A DNA stretch of 64,000 bases from Chromatiales bacterium (GCA_002688175.1 NZCC01000003.1:4047-68046), one strand, 5' to 3'; numbered from the stretch's first letter, positions 1-64,000 are shown. Made by a program: numbers and translations. Notes: generated from the sequence alone by a model not told the origin.

Positions 1-1199
1 TGATCTTTTCCAACCGTGATGAGCTTCATGCTTGCCCGGGTTCGGTGCTCGGTAAAACTGTTGATCATCGGCACGAATTCGGATGAGTAGACATCAACCT
101 CGTCACCATATTGCTCACGGGCCTGCTTTTCTGTCAGTCCGCAGGTACCGACCGGCGGATGAGTAAATACAACGGTAGCGATGTTGTTGTAGTCGAGCCG
201 CCGATCGGGCATATCGCCGTACAGGCGATCGGCGAGTCGCCGGCCGGCCGCGATGGCGACCGGGGTCAGTGCGGCACGGCCGGTCACGTCGCCAACCGCA
301 AAAATGGTCGGGTTACTCGTGGCCTGCCATTCGTCGGTAATAATAGAGCCGCGATCATCGACCGCAACGCCCGCGGATTCGAGCCCAAGTGCCTGCGTCG
401 ATGCGCGACGTCCGATGCACCAGATCAATGAATCATAGGGTCCGTGCCGATTGCCGTCTTCGGTCGTGAGTATCAGTCCATCATCATCCTGCTCGATACC
501 GGTCGGTACGGCGCCCCGATGCAATACGATGCCGTCCGACTGCAGTACCGCCAGGACCGATTGCTGCAGCATCTCATCGAACGAGCGCAATACGCTATCG
601 AATCGAACCAGCAGGTCTACTTCCGCACCGAGTGCCCGCAGCATCCCGGCCAGTTCCACGGATATATAACCGCTACCGACCATCGCAACCCGACCCGGTA
701 AAGTATCGAGCGCAAAAAACCCATCGGAAGTGATGCCGAGCTCGGCACCGGGAAGCTCGGGCACGATCGGTTCACCGCCGACGGCGATCAGAATCCGCTC
801 GGCACTCAACTGCCGGTCACCGACGCGTACGCGATTCGGCCCTTCCAAAACTCCAAAGCCAACAACATATTCAATAGCCTTGTTGGCAAGATTTTGCGCA
901 TAGATACCGTTTAACCGAGCCACATAGTCATCGCGTCGTGACTTGAGCGCAGACCAGTCATGCCTTAACGCAGCGCTGGCAAACCCGTAACCGGCTGCAT
1001 CATGCATTGCGTGCGCCGCACTGGCCGCATTCCACATGATTTTCTTCGGTACGCAACCCACGTTGACGCAGGTTCCGCCGAGCCGGCCGGCCTCGACGAC
1101 GGCCACTCGCGCACCATACTCCGCCGCGCGTTGTGCCGCAGCCAGCCCGCCGCTGCCGCCGCCCATGACAATCAGGTCGAAGGAGTTTTGTTCAGACAT
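1..1199 (-). CDS. gor: Glutathione-disulfide reductase, partial (C-terminus off window)
   Basis: Reduces glutathione disulfide with NADPH in the cytoplasm. The first 60 residues carry the FAD-binding GGGSGGLAAA motif (about 13-22) and the redox-active pair in GGTCVNVGCVPKK (C44 and C49), typical of glutathione reductase rather than lipoamide dehydrogenase. The last visible residues read RASMKLITVG, matching the start of the dimerisation domain. About 399 codons are visible; the family is about 450 aa, so roughly 50 residues lie beyond base 1. The ATG at 1199 was chosen because FAD-binding homology begins about seven residues later. It is divergent from prlC across 124 bp. Confidence 0.93.
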   Translation of the reverse strand, partial: MSEQNSFDLIVMGGGSGGLAAAQRAAEYGARVAVVEAGRLGGTCVNVGCVPKKIMWNAASAAHAMHDAAGYGFASAALRHDWSALKSRRDDYVARLNGIYAQNLANKAIEYVVGFGVLEGPNRVRVGDRQLSAERILIAVGGEPIVPELPGAELGITSDGFFALDTLPGRVAMVGSGYISVELAGMLRALGAEVDLLVRFDSVLRSFDEMLQQSVLAVLQSDGIVLHRGAVPTGIEQDDDGLILTTEDGNRHGPYDSLIWCIGRRASTQALGLESAGVAVDDRGSIITDEWQATSNPTIFAVGDVTGRAALTPVAIAAGRRLADRLYGDMPDRRLDYNNIATVVFTHPPVGTCGLTEKQAREQYGDEVDVYSSEFVPMINSFTEHRTRASMKLITVGKD

Positions 1200-1323
1200 A
1201 TTATTCATTCCACCTTGTGGTGCCCGACCAAGTGGCCTTACTTAGAAGTGTAAGTCACGTTGTGCCGCTGTGATAGGATGCCGCTTTCGCCGTACAGACA
1301 CACCACAAGGAATCTCCTGTCGA

Positions 1324-3363
1324 ATGGGGACAAACCCGCTCTTGGCCGTCGATCGGCTGCCCGAATTCAGCGCGATCAAACCTGAACACATCGAACCTGC
1401 GTTGACCTACAGACTCAATGCAAACCGTGAGCGCCTCGAAACATTGCTCACCGACGCCGAGGACCAGGCAGCAGATTTTGCAACCGCTATTCTGCCGCTC
1501 GAAGAACTCGGCGATCAGCTCGGCCGCGTCTGGGGTCCGATCGGCCACCTGCATGGCGTCATGAATTCACCGGAACTGCGCGCAGCCTATAACGACTGTC
1601 TGCCGGCGCTGTCACGCTACCAGACTGAGATGGCACAGGACACGCGCCTGTGGCGCCTGTATCAAAAAGTGGCCGAGACGCTGCCGGATGATGCGGCCAG
1701 CAGCCCGGCTGCCAGTGTCGTTAACCAAGCGCTGCGGGATTTCCGCCTGGCCGGCGTAGACCTGCCCGAGGCACAGAAGCAGCAATTCAAGGCCCTGGTT
1801 GAAGAATTGACACAACTCGGCGCACGTTTCGAGCAAAACGTTCTCGACTCGATGGCCGCCTGGTCCGCTCACGAAACTGATAAAGCGCAACTGGCCGGGC
1901 TGCCAGCCTGGGTCATGGAGCAAGCCGCCCAGAATGCCGGTGAGACTTCACTGGACGGATGGCTATTCAGGCTCGACCAACCGACTTATGTGGCAATCCT
2001 AACGCACGCGGAAAATCGCGACCTGCGCCAACGTTTCTACCGCGCCTGGATGACCCGCGCCTCCGCTCAGACCGATAATGATAACTTTGATAACACCGCT
2101 ACCATCGAACGCATACTCGAACTCCGCCATGCGGTAGCCGGGCTGATTGATTTTGAGAATTTTGCCGCTTATTCGCTCGCCACCAAAATGGCTGACTCAG
2201 TTGCCGAAGTACTCGGATTCCTGACCGGTCTCGCGGAAAAATCCCGCACTACCGCAAGTAAGGAACTGGCTGAACTAGAGCGTTTTGCAGGCGAATCCCT
2301 CAACGCCTGGGATATTGCCTTCTGGTCGGAAAAGCTCCGCGAGGAACGCTACTCGGTTTCGGATGAACAATTACGACCCTACCTGCCGCTCGACCGGGTC
2401 CTCGCGGGACTGTTCGAAGTCATGACCAGGCTGTATGGCCTGACGGCAAAGCAGGTCGACGACATTGATGTGTGGCACAAGGATGTGAGCTTTATCGAAC
2501 TGACACAACCCGATGGTGTCGTTGTCGGCGGTTTTTATATGGATCTGTTCGCTCGCCCGGACAAACGCTCCGGAGCATGGATGGATGAATGCATCAGTCG
2601 CAAGGATTTTGCCGGCCAATCCGCACGGCCGGTTGCCCACCTGGTCTGCAACTTTGCCGCGGTGACCGAATCAACACCCAGTCTGCTGACGCACAGCGAT
2701 GTACTGACGCTGTTCCACGAATTTGGCCACACGCTGCACCACCTGCTGACCCGCGTAGATTATCCGAGCGTATCCGGAACCAATGGCGTACCGTGGGATG
2801 CCGTGGAACTGCCGAGCCAGTTCATGGAGAACTTTGCATGGGAGCCGGAGGTTCTGCGGATGATTTCCGGGCACTACGAAACCGGCGAATCTCTGCCGGA
2901 TGAGCTGCTCGACAAGTTGCAGGCTTCACGTACTTTTCATGCCGGACTGCAGATGCTGCGTCAACTGGAACTGGCAATTTTTGATCTGCGCCTGCACGCC
3001 GAATATGACCCGTTAGTCGGCGGCAATATTAACGCGCTGCTGGATGAGATCAGGCAACAGGTTGCGGTTATCAAACAACCCGACTTTAACCGGTTTGCCA
3101 ATTCGTTCTCGCATATCTTTGCCGGCGGTTATGCGGCCGGTTACTACAGCTACAAATGGGCTGAAGTACTTGCGGCGGATACCTGGTCGGCCTTTGAAGA
3201 GCACGGAATTTTTGCTACGGATATTGCCGAACGGTTTCGCTGCGAAATTCTGGAGATCGGCGGTACCCGCCAGATCAGCGATGCGTTTAAGGCTTTTCGC
3301 GGCCGTCCACCACAGATTGAACCATTGCTCGCACAATCCGGTATCGCGGCCGAAACGCCATGA
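1324..3363 (+). CDS. prlC: Oligopeptidase A (M3 metallopeptidase)
   Basis: Cytoplasmic zinc oligopeptidase that degrades peptides, including cleaved signal peptides. The zinc motif HEFGH lies at about residues 465-469, inside the longer LFHEFGHTLHH, and the C-terminal AGGYAAGYYSY stretch is typical of the family. The product is 679 aa, close to E. coli OpdA at 680. An upstream in-frame ATG exists at 1270, but the start at 1324 gives MGTNPLL, matching the family N-terminus MTNPLL, and has AAGGA about 11 bases upstream. The stop overlaps the start of xthA by four bases, so the two are probably co-transcribed. Confidence 0.96.
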   Translation: MGTNPLLAVDRLPEFSAIKPEHIEPALTYRLNANRERLETLLTDAEDQAADFATAILPLEELGDQLGRVWGPIGHLHGVMNSPELRAAYNDCLPALSRYQTEMAQDTRLWRLYQKVAETLPDDAASSPAASVVNQALRDFRLAGVDLPEAQKQQFKALVEELTQLGARFEQNVLDSMAAWSAHETDKAQLAGLPAWVMEQAAQNAGETSLDGWLFRLDQPTYVAILTHAENRDLRQRFYRAWMTRASAQTDNDNFDNTATIERILELRHAVAGLIDFENFAAYSLATKMADSVAEVLGFLTGLAEKSRTTASKELAELERFAGESLNAWDIAFWSEKLREERYSVSDEQLRPYLPLDRVLAGLFEVMTRLYGLTAKQVDDIDVWHKDVSFIELTQPDGVVVGGFYMDLFARPDKRSGAWMDECISRKDFAGQSARPVAHLVCNFAAVTESTPSLLTHSDVLTLFHEFGHTLHHLLTRVDYPSVSGTNGVPWDAVELPSQFMENFAWEPEVLRMISGHYETGESLPDELLDKLQASRTFHAGLQMLRQLELAIFDLRLHAEYDPLVGGNINALLDEIRQQVAVIKQPDFNRFANSFSHIFAGGYAAGYYSYKWAEVLAADTWSAFEEHGIFATDIAERFRCEILEIGGTRQISDAFKAFRGRPPQIEPLLAQSGIAAETP

Positions 3364-4133
3364 AAATTGCCAGCTGGAACGTCAATTCATTACGGGTTCG
3401 CTTGCCTCATGTTCTCGATTGGCTGGACAAACATCAGCCAGATGTTCTCGGCCTGCAGGAACTGAAAATGCCGACTGAGGCATTCCCGGCCGATGAGATT
3501 GCGGAACTCGGTTATCGGTCCGTCGCATTCGGACAAAAAACCTATAACGGCGTCGCCCTGTTGTCGCAACAGGAACCCACCAACGTGACGACCGGCCTGC
3601 CAAATTTTCCCGACGAACAGCGCCGGGTGATCGCCGCCGATTATGGTAAGGTGCGCGTCGCCAACCTGTATGTACCGAACGGGCAGGCCATTGGCGCAGA
3701 TAAATTTGTTTACAAACTTGCCTGGCTCGACGCGTTACGAGACTGGCTCACAGCAGAACTCGTTGCCAATCCGAATATCGTCGTAATGGGCGATTTCAAC
3801 ATTGCGCCGGCAGATCGCGATGTTTATGACCCGGACCAATGGCGCGGCAAGATACTGTGCAGCGATGATGAACGAGCTCAGTTGCAGGACATTGAATCCA
3901 TCGGATTTACCGACACCTTCCGGCTGTTCGACCAGCCGGACAATACATTCAGCTGGTGGGACTATCGGGCCGCAGCATTTCGCCGCAAGCGCGGCCTGCG
4001 CATCGACCTTATTCTCGCATCGGCAGCGATGGCTGGCCTTTGCACGACAAGCGATGTTGATCCTGAACCTCGTAAACTCGAACGACCCTCCGATCATGCA
4101 CCCGTATTTGCCGTGTTCGACCAAACGCCATAG
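3360..4133 (+). CDS. xthA: Exodeoxyribonuclease III
   Basis: DNA repair enzyme of the EEP family: AP endonuclease and 3'-5' exonuclease. It starts MKIASWNVNSLR (metal-binding Asn7), has Glu34 in LQELKMP, the catalytic GDFNIAP motif in the middle, and a C-terminal SDHAPV with the catalytic His. It is 257 aa, near the usual 255-270. The ATG overlaps the prlC stop as ATGA, which supports both the start and translational coupling. The protein looks complete with all catalytic residues present. Confidence 0.95.
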   Translation: MKIASWNVNSLRVRLPHVLDWLDKHQPDVLGLQELKMPTEAFPADEIAELGYRSVAFGQKTYNGVALLSQQEPTNVTTGLPNFPDEQRRVIAADYGKVRVANLYVPNGQAIGADKFVYKLAWLDALRDWLTAELVANPNIVVMGDFNIAPADRDVYDPDQWRGKILCSDDERAQLQDIESIGFTDTFRLFDQPDNTFSWWDYRAAAFRRKRGLRIDLILASAAMAGLCTTSDVDPEPRKLERPSDHAPVFAVFDQTP

Positions 4134-4289
4134 CAACTATTCGACATAATTACCTCTGAACGTGTGGAATTGGCTTCAGGCACACTGTTTGGATACCTCA
4201 TTTCTGTGGCCCAGTACCGGCAATGAGCATCACGATTATGCGAAAATCTCTTCAATAATAAAAACTTAGGCTTAATAGCCAATCCCTGT

Positions 4290-5339
4290 ATGGTCAATAG
4301 TCCTGATTTTCTTCCTGGCAGCCGCTCGCAACCGGCTGATCGTCGTGACGATTATGATGTCACGAATACGGTAAACGTCGCTTCGGTTCCCGCAGTCCGT
4401 GATGCCGTGCAGGCGCTGTTCGAGATGATGTTTCCCACCGCATCATTCGATCCATTATGGCTTGCCTTTCACGATTTTAACCTGCTGTTCGATGGCCGCC
4501 TGCCCGGTTATCGTGGTTGCGACACGGTCTATCACGACAAACAGCATACCCTCGACATGACACTGGCCATGACACGATTAATGGCCGGGTATGAAAGTAC
4601 CTGTGCCGAAAAAGACCGACTTGGCCCAGAACGTACCATGCTGGGTATCATCACGGCCCTGTTTCACGATTCCGGTTATATCCGGCGTACCGATGAGCTG
4701 CGCTGGCAAAACGGCGCCGAGGTTACGAGCTGGCACGTTTCCCGCGGCGCAGAATTTCTGCGCACGATATTGCCACGCCTTGGGTTGGAACACTGGAGCG
4801 AGGTGGCAACACGGATTGTGCATTTCACCGGCTATGAGATCGACATCGATGATATCGAGCTGGATGATCCGAACGACATCATGGTTGGTCATTTTCTTGG
4901 CACGGCCGACCTTATGGCGCAGATGGCCGATCGCTGTTATCTGGAGAAATGCCGCGATCGCCTGTATTCGGAGTTTGTACTGGCCGGTGTCACGATCAAA
5001 AAAGATTCAATTTATATCAATGATATGAACTACTCGTCAGGCATCGACCTGTTGAAAAAAACCCCTGACTTTTTTCAGAACATGGCAATGAAAAGATTAA
5101 ACACAAAGTTCAATCGTGCCTATCAGTACATCGAAGTACTCTATGACGGGCGCAATCCATATTTTGAATTTATAGAAAAGAATCTGCACTATCTCTGCCG
5201 AATCATCGACAGTGGTGACTGGCATGAACTGCGGCGCAGCCCTCCGTGCTATACGGCGCTCGACAACCCGATTCAATCAGTCAGTGCGCTGGTCAGCCAG
5301 CGGTTGTCAGACCAGCACGTGCCAGACAACTCAAAATAA
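4290..5339 (+). CDS. HD-domain protein, putative phosphohydrolase/phosphodiesterase
   Basis: Not assigned to a named gene. The 349-aa protein has an HD metal-binding arrangement: YHDKQHTLDM (H82, H86), LFHDSGY (H126-D127), H178 in IVHFTGYEI and a late Asp in GTADLMAQMADR (about D207). The spacing resembles HD/PDEase folds that hydrolyse cyclic nucleotides or nucleotides, but the substrate cannot be read from sequence. No membrane segment or sensory domain was recognised. It stands alone between xthA (156 bp upstream, same strand) and glmS (convergent), so it is probably monocistronic. The ATG at 4290 has no strong ribosome site; the first 30 residues are low in homology signal and the start may be later. 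Confidence 0.75.
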   Translation: MVNSPDFLPGSRSQPADRRDDYDVTNTVNVASVPAVRDAVQALFEMMFPTASFDPLWLAFHDFNLLFDGRLPGYRGCDTVYHDKQHTLDMTLAMTRLMAGYESTCAEKDRLGPERTMLGIITALFHDSGYIRRTDELRWQNGAEVTSWHVSRGAEFLRTILPRLGLEHWSEVATRIVHFTGYEIDIDDIELDDPNDIMVGHFLGTADLMAQMADRCYLEKCRDRLYSEFVLAGVTIKKDSIYINDMNYSSGIDLLKKTPDFFQNMAMKRLNTKFNRAYQYIEVLYDGRNPYFEFIEKNLHYLCRIIDSGDWHELRRSPPCYTALDNPIQSVSALVSQRLSDQHVPDNSK

Positions 5340-5377
5340 TCCGTGTGTACAGCTCCTGAAATGGGAGCCAGGCCGTT

Positions 5378-7210
5378 TTACTCTACTGTCACGGACTTCG
5401 CGAGATTACGCGGCTGATCAACATCCGTTCCTTTCAACACTGCTACATGATATGCCAGCAGTTGCAGCGGCACCGTGTAGACAATCGGTGCCTGAAAGTA
5501 GCTGATATGTTGCGGCATCTCAATGACCGTGACACCGTCACTGGATTCAAACCCGGAATCCGGATCGGCAAATACAATCAACTCGCCGCCACGTGCGCGC
5601 ACCTCCATCAGGTTTGATTTAAGCTTTTCCAGCAAATTGTCATTTGGCGCCACCGCCACGACCGGCATATCCGCATCGACCAACGCCAGCGGCCCATGCT
5701 TTAACTCACCGGCAGGGTAGGCCTCTGCATGAATATATGAAATCTCCTTGAGCTTTAGTGCGCCCTCCATCGCGATCGGATGCATAATCCCGCGGCCGAG
5801 GAACAAGGCATGCTGTTTATCAGCAAATCTTTCTGCAAGATCGCGCATGACCGTATCGAGTGCCAGTGTCTGCTCGACCATACGTGGCACTTCAAGCAAC
5901 CGCTTGATGTGCTCAGCGGTACGTTCGGAATCATCGCCATGGCACTTTTCGAGTGAAATAACGAGCAATGACAGCGCCGCCAGTTGGGTCGTAAACGCCT
6001 TTGTCGACGCAACACCGATTTCCGGGCCGGCACGTGTCAGCATGACGAGGTCAGAATCCCTGACCAGGGAACTCTCCGCTACGTTACAGATCGCCAGTGT
6101 TGCGAGATAACCGGCATCCTTCGCCAGATTCAGCGCCGCGAGTGTGTCGGCTGTTTCACCGGACTGTGAAATCGTTACGAACAGTGTATCGGGCGGCACG
6201 ACCGGATTGCGATAGCGATACTCACTGGCAATCTCGACATTACACGGCAGGTGACAGAACTGCTCAATGAAGTAACGAGCGACCACACCGGCATGGTAGC
6301 TAGTACCGCAGGCAACGATATGTACACCTTTCGTGCGGTTAAACACTTCCGCAGCACCCGGGCCAAAGGCCGCATCAAGCATACGATCACTACTAATTCG
6401 CTCTTCAAGCGTCTGCACGATCCCTTCCGGTTGCTCGTGGATTTCCTTGATCATAAAATGCTGATAACCACCCTTATCAATGGCGTCAGCCGACATCTCA
6501 CTTTCGCGCACTGCTCTCTCGACCGGTGCACCAGTCGCGTCGATGATCCGCACGCTATGCTTGTGTACGTCAGCGATATCGCCATCTTCGAGAAAAATAA
6601 TCTGCCGTGTGACCGGTAACAGGGCGGCAACATCGGATGCGACAAAATTTTCTTCAACACCCAGACCGATGACGACCGGCATCGCATGACGGGCGAGTAC
6701 GATGCGATCCGGATCGGCGAGAGACAACACAACAAGCGCGTATGCACCCTCAAGCTCGAGACTGGTTGCCCGAACTGCGTCAGGGAGATCAGGTGTTGTC
6801 TGCAGGTGATAATGAATCAGATGAACGATAACTTCGCTATCAGTTTGCGTCACACACTCATAACCGAGTGCAGTCAGCTTGAAACGCAGATCTTCATAAT
6901 TCTCGATGATGCCGTTATGGACAATGGCCAAATCATCACCGGACATGTGCGGGTGGGCATTTACTTCACTCGGTTCACCGTGCGTCGCCCAGCGAGTGTG
7001 AGCAATGCCGGTCCGGCTGGACAACGGCTCATTGTCCAGGGCCGATTCAAGCTCTGCCACCTTGCCGAGCCGGCGACGCCTTTCAAGTACGCCGTCGGCA
7101 AGCGCTGCAATGCCGGCCGAATCATAGCCGCGATACTCGAGACGCCTGAGGCCCTCAATTAATATCGGAACAACGTTTCGTTCTGCAACTGCGCCGACAA
7201 TTCCGCACAT
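5378..7210 (-). CDS. glmS: Glutamine-fructose-6-phosphate aminotransferase
   Basis: Makes glucosamine-6-phosphate from fructose-6-phosphate and glutamine, the first committed step to UDP-GlcNAc for peptidoglycan and LPS. The N-terminal glutamine amidotransferase domain begins MCGIVGAV, with Cys2 as nucleophile after Met removal. Two SIS sugar-isomerase domains follow (about 290-430 and 460-600), and the protein ends [11 protein letters not shown], the usual family end. The 610-aa length is normal. It lies 85 bp downstream of glmU, which makes the same pathway's end product, and the pair follows the ATP synthase operon as in many gammaproteobacteria. Confidence 0.98.
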
Positions 7211-7295
7211 AGTTCTTCAGCCCTGTTTAGTTGTTGGCCCCGAATTATCCGGGTTTTTCAACAGAAAAATGGAATAGAGCCCATTTTTCCTGAAT

Positions 7296-8669
7296 TTATT
7301 CCCCGGGCTTATCCTTGGTTGGTCGCTGCCAGCCCTTTATAACTTTCTGCCGGGCTCGCTCAACGGTCAGTTCGCCGGCCGGCGCATCCTTCGAAACCGT
7401 CGCGCCGGCACCGATCGTTGCGCCGGCACCGATATTAACCGGCGCCACCAGCTCGACGCCTGAACCGATAAATGCGCCATCGCCGATTACGGTCGGATGT
7501 TTGTTCGCACCATCGTAGTTACAGGTAATAGTCCCTGCACCAACATTAACCCTCTCACCGATGGTCGTGTCGCCAATATAGGTCAGGTGATTAACTTTGC
7601 TGCCCATACCGATACGGCTTTTCTTGATCTCGACAAAATTCCCGAGCTTGGCCTGATCATCCAGTTCAACACCGGGGCGAGTGCGCGCATACGGGCCTAT
7701 CTCGCATGATGCACCGATCGTAGTCTGATCAATGATGCAATTCGGCAAAATCCTGGTACCGGCACCAACTGAAGCATTGCTGATAATGGTATTTGCGCCA
7801 ACCTGTACGTCATCCCCGAGAACAACGTCACCCGAAAAAATTGTATTGATGTCCAGAACCACATCCCTGCCACAAGTCAGCTTACCGCGAATATCAACAC
7901 GATGCGGGTCAATCATCGTGACACCCTGCTGCATCAGTACATCAGTGACAGACTTCTGATGGTTACGTTCTGCCTCAGCAAGCTGTTTCTTATCATTGAT
8001 ACCCAGCACTTCGGTCGGGCTATCGGTATTTACCGGCACAACTGAAACGCCATCATCAATCGCACAACCAACGATATCGGTCAGATAATATTCACCCTGG
8101 GTATTGTCCGACTTGAGCCGTGGCAGCCAGGAGGTCAGTAATTGAGCCCGGCAGGCCATCAGGCCCGTGTTGATTTCTGTGATCAGTTTCTGCTCATCGG
8201 TCGCATCTTTTTCCTCGACAATGGCCGTGACATGACTGTCGATATCACGAACAATCCTGCCATAGCCGGAAGGATCAACAAGATTGGTCGTCAGAATAGC
8301 GAGCTTGTCAGTCTCAGCCGCCGTGATCAGCGGCTCAATCGTCGCCGCCCGCACCAGCGGCACATCGCCGCACAGAATCAGTACGACATCATCCGCACCT
8401 AAATGCGGCAAGGCCTGCATGACGGCATGTCCGGTTCCCAATTGTTCTGCCTGCAACACCCAGACCAGCTCTTCGTCGGTAAAAGCGGCTTTAACACGCT
8501 CGCCCCCATGCCCATAGACCACACAGATCCGGGCCGGGCCCAGAATACGAACCGTATCGGTTACGTGTGCCAGCAACGGACGGCCCGCCAACGGCTGCAA
8601 CACCTTGGGCAGATCAGAGCCCATCCGCTTGCCCTGGCCGGCAGCCAGAATGACGACGCTTACATCCAT
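7296..8669 (-). CDS. glmU: Bifunctional GlcNAc-1-P uridyltransferase / GlcN-1-P acetyltransferase
   Basis: Converts glucosamine-1-phosphate to UDP-GlcNAc in two steps. The N-terminal pyrophosphorylase domain shows LAAGQGKRMGS (about 8-18) and LCGDVPL. The C-terminal half (about 255-450) is a left-handed beta-helix of hexapeptide repeats, with the acetyltransferase His at 361 in NHLTYIGD. The 457 aa match E. coli (456). It sits between atpC and glmS on the same strand. The 169-bp gap from atpC contains an inverted repeat, so glmU may be read from its own promoter or by readthrough. Confidence 0.98.
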   Translation of the reverse strand: MDVSVVILAAGQGKRMGSDLPKVLQPLAGRPLLAHVTDTVRILGPARICVVYGHGGERVKAAFTDEELVWVLQAEQLGTGHAVMQALPHLGADDVVLILCGDVPLVRAATIEPLITAAETDKLAILTTNLVDPSGYGRIVRDIDSHVTAIVEEKDATDEQKLITEINTGLMACRAQLLTSWLPRLKSDNTQGEYYLTDIVGCAIDDGVSVVPVNTDSPTEVLGINDKKQLAEAERNHQKSVTDVLMQQGVTMIDPHRVDIRGKLTCGRDVVLDINTIFSGDVVLGDDVQVGANTIISNASVGAGTRILPNCIIDQTTIGASCEIGPYARTRPGVELDDQAKLGNFVEIKKSRIGMGSKVNHLTYIGDTTIGERVNVGAGTITCNYDGANKHPTVIGDGAFIGSGVELVAPVNIGAGATIGAGATVSKDAPAGELTVERARQKVIKGWQRPTKDKPGE

Positions 8670-8795
8670 GCGATATTTCCGTAGTTCGTGGTGTTCAAGC
8701 GATCAACTTTACCCGCTTGGGGCTTAAATTTGGAGTCTTGGTGGATTAACTATTGGTTAGGTGAGGGGGGGCCGCGGTTCGTTGGCTGTAGGGGG

Positions 8796-8822
8796 CTTTC
8801 CCTGGACGGTGTCGAGGGAAAG
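8796..8822 (-). terminator. Inverted repeat after the atp operon, possible terminator
   Basis: An 8-bp perfect inverted repeat, CTTTCCCT and AGGGAAAG, with an 11-nt loop, lies 17 bases beyond the atpC stop. No T-run follows on the minus strand, so it is at best a weak or Rho-assisted terminator, or an RNA-stabilising 3' hairpin between the atp operon and glmU-glmS. Confidence 0.4.
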
Positions 8823-8838
8823 ACCAGAAAAATCGGGC

Positions 8839-9261
8839 CTAGCTACGCCGACCCTTAAGCTTCTGCGCCGCACTATACCGCGCAGCTGCTTCCACAAGTT
8901 GCAACTGAGCATGCACAATGTCTTCCTTACCCGTAGCACCGGCCAACTCAGCCTCGGCCAATTTATGCGCATCAAGCGCCGCCTGCTCATCGAGTTGATC
9001 ACCATGTAACGCGGAGTCGGCCAACACCGTCACGAGATGCGGCTGAACTTCAAGGACGCCGCCGGTCACATAGATGAAAACCTCATCGGTCTCATCCGGC
9101 ACCTTAATCCGCACCTCACCGGGTCGCAGGTTGGTCATCAACGGCGCATGTCGTGGCGTAATGCCCACATCGCCCAGGCTTGCGGGTGCAACTACCATCT
9201 CGGCATCACCCGAATAAATTTCACCTTCGGCGCTGACTATTTCGACGTGAATGGTGCTCAT
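8839..9261 (-). CDS. atpC: ATP synthase F1 subunit epsilon
   Basis: Central-stalk subunit that regulates ATP hydrolysis. It starts MSTIHVEIVSAEGEIYSG and has the beta-sandwich motif GITPRHAPLMTNLRPG, with a C-terminal helical hairpin rich in Ala, Glu and Leu. The 140 aa are normal. It is last in the atp operon, 30 bp after atpD. Confidence 0.97.
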   Translation of the reverse strand: MSTIHVEIVSAEGEIYSGDAEMVVAPASLGDVGITPRHAPLMTNLRPGEVRIKVPDETDEVFIYVTGGVLEVQPHLVTVLADSALHGDQLDEQAALDAHKLAEAELAGATGKEDIVHAQLQLVEAAARYSAAQKLKGRRS

Positions 9262-9291
9262 GCAGCTTTTCTCATTAAAAAACCAGACCCA

Positions 9292-11542
<2,251 letters not shown>

Positions 11543-11577
11543 GTAAAACTCTTCGTTAAGCTCGTCTACTATCGAGA

Positions 11578-13119
11578 CTAATATGCGCCATTCGCCTTAA
11601 AATCTTCGACTGCTGTTTTCAGACCGCCGGTGATCTCATCATTCAGATCACCACTTTCGTTGATCTTGCCGACCAGGTCTGCAAACTTGTCATTGATATA
11701 AGCATGCATCGCCGCTTCAAACTCGACGATCTTGTTCGCGTCGACATCATCGAGATAACCCTCATTCGCCGCGTACAACGAAACTGCCATTTCGCCAACG
11801 GACAACGGCGTGTACTGCGGCTGCTTCATCAGTTCCGTGACTCGCTGGCCACGCTCGAGCTGCTTGCGAGTCGCCTCATCAAGATCGGATGCGAACTGGG
11901 CGAAAGCTGCCAGTTCGCGATACTGGGCGAGGGCAAGACGTACGCCGCCACCCAGCTTCTTGATAATCTTGGTCTGTGCAGCACCACCAACACGTGAGAC
12001 GGACAAGCCTGCATTGATAGCAGGCCGAATGCCGGCATTAAACAAGTCGGTTTCAAGAAATATCTGACCATCGGTAATAGAGATCACGTTGGTCGGTACG
12101 AATGCCGACACGTCACCGGCCTGGGTCTCGATAATCGGCAGTGCCGTCAGTGAACCCGTCTGGCCTTTTACCTGGCCGTTCGTCAACCGTTCGACTTCAG
12201 TTTCGTTGATGCGTGCTGCGCGTTCCAGAAGCCGTGAATGCAGGTAGAAAACATCACCCGGATAGGCCTCACGTCCCGGCGGACGACGTAGCAGCAACGA
12301 CACCTGGCGATAAGCCCAGGCCTGTTTGGTCAGATCATCATAAATAATAAGAGCATCTTCGCCGCGATCGCGGAAGTATTCGCCCATGGAGCAACCTGAA
12401 TACGGGGCGATGTACTGCATGGCGGCCGATTCTGAGGCGCCGGCAGAGACGACGATCGTGTGCTCCATTGCGCCGTGCTCTTCGAGCTTGTTCACCACGT
12501 TGACGACCGTCGAAGCCTTCTGGCCGATCGCAACGTAGATACATTTGATGCCGGTGCCTTTCTGGTTGATGATCGTATCGATCGCAACAGCGGTCTTGCC
12601 GGTCTGGCGATCGCCGATGATCAGCTCACGCTGACCACGACCGATCGGCACCATCGCGTCAATTGATTTCAGGCCGGTCTGCACCGGCTGATCGACCGAC
12701 TGGCGCTCGATAACGCCCGGCGCAACCTTTTCAATCGGCGAATGCTCACTGGCTGCTATCGGGCCTTTACCGTCAATCGGTTCGCCAAGGGAATTAACGA
12801 CACGACCCAGTAATTCAGGTCCGACCGGTACTTCAAGAATACGGCCGGTCGTCTTGACCGTGTCGCCTTCAGAAATATGTTTGTAATCACCGAGCACAAC
12901 GGCGCCGACCGAATCCTGTTCCAGGTTCAGCGCAAGGCCGAACGTGTCGCCGGGAAACTCGAGCATCTCACCGTACTGGGCGGCGCCCAGACCGTGGATT
13001 CGCGTAATGCCGTCCGTTACCGCGATCACGGTACCGACGTCACGCGCCTCGGCAGCGCTGTCAAAATCTTCGATGCGCTGTTTAATGAGTTCGCTAATTT
13101 CAGAGGCTTTGATGGCCAT
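11578..13119 (-). CDS. atpA: ATP synthase F1 subunit alpha
   Basis: Non-catalytic nucleotide-binding subunit of F1. The P-loop GDRQTGKT is at 169-176. The catalytic-site arginine region [11 protein letters not shown] is present. At 513 aa it equals the E. coli protein. It follows atpH by 12 bp and precedes atpG by 35 bp. Confidence 0.98.
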
Positions 13120-13131
13120 CTTTTGATTCCT

Positions 13132-13683
13132 CTAGTTCGTCAGGGTACTGGACAGTTTTTCCAGACCGGTGCGTATTGATCCGTCAATGACAAGATCATC
13201 CGCCTGCAGGCGAGCGCCGCCGATCAGAGTTTCATCCAGCGTAAAGTGTAGGTTTATGTCTCGGTTAAAGCGTTTCTTTAACGCTTCGCTAATCTTTGCC
13301 TGTTGTGCATCATCAACGGGGGCCGCGGCTGTCAGCACCACGTCTATGCTGTTCTCGACATTGGTCTTGAGCTTGTCAAATTGCCTGGCGATGTCCGCTA
13401 AAACCGGCAGTCGATCATTCTCGGCCAGCAGCCTGAGCAGATTCTTCACCCGGCCCGCATCGACTGGTGTCGTAACCGCTTGCTGACAAACATCCGCGAT
13501 AATGCCAACCATCAGCGCATCATCAGTGCCGGGTGCATCAATCATGGCCGCCAGTGCCGCATCGCTTACCGCTTGACCGGCTACATGCAACGTCTCCGAC
13601 CAGCCTGTGAGCTGCCCGGCGTCCCTGGCCAGTTCAAACGCCGCCTGTGCGTAGGGGCGCGCGATGCCTGAATTCTCGGCCAT
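13132..13683 (-). CDS. atpH: ATP synthase F1 subunit delta
   Basis: Peripheral-stalk subunit linking b subunits to the top of F1. It begins with the family start region SGIARPYAQAAFELA and ends with the conserved LIGGARLQADDLVIDGSIRT stretch. The 183 aa are slightly longer than E. coli (177). It lies 6 bp after atpF. Confidence 0.95.
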   Translation of the reverse strand: MAENSGIARPYAQAAFELARDAGQLTGWSETLHVAGQAVSDAALAAMIDAPGTDDALMVGIIADVCQQAVTTPVDAGRVKNLLRLLAENDRLPVLADIARQFDKLKTNVENSIDVVLTAAAPVDDAQQAKISEALKKRFNRDINLHFTLDETLIGGARLQADDLVIDGSIRTGLEKLSSTLTN

Positions 13684-13689
13684 GCCTGT

Positions 13690-14160
13690 CTAGATCTCCT
13701 GCGCCAACTGATCGAGCAGATCCTGATGGGTCGAAGCATTAATCTCGCGACTAATTATCTTCTCAGCACCGGCCACTGCTATCGCAGCCACCTGGCCACG
13801 CAATTCTTCACGGGCCCGATTCACTTCCTGCTCAACCTCGGCATGTGCCGCGGCAAGAATACGCTCACCCTCACCATCAGCTGTTGTACGGGCTTCATCG
13901 ACAATAGTGCCGGCCCGGTTATTCGCCTGATCAATGATCTCCCGTGCCTGTCCGCGTGCCTCATCGAGTAATTTTGTTTTCTCGACCGCAGCCAGCTCCA
14001 GCGACCGGGAACCTTTCTCGGCAGCCGCAAGACCTTCAGAAATTTCATTCTGACGCTCTTCGATCATGCCCAGCAAGGGTGGCCATACAAACTTCATGCA
14101 GAACCAGACAAACACGATCATCGCAATCGTCTGGCCGATTAGTGTGGCATTCAGATCCAC
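13690..14160 (-). CDS. atpF: ATP synthase Fo subunit b
   Basis: Peripheral stalk. One N-terminal membrane helix (about 5-25, IGQTIAMIVFVWFCMKFVWP) is followed by a long charged, Ala- and Glu-rich coiled coil to the C-terminus. The 156 aa equal E. coli. There is a single b gene, so the stalk is probably a homodimer. Confidence 0.97.
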   Translation of the reverse strand: MDLNATLIGQTIAMIVFVWFCMKFVWPPLLGMIEERQNEISEGLAAAEKGSRSLELAAVEKTKLLDEARGQAREIIDQANNRAGTIVDEARTTADGEGERILAAAHAEVEQEVNRAREELRGQVAAIAVAGAEKIISREINASTHQDLLDQLAQEI

Positions 14161-14247
14161 CTGGCTTCTCCTGAATTAAGTTTCGCTAAAGATAAGTGAT
14201 TCGCCCAATGGTTCGCCCTCGACGGTAAACCAGGAGACAAACCAAAC

Positions 14248-14526
<279 letters not shown>

Positions 14527-14563
14527 CTACAAAGCATTTTGGACATAAAAAAATAAAAAATAA

Positions 14564-15457
<894 letters not shown>

Positions 15458-15464
15458 TCACTCA

Positions 15465-15845
15465 TTACTCAACGGACAACCCTGTTTTCAGGGCAATCCA
15501 GTAAACACTGTAAATCGCGATGTAACCGATCATGAACGGCAGCATCTCGACACCCAGTACCCGTATCGCGGCAATCATCAGTGCTACCGTCAGCACGATC
15601 TTCACCGCCTCGCCAACATAAACACCGCGCATGAATCCGGCGGGATCCGCTCCGGCGTTCACGCGGAACATGCGTAGCGCCTGGTACAAGCCGGCAATAA
15701 TCCCAATACCTCCACCCGTTGCGGCGGACAACGCGGCGGATGACCCTGCGAGCCAAAACGCAGCCACTGCAACGATGCCGGTCAACAGGACCTGCCAGCC
15801 GGCAAGTCTGAATGCGGCTCTTTGCAGCATAAGATTGGTTACCAA
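15465..15845 (-). CDS. atpI: ATP synthase accessory protein I
   Basis: Small four-helix membrane protein linked to c-ring assembly and magnesium supply. The 126-aa product starts with Arg-rich residues, then alternates hydrophobic segments, including GGGIGIIAGLYQALRMF. Its position as first gene of the atp operon, after parB, is the standard gammaproteobacterial arrangement and supports the call; sequence identity in this family is low. Confidence 0.9.
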   Translation of the reverse strand: MVTNLMLQRAAFRLAGWQVLLTGIVAVAAFWLAGSSAALSAATGGGIGIIAGLYQALRMFRVNAGADPAGFMRGVYVGEAVKIVLTVALMIAAIRVLGVEMLPFMIGYIAIYSVYWIALKTGLSVE

Positions 15846-16070
15846 TACCCTGCCGTGGGGCCTTTAACTTATATGCTCCATTACGATCAGGGGCGTGGGT
15901 ACAAAAAAAAACCACTTCATCCGCCGTCTCGATGGCGATGGGTGGCAATACATCCGACCTATCCGTCGGTTAGCCCGAATATTCTACGGATCAGACTCGA
16001 ATGGTTCAAGAGGAAACGGCATGAAAACAACTGCAGGGGCAGCTTTGGCCTTTCACGGCTGGCCAGGCAG
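15846..16070. other. Intergenic, parB to atpI; likely atp operon promoter
   Basis: This gap of 225 bp separates parB from atpI on the same strand. It contains an A-run and no convincing open frame. A promoter for the atp operon would be expected here on the minus strand; no clear -35/-10 pair could be picked out. Confidence 0.35.
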
Positions 16071-16985
16071 CTATTTGATATGTTCCAGAATACCTTCAAG
16101 TTCATCGAGACTGTTGTAGGCCACGACGACTTTGCCGTTACCCCTCGCCCGGTGCTGGATTGTGACCTGGGCACCCAGGCGTCCCGACAACTCGTCCTGC
16201 AGGTGGCGAATATTTGGATCAACAGGGGTACGGGTCGTCCCTGCCGCAGTGTCGCCTCGGGCCAGGGTCTTTTTTACGAGTGCCTCGGTAGCCCGAACCG
16301 ATAGCCCCTGGCGGGCAATCTGCGCCGCGAGTTCAGCCTGAACACGTGGCGTCGTAATCGACAGCAAGGCCCGGGCATGGCCCATTTCCAGCTCACCGGC
16401 CTGAACCAGTGCCTTGGTTTCGCTGCCCAGATCCAGCAGGCGCAACAGGTTGCTGACGGCCGTTCGTGAACGACCGATAGCATCGGCAGTCTGCTGATGC
16501 GTTAACTCGAACTCATCGATCAACCGGCGCAAAGACTGCGCTTCCTCGAGTGGAGTCAGGTTCTCGCGCTGGATATTCTCAATCAGTGCGACCGCAATCG
16601 CGGCCGAATCCGGCATTTCTTTGACGACCGCCGGCACCTCGCTGAGCCCAACCAGTTGCGCGGCACGCCAACGACGTTCTCCGGCGACGATCTCATAACG
16701 CCGGGCTCCGGACACATCTGTAGTCACCAGCGGTCGCACGATGATTGGCTGGATAAGGCCCTGGGCCCGGATCGAGTCCGCCAGCTCTTCAAGCGCATCC
16801 TGATCCATTGCCTGGCGCGGCTGGTAGGTTCCGCGACGCAGCAAATCAATAGCAATCATTTTCAGGCCATCGCCTGAGGGGGGTAATCGTTGCTCGTCAC
16901 CTACCTCCACCGGTGGCGGCGAAATATCGACATCACCCAGCAGGGCATCCAGCCCCCGCCCGAGGCCTGTTCTTTTTGCGCTCAT
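16071..16985 (-). CDS. parB: Chromosome-partitioning protein ParB
   Basis: Binds parS, spreads by CTP-dependent clamping and loads the segregation machinery. The CTP-binding motif GERRWRAA is at 102-109. A helix-turn-helix follows (HQQTADAIGRSRTAVSNLLRL), then a C-terminal dimerisation domain. The 304 aa are normal for gammaproteobacteria. The N-terminus KRTGLGRGLDALLGD contains the GLGRGLDALL box that contacts ParA. A perfect parS site lies in recF of this window. It is 178 bp downstream of parA. Confidence 0.97.
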   Translation of the reverse strand: MSAKRTGLGRGLDALLGDVDISPPPVEVGDEQRLPPSGDGLKMIAIDLLRRGTYQPRQAMDQDALEELADSIRAQGLIQPIIVRPLVTTDVSGARRYEIVAGERRWRAAQLVGLSEVPAVVKEMPDSAAIAVALIENIQRENLTPLEEAQSLRRLIDEFELTHQQTADAIGRSRTAVSNLLRLLDLGSETKALVQAGELEMGHARALLSITTPRVQAELAAQIARQGLSVRATEALVKKTLARGDTAAGTTRTPVDPNIRHLQDELSGRLGAQVTIQHRARGNGKVVVAYNSLDELEGILEHIK

Positions 16986-17098
16986 TGATAACTCCGCATC
17001 ATGACTGTGAATTCTAGCCTGAAAAACAGAGTCAGACCCACCGCTTGTCGATAAACCTCAGTATCTGATGCTAAAAACCACTTCAAATGGTCAGTTAC

Positions 17099-17112
17099 AG
17101 CCGCTCCCACAA
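17099..17112 (-). repeat. REP-like core between parA and parB
   Basis: On the minus strand this reads TTGTGGGAGCGGCT. The 12-mer TGTGGGAGCGGC recurs downstream of gyrB at 43708. The core resembles the palindromic REP repeats of pseudomonads and xanthomonads. Only the first half of the usual palindrome is kept here. Confidence 0.45.
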
Positions 17113-17163
17113 GGGGGGTATGGTTGGCTGTTCATGGGTCGGCAGTGAGCCAGGCACCAGGTA

Positions 17164-17952
17164 TCAAGCTACGCCGATTTCATGCCCACCTGCTTCCTGG
17201 GCGATAACCGCTTCGGCCAGGGCCTGGTAAGCCTTGGCGCCAGATGAGTTTCGATCATGATGTAACACCACCAGGCCAAAGCTTGGCGCTTCGGCGAGTC
17301 GAACATTACGCGGGATGACCATGCCATACACCTTGTCACCAAAGTGTTTAAGCAACTGGTCAGACACTTCTCTGGCCAGCTTGTTACGCGGGTCAAACAT
17401 CGTGCGCAACAGTCCTTTAATACCCAGCCCATGATTGACGGTATTGCGCACTTGCTTGACGGTTTCGAGCAATGATGACAGTCCCTCCAGCGCATAATAT
17501 TCACACTGGATCGGGATCAGCACGCTATTGGCCGCCGTCAACGCATTGAGTGTCAACATATTGATAGTCGGCGGACAATCGATCAAAACATAGTCGAACA
17601 GATCGCGAACGGGCTCCAGCATGCCGCGCAATTTTTGCTCCCGGCCGATTTCCTGCAACAGCCGAACCTCAGCAACCGTAAGATCTGAATTGGCCGGCAG
17701 CAGGGAAAATGAACCTTCCTGCACTACCTGGATTACATCCAGCGCATGAACATCACCGAGAATAACGTCGCAGGTAGACCGCTCGAGTGATCCCTTGTCA
17801 ACGCCACAGCCGGTTGTAGCATTACCCTGCGGATCAAGATCAACCACTAGGATGCGACGCTGCAGGGTTGCCAAAGATGCGGCAAGGTTGACGCAGGTTG
17901 TCGTCTTGCCGACACCGCCCTTCTGATTTGCTATCGCAATGATTTCGCCCAT
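17164..17952 (-). CDS. parA: Chromosome-partitioning ATPase ParA
   Basis: Deviant Walker ATPase that moves ParB-parS complexes over the nucleoid. The N-terminus MGEIIAIANQKGGVGKTTT carries the deviant P-loop (11-18) with the signature Lys. LVVDLDPQGNATTG and VLIDCPPTINMLT follow. The 262 aa are typical of the chromosomal Soj type without an N-terminal repressor domain. It lies 26 bp downstream of rsmG, the conserved rsmG-parA-parB order. Confidence 0.97.
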   Translation of the reverse strand: MGEIIAIANQKGGVGKTTTCVNLAASLATLQRRILVVDLDPQGNATTGCGVDKGSLERSTCDVILGDVHALDVIQVVQEGSFSLLPANSDLTVAEVRLLQEIGREQKLRGMLEPVRDLFDYVLIDCPPTINMLTLNALTAANSVLIPIQCEYYALEGLSSLLETVKQVRNTVNHGLGIKGLLRTMFDPRNKLAREVSDQLLKHFGDKVYGMVIPRNVRLAEAPSFGLVVLHHDRNSSGAKAYQALAEAVIAQEAGGHEIGVA

Positions 17953-17978
17953 GTTATTTATTCCTTAGCCGGGCACGT

Positions 17979-18626
17979 TTAACCGTGGCGTCGCATGACT
18001 ACCATGTGCCGTTCCCCGGCCAGGCCGGGGACTTCGAGCCTGGCTACGTCGGCTACTTCCCATGTTCCCGGCACACTCGCCAATTCACCATCCGGATAGC
18101 GCCCTTTCATCGCCAGCAAACAACCTCCGGTTGCCACCAGGCCCCCACAATGGCGTACAAAAACACCGAGTGAAGAGAAAGCACGACTAATCACCACATC
18201 ATAAAGGTCTGCGGGCGCAAATGTCTCTACACGAAGATGCTCAACGAGAACGTTGGTGAGCGCCAGTTCGCCGAGCACATGCCTGACAAAACGGACCTTT
18301 TTCCCTCCCGAATCGAGCAGCGTGAAGTGTCGTTGCGGCTCGACCAGCGCCAACGGCAAGCCGGGAAACCCGGCACCGGTACCCACATCCAGAACCGATT
18401 TACCCGTCAGAAACGGCCGTGCACTTAACGAATCAAGTATGTGGCGCGCAACCATCTCTTTTGGGTCACGGACAGCCGTCAGGTTGAACGCCCGGTTCCA
18501 TTTGACCAACAGCCGTAACAGCCGGGTGAACTGTTGCACGAGTTCCGGTTCCACTGGGACCTGCATCGTTGCCAGGCCCGTTTTCAGAAGAGCCTCAAGA
18601 TCTAATTCTGTCGCTGACGCTGACAT
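17979..18626 (-). CDS. rsmG: 16S rRNA m7G527 methyltransferase
   Basis: Methylates G527 of 16S rRNA using S-adenosylmethionine. The SAM-binding motif DVGTGAGFPG lies at 80-89, preceded by the family segment VKWNRAFNLTAVRDP. The 215 aa are normal. It usually follows mnmG directly; here about 7 kb of transporter and redox genes lie between them. It lies 69 bp downstream of the YhdH-family gene. Confidence 0.96.
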   Translation of the reverse strand: MSASATELDLEALLKTGLATMQVPVEPELVQQFTRLLRLLVKWNRAFNLTAVRDPKEMVARHILDSLSARPFLTGKSVLDVGTGAGFPGLPLALVEPQRHFTLLDSGGKKVRFVRHVLGELALTNVLVEHLRVETFAPADLYDVVISRAFSSLGVFVRHCGGLVATGGCLLAMKGRYPDGELASVPGTWEVADVARLEVPGLAGERHMVVMRRHG

Positions 18627-18695
18627 GATGACAAGCTACCCGCAATGGGTGCTGATTGACAAGACAGTATCCTGGCAGAGTATTGAAAAATCCTG

Positions 18696-19721
18696 CTAAG
18701 ACAGGCGAACGATCGTACGGCCCATGACCGTACCGTCAATATAATCCGAAAAATAACGGGACAGATCAGCAAGTTCAATCTCACGGTTTACAATCTGGTC
18801 GAGATGAGCGGGAGCAAGATCACCGGCAATCCGGTTCCAGACGGCAATACGCAATTCCCTGGACACCTCGACGGAATTGATGCCGAGCAGGCTGATGCCA
18901 CGCAAGATAAATGGCATGACGGTCGTCGATAAATCGATGCCTGCAGCAAGGCCGATGCTGGCAATATTTCCGTTTGGTTTGGTCGTCCGCGTAAACCAGC
19001 CAAGGATATCGCCGCCCAGGTTATCGATCGCACCGCCCCAGATAACTTTTTCGAGTGGCCGTTCACCGAGTTCCAGTTCTTTGAAATTAAGTACCTCGGT
19101 TGCACCAAGGCCCTTGAGATATTCAGTTGCTGTCGTTTTACTCGTCAAGGCCGTAACTTCGTAACCGCGCTGACTCAGTAGGTCGATCGCTACACTGCCC
19201 ACCCCGCCAGTCGCGCCGTTGACGACAATCGGTCCCAGCTCCGGCACCTGATCATTTTGTTCCATCCGGTGTATTGCCAGCGCCGCCGTGAATCCGGCCG
19301 TACCGAGTCCCATGGCCATACGGGCATCGACTCCTGCCGGCATCGGTGTCGTCCATTCGCCCGGCACCCGAACATATTCGGCAAATCCCCCATCATGGGT
19401 TTCGCTTAACCCGCAACCATTGACAATAACTTCATCACCTTCAGCAACACGCGGGTCAGTCGATGAAATAACCGTACCGGCGACATCGACACCTCCAACG
19501 AGCGGAAAGCGTCGCAGTATGCGTCCGGCGCCAGTGGCCGCCAATGCATCCTTGTAATTGATGCTTGAGTAAGCGCCGCGAATGACGACCTCACCGTCAC
19601 CCAGATCGTCCAGGGTGATCTCTTCCAGCCGCGCCTCTACGCGGCGACCGTCTTCAGAATGAATGCGAAATGCTTTGAATGGATTATTAATGGAGCGAAA
19701 CCAATCCTGGCTGGGCGGCAT
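18696..19721 (-). CDS. YhdH/AcuI-family NADPH quinone/acrylyl-CoA reductase
   Basis: Medium-chain dehydrogenase/reductase without catalytic zinc. It shows SSINYKDALAATG, the Rossmann motif GATGGVGSVAIDLL and LPTTVMPFILRG-like LSTTVMPFILRG, all as in E. coli YhdH. That family reduces acrylyl-CoA or quinones with NADPH; the substrate here is unknown. The 341 aa include a few extra N-terminal residues. The only plausible start is the ATG at 19721, which overlaps the cytochrome c4 gene by 35 bp, so the genes are probably coupled. Confidence 0.88.
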   Translation of the reverse strand: MPPSQDWFRSINNPFKAFRIHSEDGRRVEARLEEITLDDLGDGEVVIRGAYSSINYKDALAATGAGRILRRFPLVGGVDVAGTVISSTDPRVAEGDEVIVNGCGLSETHDGGFAEYVRVPGEWTTPMPAGVDARMAMGLGTAGFTAALAIHRMEQNDQVPELGPIVVNGATGGVGSVAIDLLSQRGYEVTALTSKTTATEYLKGLGATEVLNFKELELGERPLEKVIWGGAIDNLGGDILGWFTRTTKPNGNIASIGLAAGIDLSTTVMPFILRGISLLGINSVEVSRELRIAVWNRIAGDLAPAHLDQIVNREIELADLSRYFSDYIDGTVMGRTIVRLS

Positions 19722-20298
19722 AATACGCAGCCAGATCCTTTATATCTTCTTCAGAAAGGTTCATAACTTGTCCGGCCATGACCGGGTCCTTACGGCTTCC
19801 AAGCTTGTATTGGGTCAAAGCCTGCTGGAGATAATCCTCATGCTGGCCGGCCAGCGTCGGCCAGTTCGGCATTGCGCTGACGCCGTTTGCACCGTGACAG
19901 GCGGTACAGATTGCCGCCTTTTCCTTACCCCGCCCAATCTGACCACCGGTTTTCGGATTACCGGAAGACAGTTCTTGCTGGGCAGAAAAATAGGCGGCCA
20001 GATCCATAATATTTTGCTCCGACAAGTCGGCAGTTTGCGCCTGCATCGTCTGATGCGGCCGACTCTGACTCTTGTAACCGGACAGGCTGATCACAAGATA
20101 ATCTTCATGCTGACCACCGAGTTTCGGCACACGATATGTCGGGTAGGCATTTCGATAACCGGCGATACCGTGACAACCGAGGCACACTGTGGCCAGAACG
20201 GAGCCACGCTCGACGTCACCGGCTGCCTGAGCCGGCATCGAAACCAAACCGGCGATGAAGAGACAAAAAATGATCGGCAGAGTTCGCAAAATAGGCAT
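19687..20298 (-). CDS. Diheme cytochrome c4
   Basis: Periplasmic electron carrier with two class I cytochrome c domains. A signal peptide runs to about residue 25 (MPAQA before AGD). Haem sites are CLGCH (39-43) and CTACH (130-134), with Met ligands likely in HQTMQAQ and DPVMAGQVM. The two halves repeat each other (KLGGQHEDYL and TLAGQHEDYL). The 203 aa match cytochrome c4. It sits 41 bp downstream of the fused Opp ATPase and overlaps the YhdH gene, an unusual location for this gene. Confidence 0.93.
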   Translation of the reverse strand: MPILRTLPIIFCLFIAGLVSMPAQAAGDVERGSVLATVCLGCHGIAGYRNAYPTYRVPKLGGQHEDYLVISLSGYKSQSRPHQTMQAQTADLSEQNIMDLAAYFSAQQELSSGNPKTGGQIGRGKEKAAICTACHGANGVSAMPNWPTLAGQHEDYLQQALTQYKLGSRKDPVMAGQVMNLSEEDIKDLAAYYAAQPGLVSLH

Positions 20299-20339
20299 AG
20301 AGTTCTCGAAACTTCATGGGCACTGGCCCAAACGGCCAG

Positions 20340-22160
20340 CTATATTATACGTAATTGTGGCTGGTGGCACGCCACCCATGTTCCGTCATGCAATTCCATG
20401 ACTGGCGGGCATTTCTCGCACTCCGCCACAGCATCCAGGCAACGTGACCGAAACCCGCAGCCAGCAAGGTTTTCCAGTGGACTGGATACTTCGCCTCGTA
20501 CGGTGACGTGCTGACGGCCGCATTCAACTTCAGGGTCGGGAACCGGCGCGGCAGCAATCAATGCACGTGTATACGGGTGCCGAGGCCGCAAAAATAATCT
20601 ATCTGTCGCCGCGATTTCAACTGCCTTGCCGAGATACATAACGATAACCCGGTGACTAATTCGCCGCACCACTGCCAGGTCATGTGCAATAAACACGATT
20701 GCAAGGTCCAGTTTTTGCTGCAGGTCTATCAACAGCTGGATAATCTGCGCCTGAACCGTGACATCCAGGGCACTGACAACCTCATCACAAATCAGCAGCC
20801 GCGGTTGTGAAATCAGCGCCCTGGCAATGCCAATACGCTGGCACTGTCCCCCGGAAAACTCATGCGGATAGCGGTTCACACACGAGGGATCCAGGCCAAC
20901 CCTGGTTAACATATCTGCTACCCGGCGGCTACGATCTTCCGTGTCCAGCTGCGGAAAAAAAGTATCCAGCGGTTCCGCGATGATACGACCGATCGTCATG
21001 CGGGGATTCAGCGAGGCCAGCGGGTCCTGGAAAATCATCTGCATATCCCGGCGGGTACTCCGTAATTCCTCCTTATCCAGCGTAGACAAGTCACGATTCA
21101 ACAGGCAGGTTGTACCGCCACAGGAATCGACGAGCCTTAGAATGGCCCGAGCCAGGGTCGATTTTCCACAGCCGGATTCGCCGACAATGCCAACCGTTTC
21201 ACCCGGCCTGACTTCAATATGAATGTCATCAACCGCGCGCAATACTTTTGGCGCCACAAATAATCGATCGCCCGGCACGCTGAACTCAACGCTTACCCCT
21301 TTGGCGGACAACACCGGCTCTACATCATCGGTCAGGGCCTCCCGGATGGGATCGGCATGTTCACCATCGAGCCGTGGTACCGCATCGAGCAAGGTGCGCG
21401 TGTAATCGTTTGTCGAACGGTAAAAGACGTCTGCGGTGCTGCCTGATTCCTCTTTAATGCCTTCATGCATGACCAGCACTCGATCACAGCTACCTGCCAC
21501 AACGCCGAGGTCGTGAGTAATCAGGATGATAGAAGTCGAAAACTCGCTGCGCAGTTCGTGCATAAGATCAAGAATCTGTGCCTGCACCGTCACATCAAGT
21601 GCCGTAGTCGGTTCATCGGCAATTAATAAAGCCGGCTTGCATAACAGGGCTGTCGCGATCATGACCCGTTGACGCATACCACCAGACAATTCATGCGGGT
21701 ACATGCCAAGACGGCGGCGTGCAGCGGTGATTTGAACGGCATCGAGCAACGCTTCACATTGATGCCAGGCTGCACGGCGATCCATACCCTGATGCAGGCG
21801 TAACACTGTCGACATCTGTTTACCGATCGTAAGGTAGGGATTCAACGAGGTCATCGGGTCCTGAAAAATCATTGCAATTTGTGCGCCGCGAATAGTCCGC
21901 AGATGCGATTCAGGCAAGGCCAGCAAATCCTTGCCGCCAAACAGCGCCCGACCGGCAGCTGCACCATTCGCGGCCAGCAAACCCAGCAACGCCAACACCG
22001 TTTGACTCTTGCCGGAACCGGATTCGCCGACGATGCCGAGCGTCTCACCAGTCTCGACTTTAAAATTCAGATCCTGCACCGCATATACCGGACCGTCAGG
22101 AGTTGCAAACGTCACATTGAGCCCGTCAACAGACAAGATCGTTTCGGGCAAAGCCCTCAT
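20340..22160 (-). CDS. Oligopeptide-type ABC transporter, fused double ATPase (OppDF/YejF-like)
   Basis: Energises the peptide importer encoded by the three genes before it. Two complete ATPase modules are fused in 606 aa: Walker A GESGSGKS with signature LSGGMRQR in the first half, and GESGCGKS with signature FSGGQCQR in the second. The C-terminus has the Cys-rich oligopeptide/dipeptide extension (GCGFRSRC, CEKCPP). OppD and OppF are usually separate; the fusion is as in YejF. The start overlaps the permease stop by four bases. Confidence 0.93.
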   Translation of the reverse strand: MRALPETILSVDGLNVTFATPDGPVYAVQDLNFKVETGETLGIVGESGSGKSQTVLALLGLLAANGAAAGRALFGGKDLLALPESHLRTIRGAQIAMIFQDPMTSLNPYLTIGKQMSTVLRLHQGMDRRAAWHQCEALLDAVQITAARRRLGMYPHELSGGMRQRVMIATALLCKPALLIADEPTTALDVTVQAQILDLMHELRSEFSTSIILITHDLGVVAGSCDRVLVMHEGIKEESGSTADVFYRSTNDYTRTLLDAVPRLDGEHADPIREALTDDVEPVLSAKGVSVEFSVPGDRLFVAPKVLRAVDDIHIEVRPGETVGIVGESGCGKSTLARAILRLVDSCGGTTCLLNRDLSTLDKEELRSTRRDMQMIFQDPLASLNPRMTIGRIIAEPLDTFFPQLDTEDRSRRVADMLTRVGLDPSCVNRYPHEFSGGQCQRIGIARALISQPRLLICDEVVSALDVTVQAQIIQLLIDLQQKLDLAIVFIAHDLAVVRRISHRVIVMYLGKAVEIAATDRLFLRPRHPYTRALIAAAPVPDPEVECGRQHVTVRGEVSSPLENLAGCGFRSRCLDAVAECEKCPPVMELHDGTWVACHQPQLRII

Positions 22161-23041
22161 AACGATGCCCCACGATCACGCGGATCGAGCGCATCGCGCA
22201 AACCATCGCCGAGAAAATTGAAACAAAATAGTGTGATGGTCAGAAATATTGCCGGAAATATGAGCATCCACGGTGCATTCTCCATTTCCTGTGCACCTTC
22301 GTTAACCAATGCTCCCCATGACGTCATCGGTTCTTGTACGCCAAGACCCAGAAAACTTAAAAATGATTCAACCAGGATGACCTGGGGAATGGTTAAGGTA
22401 ACGTAGACCGCCACGACGCCCAGCAGATTCGGCACAATGTGGCGACGAATGATATGCGCTGTAGTTACGCCACCGGCACGTGCTGCCTCGATAAACTCCT
22501 GGTTTTTCAAACTTAGCGTCTGACCACGCACGATCCTCGCCATATCCAGCCAATTGATGGCGCCAATGGCGACAAAGATCAACAGGATATTCCGGCCAAA
22601 AAACACCATCAGCAGGATGACGAGAAACATGAATGGCAATGCATAAAGAATATCGACGATTCGCATCATGACCTGATCGACACGGCCGCCCAGGTATCCG
22701 GATACAGCGCCATAGGTAATACCGATTACCAGGCTCACGAGTGTCGCAACAATACCCACCAACAGCGAGATGCGACCGCCCTGTAGTGTTCGCACCAGCA
22801 AATCCCGACCGAGCGCATCAGTGCCGAACCAGTGTCCGCCACTGATCGTTGGAGCGATTGATATGTTGTCCCAGTCTGTTGCATCGATACTGTACGAACT
22901 GAACCATGGCCCGACGATGACTGCGATCGAAAATGCCGCAAGAATAATCAGCGCAGTAATTGCCGCACGATTTCTGCGTAGTACCGCCCATGCGTCGTAC
23001 CAGAGACTGCGACCCATCGGCTGCTGCATTGGATCGCTCAC
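22157..23041 (-). CDS. Oligopeptide-type ABC transporter permease (OppC-like)
   Basis: Inner-membrane permease, 294 aa. One N-terminal helix (about 24-46) is followed by a BPD transmembrane domain of five helices with the EAA loop EAARAGGVTTAHIIRRHIVP, which docks to the ATPase. SGGHWFGTDALGRD is the OppC/DppC signature. A GTG start at 23041 overlaps the preceding permease stop (GTGA), and the stop overlaps the ATPase start, so translation is tightly coupled. Confidence 0.94.
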   Translation of the reverse strand: MSDPMQQPMGRSLWYDAWAVLRRNRAAITALIILAAFSIAVIVGPWFSSYSIDATDWDNISIAPTISGGHWFGTDALGRDLLVRTLQGGRISLLVGIVATLVSLVIGITYGAVSGYLGGRVDQVMMRIVDILYALPFMFLVILLMVFFGRNILLIFVAIGAINWLDMARIVRGQTLSLKNQEFIEAARAGGVTTAHIIRRHIVPNLLGVVAVYVTLTIPQVILVESFLSFLGLGVQEPMTSWGALVNEGAQEMENAPWMLIFPAIFLTITLFCFNFLGDGLRDALDPRDRGASL

Positions 23042-23958
23042 AATCGTACGCGTGGGTCGAGCCAGCCGTAGACCAGGTCAACAAAAAAATTAAACACGAT
23101 AATCAGCGAGCCGTAGAACACAACAACACCCATGACGAGCGTGTAATCTCGATTCAGAGCCCCCTGCACAAAAAACCGGCCAAGACCTGGAATACCGAAT
23201 ATCTGCTCGATGACCACGGAACCGGTAATGACGGCGGCTGTCGCAGGGCCGAGATACGAAATAACCGGCAGCAAAGCGGGCTTGAGTGCATGCTGCACAA
23301 TAATCCGGGGCATCGACAACCCCTGGGCACGTGCCGTACGAATGAACGGGCTACGCAACACTTCTATCATGCTACCGCGCATCAGGCGCGCGATATATGC
23401 GATTTGTGGCATTGCCAGGGCGATCACCGGCAATAACAGATGTCTGGCCTCACCATCGCCAAGACCACCGGCCGGCAGCCAGCGTAATCCTACGGCAAAC
23501 AACAGAATCAGTAGTGGTGCAACGACAAAATTCGGGATAGAGATACCCACCATCATTACGGTCATGACGCTGTAGTCAGCTGCAGAGTTTTGCCGCAGGG
23601 CTGCATATGCACCGGCACTGATACCGACAATAAGGGCCAGCAGCATCGCCAGACCACCCAGTCGCAACGACACCGGAAATCCGCTGCGAATTAATTCCGT
23701 AACACTGAAGTCGCGATACTGAAACGATGGACCGAAATCACCCCGGGCGAGATTGGCCAGGTACCGACCAAACTGCTGGTACAGCGGCTCATCAAGATGG
23801 TATGCCGTACGCAGGTTGGCCTCGATTTCCACCGGGAGCTGTTTCTCACTGTCGAACGGACCTCCCGGTGCCGCACGTATCAACATAAATGCCAGGGCAA
23901 TCAGAATGAATAATGTTGGAATCGCGCTCAGCAAACGACGCAGCATAAAATTCAGCAT
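23038..23958 (-). CDS. Oligopeptide-type ABC transporter permease (OppB-like)
   Basis: Inner-membrane permease, 306 aa. The N-terminus MLNFMLRRLLSAIPTLFILI is the usual OppB/DppB first helix, followed by AAPGGPFD. The EAA loop is present as RTARAQGLSMPRIIVQHALK. It lies 91 bp downstream of the binding-protein gene and overlaps the next permease. Confidence 0.94.
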   Translation of the reverse strand: MLNFMLRRLLSAIPTLFILIALAFMLIRAAPGGPFDSEKQLPVEIEANLRTAYHLDEPLYQQFGRYLANLARGDFGPSFQYRDFSVTELIRSGFPVSLRLGGLAMLLALIVGISAGAYAALRQNSAADYSVMTVMMVGISIPNFVVAPLLILLFAVGLRWLPAGGLGDGEARHLLLPVIALAMPQIAYIARLMRGSMIEVLRSPFIRTARAQGLSMPRIIVQHALKPALLPVISYLGPATAAVITGSVVIEQIFGIPGLGRFFVQGALNRDYTLVMGVVVFYGSLIIVFNFFVDLVYGWLDPRVRL

Positions 23959-24049
23959 GGAAAACAGACTCCGATCTCTAATGCATTTTGGTATAGCCCC
24001 GAAACGGCTAATGCGGGAGTAACTTTAGCAACGATTTCCTGATCTATTA

Positions 24050-25714
24050 TCAATGCTTGAGAATATAAAAATTCTTCGTGTAGTGATGATCCATGATATT
24101 TGGTTTCCGCCCGCCAACCCAGCTCTTGACCAGGTGTTTCGATACATAAAAGTAAACCGGAATAATCGGCATATCTTCAAGCAGGACACGCTCAGCCTGG
24201 TTAAGAATATCCGCACGTGTCGATAAATTTGTCTCGCCCGCCGCGCGCTCAATCAATTCATCATAGCGTGGACTTGAATAACCTGGATGGTTCATTGCGT
24301 TGGCTGAGTGCATTAGTTGTGAAAAAGTGAATGCATCATTGTAATCACCAATCCAGCCACCCCGGAAAACCTGGGTGGTTTTCTTGAGCTGACGGGTTTC
24401 CAAAAAAACTTTCCACTCCTGGTTTAATAATTCTGTTTCTACACCCAGTGTTTGTTTCCACATCGAGGCAATGGCAACACTAAGCCGTTTATGATTTGCA
24501 CTGGTGTTATATAACAACTCAATCTTCAGTGGTTTATCGGCTGAGTACCCAGCCTCAGCATAAAGACGTTGCGCTTCAACATCGCGTTCAGCCTGGCTCC
24601 AGCCGGCCCATTCAGGAACAACCGGACTGTAGTTGGCCACCTGCGGTACCCAGCCAAAAGCCGGCAGCTCTCCGGCATTGGTAATTCGGCTGGTGATAAT
24701 TTCGCGATCAATCGCCAGCGACAACGCACGACGCAGCTGCGGGTTATTTTGAAACGGTTCACGCGTCATATTGAAGCCAAAATAGTAACTGCCAAGATAC
24801 GGTGAAATAACCAGCTGATCGCCAAGATTTTCACGAATCCATGTTAACTGTTGATACGGAATCTCCTCGGTAATATCGAGTTCATCCGCGCGAAACCTTT
24901 TCAGTTCTGCATCCTGACTTTCGATTGGATAGTAATACACGCTATCAATCGTCGTATTGACATCGTCCCGATAAAATTTATTTCGAATAAGTTTAATGTG
25001 CGATTGGACGACCCATTCATTCAGTGTATAAGCGCCGTTGCCGATCAGGCGTCCCTCGCGCGCGAACTGATTACCATATTGCTCGACCGATGCACGATGT
25101 ACCGGATACATCGTTGAGTGAGTCAGCAGGCCGGGGAAATAAGCTGTCGGCCGTTGCAGCCTGATAACCAGCGTTAAGGCATCCAGGGCTTCGACGCCCA
25201 GTTCCGCGGGTGATTTTTTACCCGTGATGACCGCCATAGCATTTACGATTGGCTCCAGGATGCTCGAGTAATGTGACATCGTGGCCGGATCAACGCTTCG
25301 TCGCAGACTGAACACAAAATCCTCTGCCGTAACCGGATCACTGTTACTCCATTGCGCATCCTCACGCAGATAGAACGTGTAAACGAGTCCGTCTGCGCTG
25401 ATATCCCAGCTTTCGGCAGCGCCGGGCACAACAGAACCATCCGGCGCTTCGAGCGTCAATCCTTCGAACAGATCGCGCAGGATATTAGAAGAAGGAACAC
25501 CTTCAGCGCGATGCGGATCAAGTGTTTGCGGCCCTGTTCCATTTCCCACATGCAGTGTCTGATCCACAGCCAATTCGGTACCCGATGGGCCACCAATCTC
25601 AACCGCAGCTGTCGGTGAACCCGCTCCATTGCCACCGCAACCAACAAACAATACGGCGACAACCGCAAAGCATGAGAGGCGTACGGACGATGCAAATATA
25701 TTCAGATGCCGCAT
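24050..25714 (-). CDS. Peptide-binding lipoprotein of ABC transporter (OppA-like, SBP family 5)
   Basis: Captures peptides outside the inner membrane for the permeases downstream. The signal peptide ends in the lipobox LFVGC (Cys26), so it is probably a lipoprotein rather than the soluble periplasmic OppA of enterics. GTGPQTLDPHRAEGVPSSNI and NGAYTLNEW are typical of family 5 solute-binding proteins. It is 554 aa. It begins 7 bp after mnmG ends, so the transporter may be read through from mnmG. Confidence 0.93.
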   Translation of the reverse strand: MRHLNIFASSVRLSCFAVVAVLFVGCGGNGAGSPTAAVEIGGPSGTELAVDQTLHVGNGTGPQTLDPHRAEGVPSSNILRDLFEGLTLEAPDGSVVPGAAESWDISADGLVYTFYLREDAQWSNSDPVTAEDFVFSLRRSVDPATMSHYSSILEPIVNAMAVITGKKSPAELGVEALDALTLVIRLQRPTAYFPGLLTHSTMYPVHRASVEQYGNQFAREGRLIGNGAYTLNEWVVQSHIKLIRNKFYRDDVNTTIDSVYYYPIESQDAELKRFRADELDITEEIPYQQLTWIRENLGDQLVISPYLGSYYFGFNMTREPFQNNPQLRRALSLAIDREIITSRITNAGELPAFGWVPQVANYSPVVPEWAGWSQAERDVEAQRLYAEAGYSADKPLKIELLYNTSANHKRLSVAIASMWKQTLGVETELLNQEWKVFLETRQLKKTTQVFRGGWIGDYNDAFTFSQLMHSANAMNHPGYSSPRYDELIERAAGETNLSTRADILNQAERVLLEDMPIIPVYFYVSKHLVKSWVGGRKPNIMDHHYTKNFYILKH

Positions 25715-25721
25715 GGTTTAC

Positions 25722-27653
25722 TCAAGCCCTCTTGAGCTGGCGTTTTTTTACATGCACCAGCAGCAATGCAATCGCAGCCGGTGTCATGCCGGAAATCCGT
25801 GAAGCCTGACCGAGTGTTGCAGGACGCGTCATCTCCAGTTTCTGACGAATCTCATTCGACAACCCACGCACGCTACCGTAATCGAGATCCTCTGGGAGGA
25901 CCGTCTGTTCATTATTCCGCGCCCGATCAATTTCTTGCTGCTGTCGGGATACGTATCCACTGTAGCGCGCATCAATTTCTACCTGATTGTCGATCTGCTC
26001 AGACATCTCAGGTGTTTCTTCCGGTTCGACTTCACGCGCACCGACTGCTGCAATGCTGGTTAACGCGCGGTAATCGAGTTCGGGCCGGCGCAGCAACTCG
26101 ATGGCTTTCTGTTCACGCCTGAGTGGTCCGCCCAGTTGAGCCTGATGTGCATCATTGAGATTGCCGGGACGGACAAGTATTTCGGCAAGGCGTGCCGTTT
26201 CCCGTTCGATGCGCTCTCGCTTGGTCACGAAAAATTGCCAGCGCTCGGCATCGATGAGTCCCAGTTCACGACCGATCTCGGTCAGACGCAGATCAGCATT
26301 ATCTTCACGTAATAACAGGCGATACTCGGCGCGACTCGTAAACATCCGGTAAGGTTCCTGCGTACCACGAGTGATCAGATCATCAACCAGCACACCGAGA
26401 TAGGCCTCATGACGCTGTGGATACCATGCATATTTTTCCTGCGCCCTGCGTGCGGCATTGATACCGGCCAGCAAACCCTGAGCACCAGCCTCCTCATAAC
26501 CCGTCGTGCCGTTAATTTGTCCGGCAAAGAACAAACCGCTAATTGCCTTGGTCTCGAGCGTCGCCCGTAAATCACGCGGGTCAAAATAATCATATTCGAT
26601 TGCATAGCCCGGGCGGGTGATTTTTGCGCCGGCAAAACCCGGAATCGTCGCAATGAACGCAAGCTGTGTATCGTACGGCAGACTCGTGGAAATACCATTG
26701 GGATACAGCTCAATAGAACTCAATCCCTCGGGCTCAACAAAAATCTGATGCGAATCCTTGTCGGCAAACCGGGTAATCTTGTCTTCAATTGACGGGCAAT
26801 AGCGCGGTCCGACCCCGTCAATCGCGCCGGTATAAAGTGGCGACCGATCGAGAGCACCACGAATAATGTCATGTGTCGCTGACGTCGTTTTCGTCAGGTG
26901 ACACGGAACCTGTCGCGGATGCTCGGTCCTCTGGCCAAGAAACGAAAAGACCGGCACCGGATCGTCGCCATGCTGTTCCGTCATCAAGCTAAAGTCGACG
27001 GTCCTCCCATCGATCCGGGGCGGTGTGCCGGTTTTCAGGCGCCCGACGCGAAACGGCATTTCTCGTAATCGATCTGCCAACCGAATTGAAGCCGGATCGC
27101 CGGCACGCCCGCCACTATGGCTCGACTGACCAACATGAATCAGGCCGCCCAAAAAAGTCCCCACCGTCAACACCACTGTCGGCGCATAAAACTTCGCGCC
27201 TAAACCTGTCACGATGCCGGTAATACGATCACCGTCAAGCAGCAAATCATCGACACTCTGTTGAAAGAGTGACAAATTAGGCTGATCATCCAGCATCTGA
27301 CGTATCGCCTGCCGGTACAAAATTCGATCGGCCTGGGCACGCGTCGCCCGAACGGCCGGTCCCTTGCTTGCATTGAGAATACGAAAATGAATACCGGCCC
27401 GGTCAATTGCCCGAGCCATCAAACCACCCAGCGCATCAATCTCTCTAGTCAGGTGGCCCTTGCCGATACCACCAATGGCCGGGTTACAGCTCATCTGGCC
27501 AAGCGTATCGAGATTCTGCGACAGCAATAAGGTACGAGCACCGGAACGCGCTGCAGCCGCAGCGGCTTCAGTCCCGGCATGTCCGCCGCCTACAACGATG
27601 ACATCAAAATTCCTGTTCACGATATCCAAAGCACTGGTTTTAAGGGCGGCCAT
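25722..27653 (-). CDS. mnmG: tRNA uridine-34 carboxymethylaminomethyl synthase, FAD subunit
   Basis: Works with MnmE to modify the wobble uridine of several tRNAs. The FAD motif [11 protein letters not shown] opens the protein and [17 protein letters not shown] is the family signature; the C-terminal helical domain ends with [16 protein letters not shown]. The ATG at 27653 gives 643 aa. A GTG at 27620 gives 632 aa, closer to E. coli (629), with GGA just before it; an upstream GTG at 27704 is less likely. mnmE lies about 6 kb away, separated by accessory genes. Confidence 0.96.
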
Positions 27654-28037
27654 TCTACTGTGGAAATGGTAGTGGGTCACTGTTGTTCCATTTATTTCAG
27701 CCACTTACGTGGAGACGGATGCATTTTCGGAATGCGCTCCGGCTAACCCTTTGCAGGAAACATAAACAGCCCCATGGCCTCCAATGATAGCGGGACTTGT
27801 TACTTATTGGCTGCAAGGCGGAAGTTGCTTCACCTCTCCCGGCCACTATTTAACATAATCCGTTTAGCCCTCAATGCCAATTCAATCACGGTAATAACAG
27901 CGCCAATTTGCCAGCATTCGGTATCTTGTTTATCTGGTTCACCTGTAGTGAGCGCAACGCCATATTCTTCCAGGGTTATTGACGCCCACCCCGACAGCGA
28001 TCTGTCGCCGAGCGATGCAACCACCAAATTGGAGCCG
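27654..28037. other. Intergenic, mnmG to GGDEF-like gene
   Basis: This 384-bp divergent gap should hold the promoters of mnmG and of the GGDEF-like gene. An open frame continues upstream from 28038 to 27774, but its translation lacks any protein-like pattern. No tRNA or hairpin was seen. Confidence 0.4.
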
Positions 28038-29147
28038 ATGGAGCAATTTCATCTGGTCCTCTCGATCTACATCGGCTGGTCTGTCATTGCCTGGCTCAGT
28101 CACATGGCCGGTATGGTCACCATCAGTTCACGGACTGCCGTTATAAACCTTATCGGTATTTGCGCTACCAACGTGCTGTTCTTCACCATCGCCCGCAGCC
28201 CTTCACCACATAGACCCAGCGACGAAATAACGGCTCTTGCACAAAGCGTGGTCGGTATCGCCTGGGCCACACTATTTACATTTATGAGTTCAGGCAGCGG
28301 TGAACTGAGCATCACCATTTATGCATCAATAGTATTGTTTGCAATGCTGCGTGTGAGGCGGCATGTCCTGAACCAGATCACCATCTTTGCTGTAAGCAGC
28401 TACATGATCGTGTTCATCATCAAGATGCTATCCAGAGAACCGCCGTCAATAACGCCAGACAACCTGGTGCAAATGCTGATTTTTGCCGGCATCATGTTGT
28501 GCCTTGCGGGTACCGGTCGCTATGTTTATCGACGACATAACCGTATCAAGCGCGAGTGCGCCCAATTACAGGAAAAACTACGCCGCGATCACACAAATGA
28601 TAGAGTTAATTCAGTCAATCGCCGCTACATCCTGGATTTGTTGGCACGAGAGAAAGGCAGGGCAGATCGCTCCAACATTCCATTTTGCGTCTGTATCTTC
28701 CATGCCGATCATGTTGATATGCTCTCGGCAAATGTGGAACAAGACGTCAAGCGGCTCACGCTGAAAAATGTCGAGGCCATCATCCGTTCAGAGCTACGAG
28801 ATATGGATTCACTGAATGCAACCGGTTTTCACGATTGTTTCGGGACATACAGTGACAAGGAATTTATCGCAATCCTGCCACAAACAAATCTGGCCGGCGC
28901 CCAAAACTCGGCAAAACGCGTGCTTAATATCACAGCCCAACACGAAATAGTCGATGATCACATCAGGTTATGCGGTGGTATCGCCGAATACCGTCGCGGC
29001 GAATTAATTACTGTCTTGCTTGAGCGTGCAGAAGAATCTCTGAACAGAGCGCGTGCGTTGGGCGCCAATTGTGTCTGTTGCAGTGATAGTGAAACGCAAA
29101 AAACTGATAGCGCAGAAATCGTCAACCTGGATACACGTCGCAGATAA
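28038..29147 (+). CDS. Membrane protein with degenerate GGDEF domain
   Basis: The N-terminal half has about six hydrophobic segments (residues 5-165), then a charged linker, then a C-terminal domain that aligns by pattern with diguanylate cyclases: NRRYILDLLAREKGRADR, RDMDSLN, FIAILP, AEESLNRARALGANCV. The catalytic GGDEF is replaced by SDKEF (about 272-276) and the metal-binding Asp region reads FHADHVD, so cyclase activity is unlikely. It may sense or scaffold instead. The ATG at 28038 (GGAG just upstream) gives 369 aa. An in-frame start at 27774 would add 88 residues of unconvincing sequence. Confidence 0.7.
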   Translation: MEQFHLVLSIYIGWSVIAWLSHMAGMVTISSRTAVINLIGICATNVLFFTIARSPSPHRPSDEITALAQSVVGIAWATLFTFMSSGSGELSITIYASIVLFAMLRVRRHVLNQITIFAVSSYMIVFIIKMLSREPPSITPDNLVQMLIFAGIMLCLAGTGRYVYRRHNRIKRECAQLQEKLRRDHTNDRVNSVNRRYILDLLAREKGRADRSNIPFCVCIFHADHVDMLSANVEQDVKRLTLKNVEAIIRSELRDMDSLNATGFHDCFGTYSDKEFIAILPQTNLAGAQNSAKRVLNITAQHEIVDDHIRLCGGIAEYRRGELITVLLERAEESLNRARALGANCVCCSDSETQKTDSAEIVNLDTRRR

Positions 29148-29158
29148 CTATTGTAATA

Positions 29159-29192
29159 AAGCCGGGTGGGTCTGACCAGACCCACCCGGCTT
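29159..29192. terminator. Bidirectional Rho-independent terminator
   Basis: A perfect 15-bp inverted repeat (AAGCCGGGTGGGTCT and its complement) with a 4-nt GACC loop, flanked by T-rich sequence on both strands. It lies between the convergent GGDEF-like gene and the CbiX-like operon and fits termination of both. Confidence 0.88.
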
Positions 29193-29240
29193 ATTATTTA
29201 ATATGGCCCCGGCCAATCGCCGGCCATAGCGGCTGGAGCT

Positions 29241-30188
29241 TCAGCTACCGATCAGCCTGGCGAGTCGCCCGGTCGTCAGACTCTCTTCGATAGACTGTAC
29301 GACCCAGTTGTTCAGGTTCTCATCCGGGAGAATTGCCTCGGGCTCGTTATACAACACGTCATCCGGACGAATAGACTGCCGCCCGGCTTCACCGATGATG
29401 TCCCGCTGAAACATGTAATCGTAAGCAACATAGACCGAGATAAGAACGTTCTTCTTTTTCTCTTCCAAAATCTGGTTGATGGCCTTTTTTGTCGGCTCGA
29501 TGGAATAGTTAACGAGATGTCCGCTCCAGGCCGAGTTAACGATATCGATATCCAGATTTTCTTTGAGGTGCTCTCCAAGTTCAGTCATGAGTTCTTCCCA
29601 TTGCTGATTGAACCCCTGATCACCATAAGCTGCGAGTGTCACGCCGACATCACTGCCTTCAACACCTTCAAGCAATGACTTGGTGCGACGCAGAATGTTA
29701 GTTTTCAGGAACTCTGTCGCATCAATGGTTTCCAGAAGCGTAACGCGGGCGCGTGGACGATAGACAGGCACACCTTCCTTCGGCAAAGACTCGAGCACAT
29801 CCTTGTCGTTCTTCAGCCCAAGCCCGTTGGGTAGATCTGAATTTGTATGGCCGCCAACGGTCAGAAACAGCGGCAGCGCGATGACTTCATCATAACCTTC
29901 GTCATCGAATGCCTTCATCTGCGTGGCAATTGACGGTTCGGTATATTCGTTGAACGCCGTCTTAACACCCTGCACATTGGGCAAAGCGAGTAATTTGTCA
30001 TCGACAGCCTTTTCAACATCTACCAGCATGTCACGCCAGGCTTTCTGTTCCGATCCGTGATTGACGAGCAAAATGCCGATCTTTGGTCCTGTATCTGCGC
30101 TTGCCGCCGGTTCAGATGACTGACCGCAACCGGTTAGCAACAGCGTAATCGACGCGCTAGCAATTAATACCGTCCATAACTTACTCAT
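29241..30188 (-). CDS. CbiX/SirB-like chelatase-family lipoprotein (third gene of cassette)
   Basis: A 315-aa lipoprotein: a signal peptide with lipobox LLTGC (Cys21), then a chelatase-like fold. The N-terminal half keeps both metal-site His positions of CbiX/SirB proteins: H44 in ILLVNHGS and H114 in LPLFLTVGGHTNSDLP. The second half repeats the fold more loosely (VTLAAYGDQGFNQQ). Known relatives insert cobalt or iron into sirohydrochlorin in the cytoplasm; here the protein would act outside the inner membrane, so its role is unknown. The ATG at 30188 has a strong AGGAGAGA site; an upstream in-frame ATG at 30221 overlaps the preceding gene. Confidence 0.82.
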   Translation of the reverse strand: MSKLWTVLIASASITLLLTGCGQSSEPAASADTGPKIGILLVNHGSEQKAWRDMLVDVEKAVDDKLLALPNVQGVKTAFNEYTEPSIATQMKAFDDEGYDEVIALPLFLTVGGHTNSDLPNGLGLKNDKDVLESLPKEGVPVYRPRARVTLLETIDATEFLKTNILRRTKSLLEGVEGSDVGVTLAAYGDQGFNQQWEELMTELGEHLKENLDIDIVNSAWSGHLVNYSIEPTKKAINQILEEKKKNVLISVYVAYDYMFQRDIIGEAGRQSIRPDDVLYNEPEAILPDENLNNWVVQSIEESLTTGRLARLIGS

Positions 30189-30217
30189 TTCTCTCTCCTG
30201 TTGAATGACCGGGCGAC

Positions 30218-31663
30218 TCATGCACCAGCCGGTTGCCCGACAACGTCCTGATTGGGTCGTCCGGTTTCACGATTTCCCTGTCTCACTGATTTTGATTTTG
30301 CCATAAATGTAATGCCGTCGAGAACAGCCCCGGTCGGGCACAGCATACGGCACCACAGCATTGGATAGTATGCGGATACCAGAACCGCCGCCAGAGACAG
30401 CCAGAACCATTGCGATTCAAGAATTTCAAGGCCGAACAAATCCGGGAACAATTCAAAGCTGCCCCAGTCCGGGAGCCCGCTGACGATACCCGCAATCAAC
30501 GTTATGGTAATTGCCCAGCGAATCAGGTCCAGTACTCGATTAGATACTTTCAGCCTGCCATGCCACGGAATTATTCGTACCAATAATCTTTGTACGTTCC
30601 CGTAGGGGCAAATATAACGGCAATACGTATTTGAATCCCAAATAGAGCTGAGCAAAACAATGGCCGCATAAATACCGAGAATATAAGACCAGCCGATGCC
30701 CAGGAACGGCTGTGTGAAAGTCGCGTAGGTGAACGAGTTATTTTGGAAAAAACCCAGATAGGCGATAGTCACAATGCCATAGGCCAAACTCCATTGCGGT
30801 GAACGTCGGTTAAGCCGCGAAAAGGCAATAATGAACAGTACGATTATCAGTGCGGCATCGATGACCCAGGTGCTCGGCAATACCGGTACGGTCTCGAACC
30901 CGGCCGGGTTCGTATCAATATAAATCTCCAGCGGTGATTCGCGCGCTATGCTGACGAGATCGCTGACGCTACGAGCAACACCCTCGGTCGTCAGTGATGC
31001 GCCGCTGACGATATCAACTTCATAGGTCTTGTCGTCGAGTGGAATGCTCTGGAAGCGCTCGTAGAATCCATCGTCCTCGATATCATTAAGATAACTTGTC
31101 GTCTCCATTGAGAATACGTGGGTAACAGACCGGATCTTGCCGTCTACACCGACTACCATGCCGATATCGATGGGTCCGGCATAGCCCTTTATATTTTTGT
31201 TCAGGCCGGTGTTCTCGAAATAAAGTTGCTCTACCCGGCCTTCGACATTACGCTCCTCGGCATAGTACATATCCAGCGCGGTCTTGAGCTTCACGCCATC
31301 CGGGTTTGACGCATGGAGCTTCGCATTTTCAAATACTCGCTCAGCAACCTCCGGTGCAAGCCCCGGGTTAGTCCGGGAATCTCCGATGATTCCAAAATCA
31401 TGCCGCTGCTCATTCTTTGCAGTCATGATGTGGTAATACGGATTTCTTTCCGTATCACCGACTACGCCAAATTTTGGCGGAATATACTCCTCGCCGGCGC
31501 GGACCGGTTCGGTGTACCCGGTCACAAATTCTTCGAATTTGAATACCGGTGGGCGTTCCTGCAGCGGGCCGTTAATCAAGAAGAAAACAAACCCCGCAAC
31601 GGCAATCGCCGTCAGACCGATCTTGGACAACGGCAATACCGGGCTGTTAACAGTTGTGTTCAT
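30218..31663 (-). CDS. FMN-binding, NosR/NapH-like transmembrane electron-transfer protein
   Basis: A 481-aa membrane protein. One helix (about 13-31) leads to an extracytoplasmic FMN-binding domain with SGASLTTEGV (220-229); Thr225 matches the position where ApbE attaches FMN in NqrC/RnfG proteins. About five helices follow (264-433), with CRYICPYG (C348, C352) and CRMLCPTG (C438, C442), the CX3CP motifs of NosR and NapH. The ferredoxin-type 4Fe-4S motifs of NosR are absent. It probably moves electrons between the membrane and a periplasmic partner. It lies between two chelatase-like lipoprotein genes with gaps of about 30 bp. No apbE is in this window. Confidence 0.82.
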   Translation of the reverse strand: MNTTVNSPVLPLSKIGLTAIAVAGFVFFLINGPLQERPPVFKFEEFVTGYTEPVRAGEEYIPPKFGVVGDTERNPYYHIMTAKNEQRHDFGIIGDSRTNPGLAPEVAERVFENAKLHASNPDGVKLKTALDMYYAEERNVEGRVEQLYFENTGLNKNIKGYAGPIDIGMVVGVDGKIRSVTHVFSMETTSYLNDIEDDGFYERFQSIPLDDKTYEVDIVSGASLTTEGVARSVSDLVSIARESPLEIYIDTNPAGFETVPVLPSTWVIDAALIIVLFIIAFSRLNRRSPQWSLAYGIVTIAYLGFFQNNSFTYATFTQPFLGIGWSYILGIYAAIVLLSSIWDSNTYCRYICPYGNVQRLLVRIIPWHGRLKVSNRVLDLIRWAITITLIAGIVSGLPDWGSFELFPDLFGLEILESQWFWLSLAAVLVSAYYPMLWCRMLCPTGAVLDGITFMAKSKSVRQGNRETGRPNQDVVGQPAGA

Positions 31664-31695
31664 AATTGTTCCGGCATCGTGTCAACCCAGTGGCA

Positions 31696-32670
31696 TCACT
31701 CGAGTTCACTGGGGGTAAGGACCTCACCGACAATATCTGCCCCGGCCTGGTGAATACGTTCCACGCCTTCCTGAACAATCCTGACTACATAATCGTTAAC
31801 CTTGGGATCAGGGAGAACGGCATCTGGCTTATAACGTAGCCTCGAAGATGTCGGTATGGCATTGACGGCAGCTGCAATCGTATTGACCTGCAACATTTCA
31901 TCGATGCCGAGCAGAACCGGGATGACGAGCACCTCTTCTTCGAGATCAAGTATCTCCTGGATCGCTTTGACTACCGGCTCTCCCGAGTAATCAACCAGAT
32001 CACCGGCGAATGCATAGCCGACGGTATCGATTTCGCTCTTGATCTTCAGGTAGCGACCGAGACCCTCCATGATTTCCTGCATTTGCTGGCCATAGGCCTG
32101 ATCGCCATAGCCCACCAGCAGGACGCCCATATCGTCACCACTGTCTTCGCCCTGCAAGGCCAAAACCCGGCGCAGCACATTTTTCTTCAGTGCACCGCCT
32201 TCATTCAGGGATGGCGTCACACTGATACGTGCGAGCGGATAATAGACCTCGAAGCCTTCTTTTTCGAGTTGCTTCATTTGTCCGGCGGCCGAACGTACAC
32301 CGACCAGATATTGCATGTAGTCATTCGAGCGCACCGATTCAGCCGCGATCAGCAACGGCACGACGATCACTTCATCATAACCGGCCTCATCAAGGAGACG
32401 CATTTGTGAAGCAATATTCGGCGTAGACTCATCGATGTAGGCAAGCCGAACCTCAGTGATATTCGTACTGCTGAGGATCGGTTCACGAACCTCGGCGGCC
32501 AGCGTTTCGAGCTGCTTGGTCCATTGAGCTGATTGTGATCCGTGCGCTACGAGCAAGACAGCAATACTGGTTTTACTGGGATCGACAGGCGCGGGTCCAC
32601 TGTCACAGGCCGTCAACAAGGTTACAGTGCAGATCCCGGCCAACACCAGGCTATAGATGTTTCTGATCAA
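31696..32670 (-). CDS. CbiX/SirB-like chelatase-family lipoprotein (first gene of cassette)
   Basis: A 324-aa lipoprotein with lipobox LLTAC (Cys22). The N-terminal chelatase-like half has VLLVAHGSQ (H43), the family's first metal ligand, but the second His site is lost: VVPLLIAAESVRSNDY replaces the PLFL-x-GxHxxxD pattern seen in its partner. The second half repeats the fold (VLLVGYGDQAYG). It starts with TTG at 32670, supported by AGGAG six bases upstream. It is first in the operon, 32 bp before the FMN-binding membrane protein. Substrate unknown. Confidence 0.8.
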   Translation of the reverse strand: MIRNIYSLVLAGICTVTLLTACDSGPAPVDPSKTSIAVLLVAHGSQSAQWTKQLETLAAEVREPILSSTNITEVRLAYIDESTPNIASQMRLLDEAGYDEVIVVPLLIAAESVRSNDYMQYLVGVRSAAGQMKQLEKEGFEVYYPLARISVTPSLNEGGALKKNVLRRVLALQGEDSGDDMGVLLVGYGDQAYGQQMQEIMEGLGRYLKIKSEIDTVGYAFAGDLVDYSGEPVVKAIQEILDLEEEVLVIPVLLGIDEMLQVNTIAAAVNAIPTSSRLRYKPDAVLPDPKVNDYVVRIVQEGVERIHQAGADIVGEVLTPSELE

Positions 32671-33053
32671 TTTATTCTCCTACTGGTCGGAAATTCAGCT
32701 AACCAATGCCGCAGAACGACATTTTGTCACCCATACCGATTTCTCGCCGTAATTACCGAATGAATTCCTTGGTTTACACGATTTTCGTTGCGACCTTTTC
32801 CTCCGCTAGAGCGGCCCGGTCGTCTGTAATCTATCGCTGCAGCCGGAACTTTAGCAGAAAAAGGGGCCAAATCCTTGCTGGACCGTAACAGTGTGTAACA
32901 AATTGTTACGTATTGGCTTGAGTCAGGATGCGCTTTTCGTCACCTGGTCAGCACAATGGAACAGGGGATGCCTGCACGCCGTCGATTCCTATATGCTAGA
33001 TTATTGTAATAATAAATGTTCAGTCCGTTTGTCTCTCAGGTGGAGTCAATTAA
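32671..33053. other. Divergent intergenic region upstream of the CbiX-like operon
   Basis: This 383-bp gap lies between the CbiX-like operon and a small membrane protein and must hold both promoters. A palindrome sits at 32895-32909. No convincing protein was found here. Confidence 0.4.
32895..32909. promoter_or_regulatory. Palindrome, possible operator
   Basis: GTAACAA-A-TTGTTAC is a perfect 7-bp inverted repeat around one base. Another GTAACA lies just upstream at 32885. It is about 145 bp before the small membrane protein and 225 bp before the CbiX-like operon. The binding protein is not known. Confidence 0.4.
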
Positions 33054-33464
33054 ATGACAACAATTGCAATTCGTATCGTAATACTCAGCGCTGTAATGGC
33101 TGTGTACATCGGCGTGGCATTTCGTGGTGTCGAGTACGACCCGTTGGAAACAGGGCCGGCTTTGTTAGGGTATTTTCTTGCCTTCACCATTTGGACACTG
33201 ATAGCAGCGCCGCTATATAAGATAAAAACTCAGGCGGATGAAGCATCACTGGCCACATTCACTTTTCGCTGCTGGGCGATCACTGCAACGCTGGCAACCT
33301 GCGTAATAATCTTTTACTCCATGACAGATATTGCCTCGGCCGGTGAATTTCGCGACAACATCATCGTCGGCACGATCCTCATGGCCGTGATAGTCGTGGC
33401 GCTAAATTATGCGCTGATCATTGCACTGCGAAGTCTGCTGTCGAAGCGGCGTCGAGCCCGGTAA
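33054..33464 (+). CDS. Small four-helix membrane protein, unknown function
   Basis: Not recognised. The 136-aa protein has four predicted helices (about 5-23, 36-53, 71-90, 104-126) and ends with an Arg/Lys-rich tail SKRRRAR, which would face the cytoplasm. It has no Cys, His cluster or known motif apart from these helices. A good ribosome site (AGGTGGAG) precedes the ATG. It is divergent from the CbiX-like operon and convergent with mnmE, so it may be a partner of the operon or an unrelated resident. Confidence 0.65.
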   Translation: MTTIAIRIVILSAVMAVYIGVAFRGVEYDPLETGPALLGYFLAFTIWTLIAAPLYKIKTQADEASLATFTFRCWAITATLATCVIIFYSMTDIASAGEFRDNIIVGTILMAVIVVALNYALIIALRSLLSKRRRAR

Positions 33465-33483
33465 GAGCAGCTGTCTGCTACTG

Positions 33484-34848
33484 CTACTTTCCGATACAAA
33501 ACGCTGAGAAGATCTCACCGAGCAAATCGTCGCTGCTGAATTCACCGGTGATCTCGGCCAGGTGATTTTGTACCTGTAACAACTCTTCCGCCATCAGCTC
33601 GCCGGCTGCATATTCGAGCAACTGGGTCTTGCCGGCCAGAAAATGATCACGCGCCTGGCGCAGGCTATCGAGATGGCGCTGGCGTGCCGTAATCATTTCA
33701 CCACCTTCTGCTTCATACCCGATCACCGTCTTGATTCGCTCACATAACGCATCAATGCCGTCGCCAGTCAGCGCAGAAATATTGACAGTGTCGGAACCTG
33801 CCGTATCCATACCCGGTGATTCGTCGGTCAGATCAATTTTATTTCGTATATAGGTAAAACCGAGATCACCCGGTAATTCAGTACGCAACATTGCGCCATG
33901 ATCTATCGTGGTATCGGTCGCATCAATGACGATCAGGGCATGATCTGCTGCTGCTATTTGTTGTCGAGTGCGCCTTATGCCTTCCTGTTCAATAACGCCT
34001 TCGCTGTCATGCAATCCGGCCGTATCGATAATATGCACCGGTAACCCATCGATTTCGATATGTTCGCGCACGATATCGCGTGTCGTACCCGGTATGTCCG
34101 TAACGATAGCCGCATCGTAGCCTGCCAGTGCATTCAGCAATGATGACTTGCCGGCATTGGGTCGTCCGGCCAGTACGATATGTACGCCGTCACGCAATAG
34201 TCTCCCGATACGAATCGTTCTTTCCAGTTGAACAAATTCACAATCTACATCTTCAAGCCGGGCCAATAACGCTGCATCGTCCAGAAAGTTAATTTCTTCT
34301 TCGGGAAAATCAATCGCAGCTTCAACATGCACGCGCAGTTCAGTTACTTTGCTATTCAATGCATATACAGCCGCTGAAAATTTTCCCTGTAACGAGCGCT
34401 GCGCTGCTCGTGCGGCTGCTTTCGAACTGCTGTCAATCAGATCGGCAACCGCTTCTGCCTGACTCAGGTCAAGTTTGTCGTTGATGAAGGCACGCCGGGT
34501 GAACTCACCAGGCTCTGCAAGTCGCGCACCAAGCTGTACGATTCGTGCTATCAACATATCGGTGACTACGCTACCGCCGTGACCTTGCAGCTCGAGCACA
34601 TCCTCACCTGTGAACGAATGCGGGGCAGGAAAAAATAGCGCTATACCTGAATCGATCGATTCATCATCAGCATCAAGAAAATTACAAAGCGTCGCAAATC
34701 TTGGTTGTGGCAGTTCGCCAATAATGCCTGCTGTGATGGCTTTGACCGCAGGACCGGAAATTCTAATGACCGCAACACCACCACGGCCGGCAGGTGTCGC
34801 TCGGGCTACGATCGTTCTTTCCACTTTATCGTTGTGTGCAGCCGACAT
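33484..34848 (-). CDS. mnmE: tRNA modification GTPase MnmE
   Basis: GTPase partner of MnmG in wobble-uridine modification. The N-terminal formyl-THF-binding domain ([20 protein letters not shown]-like [16 protein letters not shown]) is followed by a helical domain, the P-loop GRPNAGKS (228-235), the DTAG switch region, and the C-terminal FCIGK (450-454) with the family's Cys. The 454 aa equal E. coli. It lies 79 bp downstream of yidC, the standard order. Confidence 0.97.
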
Positions 34849-34927
34849 TGAAGTACCGTCCAGTCAGCAGGCTATCCAGGCGTCGATCACGGTTGCAGCG
34901 ATTCCGGACAATATATCCGGTTCCGAA

Positions 34928-36610
34928 TTAGTCTGCGCCAAGCAGCTTATTAATACGCCACTGCTGTGCCATCGATAGCACCGAGTTCGTCAACCAATAC
35001 AGGACTAACCCGGCCGGGAAAAAAGCAAACATCCCGGTAAACATGACCGGTAAAAATTGCATAACCTTGGCCTGCATCGGGTCGGGTGGCGGTGGATTCA
35101 GTTTCTGCTGGAAAAACATGGCAGCACCCATTAACAGCGGCAGGATAAAGAATGGATCACGCGTTGACAGATCGGTGATCCACAACATAAATGGTGCCTG
35201 GCGCATCTCGACACTCTCAAGCAGCACCCAATAAAATGCGATAAAGAATGGAATCTGGATAAGCATAGGCCAACAACCGGCGGCAGGATTGACCTTTTCG
35301 CGTTTATATAATTCCATCATTGCACGGCTTAGCTCCTCACGATTATCCTTGTGACGCTCCTGCACTGCCTTGAGACGCGGTGCGATCTTGCGCATCTTTG
35401 CCATCGACCGACCGCTCTTTTCAGTTAGTTTGTAAAACACCAACTTGATTAGCACGGTGACGATAACAATCGTCCAGCCCCAGTTGCCGACGATGTCGAA
35501 GATCTTCTGCAACAGCCAGAACAGTGGCTGGGCCAGTACGGTTAACCGGCCATAGTCGACCGTCAGCTGCAGTCCATCAGCAACTTCGGTTAATTGCGCC
35601 TGCAGTTTTGGGCCGACAAACAAGGTTGATGCAAATATGGCCTGGTCGCCAGCCGCGATTGATGTCGCTGCTGAATCCATCAACCGGGTCAGGGTAACGT
35701 TACCGTCAAATGTGCCGGTATATTTTCGCGTTGCTTCTGCTGACGGCACGGCCGCGACAAGAAAATGGTGCTGAATCGAAGCGATCCAGCCATTGTTAAT
35801 CGTTTGATCAAACGGTTCCTCAACCAAATCCTCGACATCAAGCTTTAAATATTTTTCACCATCGTATATGACCGGTCCGACGAAAGAGTATGAGTCGACA
35901 TCGAACATCGATCTTTCCGGAGGCGCATGCTTACGCTTGATCTGTAAATAACTGACCGCCTGATACGGTTCCGTGCCTCCATTATGGAAAACCTGATCAA
36001 GACCGATTGCATAACTGCCGCGATTAAATCGATATATTTTTTCTGCTGTCAGGCCATTCTCGCCCTGCCAGTGAAGCGTCACAACAAGCTGGTTCTGTCC
36101 GTCGGCAAGAACATATTCGTCCTGATCTGCAGTAAATGTGCTGCGATGATTGGGTTCGGAGATGCCCTCCACAGATCGCAACCCTGATCCAACCACAAAA
36201 ATATTAGCCGGGTCCGCCGACAGCAGCTGCACTGAGTTATTTGGGTCGCCCTTGGTCACCGGATAAGTGGGCAGCTTTGCATATTGCAAATCGCCACCGT
36301 CAAGATTGATCTCAATATTCAGCACATCTGTCTTGACGTGAATTACTTTTACGGCACTTATTTTTCCAGCGTCGGCACTGGCATTGTTGCCGACCGATAA
36401 TGGCATGTCAGCCGATGATTCAGTCGCAGAAAGCTCCGACAAACTGGGCAAATCATCGATTACGGGCCCCGAATCTTCCAATACAGGTGATGACAGGCCG
36501 GTGCTGTCCAAGACGGTGGGTGGCGGCGCGTAGTCCTGTTGCCAGGCCTGAAAAGATAACCAGAGCAGGACCCCAAGGCCCATCCACAGAAAAAGTCGGA
36601 TGTTATCCAT
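34928..36610 (-). CDS. yidC: Membrane protein insertase YidC
   Basis: Inserts proteins into the inner membrane, alone or with SecYEG. The N-terminal helix (IRLFLWMGLGVLLWLSFQAW) is followed by a large periplasmic beta domain, then the conserved five-helix core, including NPAAGCWPMLIQIPFFIAFY. It is 560 aa, slightly longer than E. coli (548). An ATG at 36610 was preferred over a TTG three codons upstream because MDNIR is the usual family start. yidD, often found just before it, is absent. Confidence 0.96.
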   Translation of the reverse strand: MDNIRLFLWMGLGVLLWLSFQAWQQDYAPPPTVLDSTGLSSPVLEDSGPVIDDLPSLSELSATESSADMPLSVGNNASADAGKISAVKVIHVKTDVLNIEINLDGGDLQYAKLPTYPVTKGDPNNSVQLLSADPANIFVVGSGLRSVEGISEPNHRSTFTADQDEYVLADGQNQLVVTLHWQGENGLTAEKIYRFNRGSYAIGLDQVFHNGGTEPYQAVSYLQIKRKHAPPERSMFDVDSYSFVGPVIYDGEKYLKLDVEDLVEEPFDQTINNGWIASIQHHFLVAAVPSAEATRKYTGTFDGNVTLTRLMDSAATSIAAGDQAIFASTLFVGPKLQAQLTEVADGLQLTVDYGRLTVLAQPLFWLLQKIFDIVGNWGWTIVIVTVLIKLVFYKLTEKSGRSMAKMRKIAPRLKAVQERHKDNREELSRAMMELYKREKVNPAAGCWPMLIQIPFFIAFYWVLLESVEMRQAPFMLWITDLSTRDPFFILPLLMGAAMFFQQKLNPPPPDPMQAKVMQFLPVMFTGMFAFFPAGLVLYWLTNSVLSMAQQWRINKLLGAD

Positions 36611-36622
36611 ATATCGCAATCA

Positions 36623-37021
36623 CTACGTTCGGTTAGTGCGGGCCACAGCCCGCCAATGTTGTTCCAAGCTCGCAAACAGGTCGCGATTTACAGCCGGTTC
36701 CGACTGGTCGCGCGCCATGATAACGATGTCGACGCCCAATAGCTGGTTTTTAGCGTGGCGAAAACTATTCCGGATGATTCTTTTCAGGCGATTTCGGGCC
36801 ACAGCGTGCCTGATTCGCTTTTTTGCAATCGCAAGGCCGAGCCGAGGATAGCCCAGATCATTGTGGCAATACAAAATGGTGAAAAATCGGTCGCGAGACC
36901 GTTGTGCGTGCTTGAAAACATGATCAAAATTTGCAGCATGGGTGAGTCGATTGGAACGCGGTAATCCCTGTCCTTCGATAAACAGATCATTGATTATTAA
37001 TTCTGAAGGATGTCGTTCCAC
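36623..37021 (-). CDS. rnpA: Ribonuclease P protein component
   Basis: Protein subunit that helps RNase P process tRNA 5' ends. The RNA-binding signature AIAKKRIRHAVARNRLKRIIRNSF-type region (about 64-87) is present, with RSNRLTHAANFDHVFKHAQR before it. The GTG at 37021 gives 132 aa, about 15 longer at the N-terminus than E. coli (119), and lacks a clear ribosome site; no better ATG, GTG or TTG lies before the conserved part. It is 81 bp downstream of rpmH and 12 bp before yidC. Confidence 0.92.
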   Translation of the reverse strand: MERHPSELIINDLFIEGQGLPRSNRLTHAANFDHVFKHAQRSRDRFFTILYCHNDLGYPRLGLAIAKKRIRHAVARNRLKRIIRNSFRHAKNQLLGVDIVIMARDQSEPAVNRDLFASLEQHWRAVARTNRT

Positions 37022-37102
37022 AATTTAATCGCGGACTCGTGGTGCCAGCCTGACAATTCCGGTATATCGCCGCTGGCCGTAAAAAAACGTGCGGTATCTG
37101 GC

Positions 37103-37237
37103 TCAGCGGGAGAGCTGTGCGCGTCCTTTCGCCCGGCGTCGCTTGAGAATCAAGCGGCCACCGCGAGTAGACATCCGCGCCCGAAAACCATGTGTGCGTT
37201 TGCGTTTTAGCTTGCTTGGTTGGTAGGTGCGTTTCAT
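37103..37237 (-). CDS. rpmH: 50S ribosomal protein L34
   Basis: A 44-aa ribosomal protein read directly from the sequence: it begins [18 protein letters not shown], contains [10 protein letters not shown] and ends GRAQLSR. The length equals that of the family (44-46). It is first in the rpmH-rnpA-yidC-mnmE order and divergent from dnaA, the standard origin arrangement. Confidence 0.97.
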
Positions 37238-37329
37238 GGCCGTAAACATCCAGCCTCATCGGCTAGCCTGACGTAAAAAGAGCGCGAAGATTACGCACGG
37301 TCGCCAGTCATGTCAATACCGTAAGCTCC

Positions 37330-37338
37330 TGTGGATAA
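37330..37338 (-). promoter_or_regulatory. DnaA box upstream of dnaA
   Basis: TGTGGATAA is the exact reverse complement of the consensus TTATCCACA. It lies in the rpmH-dnaA gap, 73 bp before the dnaA start, where DnaA could autoregulate or contribute to the origin. Confidence 0.8.
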
Positions 37339-37410
37339 GTCTGTCCGACCGGTATAAACTTTACCGCTGACGCTTAAACCTACAATAACTAGCTCCTTGG
37401 GAAATCTAAC

Positions 37411-38733
37411 GTGCAGGCCTCCATCTGGAATCGCTGCGTTCGCCAGCTTCGCTCCGATTTATCGGAGCAACAATTCAACACCTGGGTGCGCCCATTACAG
37501 GCGATTGAAGACGATCTCGCGCTCAAATTACTGGCGCCCAACCGGTTCGTCGTCGACTGGATTCAGCAAAATTGCATGGACAAAATCACCACCCTTGCCG
37601 GCGAAAGCGGCCAGGAGCAATTTGCGGTCAGCATCGAGGTGGGCAGCCGATCTGCCGGCCCGGTTGTGGAGACAAAAAGCAGCAACATCAAGCCGTTATC
37701 AGGTGCCTATATCGGGGGTAAACTGAACCCTGACCTGACTTTCAACACGTTTGTCGAGGGCAAAAGCAATCAGCTTGCACGCGCTGCAGCCATGCAGGTC
37801 GCACAGAATCCTGGCCGGGCGTACAACCCGTTATTCATTTACGGCGGTGTTGGGCTTGGTAAAACCCACCTGATGCAGAGTATTGGCAACCTGATTATCG
37901 AACAGCGCCCGTCTGCCCAGGTTGCCTATGTGCATTCAGAGAAATTTGTCGGTGATATGGTTTCTGCGCTACGCCACAACACCATCATGGAGTTTAAGCA
38001 GGCCTACCGGTCACTCGATACGCTCATGATCGACGATATTCAGTTTTTTTCCCGCAAAGAGCGCTCACAGGAAGAGTTTTTCCATACTTTCAATACCTTA
38101 TTGGAGGGACAACAGCAGGTCATCCTGACCTGTGATCGCTACCCGAAGGAAGTCGATGGCCTCGAGGAGCGGCTGAAATCCCGCTTTGGCTCGGGGTTGA
38201 CGGTCGCTATCGATCCGCCGGAGCTCGAAACCAGTGTCGCAATCCTGATGAGTAAGGCAGCGGCTGTAAACACCGACCTGCCGGAAGAGGTGGCATTTTT
38301 CATCGCGCAGCGCATCCGTTCAAATGTTCGTGAACTTGAAGGTGCTCTCAGGCGTATCATTGCGACATCGGCGTTTACCGGCCAACCGATCACACTCGAC
38401 TTTGCCAAAGAAGCACTTAAGGATTTACTTGCTTTACAGGATAAACTGGTAACGATTGAAAATATCCAGAAGACTGTCGCCGAATATTTTAAGATTCGCA
38501 TTGCCGACTTGTTGTCAAAAAGCAGGCGGCGATCTATCACACGTCCAAGACAAATTGCGATGAGCCTGGCGAAACAATTAACGACCCACAGCTTGCCTGA
38601 AATCGGTGATGCATTTGGTGGACGTGACCATACGACTGTTTTACATGCTTGTCGTAAGGTTGCAGATTTACGTATTGCTGAAAGCCGTATTGCCGAGGAT
38701 TATCAGAATTTGTACCGCACATTAACCGGATAA
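37411..38733 (+). CDS. dnaA: Chromosomal replication initiator DnaA
   Basis: Binds DnaA boxes and opens the origin. The N-terminal domain starts [18 protein letters not shown]; a short linker follows; the AAA+ domain has Walker [10 protein letters not shown] (145-153) and LMIDDIQFF; the C-terminal DNA-binding domain carries [15 protein letters not shown]. It is 440 aa, compared with 467 in E. coli, the difference being in the linker. The GTG at 37411 fits the family N-terminus. Confidence 0.97.
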
Positions 38734-38973
38734 TTTTGTGCATCCTGTTTATTGGTCATTGATAAGTAGTAGATAAGTTGTGAACAAAATATGGTCTTGA
38801 AAAAGAACACAGGTTATCCACAGTTCATACCATTTTCAGGGGGGTATATCCCCACATTAATATTGTTATAACTATTTGATTATCAACTGAAAAATAGGGT
38901 TTCACACCGAATAAGCAGGCCCTAATAATAATAACTATCTTATATATATATTTAATTTATTAAGGGATTACGC
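38734..38973. other. Putative replication origin (oriC)
   Basis: The dnaA-dnaN gap contains a perfect DnaA box TTATCCACA at 38814-38822, a near-match TGTGAACAA at 38779-38787, and an AT-rich tract of about 100 bp (38860-38965) with TAATAATAATAA and TATATATATA runs that could serve as the unwinding element. TAGTAG at 38767 resembles DnaA-trio elements. The cluster of boxes is sparse, so parts of the origin may lie at the rpmH-dnaA side. GC-skew or marker-frequency data would settle it. Confidence 0.65.
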
Positions 38974-40074
38974 ATGAAGATCACGAGCTCCAGAGAATCT
39001 TTTCTGCGACCACTACAAGCAATTATTGGTGTTGTTGAACGTCGTCAGACCATGCCGATTTTAGCCAATGTGCTATTGCAGGTAAAAGATAACCGTTTAT
39101 CTGTAACTGCCTCAGATCTTGAGGTTGAACTCGTTGCTGAAGCCGATGTTGATGAAGTTGATGCGCCAGGGGAAATTACGGTTCCGGCAAGAAAATTTCT
39201 TGATATCTGCCGCAGCTTACCGGCTGAATCAACGCTCAAGTTTCACCTGGATGGTGATCGCCTCATCCTCAAGTCTGGCCGCAGCCGGTTTGTGTTATCG
39301 ACATTACCTGCTACAGATTTCCCGGTCATCGACGATATCAATGCGAACCTGGAAATTAAGGTTGGTCAAGCCGAGTTTCGTCGACTCCTCGACAAGACTC
39401 ATTTTTCCATGGCTCAGCAGGATGTGCGCTATTACCTGAATGGATTATTGGTAGAAATCGGCAGCGGGTGTGTACGTGCCGTCGCCACTGATGGTCATCG
39501 GCTCGCACTGTGTGAAATGGAAATCAGCGAAACAATTGATGCTTCGCAGCAAGTCATTGTTCCACGTAAGGGCGTCCTTGAGCTACAAAAATTACTGGGT
39601 GATGGTGGTGAGGTGCAGTTATCCATCGGCACCAACCATATACGCGCCCACGTAGGCAATACCCGCTTTACCTCTAAACTGATTGATGGCCGATTTCCGG
39701 ACTACGACCGGGTTATCCCGAAGCCGGAAGCAAACCTGTTGATGACTGGTCGTGAATATTTGCGGGGCGCCTTGCAGCGGGCATCCATTCTATCCAATGA
39801 GAAGTATCGCGGTGTGCGGTTGGATTTATCCTTAAAGTCATTACGAATTCAGGCTAATAATCCGGATCATGAAGAAGCACAGGATGAACTTGAGGTCGAT
39901 TACAGCGGTATGGACATGGAAATCGGCTTTAATGTTAATTACTTGCTCGATGCCTTGTCAGCGGTCGATACCGATGATGTTGAAGTTGGTTTTGTCGACT
40001 CAAATAGCAGTTGCATCGTCAAGTGCCCAGGCGACGTTGATTCGAAATTTGTTGTTATGCCGATGCGGCTGTAA
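38974..40074 (+). CDS. dnaN: DNA polymerase III sliding clamp (beta subunit)
   Basis: Ring-shaped processivity clamp of the replicase. The protein is 366 aa, equal to E. coli, with three repeated clamp domains. RPLQAIIGVVERRQTMPILANVLL opens the family N-terminus and the C-terminal KFVVMPMRL closes it. AAGGGATT about 9 bases before the ATG serves as ribosome site. It is followed by recF after 97 bp. Confidence 0.97.
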   Translation: MKITSSRESFLRPLQAIIGVVERRQTMPILANVLLQVKDNRLSVTASDLEVELVAEADVDEVDAPGEITVPARKFLDICRSLPAESTLKFHLDGDRLILKSGRSRFVLSTLPATDFPVIDDINANLEIKVGQAEFRRLLDKTHFSMAQQDVRYYLNGLLVEIGSGCVRAVATDGHRLALCEMEISETIDASQQVIVPRKGVLELQKLLGDGGEVQLSIGTNHIRAHVGNTRFTSKLIDGRFPDYDRVIPKPEANLLMTGREYLRGALQRASILSNEKYRGVRLDLSLKSLRIQANNPDHEEAQDELEVDYSGMDMEIGFNVNYLLDALSAVDTDDVEVGFVDSNSSCIVKCPGDVDSKFVVMPMRL

Positions 40075-40171
40075 CCAGCCATGCGCCGGATTAATATTCA
40101 ATGATCAATAAAAAACTCACGCATCTGTTCTGGCAAACTTCTCCGGCACCCGTTTCCTCCTCAGCTGAGTA

Positions 40172-43697
<3,526 letters not shown>

Positions 43698-43707
43698 CGC
43701 GGCAAAT

Positions 43708-43727
43708 GTGGGAGCGGCATCAGCCGT
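43708..43727 (+). repeat. REP-like repeat downstream of gyrB
   Basis: TGTGGGAGCGGCATCAGCCG contains the core TGTGGGAGCGGC also found between parA and parB, and here keeps the stem CGGC-ATCA-GCCG. It begins 10 bp after the gyrB stop and may also act as a 3' hairpin. Confidence 0.5.
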
Positions 43728-43765
43728 AATTATTTTTCTAATGCCAGGTGAAATTTTGTGCTGCT

Positions 43766-43784
43766 GAAGCTTTGCAAAAGCTTC
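43766..43784. terminator. Hairpin between gyrB and acyltransferase gene, possible terminator
   Basis: GAAGCTTT-GCA-AAAGCTTC forms a perfect 8-bp stem with a 3-nt loop between two convergent genes. No strong T-run follows on either strand, so the terminator call is tentative. Confidence 0.4.
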
Positions 43785-43808
43785 CCGTCTTGCTACAGAG
43801 TTATAAAC

Positions 43809-44519
43809 TCAGTTACGTAGTTCAGCAATCTTTGTTTCGATCCAGCTCTGAATTTCTTCGTTCACTTCGCGTGCTTCGCGTCCGGCCGGATCAATCGGCG
43901 GTCCAATAACAAAACGAATGGTGCCGGGATGTTTGCGCCAGCCGCGACGCGGCCAAAAGTCACCGGCATTGTGGGCAACGGGCAGAATAACCGTATTAGC
44001 TTCCTGTGCCAGCAGTGTTCCGCTGACACCGTAGCGACGTGTCCCACCGGCACGCATACGCGTACCCTCCGGAAAAATCATGACCCACAAACCTTTGGCA
44101 AGGCGATTTTTTCCTTGTTCTATGACTTGTGCGATCGCAATCCTGCGAGCGTTACGATTAATGGCGATCGGGTACAGACAGGCCAGCGCCCAGCCAAGGA
44201 ATGGGGCCCACATCAGCTCCCGTTTTAACACCCAGGTCTGACGGGGAAACAGTATCAATTGGGCGATGGTTTCATAAGCTGAGGAGTGCTTGATGAACAC
44301 CACGCAATTTTTTTCAGGAATGTTTTCTTCACCCTCAATGCTGTAATCCAGTCGACAGAGTATCTTGCAGGCCCAGGTGATAAATCGGGGCCAGACCAAC
44401 GCCGTGTTGTAACTGGTCTTGTGGCCGAACGGGCGCAGGATAATAACCAGGATCGTAAGGGGCACGATGCTGATGAACATGATGACAGTAAACAGAATCG
44501 ATCTTAGTATCAGCATCAT
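43809..44519 (-). CDS. 1-acyl-sn-glycerol-3-phosphate acyltransferase family protein (PlsC-like)
   Basis: Probably acylates lysophosphatidic acid in phospholipid synthesis at the inner membrane. An N-terminal hydrophobic helix (about 4-30) precedes the acyltransferase domain with motif HSSAYE (H78-E83) and FPEGTR (about 149-154). The usual HX4D is HX4E here, as in one proteobacterial branch of the family. It is 236 aa. The start overlaps the gmhB stop by four bases, so they are co-translated. Confidence 0.88.
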   Translation of the reverse strand: MMLILRSILFTVIMFISIVPLTILVIILRPFGHKTSYNTALVWPRFITWACKILCRLDYSIEGEENIPEKNCVVFIKHSSAYETIAQLILFPRQTWVLKRELMWAPFLGWALACLYPIAINRNARRIAIAQVIEQGKNRLAKGLWVMIFPEGTRMRAGGTRRYGVSGTLLAQEANTVILPVAHNAGDFWPRRGWRKHPGTIRFVIGPPIDPAGREAREVNEEIQSWIETKIAELRN

Positions 44520-45088
44520 GCGGTTAGTTGAGCGGCGACTGCCGTCAGGTCATCAAGAATAGTTACGCACTGATCTGCCGGCAGACCTTGCTCAGTGGTA
44601 AGACCGTTACCGGTGCGTACAAGGATGGCCGAGGCACCGAATGCCCAGGCGGCTTCAAGATCACGTAATGAGTCACCCACAATAATCATGTCTGCAGCGC
44701 TGCAGTGATACTCCTGAGCAATCTGGCGCAGCAATCCGGGTTGTGGTTTTCTGCAATCACACGCTGCATCCGGATCATGTGGACAATAATAGATCCCATC
44801 GATATGACCGCCGGCTGCCGTGACGGTTGCCAGCATCTTGGCATGAATGCCCTCAAGTGTTTCACGTGAGAACAGGCCGCGCCCGACACCCGACTGGTTG
44901 GTGGCGACCAGGACGGTAAAGCCGGCATCATTAAGCTGTTTGATCGCTTCAGGACTGCCGGGTAATGCTATCCATTCGTGCGGCGACTTGATGAAGGCAG
45001 TCGAATCATGATTGATGACACCATCCCGATCCAGCACGATTAAGGACTGCTGCGACCGTTGGCCCGAGTCTGTAGAAAGTTCACTCAT
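44516..45088 (-). CDS. gmhB: D-glycero-beta-D-manno-heptose-1,7-bisphosphate 7-phosphatase
   Basis: HAD-family phosphatase of ADP-heptose synthesis for the LPS inner core. The nucleophile motif LDRDGVIN has Asp20 and Asp22. ATNQSGVGRGLF is the family signature. A zinc loop CPHDPDAACDC is present, separating it from histidinol phosphatases less clearly but typical of GmhB. The 190 aa equal the family. It sits 10 bp downstream of glyS, as in many gammaproteobacteria. Confidence 0.93.
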   Translation of the reverse strand: MSELSTDSGQRSQQSLIVLDRDGVINHDSTAFIKSPHEWIALPGSPEAIKQLNDAGFTVLVATNQSGVGRGLFSRETLEGIHAKMLATVTAAGGHIDGIYYCPHDPDAACDCRKPQPGLLRQIAQEYHCSAADMIIVGDSLRDLEAAWAFGASAILVRTGNGLTTEQGLPADQCVTILDDLTAVAAQLTA

Positions 45089-45098
45089 AGTGTCTGTT

Positions 45099-47204
45099 TC
45101 AACGTGGCGGTATGCAGGAAATATCCGCTACATCAAGAAATAGTTGCCGCAATCGGTTTAGTGTCGCCAGCCGGTTCAGGCGCAGTCGTTGGTCATCGTC
45201 CATGACGAGTACCGTATCGAAATAAGCGTCAACCGGTTCTTTCAGGCTTGCCAGGCGATCCAGAATACCCGAGTAGTTGCGTGCCGCGATATCTGCGCGA
45301 TGGGGTTCGGCAACGGTGTCGATCGCAGTAAACAAGGCCAGTTCCTGTTCGGCGGCAAACAGTGAGGTATCAATGTCGCTCGTGTCGGGCGTATCGGCAG
45401 TCTTCAGTATGTTGGCGATTCGTTTGTTGGCACTGGCAAGGCTGTCAGCCGCATCCATGTTCATAAAGGCACAGACAGCGACGATTCTATGGTACAGATC
45501 AAGCGGTGAAGCCGGGCTGCGGACACGTACGGACTCGAATATTTCTGCTGTGACTGTGCCGGCCTCAAGCCCGGGGGCATGACCATCGAGAAAATAGCCG
45601 CGCGCTCGATCCAGCATGAACGTGTAGAGATCTTCACGCAGTGTGGCCTGATCCCCGTCCCCGGTCGGTTGGGCTGTGATCGCATGATCGAGCAGCGCCA
45701 TTACATCAACATCGAGCTGTGCCTCGATCAGGATGCGGATGATGCTGAGGGCAGCACGACGCAGTCCGAACGGATCTTTGTTGCCGGTGGGGCGTTTCCC
45801 CGTAGCAAAAATTCCGGCCAGCGTGTCGAGCCGGTCGGCGATGGCCAGAATTTTGCCGGCCTCGCTCGCAGGCAAGGGGCCTCCGGCTTGCGCCGGCAGG
45901 TATTGTTCTTCGATAGCCATGGCGACGGCGGCATCCTCGCCATCAAGTTCCGCGTAATACCGGCCAATTCGACCCTGCAGTTTTGGAAATTCGCCGACCA
46001 TCTCGGTCATCAGGTCGGTTTTGGCCAACTCGGCGGCACGGCGAACAATAAGTTCGTCACCATCAAGTGCTGCTGCCAGCATGGATGCCAGTTCCGCGAC
46101 CCGGGCCGATTTATCCTTGAGGTTACCGAGTCGTTTCTCGAATATGACATCTGCCAGCCCGGCCAGGCGCGATTCGAGTTTGAGCTTGCGATCGGTGTCC
46201 CAGAAAAATCCGGCATCGGCCAGGCGTGGCGCGATGACGCGTTCATTACCTTTACGCACTTCATCAGGTTGAGAACTGTCAAGGTTGCTCATGGCGATGA
46301 AGTTCGGTATCAGCTTGCCGTCCTGGCCGCGTAACGGGAAGTAGCGTTGGTGATCCTGCAGGGTTGCGATCAGTACCTCTTCGGGCAGACGCAGGAATTG
46401 GGGATCAAAGTTACCGGTTACCGGAACGGGCCACTCGACCAGCGCGGTTACTTCGTCAAGTACGACTGGTTCAAGAATAACTACAGCGTTGAGTTCACCG
46501 GCGATGGACTCAGCCAGTTCAACAATGCGTTGCCGCCGGGCATTGAAGTCAGCGATGACCCGCCCCTGTTCCCGGAGGCCGGATTCATAGTCGCCGGCGA
46601 CCTGCAGTGAGAACGGTGCCGGTGCGTGGAATCGATGACCGCGGGTTGTGGTGCCTGCTGTGACATCCAGTATGGTTGCCGGTATAACGGTGTCGCCGAG
46701 CATCATGACGAGCCAGTGAACGGGGCGGACAAATTCGACGTCGGAGTTACCCCAGCGCATTCGCTTCGGGATCGGCAGTTCTGCCAGCGTTGCGGAGATG
46801 ATATCCGGCAACAGCTCGGCCGTATCGTGGCCCGGCTTTTCGCCCCGGTATATCAGCCATTCGCCTTTATCTGTCTTGAGCCTGTCGAGCTCGTCCAGCG
46901 TGACATTCAGGCCATCGGCGAATGCGGTTGCGGCGCGGGTCGGCGCCCCGTCAGCATCGAACGCGATGCGGGTCGGTGGTCCGCGTTTCTCTATTTTTTG
47001 CGGCGCCTGGCGTAATTGCAGGTCATCGATCAGGATTGCCAGGCGTCTCGGCGTGGCGAAGGAACGAAGGCTGCCCATGGCGACACCGGCATCAACCAGG
47101 CGTGATTGCACGCCGTCGGCAAATGCCTGCTCAAGCCGGCCCAATGCTTTGGGCGGTAACTCTTCAGTGCCCAGTTCGACGAGAAAATCTGCTTGATCAG
47201 CCAT
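45099..47204 (-). CDS. glyS: Glycyl-tRNA synthetase beta subunit
   Basis: tRNA-recognition subunit of the heterotetrameric bacterial glycyl-tRNA synthetase. It starts ADFLVELGTEELPPKALGRL, contains KRMRWGNSDVEFVRPVHWL and ends with a C-terminal tRNA-binding domain (RLATLNRLRQLFLDVADIS). It is 701 aa from the ATG at 47204; an in-frame start three codons upstream is possible. E. coli GlyS is 689. It follows glyQ almost without gap. Confidence 0.97.
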   Translation of the reverse strand: MADQADFLVELGTEELPPKALGRLEQAFADGVQSRLVDAGVAMGSLRSFATPRRLAILIDDLQLRQAPQKIEKRGPPTRIAFDADGAPTRAATAFADGLNVTLDELDRLKTDKGEWLIYRGEKPGHDTAELLPDIISATLAELPIPKRMRWGNSDVEFVRPVHWLVMMLGDTVIPATILDVTAGTTTRGHRFHAPAPFSLQVAGDYESGLREQGRVIADFNARRQRIVELAESIAGELNAVVILEPVVLDEVTALVEWPVPVTGNFDPQFLRLPEEVLIATLQDHQRYFPLRGQDGKLIPNFIAMSNLDSSQPDEVRKGNERVIAPRLADAGFFWDTDRKLKLESRLAGLADVIFEKRLGNLKDKSARVAELASMLAAALDGDELIVRRAAELAKTDLMTEMVGEFPKLQGRIGRYYAELDGEDAAVAMAIEEQYLPAQAGGPLPASEAGKILAIADRLDTLAGIFATGKRPTGNKDPFGLRRAALSIIRILIEAQLDVDVMALLDHAITAQPTGDGDQATLREDLYTFMLDRARGYFLDGHAPGLEAGTVTAEIFESVRVRSPASPLDLYHRIVAVCAFMNMDAADSLASANKRIANILKTADTPDTSDIDTSLFAAEQELALFTAIDTVAEPHRADIAARNYSGILDRLASLKEPVDAYFDTVLVMDDDQRLRLNRLATLNRLRQLFLDVADISCIPPR

Positions 47205-47213
47205 CGACTGCAC

Positions 47214-48146
47214 TCACTCTTGATTCTTGGCAGCGGCTGGGCCGCTCGTGTTCAGCATCGGGAATCCGAGTGTCTCGCGACTCTCGTAATACGCCTCGGC
47301 AACCGAGCGCGCCATTTGCCTGATGCGCAGGATATACGCCTGTCTTGCCGTGACCGAAATCGCGTGACGGGCGTCAAGCAGGTTAAATGTATGGGACGCA
47401 TCAAGGATTTGTTCGTAGGCTGGTAAGGTCAGATTTTGCCCGATCAATTCGCTGCAGAGCCGTTCTGCAGCATCGAAACGGTCGAACAACACGGCCGTAT
47501 CGGCTGCTTCAAAGTTGTAACGTGACATCTCGACTTCATTTTGATGAAACACGTCGCCATAGGTGACCGTTCCGTTCGGCCCTTCATTCCAGACGAGATC
47601 GTAGACACTGTCTACGCCCTGCAGATACATCGCGATGCGTTCGAGGCCGTAGGTAATTTCGCCGGTGACCGGCCTGCAATCGAGCCCGCCGACCTGCTGA
47701 AAATACGTGAACTGGGTGACTTCCATGCCGTTCAGCCAGACTTCCCAGCCCAGGCCCCAGGCGCCGAGTGACGGCGACTCCCAGTTATCTTCGACAAAGC
47801 GGATGTCATGGACGAGTGGGTCGATGCCCAGAAACTTCAGGGAGTCGAGGTACAGATCCTGGATGTCCGGCGGCGATGGTTTCAGTACCACCTGGAACTG
47901 GTAGTAATGCTGGAGCCGGAATGGATTGTCGCCATAGCGACCGTCGGTTGGTCTGCGACTCGGTTGAACGTAGGCTGCGCGCCAGGGCTCAGGGCCGATG
48001 GAACGCAGGAATGTCGCCGCATGAAAGGTACCGGCTCCCATCGGCATGTCATAGGGTTGTAACACGACACAGCCCCGTTCACCCCAATATTGCTGAAGCG
48101 CGAGGATCAGATTTTGAAATGTCGACGGGGTCGTCCGGGTGCTCAC
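47214..48146 (-). CDS. glyQ: Glycyl-tRNA synthetase alpha subunit
   Basis: Catalytic subunit of the tetrameric glycyl-tRNA synthetase. [20 protein letters not shown] and [19 protein letters not shown] are near-invariant in the family. The GTG at 48146 gives 310 aa, with AGGG about 8 bases upstream, and aligns with the family start; an ATG at 48188 would add 14 residues. E. coli GlyQ is 303 aa. It is divergent from glnA. Confidence 0.96.
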
Positions 48147-48319
48147 AGTGATGCCCTGATTTACTCTGGCGCGCAAGTATAGCGTCATTTTACGGCGGTA
48201 CCGGATAAATAGGGCGGGCGGCTACGTATTCAAATATAAGTTCACAGCAGGCAATTTTACGCTGACCCCCTATATCCTGAGCTCCGGTTGGTCCGAGACG
48301 GTGCAATATTAGCCCGACT

Positions 48320-48336
48320 TGCACTACAATAGTGCG
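48320..48336. promoter_or_regulatory. NtrC-binding site upstream of glnA
   Basis: TGCACTA-CAA-TAGTGCG is a 17-bp inverted repeat matching the NtrC consensus TGCACCA-N3-TGGTGCA at most positions. It lies about 80 bp upstream of the sigma-54 promoter, a typical enhancer distance. ntrC is encoded downstream. Confidence 0.75.
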
Positions 48337-48398
48337 GCTGCGATATTAGGCTTAATAATAATATCAATAAAATCAGTTCTTTATAGAATCAGGTCAGC

Positions 48399-48414
48399 TG
48401 GCACGATTTGTGCA
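48399..48414 (+). promoter_or_regulatory. Sigma-54 promoter of glnA
   Basis: TGGCACGATTTGTGCA has the essential GG-N10-GC and a full match to the -24 element TGGCAC. It ends about 105 bp before the glnA ATG. With the NtrC site upstream it predicts nitrogen control. Confidence 0.88.
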
Positions 48415-48518
48415 AAAAAGTTTGGCTGACCCGAACAATAAACAAGGCCAAAGAAAACCTCGAGTTTCGATCGGCACCAGAATTTTTTTCGTTACAGAAT
48501 ATCCCCGGAGGGAATGTC

Positions 48519-49928
48519 ATGATAGTTGCTGACGCACTCAGCCTGATAAAGGATAAAGAAGCCAAGTTTGTCGACCTGCGTTTTACAGATACGAAGGGCA
48601 AGGAACAGCACGTTACAGTGCCGGCAAAGGTCGTTGATGAGGGTTTCTTCGAAGACGGCAAGATGTTCGACGGGTCGTCGATTTCCGGCTGGAAAGGCAT
48701 TAATGAGTCCGACATGATCCTGATGCCGGATCCGGAAACTGCAGTTCTGGATATCTTCACCGACGATGCGACCATTAACATCCGTTGTGATGTTGTCGAG
48801 CCTGCATCGGGTGAGGGGTACAACCGCGATCCGCGCTCGACGGCGCGGCGCGGTGAGGAATACCTGAAGTCCACAGGTATCGCGGACGTGGCTTTTTTCG
48901 GCCCGGAAAATGAATTCTTCATTTTTGATGATGTTCGCTATAACCACGATATGCACCAGACCTTCTACAAGGTCGATTCAGATGAAGGCTCGTGGAATAC
49001 GGGTACCGATATGCCGGACAGCAATATCGGCCATCGGCCGGGCGTCAAGGGCGGCTACTTCCCGGTACCACCCGTTGATTCGGGCCACGATATTCGTTCG
49101 TCAATGTGCCTTGCGCTTGAGGATATGGGTCTGGATGTTGAGGTACACCATCACGAGGTTGCGACGGCGGGCCAGGCCGAAATCGGTGTGGCATTCAACT
49201 CACTCGTCAAAAAGGCCGACGAAGTTCAGATTCTCAAGTATGTCGTTCACAATGTCGCCCACGCCTATGGCAAGACCTCTACGTTTATGCCCAAGCCTCT
49301 CGTTGGCGATAATGGCAACGGCATGCATGTACATATGTCGCTGGGCAAAAACGGCGATAATATTTTCAAGGGTGACGCCTACGGTGGGTTATCCGAAACC
49401 GCGCTGTACTACATTGGCGGTGTTCTGGCACACGCAAAGGCACTGTGTGCATTTACCAACGCCAGCACCAATAGCTACAAGCGCCTTGTACCTGGATTCG
49501 AGGCGCCGACACTGCTGGCATACTCGGCAAAGAATCGTTCGGCTTCTGTGCGTATTCCCTACATTCCGAACCCCAAGGCACGTCGTATCGAAGTACGTTT
49601 CCCGGATAGCACGGCAAATCCGTATTTTGCATTTACTGCCTTGTTGATGGCGGGTATTGACGGTATTCAGAACAAGATACATCCAGGCGATGCGATGGAT
49701 AAGGATCTTTACGATCTGCCGCCGGAAGAAGAGGCACAGCTCAAAACCGTAGCATTCTCTCTGGATGAGGCACTGGCGGCGCTGGATGCTGATCGCGAGT
49801 TTTTGCTTGCCGGTGACGTATTCAGCAATGATTTACTCGATGGTTACGTCGAGTTGAAGATGGAAGAAGTTACTCGCTTGCGTATGAGTACCCATCCTGT
49901 CGAATTTGAGCTGTACTACAGCCTGTAA
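48519..49928 (+). CDS. glnA: Glutamine synthetase type I
   Basis: Makes glutamine from glutamate, ammonia and ATP; dodecamer. [14 protein letters not shown] and [10 protein letters not shown] are family signatures, [16 protein letters not shown] the central one; the adenylylation-loop Tyr is in [10 protein letters not shown]. The 469 aa equal E. coli. The ATG at 48519 is preceded by GGAGGG; an upstream in-frame ATG at 48408 falls inside the sigma-54 promoter and is rejected. A GC-rich hairpin follows the gene. Confidence 0.98.
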
Positions 49929-49951
49929 ACACACGACATAAGCAGAGCAAC

Positions 49952-49984
49952 AGTGCGCCGTGCGGCTTTGCCGCGCGGCGCACT
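49952..49984 (+). terminator. Hairpin after glnA
   Basis: Two 15-nt arms (AGTGCGCCGTGCGGC and its complement with one mismatch) around a TTT loop form a strong stem 24 bp after the glnA stop. No T-run follows, so it may attenuate rather than end transcription into DUF4124-ntrBC. Confidence 0.6.
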
Positions 49985-50022
49985 GGATTCAGGGGTGTAG
50001 TGCGCGTTATCCTTTAATAATT

Positions 50023-50616
50023 ATGCGTATCATTATATTGATAATACTGGTTGTCTGTGCCGTTCCTGCGGTTGCAGAAGTCTATCGCTGGGTTGATGAA
50101 AACGGCGAGACGCACTATTCAGATCATCCGCATGAAAATGCAGAAACAGTGACACTACCCAAAGCACAAACTTTCTCAACACCGGCGCCAACTCTGCAAC
50201 CAGAGCAACGTGGCGAAGAAGCCGCACAGGACGCGCAAGCAGACAAGGCAGATATCACCATTTATGAATCTGTTGATATCACCAGCCCAATGCAGAATGA
50301 AGTGTTGTGGAGTACGGGCGGAGTGCTAAAAGTGTCGGTCAGTGTGAAGCCAAGATTACGACGTGAACACATATTGATGATTTATCTTGATGATCTGATG
50401 GTTGAGAGCATGACCGGTAATAAGCGGGACACGGAACTGACCCAGGTATTTCGTGGTGAGCATACACTACATGCAATAGTTCAGGATGACGTCGGTAAAG
50501 TGGTGGGCAGGGGCAACTCTGTGACTTTCACTGTAAAACAGACCTCAATACAGAACCCCAACAGCCCGAATGTATCTTCGATATCAACTCTCTCCCAGCC
50601 CGGCCTGGGAGGTTAG
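50023..50616 (+). CDS. DUF4124 secreted protein
   Basis: A 197-aa exported protein of unknown function. A signal peptide (RIIILIILVVCAVPAVA) is followed by EVYRWVDENGETHYSDHP, the DUF4124 signature, then a low-complexity linker and a beta-rich C-terminal part (about 75-180). It often lies between glnA and ntrB in gammaproteobacteria, as here. The ATG at 50023 starts directly at the signal peptide; an upstream GTG/ATG frame overlaps the hairpin. Confidence 0.85.
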   Translation: MRIIILIILVVCAVPAVAEVYRWVDENGETHYSDHPHENAETVTLPKAQTFSTPAPTLQPEQRGEEAAQDAQADKADITIYESVDITSPMQNEVLWSTGGVLKVSVSVKPRLRREHILMIYLDDLMVESMTGNKRDTELTQVFRGEHTLHAIVQDDVGKVVGRGNSVTFTVKQTSIQNPNSPNVSSISTLSQPGLGG

Positions 50617-50627
50617 TTGATGTCAGA

Positions 50628-51692
50628 GTGGTGTTATCGGCGGAAGAAATACTCGAGAATCTAGCCACCGCAATTTTCGTACTGACCAAAGAACAAAAGA
50701 TTCTGCTCATCAACGCGGCAGCTGAGGCCATGTTCGGCATCAGTAGAAAGCAGGCTGCCGGACAATCACCAACTGATCTGATACCCGAGCTCCAGCCACT
50801 TGAATCACTCTTCGACCGGACGCAGCAAACCGGCCAGTCGTTTGGGCGCAACTTATCGTTCACCGTTCCGCAGCGAGATTTCGCTACCGTGCAGGCTGCA
50901 TGTCGGGTCTCACCGCTGACCGAGAGTGCTCCCGAACAACTGATCATTGAGTTCTTCGATGCCATCCATTGGCGGCAACGTGACAAGGAAAAGGCACTGT
51001 TCGCTCAGCGCGGGGCAAGTCGGCGCATCATTCGTCAGCTTGCCCATGAAATTCGTAATCCTCTCGGTGGTTTGCGTGGGGCCGCGCAACTGCTCGAACG
51101 GCGTCTCAACGACCCCGATCTGGATGAATATACCCGGGTCATTATCAGCGAAGCCGACCGGCTTGTGGCCCTGACGGAGAATCTTCTCGGGCCGTCGCGG
51201 CAGCCGGCTCTCAAGCCGATGAATATTCATGAGCCGCTCGAACATGTTTTATTGCTGATCGAAAATGAGGCACCAGCTGGTATTCAGTTCATTCGCGACT
51301 ATGACCCAAGCTTGCCGGTTATTGACCTTGATCGTGACCAGATTATTCAGGTGTTTCTGAATCTCGCTCGTAATGCAATTCAGGCGATGGGTGAGACAGG
51401 GCAAATCACCATACGTACCCGTGCGTTGACGAACTTTGTTATTGATTCACACCGTCACCGGCTGACGATTGGCGTAGAATTCGAAGATAATGGGCTTGGT
51501 ATTTCAGCCGATATCGAAGACTCCATTTTTTATCCGCTGGTGACCGATCGTGAAGGAGGGACGGGTCTCGGTCTGCCACTGGCACAGGATCTGGTCAGCC
51601 GCCATGGTGGCGTGATCGAATTTGAATCCGAACCGGAATGTACCCGGTTCATGGTGCGTCTGCCGTTGCAGCCTCAGGATCAGTCAAGTTGA
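50628..51692 (+). CDS. glnL: Nitrogen regulation sensor kinase NtrB
   Basis: Phosphorylates or dephosphorylates NtrC in response to PII. An N-terminal PAS domain (about 5-115) is followed by the H box LAHEIRNPLGGLRGAAQLL (His140) and a GHKL ATPase with NLARNAIQAM, EDNGLGI and GGTGLGLPLA. It is 354 aa and lacks membrane segments, as expected for cytosolic NtrB. The start is a GTG at 50628, with GGGAGG 16 bases upstream; a GTG one codon later is possible. Confidence 0.95.
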   Translation: MVLSAEEILENLATAIFVLTKEQKILLINAAAEAMFGISRKQAAGQSPTDLIPELQPLESLFDRTQQTGQSFGRNLSFTVPQRDFATVQAACRVSPLTESAPEQLIIEFFDAIHWRQRDKEKALFAQRGASRRIIRQLAHEIRNPLGGLRGAAQLLERRLNDPDLDEYTRVIISEADRLVALTENLLGPSRQPALKPMNIHEPLEHVLLLIENEAPAGIQFIRDYDPSLPVIDLDRDQIIQVFLNLARNAIQAMGETGQITIRTRALTNFVIDSHRHRLTIGVEFEDNGLGISADIEDSIFYPLVTDREGGTGLGLPLAQDLVSRHGGVIEFESEPECTRFMVRLPLQPQDQSS

Positions 51693-53110
51693 ATAACGAC
51701 ACTCAACCGGTTGTCTGGATTGTCGATGATGATGCATCGATTCGCTGGGTGCTTGAAAAAGCGCTGCACGGCGATGGCATTCAAACCCACAGTTTTGATC
51801 GTGCTGATGCACTACTCGCGGCTTTCGCTGAGCAGCAACCCGATGTGCTGCTGACAGATATTCGGATGCCCGGCATGGACGGCATAGAAATGATGGGTCA
51901 TCTCGGTCTTGAAGCCAGCGGATTACCGGTCATCGTCATGACGGCACATGCAGATCTCGATAGTGCCGTTGCCGCCTTTCAGGGCGGTGCCTTTGAGTAT
52001 TTACCCAAACCATTCGATATCGATCTGGCCGTATCGCTGGTCCGGCGAGCCTGCAAAGTGAATGAGCCGGAAGTTGTGCGCGAGCAGACGACCATTTCAT
52101 CCATTTCATCGATGATCGGCCAGGCTTCTGCCATGCAGGATGTGTTCCGTACGATCGGTCGCCTGTCCAGCTCCAGCATGAACGTGTTGATCACCGGTGA
52201 ATCGGGTACCGGTAAGGAGCTTGTCGCCCAGGCCCTGCATGAACACAGCCCGCGAGCGAGCCGGCCGTTTATTGCATTGAATACGACGGCGATCGCCGCT
52301 GAATTGCTTGAGTCGGAGTTATTCGGGCACGAGCGTGGTGCATTTACGGGTGCCGACAGCCGGCGTATCGGCCGCTTTGAGCAGGCCGATAGCGGTACGC
52401 TATTCCTAGATGAGATCGGTGATATGTCCCCCGATCTGCAGACCCGCCTGCTGCGGGTTCTTGCCGAGGGTGAGTTTTACCGCGTCGGCGGGCAGACACC
52501 GATCAGCGTTGATGTGCGTGTCGTTGCTGCGACGAATCAGGATCTTGCTCAAGCTGTTGAGGAAAATCGTTTTCGCGAGGATCTGTTTCACCGACTGAAC
52601 GTTATCCATATCCGTACACCGCCGCTGCGTGAGCGAGCCGGAGATATTCCGCTATTGCTGCAACACTATATTAATGTGGCGGCGCGAGAACTCGAGGTCG
52701 AGCCGAAGCGATTGACGGCTACGGCCGAGACTTTGCTGTGTTCATTCGACTGGCCCGGCAATGTACGCCAACTGGTCAATATATGTCGCCGCCTGACCGT
52801 GACTGCGCCGGGTTCGGAAATCCGGGCCAGTGATATCCCGGAGGAGATTGGTAGTAACCGGGAGATGAGCAGTGACCCCGACTGGCTGCGAAATCTGGCC
52901 AGCTGGGCTGAGCGCCAGCTGGCAAACGGTCAGCTGGAAAATAATGATCAGCAACCGCTGCTCGAGATTGCTCTTCCCGAATTTGAGCGTACGCTGATTC
53001 GTGCCGCTTTAACCAGTGTAAATGGCCGCCGTCAGGATGCTGCGAAGTTGCTTGGCTGGGGCCGAAATACCTTGACCCGCAAAATTCGCGATCTCGATCT
53101 CGATTTGTGA
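51689..53110 (+). CDS. glnG: Nitrogen regulation response regulator NtrC
   Basis: Sigma-54 activator for nitrogen genes, including glnA upstream. The receiver domain has Asp57 in LLTDIRMPGMDG; the AAA+ domain has GESGTGKE and the sigma-54-contacting GAFTGA; the C-terminus is a Fis-type helix-turn-helix (RRQDAAKLLGWGRNTLTRKI). The TTG at 51689 overlaps the ntrB stop (TTGA), has AGGA nine bases upstream and gives 473 aa, matching E. coli (469). An ATG at 51638 would lie deep inside ntrB. Confidence 0.95.
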   Translation: MNNDTQPVVWIVDDDASIRWVLEKALHGDGIQTHSFDRADALLAAFAEQQPDVLLTDIRMPGMDGIEMMGHLGLEASGLPVIVMTAHADLDSAVAAFQGGAFEYLPKPFDIDLAVSLVRRACKVNEPEVVREQTTISSISSMIGQASAMQDVFRTIGRLSSSSMNVLITGESGTGKELVAQALHEHSPRASRPFIALNTTAIAAELLESELFGHERGAFTGADSRRIGRFEQADSGTLFLDEIGDMSPDLQTRLLRVLAEGEFYRVGGQTPISVDVRVVAATNQDLAQAVEENRFREDLFHRLNVIHIRTPPLRERAGDIPLLLQHYINVAARELEVEPKRLTATAETLLCSFDWPGNVRQLVNICRRLTVTAPGSEIRASDIPEEIGSNREMSSDPDWLRNLASWAERQLANGQLENNDQQPLLEIALPEFERTLIRAALTSVNGRRQDAAKLLGWGRNTLTRKIRDLDLDL

Positions 53111-53153
53111 TGAATGAATTCTGATCCCGTTCTTAACCTGAGGATTTACCAGC

Positions 53154-53747
53154 GTGAAACGCAGGACTTTATTGCAATCAATGTTGTTCGGCTCATCGGT
53201 TGCTTCGTTACCCGTGACCGCGGCCGATCAAATTCTGAAACCGGTTTCTCCTGATTCGCTGGTTGCCGAGATTGAAGCGCTGCTCCGGGAGACTGAAGAA
53301 ATCTGGGACTCGCAGGATACCTCACGGCTTAAAGCGTTATGGGATACCGACGATAATGCGCCTTACTATCTGGCTGGAGAGCAGGAAGACTGGTTCGTCG
53401 GCTGGGACGAATTAAATCGTTATCTGGACCCGCCACCAGGTACACCGAAGGTAACTCAGGCCATACGGGTACGTTTTTATAATATTCGCGCCCGCCTGTT
53501 GGCGCCGGATCTTGCGTTCGCAGCCTATTGGATGCGTACTGATATGAAACTCGTGTTCTCACCACAGCCATTCGGTTCTGATAACCGGGTTGCGTCGGTG
53601 TTTAGAAAGCGACCGGAAGGATGGCGCTACTTGTGCTACGCGGAAGCGTTCCAGACTCCGAATATGTATATCCAGAAACTATACGAAAAAAACATATCGC
53701 CGGAGTATCAGGAATTCTTTGACCAGGTGACGAAGAAACCTGGTTGA
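53154..53747 (+). CDS. Exported NTF2/SnoaL-like protein
   Basis: A 197-aa protein with an N-terminal signal (MKRRTLLQSMLFGSSVASLPVTA) whose twin Arg could allow Tat export. The rest resembles SnoaL/DUF4440-type NTF2 folds: IEALLRETEEIWDSQD, then FVGWDELNRYL and W-R-YLCYAEAF at the end. The family includes ligand-binding and enzyme members; no active site can be named. GTG start with AGGA nine bases upstream. It stands 43 bp after ntrC. Confidence 0.68.
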   Translation: MKRRTLLQSMLFGSSVASLPVTAADQILKPVSPDSLVAEIEALLRETEEIWDSQDTSRLKALWDTDDNAPYYLAGEQEDWFVGWDELNRYLDPPPGTPKVTQAIRVRFYNIRARLLAPDLAFAAYWMRTDMKLVFSPQPFGSDNRVASVFRKRPEGWRYLCYAEAFQTPNMYIQKLYEKNISPEYQEFFDQVTKKPG

Positions 53748-53789
53748 TAAATATTTATTGCACCTACGGTGCAGGTCGCAAAGACTTTA

Positions 53790-54740
53790 TCAGTCCAGCA
53801 CAAGCGATCCGGTCAGTTGGGCAACTGATTCGAGCTCATGTCGTGCCAGGTAATCAGCGATGCCGGCATTAATTTTTTTACAGACCAGTGGATCGTAGAA
53901 CAATGCCGTGCCGATACCGACGGCACTCGCGCCGGCAATCAGGAATTCCAGTGCATCGTTGGCAGTTGTTATACCACCCTGACCTATAATCGGCACATCA
54001 TGACGCTGCGCCACTTCATAAACCTGTTTGACCTTCAGCAGAGCGATTGGCTTGATCGCCGGGCCCGATAGTCCGGCCTGCACATTGGCGATCACCGGTT
54101 TTCGTGTTTCGGTATCGATCGCCATGCCTGTCATCGTGTTGATGACGGCAAGTCCGTTGCTGCCGGCTTCTATACAACGCCGGGCATTTTCCTGGATATC
54201 GGTTTGGTTTGGCGATAACTTTGCGATGATGGGCTTTGCTGTAGCACGGCGGCAGGCTTCGATAACGCGCGCTGAAGACTCGGGACTATTACCAAATGAA
54301 ATACCGCCTGCCTTTATATTCGGGCAGGAAATATTTATTTCCAGTGCATCAATCGGTGAGTCATCGAAGCGCCGACAGACAGCTGCGTAATCCTCAATCG
54401 TTGAACCGCAAACGTTGGCAATAAAACGGGTTTCACTGAAATCGAGCGCGGGCAGAATCTTACCAATAACGGGATCAACGCCGGGATTTTGCAGGCCGAT
54501 TGCGTTCAGCATGCCCATCGGTGTTTCATAAACCCGGTGTGCCGGATTGCCTGAGCGTGGCTCGAGTGTAGTGCCCTTAAGGCAAATAGCACCGGCGTCA
54601 CGGTTACTGAAACCTTCTACACGAGTGTATTCTTCACCAAAGCCAACACAACCTGACAGCAGTACAATCGGGCCTGAAAAGCGCATGCCGCAGAAATCAA
54701 TGCCCAGATTACCCGGTAAATTTTCCTGAGTATTATTCAA
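53790..54740 (-). CDS. Dihydroorotate dehydrogenase, class 1B-like
   Basis: Oxidises dihydroorotate to orotate in pyrimidine synthesis. The active-site Cys139 lies in NISCPN, and GQGGITTANDALEFLIAGASAVGIGTA is the FMN-phosphate site. Cys as catalytic base marks class 1; the sequence pattern fits NAD-linked class 1B, but its usual partner pyrK is not nearby. It is 316 aa. The start is a TTG at 54740 with AGGA 12 bases upstream. The start codon touches the first base of divergent trmL. Confidence 0.87.
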   Translation of the reverse strand: MNNTQENLPGNLGIDFCGMRFSGPIVLLSGCVGFGEEYTRVEGFSNRDAGAICLKGTTLEPRSGNPAHRVYETPMGMLNAIGLQNPGVDPVIGKILPALDFSETRFIANVCGSTIEDYAAVCRRFDDSPIDALEINISCPNIKAGGISFGNSPESSARVIEACRRATAKPIIAKLSPNQTDIQENARRCIEAGSNGLAVINTMTGMAIDTETRKPVIANVQAGLSGPAIKPIALLKVKQVYEVAQRHDVPIIGQGGITTANDALEFLIAGASAVGIGTALFYDPLVCKKINAGIADYLARHELESVAQLTGSLVLD

Positions 54741-55204
54741 TGTTTAATCTGATCCTGTATGAGCCTGAAATTCCGCCTAACACCGGCAATATCATACGCC
54801 TGTGTGCGAATACAGGTACCCTGTTACATCTGATTCGTCCGCTCGGTTTTACACTCGACAACAAGAAATTAAGGCGCGCCGGCCTTGATTACCGTGAGTT
54901 TGCCGACCTGCGGGGGCATGACAGCCTTGATGAGTGCCTGGACGCGCTGGACCGGCCTCGTACGCTGGCCATTTCGACCCATGGCAAGACAATGTATAGC
55001 GAACATCATTACATGCCTGGTGATACGTTGTTGTTTGGACCGGAAACCCGTGGCTTGCCGGGTGAAATCCTGCAGTCCATGAATCCCGCCCGGGTACTCA
55101 GAATTCCGATGCAACCACAGAGCCGGAGTCTGAATCTTTCCAATGCTGCCGCCATAGTTCTTTTTGAGGCGTGGCGACAGCAGAGCTTTCAGACCGGTGC
55201 TTGA
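54740..55204 (+). CDS. trmL: tRNA (cytidine/uridine-34-2'-O)-methyltransferase
   Basis: SPOUT methyltransferase acting at the wobble base of tRNA-Leu isoacceptors. EPEIPPNTGNIIRLCANTG, LLFGPETRGLP and IPMQPQSRSLNLSNAAAI are the three knot motifs. The 154 aa match E. coli (157). The ATG at 54740 shares its first base with the divergent dihydroorotate dehydrogenase start, leaving no intergenic promoter. Confidence 0.94.
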   Translation: MFNLILYEPEIPPNTGNIIRLCANTGTLLHLIRPLGFTLDNKKLRRAGLDYREFADLRGHDSLDECLDALDRPRTLAISTHGKTMYSEHHYMPGDTLLFGPETRGLPGEILQSMNPARVLRIPMQPQSRSLNLSNAAAIVLFEAWRQQSFQTGA

Positions 55205-55227
55205 ATAGCTGCCAGGGAATCCCATGC

Positions 55228-56244
55228 TCAGGATCCGGATTCGGTTTCCGGCTTTAGCGCCCGACTCATCAACTTGTTGACAACCTCAGTTGCCGATGCA
55301 TGTTCGTACAATATCCGGTATACCTGTTCACAGATCGGCATATCGACATTTTCACGCGAGGCAACCATGTAGACGGCCCTGGCGGCATACACGCCTTCGA
55401 CTACCTGGCCAATTTCCCTGGCCACTTCGTCGGCGCTGCGACCACTCGCCAGCGCAAGGCCCATACGCCGATTGCGCGACAGGTCATCGGTGCAGGTCAG
55501 GACCAGGTCGCCCATGCCGGACAGGCCCATGAATGTTTCGGCCTTTGCGCCGAGCGCGATGCCGAGTCGGGTCATTTCCTTCAGTCCCCGGCTAATCAGC
55601 GCGATGCGGGTGTTGGCGCCATAGCCAAAGCCGTCTGACATGCCGGCGGCAATAGCGAGGACATTCTTGACTGCACCGCCGACTTCGACACCGACTATAT
55701 CGTCAGAGGTATAAGCACGAAAATGAGCGTTGGAAATACTTTTGGCCAGCCGCCCGGCGAATTCAGGATCGGGTGACGCAACGGTGATGGCGGTTGGCAG
55801 TCCTGCGCCAACCTCGGTGGCAAAGGTCGGGCCGGACAAGACAGCCAGCGAGTAGCTTTCACCGAGTACATCTGCAGCTACCTGATGCGGCAGTTTGCCA
55901 CTCTGCTGTTCGAAACCTTTTGTGGCCCATGAAATGCGTTTGGATGCGTCGAGGTATGGTTTAACCTGTTCGAGTACTGTTCTGAACGCATGGCTCGGTA
56001 CACAAATCAGGATATCGGTATTGGTGGTGACGACTCGTTGCAGATCAGCGTCGATTCTCAATTCATCGGGAAAGGGGCTGTCGGGCAGGTAGCGCGTGTT
56101 ACAGCGTACTGCGGCCATCTGCTCCGGATCATCCTCGGCGCGTCCCCACAGCACGGTGGGTTGTCCGGTGCGGGCAAATTGAATGGCCAGTGCCGTACCC
56201 CATGAACCGGCGCCGATTACGGCCAATGATTGCGAGGATGTCAT
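55228..56244 (-). CDS. gpsA: Glycerol-3-phosphate dehydrogenase [NAD(P)+]
   Basis: Makes sn-glycerol-3-phosphate for phospholipids. The Rossmann motif GAGSWGTALAIQFA lies at 11-24, and AVLSGPTFATEVGAGLPTA and VGGAVKNVLAIAAG are family signatures. The 338 aa match E. coli (339). It is 20 bp downstream of secB, a conserved pairing. Confidence 0.97.
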   Translation of the reverse strand: MTSSQSLAVIGAGSWGTALAIQFARTGQPTVLWGRAEDDPEQMAAVRCNTRYLPDSPFPDELRIDADLQRVVTTNTDILICVPSHAFRTVLEQVKPYLDASKRISWATKGFEQQSGKLPHQVAADVLGESYSLAVLSGPTFATEVGAGLPTAITVASPDPEFAGRLAKSISNAHFRAYTSDDIVGVEVGGAVKNVLAIAAGMSDGFGYGANTRIALISRGLKEMTRLGIALGAKAETFMGLSGMGDLVLTCTDDLSRNRRMGLALASGRSADEVAREIGQVVEGVYAARAVYMVASRENVDMPICEQVYRILYEHASATEVVNKLMSRALKPETESGS

Positions 56245-56264
56245 GGCGTTATATGCTGTCAGGG

Positions 56265-56765
56265 TTATGAGGCTTGTGAGGCCTGTTCCTGCATGGCCTG
56301 AGTGAATAATGCATCAAAATTGATCGGTTGTAGCAACATCACCGGAAATCCTCCCTTGCCGATAACCGACGATATGGCTTCACGTGCATATGGAAACAGA
56401 GTCGAAGGGCAGTAAGTACCGAGTAAAGCCTGACGCTCTTCATTCGGGTAACCTTTAATCAGAAAAATACCGGTCTGCTCGAGTTCGACCATGAATAGCG
56501 TACGGTCCTTGACAGTTGCATGAACGCTAATGTGCAGGATGACTTCACAATTGTCTCCGGGTAAATCAGCGTGACTATTCTTTATGTTCAGCTGGATCTC
56601 TGGTGCGGATTGATCCGCTTCGCCGTTAATGAAAATGTCAGGCGTACTAGGTGCCTCAAACGACAAGTCACTGATATAGATTTTCTGCAGGGCGAACTGG
56701 GCAGTTTCTGTTGCCGAGCCGTTGCCGCTTGTTTCCGCTGCTGGTTTGTTCATGTCTGCGTCCAT
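56265..56765 (-). CDS. secB: Protein-export chaperone SecB
   Basis: Tetrameric chaperone that delivers unfolded preproteins to SecA. After a short variable N-terminus the family segment FALQKIYISDLSFEAPSTPDIF begins near residue 24; GTYCPSTLFPYAREAISSVI is typical of the C-terminal half. The 166 aa are slightly longer than E. coli (155). Start at 56765, with a second ATG four codons later also possible. Confidence 0.96.
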   Translation of the reverse strand: MDADMNKPAAETSGNGSATETAQFALQKIYISDLSFEAPSTPDIFINGEADQSAPEIQLNIKNSHADLPGDNCEVILHISVHATVKDRTLFMVELEQTGIFLIKGYPNEERQALLGTYCPSTLFPYAREAISSVIGKGGFPVMLLQPINFDALFTQAMQEQASQAS

Positions 56766-56815
56766 TAAAAATTCAACTCGCTGGTTGTCAATCTTGATTG
56801 TCTTCGTTTATGTAC

Positions 56816-57238
56816 TCAATTCGAGGTAACCACCGGCAGGTTTTTATTCCGCCATGCTGCCAACCCACCCTGCAGGCTGAAGGATTGGTCATAGCCGCTT
56901 CTGCGCAGTACGGCAACGGCCTGTATGCTGCGGTTCCCGGAGTCACAGATAACAATGATCGATTTGGATTTTTTCAGTTTTTTGTCGGCCTGATCTGCCA
57001 ATTCGGCGGCGGGGATGTTGATCGCATCGACAATGTGGCCAGCATCAAAATGTTCCTGATCACGGACGTCGACAACCTGTGCACCCCGATTGATGAGTTG
57101 CACGGCCTTGGCCGATGACAGAGCGGTAAGTCCACCCGCCTTCTGGCGCAATTCATAGAAAATAACCACGAGCGCCATTGCGATCGTCCCGGATGCCAGC
57201 CACGGATGGTTTGCAGCGAATTCAAAAATTTTGCCCAT
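56816..57238 (-). CDS. yibN: Membrane-anchored rhodanese-like protein (YibN)
   Basis: A 140-aa protein: an N-terminal helix (about 10-28) and a rhodanese domain with VVDVRDQEHFDAGHI and the catalytic-loop Cys in VICDSGNRS. Sulfur transfer or redox use is possible; substrate unknown. It precedes secB by 50 bp, matching the E. coli yibN-secB-gpsA neighbourhood (grxC, often present, is missing). Confidence 0.88.
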   Translation of the reverse strand: MGKIFEFAANHPWLASGTIAMALVVIFYELRQKAGGLTALSSAKAVQLINRGAQVVDVRDQEHFDAGHIVDAINIPAAELADQADKKLKKSKSIIVICDSGNRSIQAVAVLRRSGYDQSFSLQGGLAAWRNKNLPVVTSN

Positions 57239-57359
57239 TGGTATATATATCTACTCGTTTCTACTAAAAAATCGGCGATGCTGGCGGCGCATTATAACCT
57301 CAGGCTGCCCGTTTGCGGTGGTCGCCTCTCGCCGCCCGATGCCCTACACTCGCAGCCCC

Positions 57360-58514
57360 ATGAAATCACGGTGCATTGGGCTCCTGCCCCTGTTTATTAC
57401 CTTGTCCGTCACGGTGCTGGCTGCTGCTGATGATCCGGCCGGCGATGCGGCGCTGGCCGAACGTGATCTGGCCGAGCTACGGGAACGGTTGCAGCAGGTT
57501 GAACAGGATCTGGGTCAGCAGTCAGCGCAACGTGATCAGGCACAACAGGAGCTGCGTGAAGCCGAGCGTTCGGAATCCGGGGTTCGGCTGAGTCTCAATA
57601 ATATCGATGCCGAACTCGCCGCTACGCGAGAACGGCTGGATATTCTACGGCGGCGTGCAGACGAGGCACGAGCCGGGTTATCGCTACAGGTAGAGAAACT
57701 GGAGCAAGAATTGCGGCGTACTTATATTCTTGGCCGCGATGATTGGTTGCGCGGCGTACTCAGCCAGCAGGATCCGGTCGCAATCGGCCGCCAGCTGGTG
57801 TACTCAAGTTATCTTGCGCGGGAAAGAAGCGCCCTGGCTGAGGCGGTGCGGGAAGATCTTGTTGAATTAGATGCAACGCTGGCCTCGCTCGATAAAGAAA
57901 ATCGGCGGTTGGCCGGGATCCAGGCGCGTGAACGTGAGCGTCTGACTGAGCTTAAGGTATTGCGCCGGGATCGCTCAGTCGCACTGGTCAAAATTGATCG
58001 GGGGATTGCAACGCGTAGCGAGAAGCTGGAGCGGATGCGAGCCGAGATGGTCGAGCTGCAATCACTGGTCGATGAGCTGACGCTGGCCCTGACCTCGTTA
58101 CCCATCAATGATGCTGAACCATTTGCCAGGGCCCGTGGCCGCCTGGAGTGGCCAACCGATGGGCAAATAACGCGTCGTTTTGGTCAGCCACGAGCCGACG
58201 GGCGTCTGCGCTGGGATGGTGTATTGCTTGCTGCCGGAGCCGGTGCGGATGTACGTGCCGTGCACCATGGACGGATCGTGTATGCAGATTGGTTACAGGG
58301 CATGGGCTTGCTGGTTATTGTCGAGCATGGCAGCGGGTATTTGAGCCTGTATGGGCACAATCAGGATATCGTCATGGAAATCGGTGACTGGGTCACGCCC
58401 GGTACGGTTATCGCACATGTCGGCGACAGCGGTGGTCGCGCCACACCCGGCCTGTATTTTGAGATCCGCAAGGGCGGCAAGCCAGTCGATCCAGATGAGT
58501 GGATTCGCAAGTAA
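57360..58514 (+). CDS. envC: Murein hydrolase activator EnvC
   Basis: Periplasmic activator of cell-division amidases, recruited by FtsEX. After a signal peptide (to about residue 22), a long coiled coil (about 35-260) leads to a degenerate LytM domain. The zinc motifs are lost: RWDGVLLAA and LYFEIR replace the H and HxH positions, as expected for the non-catalytic EnvC. It is 384 aa from the ATG at 57360; a longer open frame upstream is rejected because the signal peptide starts here. Divergent from yibN. Confidence 0.92.
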   Translation: MKSRCIGLLPLFITLSVTVLAAADDPAGDAALAERDLAELRERLQQVEQDLGQQSAQRDQAQQELREAERSESGVRLSLNNIDAELAATRERLDILRRRADEARAGLSLQVEKLEQELRRTYILGRDDWLRGVLSQQDPVAIGRQLVYSSYLARERSALAEAVREDLVELDATLASLDKENRRLAGIQARERERLTELKVLRRDRSVALVKIDRGIATRSEKLERMRAEMVELQSLVDELTLALTSLPINDAEPFARARGRLEWPTDGQITRRFGQPRADGRLRWDGVLLAAGAGADVRAVHHGRIVYADWLQGMGLLVIVEHGSGYLSLYGHNQDIVMEIGDWVTPGTVIAHVGDSGGRATPGLYFEIRKGGKPVDPDEWIRK

Positions 58515-58608
58515 CATATTGTTTATATTAGGTTTATCAATTTTACTCATAGATTGATGAGCACGGCTGGTTCATGCATCCTGTCCCACCTCTGTGCTAT
58601 CTTCATTA

Positions 58609-58624
58609 TGTGCACCGGTACACA
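58609..58624. promoter_or_regulatory. Near-palindrome before ctpA
   Basis: TGTGCACCGGTACACA is palindromic at 14 of 16 positions and lies 12 bp before the ctpA ATG, just ahead of its ribosome site. It could be an operator or chance. Confidence 0.3.
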
Positions 58625-58636
58625 GGTGGAAGTTAT

Positions 58637-59881
58637 ATGTCTTTTCGAGCCAGAAGTGCGTTAATCCTGTTACTTGGCGGCGTGATCGGTATCACGCTGT
58701 CGCTGGGTAGTGGCGTGCTTGCAGAACGTGACGCGCAGCGTAGTAGTCTGCCCTGGGAGGACGCCCGGCTGTTGGCTGAGGTGCTTGAACGGGTCAAAGA
58801 GGAATATATTGAGCCGGTTGATGACAGCGAACTGATCGAAAGTGCCGTGCGGGGCATGGTGACCGATCTCGACCCACATTCACAATTCCTCAATTCTGAG
58901 GAATACGATGAAATTCGTATCAGCACAACCGGTAATTATTCAGGTGTTGGCCTTGAAGTGAACATGGCTGACGACAAAGTGATGATCATCTCACCGATCG
59001 ACGATACGCCGGCCGCGCGTGCCGGCCTTAAATCCGGCGACCAGATTGTGAGCATTGACGACATTACAGTCGATCAGCATAACGTCGAAGATACGATTGG
59101 CCGCTTGCGTGGCAAGCCGGGGACTAAAGTCAGAATTACCGTGGCACGTGTCAATGAGCCGGAGCCGATCGATTTCAATCTCGTGCGCAGTCATGTCAGG
59201 GTCAATAGCGTGCGCGCCGAGATACTCGAATCCGGATTTGGCTACCTTCGGATTACACATTTCAGTGAAACAACTTCCAGGGATTTAAGCAAGTCAATTA
59301 CTGATCTGAAGAGTGCTATTGATGGCGAATTGCAGGGTATTATCCTCGACCTCAGGAATAACCCCGGTGGCGTACTTGAGGCGGCCGTCGATGTATCTGA
59401 TGCGTTTCTCGACGGAGGGCTGATTGTTACAGCTAACGGTCGGGGACATGATGCAACCTTCCAGCATGAAGCACATCCCGGTGACCTGCTGGACGGTATT
59501 ATGGTTGTTGTAATGGTTAACGGCGGCTCCGCGTCCGCATCCGAAATCGTCGCCGGTGCACTGCAGGATAATATACGGGCAACCATTGTGGGTTCACAAA
59601 CCTTTGGTAAGGGCTCGGTACAAACGGTCATGCCGTTATCGAAAGGCCGGGCGATCAAGCTGACAACTTCACGCTACTACACACCATCGGGCGAATCTAT
59701 TCATGGCTTAGGGATTACGCCGGACATCGTGTTACAGGATTCAGCGCAAGAAGATTTGCTGGCAGGCGGTACTGAACACAGGACCGAGGCCGGTGCTGCG
59801 TTGTTGCAGAAGGACAAGCAACTGCGCCAGGCGCTGCATGTCCTGATGGGCGGGCGTATTCTGCAGAGCAAAGTCGAATAA
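58637..59881 (+). CDS. ctpA: C-terminal processing peptidase, S41 family
   Basis: Serine protease with a Ser-Lys dyad acting in the periplasm. A signal/anchor helix (about 8-28), a PDZ domain (about 100-170) and the protease core with Ser300 in NGGSASASE, Lys325 and Gln329 in TFGKGSVQ are present. It is 414 aa. The ATG at 58637 has GGTGGA nine bases upstream; an earlier in-frame ATG gives an unlikely extension. It follows envC, as in many proteobacteria. Confidence 0.94.
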   Translation: MSFRARSALILLLGGVIGITLSLGSGVLAERDAQRSSLPWEDARLLAEVLERVKEEYIEPVDDSELIESAVRGMVTDLDPHSQFLNSEEYDEIRISTTGNYSGVGLEVNMADDKVMIISPIDDTPAARAGLKSGDQIVSIDDITVDQHNVEDTIGRLRGKPGTKVRITVARVNEPEPIDFNLVRSHVRVNSVRAEILESGFGYLRITHFSETTSRDLSKSITDLKSAIDGELQGIILDLRNNPGGVLEAAVDVSDAFLDGGLIVTANGRGHDATFQHEAHPGDLLDGIMVVVMVNGGSASASEIVAGALQDNIRATIVGSQTFGKGSVQTVMPLSKGRAIKLTTSRYYTPSGESIHGLGITPDIVLQDSAQEDLLAGGTEHRTEAGAALLQKDKQLRQALHVLMGGRILQSKVE

Positions 59882-59902
59882 GCACCAAGCCGAATACAGA
59901 TC

Positions 59903-60718
59903 ATGGCTATCAGGTTGGGTGCAGGTCGGATAAATCTTTTTATTTTTTGCTTGCTCGGTGCATCGTTGGTAGCGGCTGAGCCGGCAGCCCGATCCACACT
60001 TGCCATGATTGAGGACTTACCTCCGCGCATTGTGTTAATCATCGATGATCTCGGTCATATGAGTAGAGCCGGTAAGCGCGCTACATCTTTGCCGGGGCCA
60101 GTAGCCTGTGCCGTTCTGCCGCTTACTCCCTTTGCTGTACAGATCGCAGAGCAAGCCTATATTGCCGGTAAGGAAGTCATGTTGCATCTGCCACTGGCAC
60201 CGATACAGCATGATGCGATTGCTGCCGGCACAATTTTTATTGATACAACACGCAAGCAACTGGCGCGTATTTTTGCTGTCGATATTGCTTCGATACCACA
60301 TGTTGTCGGTGTCAATAACCACATGGGCAGCATGTTGACGCAACACCCCGGTCACATGGCGTGGATCATGAATGAGATACGTCAACGGGACGGATTATTT
60401 TTTGTTGACAGCTATACGAGTGAAGCGAGTGTTGCGCTGAGAATAGCAACCGAAAAAGGTATACCGGCAACACGACGTGATGTATTTCTGGATAATGTGC
60501 CAACTGAGGCGGCAATTGATCGGGAGTTCAGGCGGCTGAAACAGTTGGCAAGGCGTAATGGCGTAGCCGTTGGCATTGGTCATCCTTATCCGGCTACATT
60601 GACCTATCTGGAGCGCATCTTGCCGGAACTTTCCAGTGAAGGTATTCAGCTGATTTCCGTGGCCGAATCCATAAGATATCGCGCCTCACTGGCCAATATG
60701 AGTGCTGCATCGCATTGA
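59903..60718 (+). CDS. yibQ: Divergent polysaccharide deacetylase family protein (YibQ)
   Basis: A 271-aa exported protein with a signal peptide (to about residue 25) and a carbohydrate-esterase-4-like fold: VLIIDDLGHM (Asp pair), HLPLAP, GVNNHMGS and VGIGHPYP. The family's function is not established; it regularly follows envC-ctpA, suggesting a cell-wall role. It is 22 bp after ctpA and touches crcB. Confidence 0.9.
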   Translation: MAIRLGAGRINLFIFCLLGASLVAAEPAARSTLAMIEDLPPRIVLIIDDLGHMSRAGKRATSLPGPVACAVLPLTPFAVQIAEQAYIAGKEVMLHLPLAPIQHDAIAAGTIFIDTTRKQLARIFAVDIASIPHVVGVNNHMGSMLTQHPGHMAWIMNEIRQRDGLFFVDSYTSEASVALRIATEKGIPATRRDVFLDNVPTEAAIDREFRRLKQLARRNGVAVGIGHPYPATLTYLERILPELSSEGIQLISVAESIRYRASLANMSAASH

Positions 60719-61101
60719 ATTATCTGAGTCAAGTCATGATTGTCGGCGCCGGGGGATTTATAGGTTCGGCTTTGCGCTTTGTTGTCAGTGGTTGGGTGCA
60801 ACGACTCGCTGCAACCAGCGTAATGCCATATGGTACATTGGTGGTTAATGTACTGGGCTGCCTGGCGCTTGGTTTTCTGGGCGGACTTGCCGAATATCGT
60901 CAGGTACTAGAGCCGGGCCAGCGGTTATTTCTGATGGTCGGTATTCTCGGCGGCTTTACGACATTTTCAACATTTGCATTTGAATCGATCTCACTTATGC
61001 AGGATACAGAAATTCTGAAAGCCATGCTTAACACGGCTGCACAAGTTGTGCTCGGATTTGGCGCTGCTTTTGCGGGCTTTATACTGGCCCGAATTCTATA
61101 A
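60715..61101 (+). CDS. crcB: Fluoride exporter CrcB/Fluc
   Basis: Dimeric fluoride channel of four helices. GGFIGSALRF, PYGTLVVNVLGC (with the pore Asn) and GILGGFTTFSTFAFE are the family signatures. It is 128 aa from a TTG at 60715 that overlaps the yibQ stop; an ATG at 60736 is the alternative. No fluoride riboswitch was seen in front of it, which fits its place inside an operon. Confidence 0.94.
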   Translation: MNYLSQVMIVGAGGFIGSALRFVVSGWVQRLAATSVMPYGTLVVNVLGCLALGFLGGLAEYRQVLEPGQRLFLMVGILGGFTTFSTFAFESISLMQDTEILKAMLNTAAQVVLGFGAAFAGFILARIL

Positions 61102-61110
61102 GGATAGGCG

Positions 61111-61443
61111 ATGAAGGCTATTCAACCGGGGAAATTATTACGTATCTTTGTCGGTGAACTGGATATGCATGCCGGTCAACCGTTATATCAATGGCTCATT
61201 GAGGAGGCCCGCAGACAGGGACTGGCCGGTGCCACCGCGCTACGTGGATTAGAGGGATACGGTGCGCACAGAGAAATGCATACCACCAAGGTGTTGCGCT
61301 TGTCCGTCGATCTGCCGGTCGTCATCGAGATTTGTGACAGTGCAGAGCGTATCGATGCATTCTTATTGATTGTCGATAACATTATCGATGAGGGTCTCGC
61401 CACGGTCGAACGTGTCGAAATGCATTTGTACCGAAAAGACTGA
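61111..61443 (+). CDS. DUF190 protein
   Basis: A 110-aa cytoplasmic protein of the DUF190 family with a PII-like ferredoxin fold. The start GKLLRIFVGE is typical, followed by GLAGATALRGLEGYG and a beta-rich C-terminus. DUF190 genes often sit beside crcB, as here with a gap of 9 bp, so a role in fluoride or ion transport control is likely but untested. Confidence 0.88.
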   Translation: MKAIQPGKLLRIFVGELDMHAGQPLYQWLIEEARRQGLAGATALRGLEGYGAHREMHTTKVLRLSVDLPVVIEICDSAERIDAFLLIVDNIIDEGLATVERVEMHLYRKD

Positions 61444-61509
61444 CAGCGGCGGGTGTATTACCTGCAGTTACGGTTTTAGCCGTGACCGGCGCACCCTGTT
61501 CTTATCAGG

Positions 61510-61929
61510 CTAGTGAATCGCAGCGCGAATTTTTGCCGCATGTTTTTCCAGAATGTCAGACTCGGCCATTTGTTGTGCATGGGAGCGTGGCGTTGAGTTT
61601 GCGTAACAAGGAACGATATGCATATGCAGGTGCATGACGGTTTGTCCGGCTGCCTCACCGTTCAGTTGCATTAACCGGATACCATCAGGTGAGAATGCAT
61701 CACGTACGGCGCCAGCAACTTTCCTGACTGTAATGATCAGATGTTTGGCAGATTCATCATCGAGGTCAAACAGATTTTGTGCCGACTGCTTTGGCAGGAC
61801 CAGGGTATGTCCATCGCTCTGTGGCATCACGTCGAGAAATGCAAGGCAATGGTCGTTCTCGTAGACAGTGAAGGCTGGTAATTCACCACGCAGAATTTTT
61901 GCAAAAATATTGTCGTTGTCGTAGGGCAT
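61510..61929 (-). CDS. HIT-family nucleotide-binding protein
   Basis: Histidine-triad hydrolase, probably acting on nucleotide phosphoramidates. The triad HLHMHIVP carries His100, His102 and His104; NIFAKILRGELPAF and HTLVLPK are family features. It is 139 aa from an ATG at 61929; a GTG three codons earlier is possible. A palindrome lies 35 bp upstream, shared with the divergent thioesterase gene. Confidence 0.92.
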   Translation of the reverse strand: MPYDNDNIFAKILRGELPAFTVYENDHCLAFLDVMPQSDGHTLVLPKQSAQNLFDLDDESAKHLIITVRKVAGAVRDAFSPDGIRLMQLNGEAAGQTVMHLHMHIVPCYANSTPRSHAQQMAESDILEKHAAKIRAAIH

Positions 61930-61963
61930 AGGGATCACTTTCTAAAAGCTGGATATTGCTTTG

Positions 61964-61983
61964 TTGGTATATACATATACCAA
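61964..61983. promoter_or_regulatory. 20-bp palindrome in a divergent promoter
   Basis: TTGGTATATACATATACCAA is a perfect 9-bp inverted repeat with a 2-nt spacer. It is 35 bp before the HIT gene and 80 bp before the thioesterase, a suitable place for a dimeric repressor. No regulator gene is adjacent. Confidence 0.5.
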
Positions 61984-62062
61984 TCGCCTGGCAACATTAT
62001 TCCATGAGTAAATAGGCTATTCTTAAGTTACCACCGGTACCAATACCATTCAAAGGAGAGCA

Positions 62063-62482
62063 ATGGTGAGTGAGGAACGAGGCCGACCGGATGCCAATCA
62101 TTGTTTCGTCTGTGGCCCGGATAATCCGCATGGCCTCAGAATCAAGTTTTGGCTGGAAGATGATCTGTGCCGGGCGTCATTTACACCGGGGACGGCATAC
62201 GGTGGTTACGACTCAATGGTCCATGGCGGGATTATTTTCAGCGCTCTTGATGATGTCATGGCGAACTGGTTGTTTCTGCAGGGCGCCCGCGGGCATACAG
62301 CCAAATGTGAGATTCGTTATCGGCAACCGGTATCGATTGGTACCCGTCTGGAATTAACCGGGCGACTCACCAGGCGTAAGGGGCGGGTTGCGGTTATGGC
62401 GGGTGAAGCGCGTCGGGCTGCGGATGATGTGCTGGTGGCTGATTCTCAGGGGAGTTTTATGGTGGTTGATTCGGGTGAGTAG
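62063..62482 (+). CDS. PaaI-type hotdog thioesterase
   Basis: A 139-aa hotdog-fold protein, probably an acyl-CoA thioesterase. MVHGGIIFSALDDVMANWL is the family's active-site helix (with the Asp pair), and NHCFVCGPDNPHGLR near the N-terminus is a Cys motif common in one PaaI branch. AAAGGAGAG before the ATG is a strong ribosome site. Substrate unknown. It is divergent from the HIT gene. Confidence 0.88.
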   Translation: MVSEERGRPDANHCFVCGPDNPHGLRIKFWLEDDLCRASFTPGTAYGGYDSMVHGGIIFSALDDVMANWLFLQGARGHTAKCEIRYRQPVSIGTRLELTGRLTRRKGRVAVMAGEARRAADDVLVADSQGSFMVVDSGE

Positions 62483-62566
62483 TGGTTCTGAGTTGTTGAT
62501 GTTTTTGTTTCCTGCACGCGGTTAGCTGTGGTGTCTTCTGGAGGTGCTGCCGTTGTGAATTGGGGG

Positions 62567-62668
62567 TTTCCCTGAGCGGATTTTTCCGCCGTTGATTCCT
62601 CCGAAACGCCGCTAAAGCGGCTTTAAGGTTTCGGAGGAATCAACGACACAAAATACCGTTCAGGGAAA
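62567..62668. repeat. Imperfect inverted repeat of about 100 bp (MITE-like)
   Basis: Nested inverted repeat: an outer pair TTTCCCTGAGCGG / CCGTTCAGGGAAA (12 of 13 match), an inner perfect 18-bp pair (62590-62607 with 62628-62645), and a small central palindrome GCCGCTAAAGCGGC. It lies between convergent genes and could be a non-autonomous element or a large terminator. Confidence 0.65.
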
Positions 62669-62774
62669 TCCTGTGAATCGTGACCAAAAGCCGTTGTACA
62701 TGACTGAGTAAAGTTTATGGAATGGCCGCGACCCCGGGTCGATTCAAAGGTCAGTTTGGTAAATCTGGTTCCTG

Positions 62775-63083
62775 TTACGGCATGGGCGGCGCAGCTTCGT
62801 AACAGGCGAAGTCGTAAATGCCGGTGCCTTCGCGCAGAGGCGCTACCTCATTGACATACTGTTCATCAGTGACAAAGCCCTGTAGTGCATCCATGTCCGG
62901 GAATTGACTGATGATAGCGACTTTACCCTGCAGGGCATCACCTTTCAGGACCTCATGCGCCGCCCCCCGCACAATGTACTCACCACCGTGTGCATGCATG
63001 AGTTTTGCAGATTCGACCGCATATTTTTTAAAGTTTTCATTTGGGTTTGTTACCTGACAGATGGCAACCAGATAAGCGGCCAT
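62775..63083 (-). CDS. DUF1330 protein
   Basis: A 102-aa protein of the DUF1330/dimeric alpha-beta barrel superfamily. AYLVAICQVTNPNENFKKYA opens the family pattern, with HGGEYIVRG in the middle and a C-terminal GTGIYDFACYEA. Function unknown. It lies 18 bp after the peptide transporter on the same strand, so they may share a transcript. Confidence 0.85.
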   Translation of the reverse strand: MAAYLVAICQVTNPNENFKKYAVESAKLMHAHGGEYIVRGAAHEVLKGDALQGKVAIISQFPDMDALQGFVTDEQYVNEVAPLREGTGIYDFACYEAAPPMP

Positions 63084-63101
63084 AAATATTTCTCCCTATT
63101 A

Positions 63102-64000
63102 TTAACGAACGTCGCCGATAAGGCGGCGAATCGGGCGGACAAAAACAGCGAGCAATAATCCGCTACCGGCTGTGGTTAGTACAATTTGTAAATATAGTGC
63201 CGGCATCGTGTCGACCGAGTCAGCACGAAATTCTCCGGCCAGAATGCCGGCGATGATCAGACCGAGCGCCGAGCTGACAAACCAGATGCCCATCATCTGG
63301 CCGCAGTAGCGCTTTGGTGCCAGTTTTGTCATGGCGCTCAGGCCGACGGGGCTCAGTGCGAGTTCACCCATCGTGTGCAGCAGGAAGGTGAAGATCAGCC
63401 AGGTTGGCATGACGGTATTGCCGGCAACCACGAGATTGGCTGCTCCGATCATGATTGCGAAACCGGCGCCGAGTAGTATCAGGCCGATCGCAAATTTGGC
63501 TGGGATGGACGGATCGAGATGTCGTTTTGCGAGTCCGATCCAGAGGGCCGAGTAGAGCGGTGCGAGGAGGATGATGAAGGTTGGGTTCAACGTCTGAAAC
63601 CAGCCGGCTGGAATTTCGAAGCTGCCGATCATCCGGTCGGTATAGCGTTCGGCAAACAGGTTAAGAGAAGATCCGGCCTGCTCAAATCCGGCCCAGAACA
63701 TAGCTGAGGCGATGAACAGGACAATGATCACGACCACACGTTTTTTTTCTTCGCTCGACAGGCCACCGAAGGCGAACAGGGCAACGAAATATAGTCCGGC
63801 AACGGCGGCAATAAATACGGTTGCCTGTTCAGCCAGCGCCTGCGGGTCGATAGTTAAGGCGCCGGTCATCAACAGCACGACAACAAAAAATCCAACGATC
63901 AGTGATGCGCCGACGATGCGCCAGCCGTTACGTATTTTGCGCTGGTCATCAGGATCGGTGTGATCCAGGGTTGGCTCAAGGCCGGCGGAACCGAGTTTCT
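63102..64000 (-). CDS. POT-family proton/peptide symporter, partial (N-terminus off window)
   Basis: C-terminal part of a proton-dependent oligopeptide transporter. FWAGFEQAGSSLNLFAERY is the POT signature in the later helices, and HTMGELALSPVGLSAMTKLAP is the conserved helix 10 region. About 299 codons are visible with around eight helices; full proteins are about 450-500 aa, so the start lies beyond base 64000. The frame stays open to the window edge. Confidence 0.93.
   Translation of the reverse strand, partial: KLGSAGLEPTLDHTDPDDQRKIRNGWRIVGASLIVGFFVVVLLMTGALTIDPQALAEQATVFIAAVAGLYFVALFAFGGLSSEEKKRVVVIIVLFIASAMFWAGFEQAGSSLNLFAERYTDRMIGSFEIPAGWFQTLNPTFIILLAPLYSALWIGLAKRHLDPSIPAKFAIGLILLGAGFAIMIGAANLVVAGNTVMPTWLIFTFLLHTMGELALSPVGLSAMTKLAPKRYCGQMMGIWFVSSALGLIIAGILAGEFRADSVDTMPALYLQIVLTTAGSGLLLAVFVRPIRRLIGDVR

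Follow-up and report, generated by a model that had tools for sequence, protein, structure and literature searches.

What would two chelatase-like proteins do outside the cytoplasm, encoded on either side of a membrane protein predicted to transfer electrons? The question is raised by three genes of a Chromatiales bacterium, contained in a stretch of 64,000 nucleotides (GCA_002688175.1, NZCC01000003.1:4047-68046; hereafter, the window). All three are real, closely packed open reading frames of the minus strand, located where the preliminary description had placed them. LP1 (31696..32670; 324 aa) is a CbiX-like lipoprotein according to Pfam and alignment; its TTG start is preceded by AGGAG. MEM (30218..31663; 481 aa) is a predicted RdhC/NapH-like flavinylated membrane protein, assigned by Pfam, motifs and hydropathy. 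LP3 (29241..30188; 315 aa) is a second CbiX-like lipoprotein, with a two-domain class II chelatase fold according to Pfam and its predicted structure. The start of LP3 was set at ATG 30188 and not at the mechanical 30221, on the basis of an AGGAGAG ribosome-binding site and of homologue starts. The intergenic gaps are 32 bp (LP1-MEM) and 29 bp (MEM-LP3). A terminator-like hairpin with a 15-bp stem (29159..29192; strand not applicable) lies 3′ of LP3, where it closes the operon, and is also located behind a convergent GGDEF-like gene. The spacing of about 30 bp stated earlier is confirmed, and full-length conservation in eight genomes excludes chance for the three-gene set. Codons and motifs given below are on the minus strand.

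LP3 and LP1 both match the CbiX family of Pfam (52.4 and 38.6 bits, respectively; cut-off 22), as expected from the preliminary description, but both metal-site histidines are kept by LP3 only. The lipoboxes claimed for the two proteins were found: LLLTGC with lipid Cys21 in LP3 (30126-30128) and TLLTAC with lipid Cys22 in LP1 (32605-32607). The Cys is invariant in the eight homologues of each. In a profile alignment, His9, Glu42 and His75 of CfbA, whose metal-site roles are known (PMC11301274), fall on H44 (30057..30059; equivalent to SirB His10), E81 and H114 (29847..29849; equivalent to SirB His76) of LP3. All LP3 homologues found, whether in Gammaproteobacteria or in Bacteroidota, keep this His-Glu-His set. 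LP3 repeats its N-terminal half, in diverged form, in the C-terminal half (hhalign E 4e-5, probability 70%). There, Y188 stands where the first His would be and H224 (29517..29519; GH[LV]V) lies near the position of the Glu. Both Persicobacter proteins share H224, as do all other LP3-type proteins found; this half is without the second His pair of CfbA.

The structure model of LP3 (pLDDT 80) shows the two-domain class II chelatase fold. It resembles SirB (Z 17.9 over 237 residues) and the coproporphyrin and protoporphyrin ferrochelatases (Z about 15-16); periplasmic CbiKP (PDB 2xvz) ranks below SirB. The class assignment rests on Pfam and fold: LP3 belongs to class II, not to the CobN/ChlH class I. 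Against the named sirohydrochlorin-chelatase equivalogs of NCBIfam, LP3 and LP1 are under every curated cut-off; among these models, nickel- and cobaltochelatases score highest (65.7 bits at best vs 120). Neither protein has the profile of a cytoplasmic biosynthetic sirohydrochlorin chelatase: both carry a lipobox with an invariant Cys, and CbiC (B12 synthesis) was found in none of the ten cassette genomes, in which the positive controls matched. A cobalamin role for the cassette was rejected on account of this absence.

LP1 retains the first metal-site His (H43). The counterpart of LP3 H114 is V or T in all eight LP1 proteins and that of H224 is D, K or R; LP1 thus lacks the His-Glu-His set that marks class II chelatases and, judged by its residues, is probably non-catalytic and no chelatase. 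It was seen only in the window's family, as an LP3 paralogue. In the tree, a fully supported split separates LP1 from every LP3-type protein; the second LP3 copy of one genome (G228, below) has a long branch of unsure position.

The FMN-attachment and CX3CP motifs claimed for the middle protein were recovered: SGASLT at MEM 220-225 (30989..31006), with Thr225 as the predicted flavinyl-Thr, CRYICP at 348-353 (30605..30622) and CRMLCP at 438-443 (30335..30352). Pfam scores are 31.3 bits for FMN_bind and 32.0 bits for Fer4_5 (cut-off 22 for each). The predicted layout includes an N-terminal transmembrane helix, an extracytoplasmic FMN_bind domain and further transmembrane helices with the two CX3CP motifs; hydropathy fits six helices. 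This topology was deduced from motifs, hydropathy and likeness to PceC, the AlphaFold model (pLDDT 34) being left unused. An FMN_bind domain with an SGA[ST] motif, transmembrane helices and two CX3CP motifs place MEM among the RdhC/NapH-like proteins. Assignment to full-length NosR was rejected (22.7 bits vs a cut-off of 1000): the C-terminal ferredoxin domain is absent and only Fer4_5 and FMN_bind exceed their Pfam cut-offs. A sequence search of the PDB with MEM gave no match. The motifs persist down to 33% identity, as far as Persicobacter; in two genomes from other gammaproteobacterial families (G441 and G228), the usual place of the flavinyl-Thr is occupied by Ser. ApbE, which is required for FMN attachment, is encoded by all ten cassette genomes. 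The linked apbE that the preliminary description had suggested looking for was not recognised in any cassette neighbourhood read; the gene is located elsewhere in all ten. No gene for a reductive dehalogenase, nitrous oxide reductase, NirS or ExaA was recognised beside MEM.

Co-occurrence of the three families had also been proposed as a check, and it is all-or-none within the window's family: searches with MEM and with LP3 matched an identical set of 8 out of 40 genomes, the others lacking both, and the order LP1-MEM-LP3 is constant in all eight. The conserved core is, however, LP3 plus MEM, LP1 being confined to that family. The cassette lies between mnmE and mnmG in three genomes of the window's genus, and at other sites with unrelated flanks in two other genera of the family. 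Given the constant order and the differing flanks, it behaves like a single unit that changed location. The cassette is rare: two further matches were found in a class-wide sample (369 genomes), and none beyond the window's own genome in a phylum-wide sample (398 genomes). Viral contigs contained no relative. In a plasmid collection, full-length LP3 or MEM relatives were found only in Persicobacter; a MEM-like match on a Prevotella plasmid was discarded as a shorter NapH-like protein without chelatase.

The strongest hint at function comes from the neighbours of distant relatives. In G441, a single same-strand run contains hemP, a DNRLRE-like gene, HmuY (67.3 bits; cut-off 27), a TonB receptor (430 bits; haemin-family cut-off 316.85), a matrixin-like gene, DUF2470 (a domain linked to HugZ haem oxygenases), LP3 and MEM. 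A 15/19 Fur-box match, reached by 2 of 200 simple shuffles, lies upstream of hemP. TonB-ExbB-ExbD-like genes and two bacterioferritin-like genes adjoin this locus. In G228, from a third gammaproteobacterial family, one strand carries a hemP-like gene, a TonB receptor, HmuY (55.7 bits; cut-off 27), LP3, MEM and a second copy of LP3. Some of its reading frames are shortened (the first LP3 starts at VNHGS; MEM is without its N-terminal half in frame), probably by draft frameshifts or decay; this locus was used for context, and its first LP3 for conservation only. In both genomes, the sole HmuY gene adjoins the cassette. In Persicobacter (Bacteroidota; two strains, large replicons), LP3 is followed by a fusion and then by HmuY (35.5 and 39.0 bits; cut-off 27). 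The fusion, of 1211 or 1223 aa, runs in frame from MEM into a TonB-dependent receptor, with an internal signal-peptide-like stretch between them. LP3 plus MEM is tied to haem uptake in three separate lineages of two phyla.

The general idea put forward earlier, an extracytoplasmic system handling a tetrapyrrole or metal by means of membrane electrons, is supported, and it can be narrowed to haem-iron acquisition because LP3 and MEM relatives lie in haem-uptake loci. We consider the chances slightly better than even that the cassette is an envelope module for extraction of haem iron, in which MEM would export electrons and LP3 would take Fe(II) from reduced haem. Haem would enter the periplasm through a TonB-dependent receptor, assisted in the relatives by the haemophore HmuY. 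MEM would draw electrons from the inner membrane or the cytoplasm (from quinol or another donor) and pass them via centres bound by the CX3CP motifs to the covalent FMN outside, where haem iron would be reduced. Lipid-anchored LP3 would hold haem in its cleft and carry out the reverse of the ferrochelatase reaction, so that Fe(II) becomes available to FeoB and protoporphyrin or a related ring is left behind. LP1 would most likely carry haem or a porphyrin, or act with LP3 as its partner subunit, which is a guess. We infer catalysis from fold, residues and context, as we do the haem substrate in the window's organism, the direction of the reaction, the electron path and the role of LP1. Many class II chelatases insert rather than remove metal, which counts against de-chelation. 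Other points against haem extraction are the lack of the second CfbA His pair in the C-terminal half of LP3 and, in the window's family, the lack of HmuY, of a TonB receptor above the haemin-family cut-off and of a Fur-box-like site before the cassette.

The haem-locus context is also consistent with reduction and trafficking of haem without de-chelation, which we regard as unlikely. LP1 and LP3 would then be catalytically dead periplasmic haem carriers with a chelatase fold, and MEM would keep haem or ferric iron reduced for an inner-membrane transporter. LP1, devoid of the second metal-site His, shows that the fold persists without the full catalytic residues, and periplasmic CbiKP of Desulfovibrio is called haem-binding in the title of a 2017 paper. 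A pure carrier would, however, have no need of the His-Glu-His set found in every LP3 homologue, and the genes read around the cassettes included no recognisable haem ABC transporter.

The facts that set the window's family apart bear on a further alternative. None of its eight cassette genomes encodes HmuY, and no TonB receptor scores above the haemin-family cut-off despite tens of TonB-receptor matches per genome. No Fur-box-like site upstream of the window cassette is better than shuffles; a 12/19 match (L013) was rejected as a GATGATG repeat. In one genus, a large TonB-dependent receptor is convergent with LP3; the other flanking genes differ from genus to genus, and none of them is an iron gene. 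A strong match to the FeoB N-domain was found in 9 of the 10 cassette genomes, the exception being a 78% complete draft. Since HmuY and an adjacent haem receptor are absent there, a haem role in this family rests on homology. The cassette might have been recruited in this family for something other than haem, for example another metallo-tetrapyrrole or a breakdown product of c-type haem, with LP1 reflecting a change of specificity. The restriction of LP1 to the family, the absence of HmuY and the non-iron flanks (the convergent receptor excepted) agree with such a recruitment. It is nevertheless given a low probability: over its length, the window's LP3 shares 48% identity with LP3 of the G441 haem operon, and it has the same metal-site and C-half histidines. 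Equally improbable is insertion by LP3 of Fe, Co or Ni into a tetrapyrrole outside the cytoplasm (as proposed for CbiKP), with MEM keeping the metal or the ring reduced, which would suit a CbiX family that inserts metals and the below-cut-off rank of nickel- and cobaltochelatase models, but is opposed by the absence of CbiC and by the linkage in relatives to haem uptake, not to tetrapyrrole synthesis.

Extraction of haem iron by LP3 and MEM can be compared with several known systems. MEM resembles PceC/RdhC in its predicted transmembrane helices, its two CX3CP motifs and its FMN domain, which was shown to be exocytoplasmic in PceC (PMC5928378). The reactions of most NapH-like flavinylated systems were described as unknown in a 2021 survey (PMC8238504), and neither chelatase nor CbiX is mentioned in the main text of either paper. 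The difference from PceC/RdhC and from the NapH-like systems is the partner of MEM, a chelatase-like lipoprotein. SirB/CbiX and CfbA share the fold and the His-Glu-His metal site of LP3, but they are cytoplasmic and biosynthetic, whereas LP3 and LP1 are lipoproteins that score under the cut-offs of all named enzymes. CbiKP, the periplasmic cobaltochelatase of Desulfovibrio, is a class II chelatase fold outside the cytoplasm; to our knowledge, it is not part of a lipoprotein pair and has no flavinylated partner.

IhtB of Porphyromonas gingivalis embodies the same basic idea as LP3. It is a CbiK-related, haemin-binding lipoprotein of the outer membrane, encoded with a TonB receptor; we know of no flavinylated electron-transfer protein alongside it. 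It has been termed a 'putative ferrochelatase/reverse ferrochelatase' (PMC13227078). LP3, by contrast, is a match to CbiX and not to CbiK.

HmuS (CobN-like, NADH-dependent; Bacteroides, Porphyromonas) strips Fe(II) from reduced haem outside the cytoplasm (PMC12583661, PMC13227078). De-chelation by HmuS requires haem in the reduced state, and what supplies the electrons in vivo is an open question (PMC12583661); a membrane electron-transfer chain, for example with quinones or flavoproteins, has been suggested in P. gingivalis (PMC13227078). HmuS works at the inner membrane or in the periplasm, and its Fe(II) is thought to enter by FeoB. Its gene lies with those for HmuY and a TonB receptor, as do the LP3 and MEM genes in G441, G228 and Persicobacter, though not in the window's family. 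HmuS is, however, a large class I protein (CobN/ChlH), whereas LP3 is of the unrelated class II fold and is paired with its own, putatively flavinylated membrane protein.

The preliminary description knew of no system of this composition. Extracytoplasmic de-chelation of haem is in fact known from HmuS, and IhtB is a putative reverse ferrochelatase; the pairing of the LP3-MEM type appears undescribed in the literature searched, as do its distribution across phyla and its fusion to a receptor, and the search gave no paper joining CbiX, lipoprotein and flavinylation. Somewhat short of an even chance is given to the full proposal, namely self-powered haem de-chelation outside the cytoplasm by a reversed class II chelatase lipoprotein with its own flavinylated transmembrane carrier, patchy across phyla and receptor-fused in Persicobacter. 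The ways in which bacteria obtain haem iron without an oxygen-dependent haem oxygenase are under active study. In the present case, a predicted flavoprotein is linked at the gene level to a chelatase-like lipoprotein and, in one phylum, is even fused to the receptor on the haem side. If the proposal is right, the label of sirohydrochlorin chelatase should not be given to 'CbiX' genes that encode lipoproteins, and part of the large NapH-like flavinylated group with unknown reactions (PMC8238504) would be assigned a job. Beside HmuS, LP3 and MEM would then be a second, unrelated solution to haem de-chelation.

In the window, the origin-proximal block rnpA-yidC-mnmE-mnmG-rsmG-parA-parB-atp (17979-37000) is interrupted twice. 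The interval between mnmE and mnmG contains the LP1-MEM-LP3 cassette (two CbiX-like lipoproteins and the RdhC/NapH-like membrane protein) and a GGDEF-like gene; the interval between mnmG and rsmG contains an oligopeptide ABC transporter set, a cytochrome gene and a quinone-oxidoreductase-like gene. The GGDEF-like gene (27774-29147) encodes a membrane protein whose C-terminal part is a diverged GGDEF-like sequence (GTYSDKEF). It is convergent with LP3, and the two genes have a common terminator.

In genus g8 of the window's family, TonB-dependent receptors of more than 1600 aa carrying bacterial Ig domains (Big_9) are encoded convergently with the cassette (L016 10325-15241, L017 2202-7226). 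In the window's own genome, about 2.5 kb separates the gene for full-length FeoB from the top-scoring match to a haemin-like TonB receptor, a match that stays below the cut-off (G000:C70 28269-33068). The same pairing is found in another genome (G003:C53).

Both distant gammaproteobacterial haem-uptake loci, L029 (G441) and L030 (G228), encode a DUF2325 protein near the cassette (L029 4400-5584; L030 7089-8432, immediately after the second LP3 copy) and an imelysin-type protein, assigned by Pfam in L029 (155-1249) and by eye in L030 (3981-5168). In the haem operon of G441, LP3 is immediately preceded by the gene for a stand-alone DUF2470 protein of 101 aa (L029 9759-10064), which weakly matches the HugZ haem oxygenase.

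In two Persicobacter strains (Bacteroidota), the MEM homologue and a TonB-dependent receptor form a single in-frame fusion (L045 13001-16636; L046 12929-16600). This ORF, which includes an internal signal-peptide-like stretch, combines an inner-membrane protein with an outer-membrane receptor. The Prevotella FMN_bind/CX3CP protein (L047 5815-6924), which is shorter and has no chelatase neighbour, exemplifies the generic NapH-like group.
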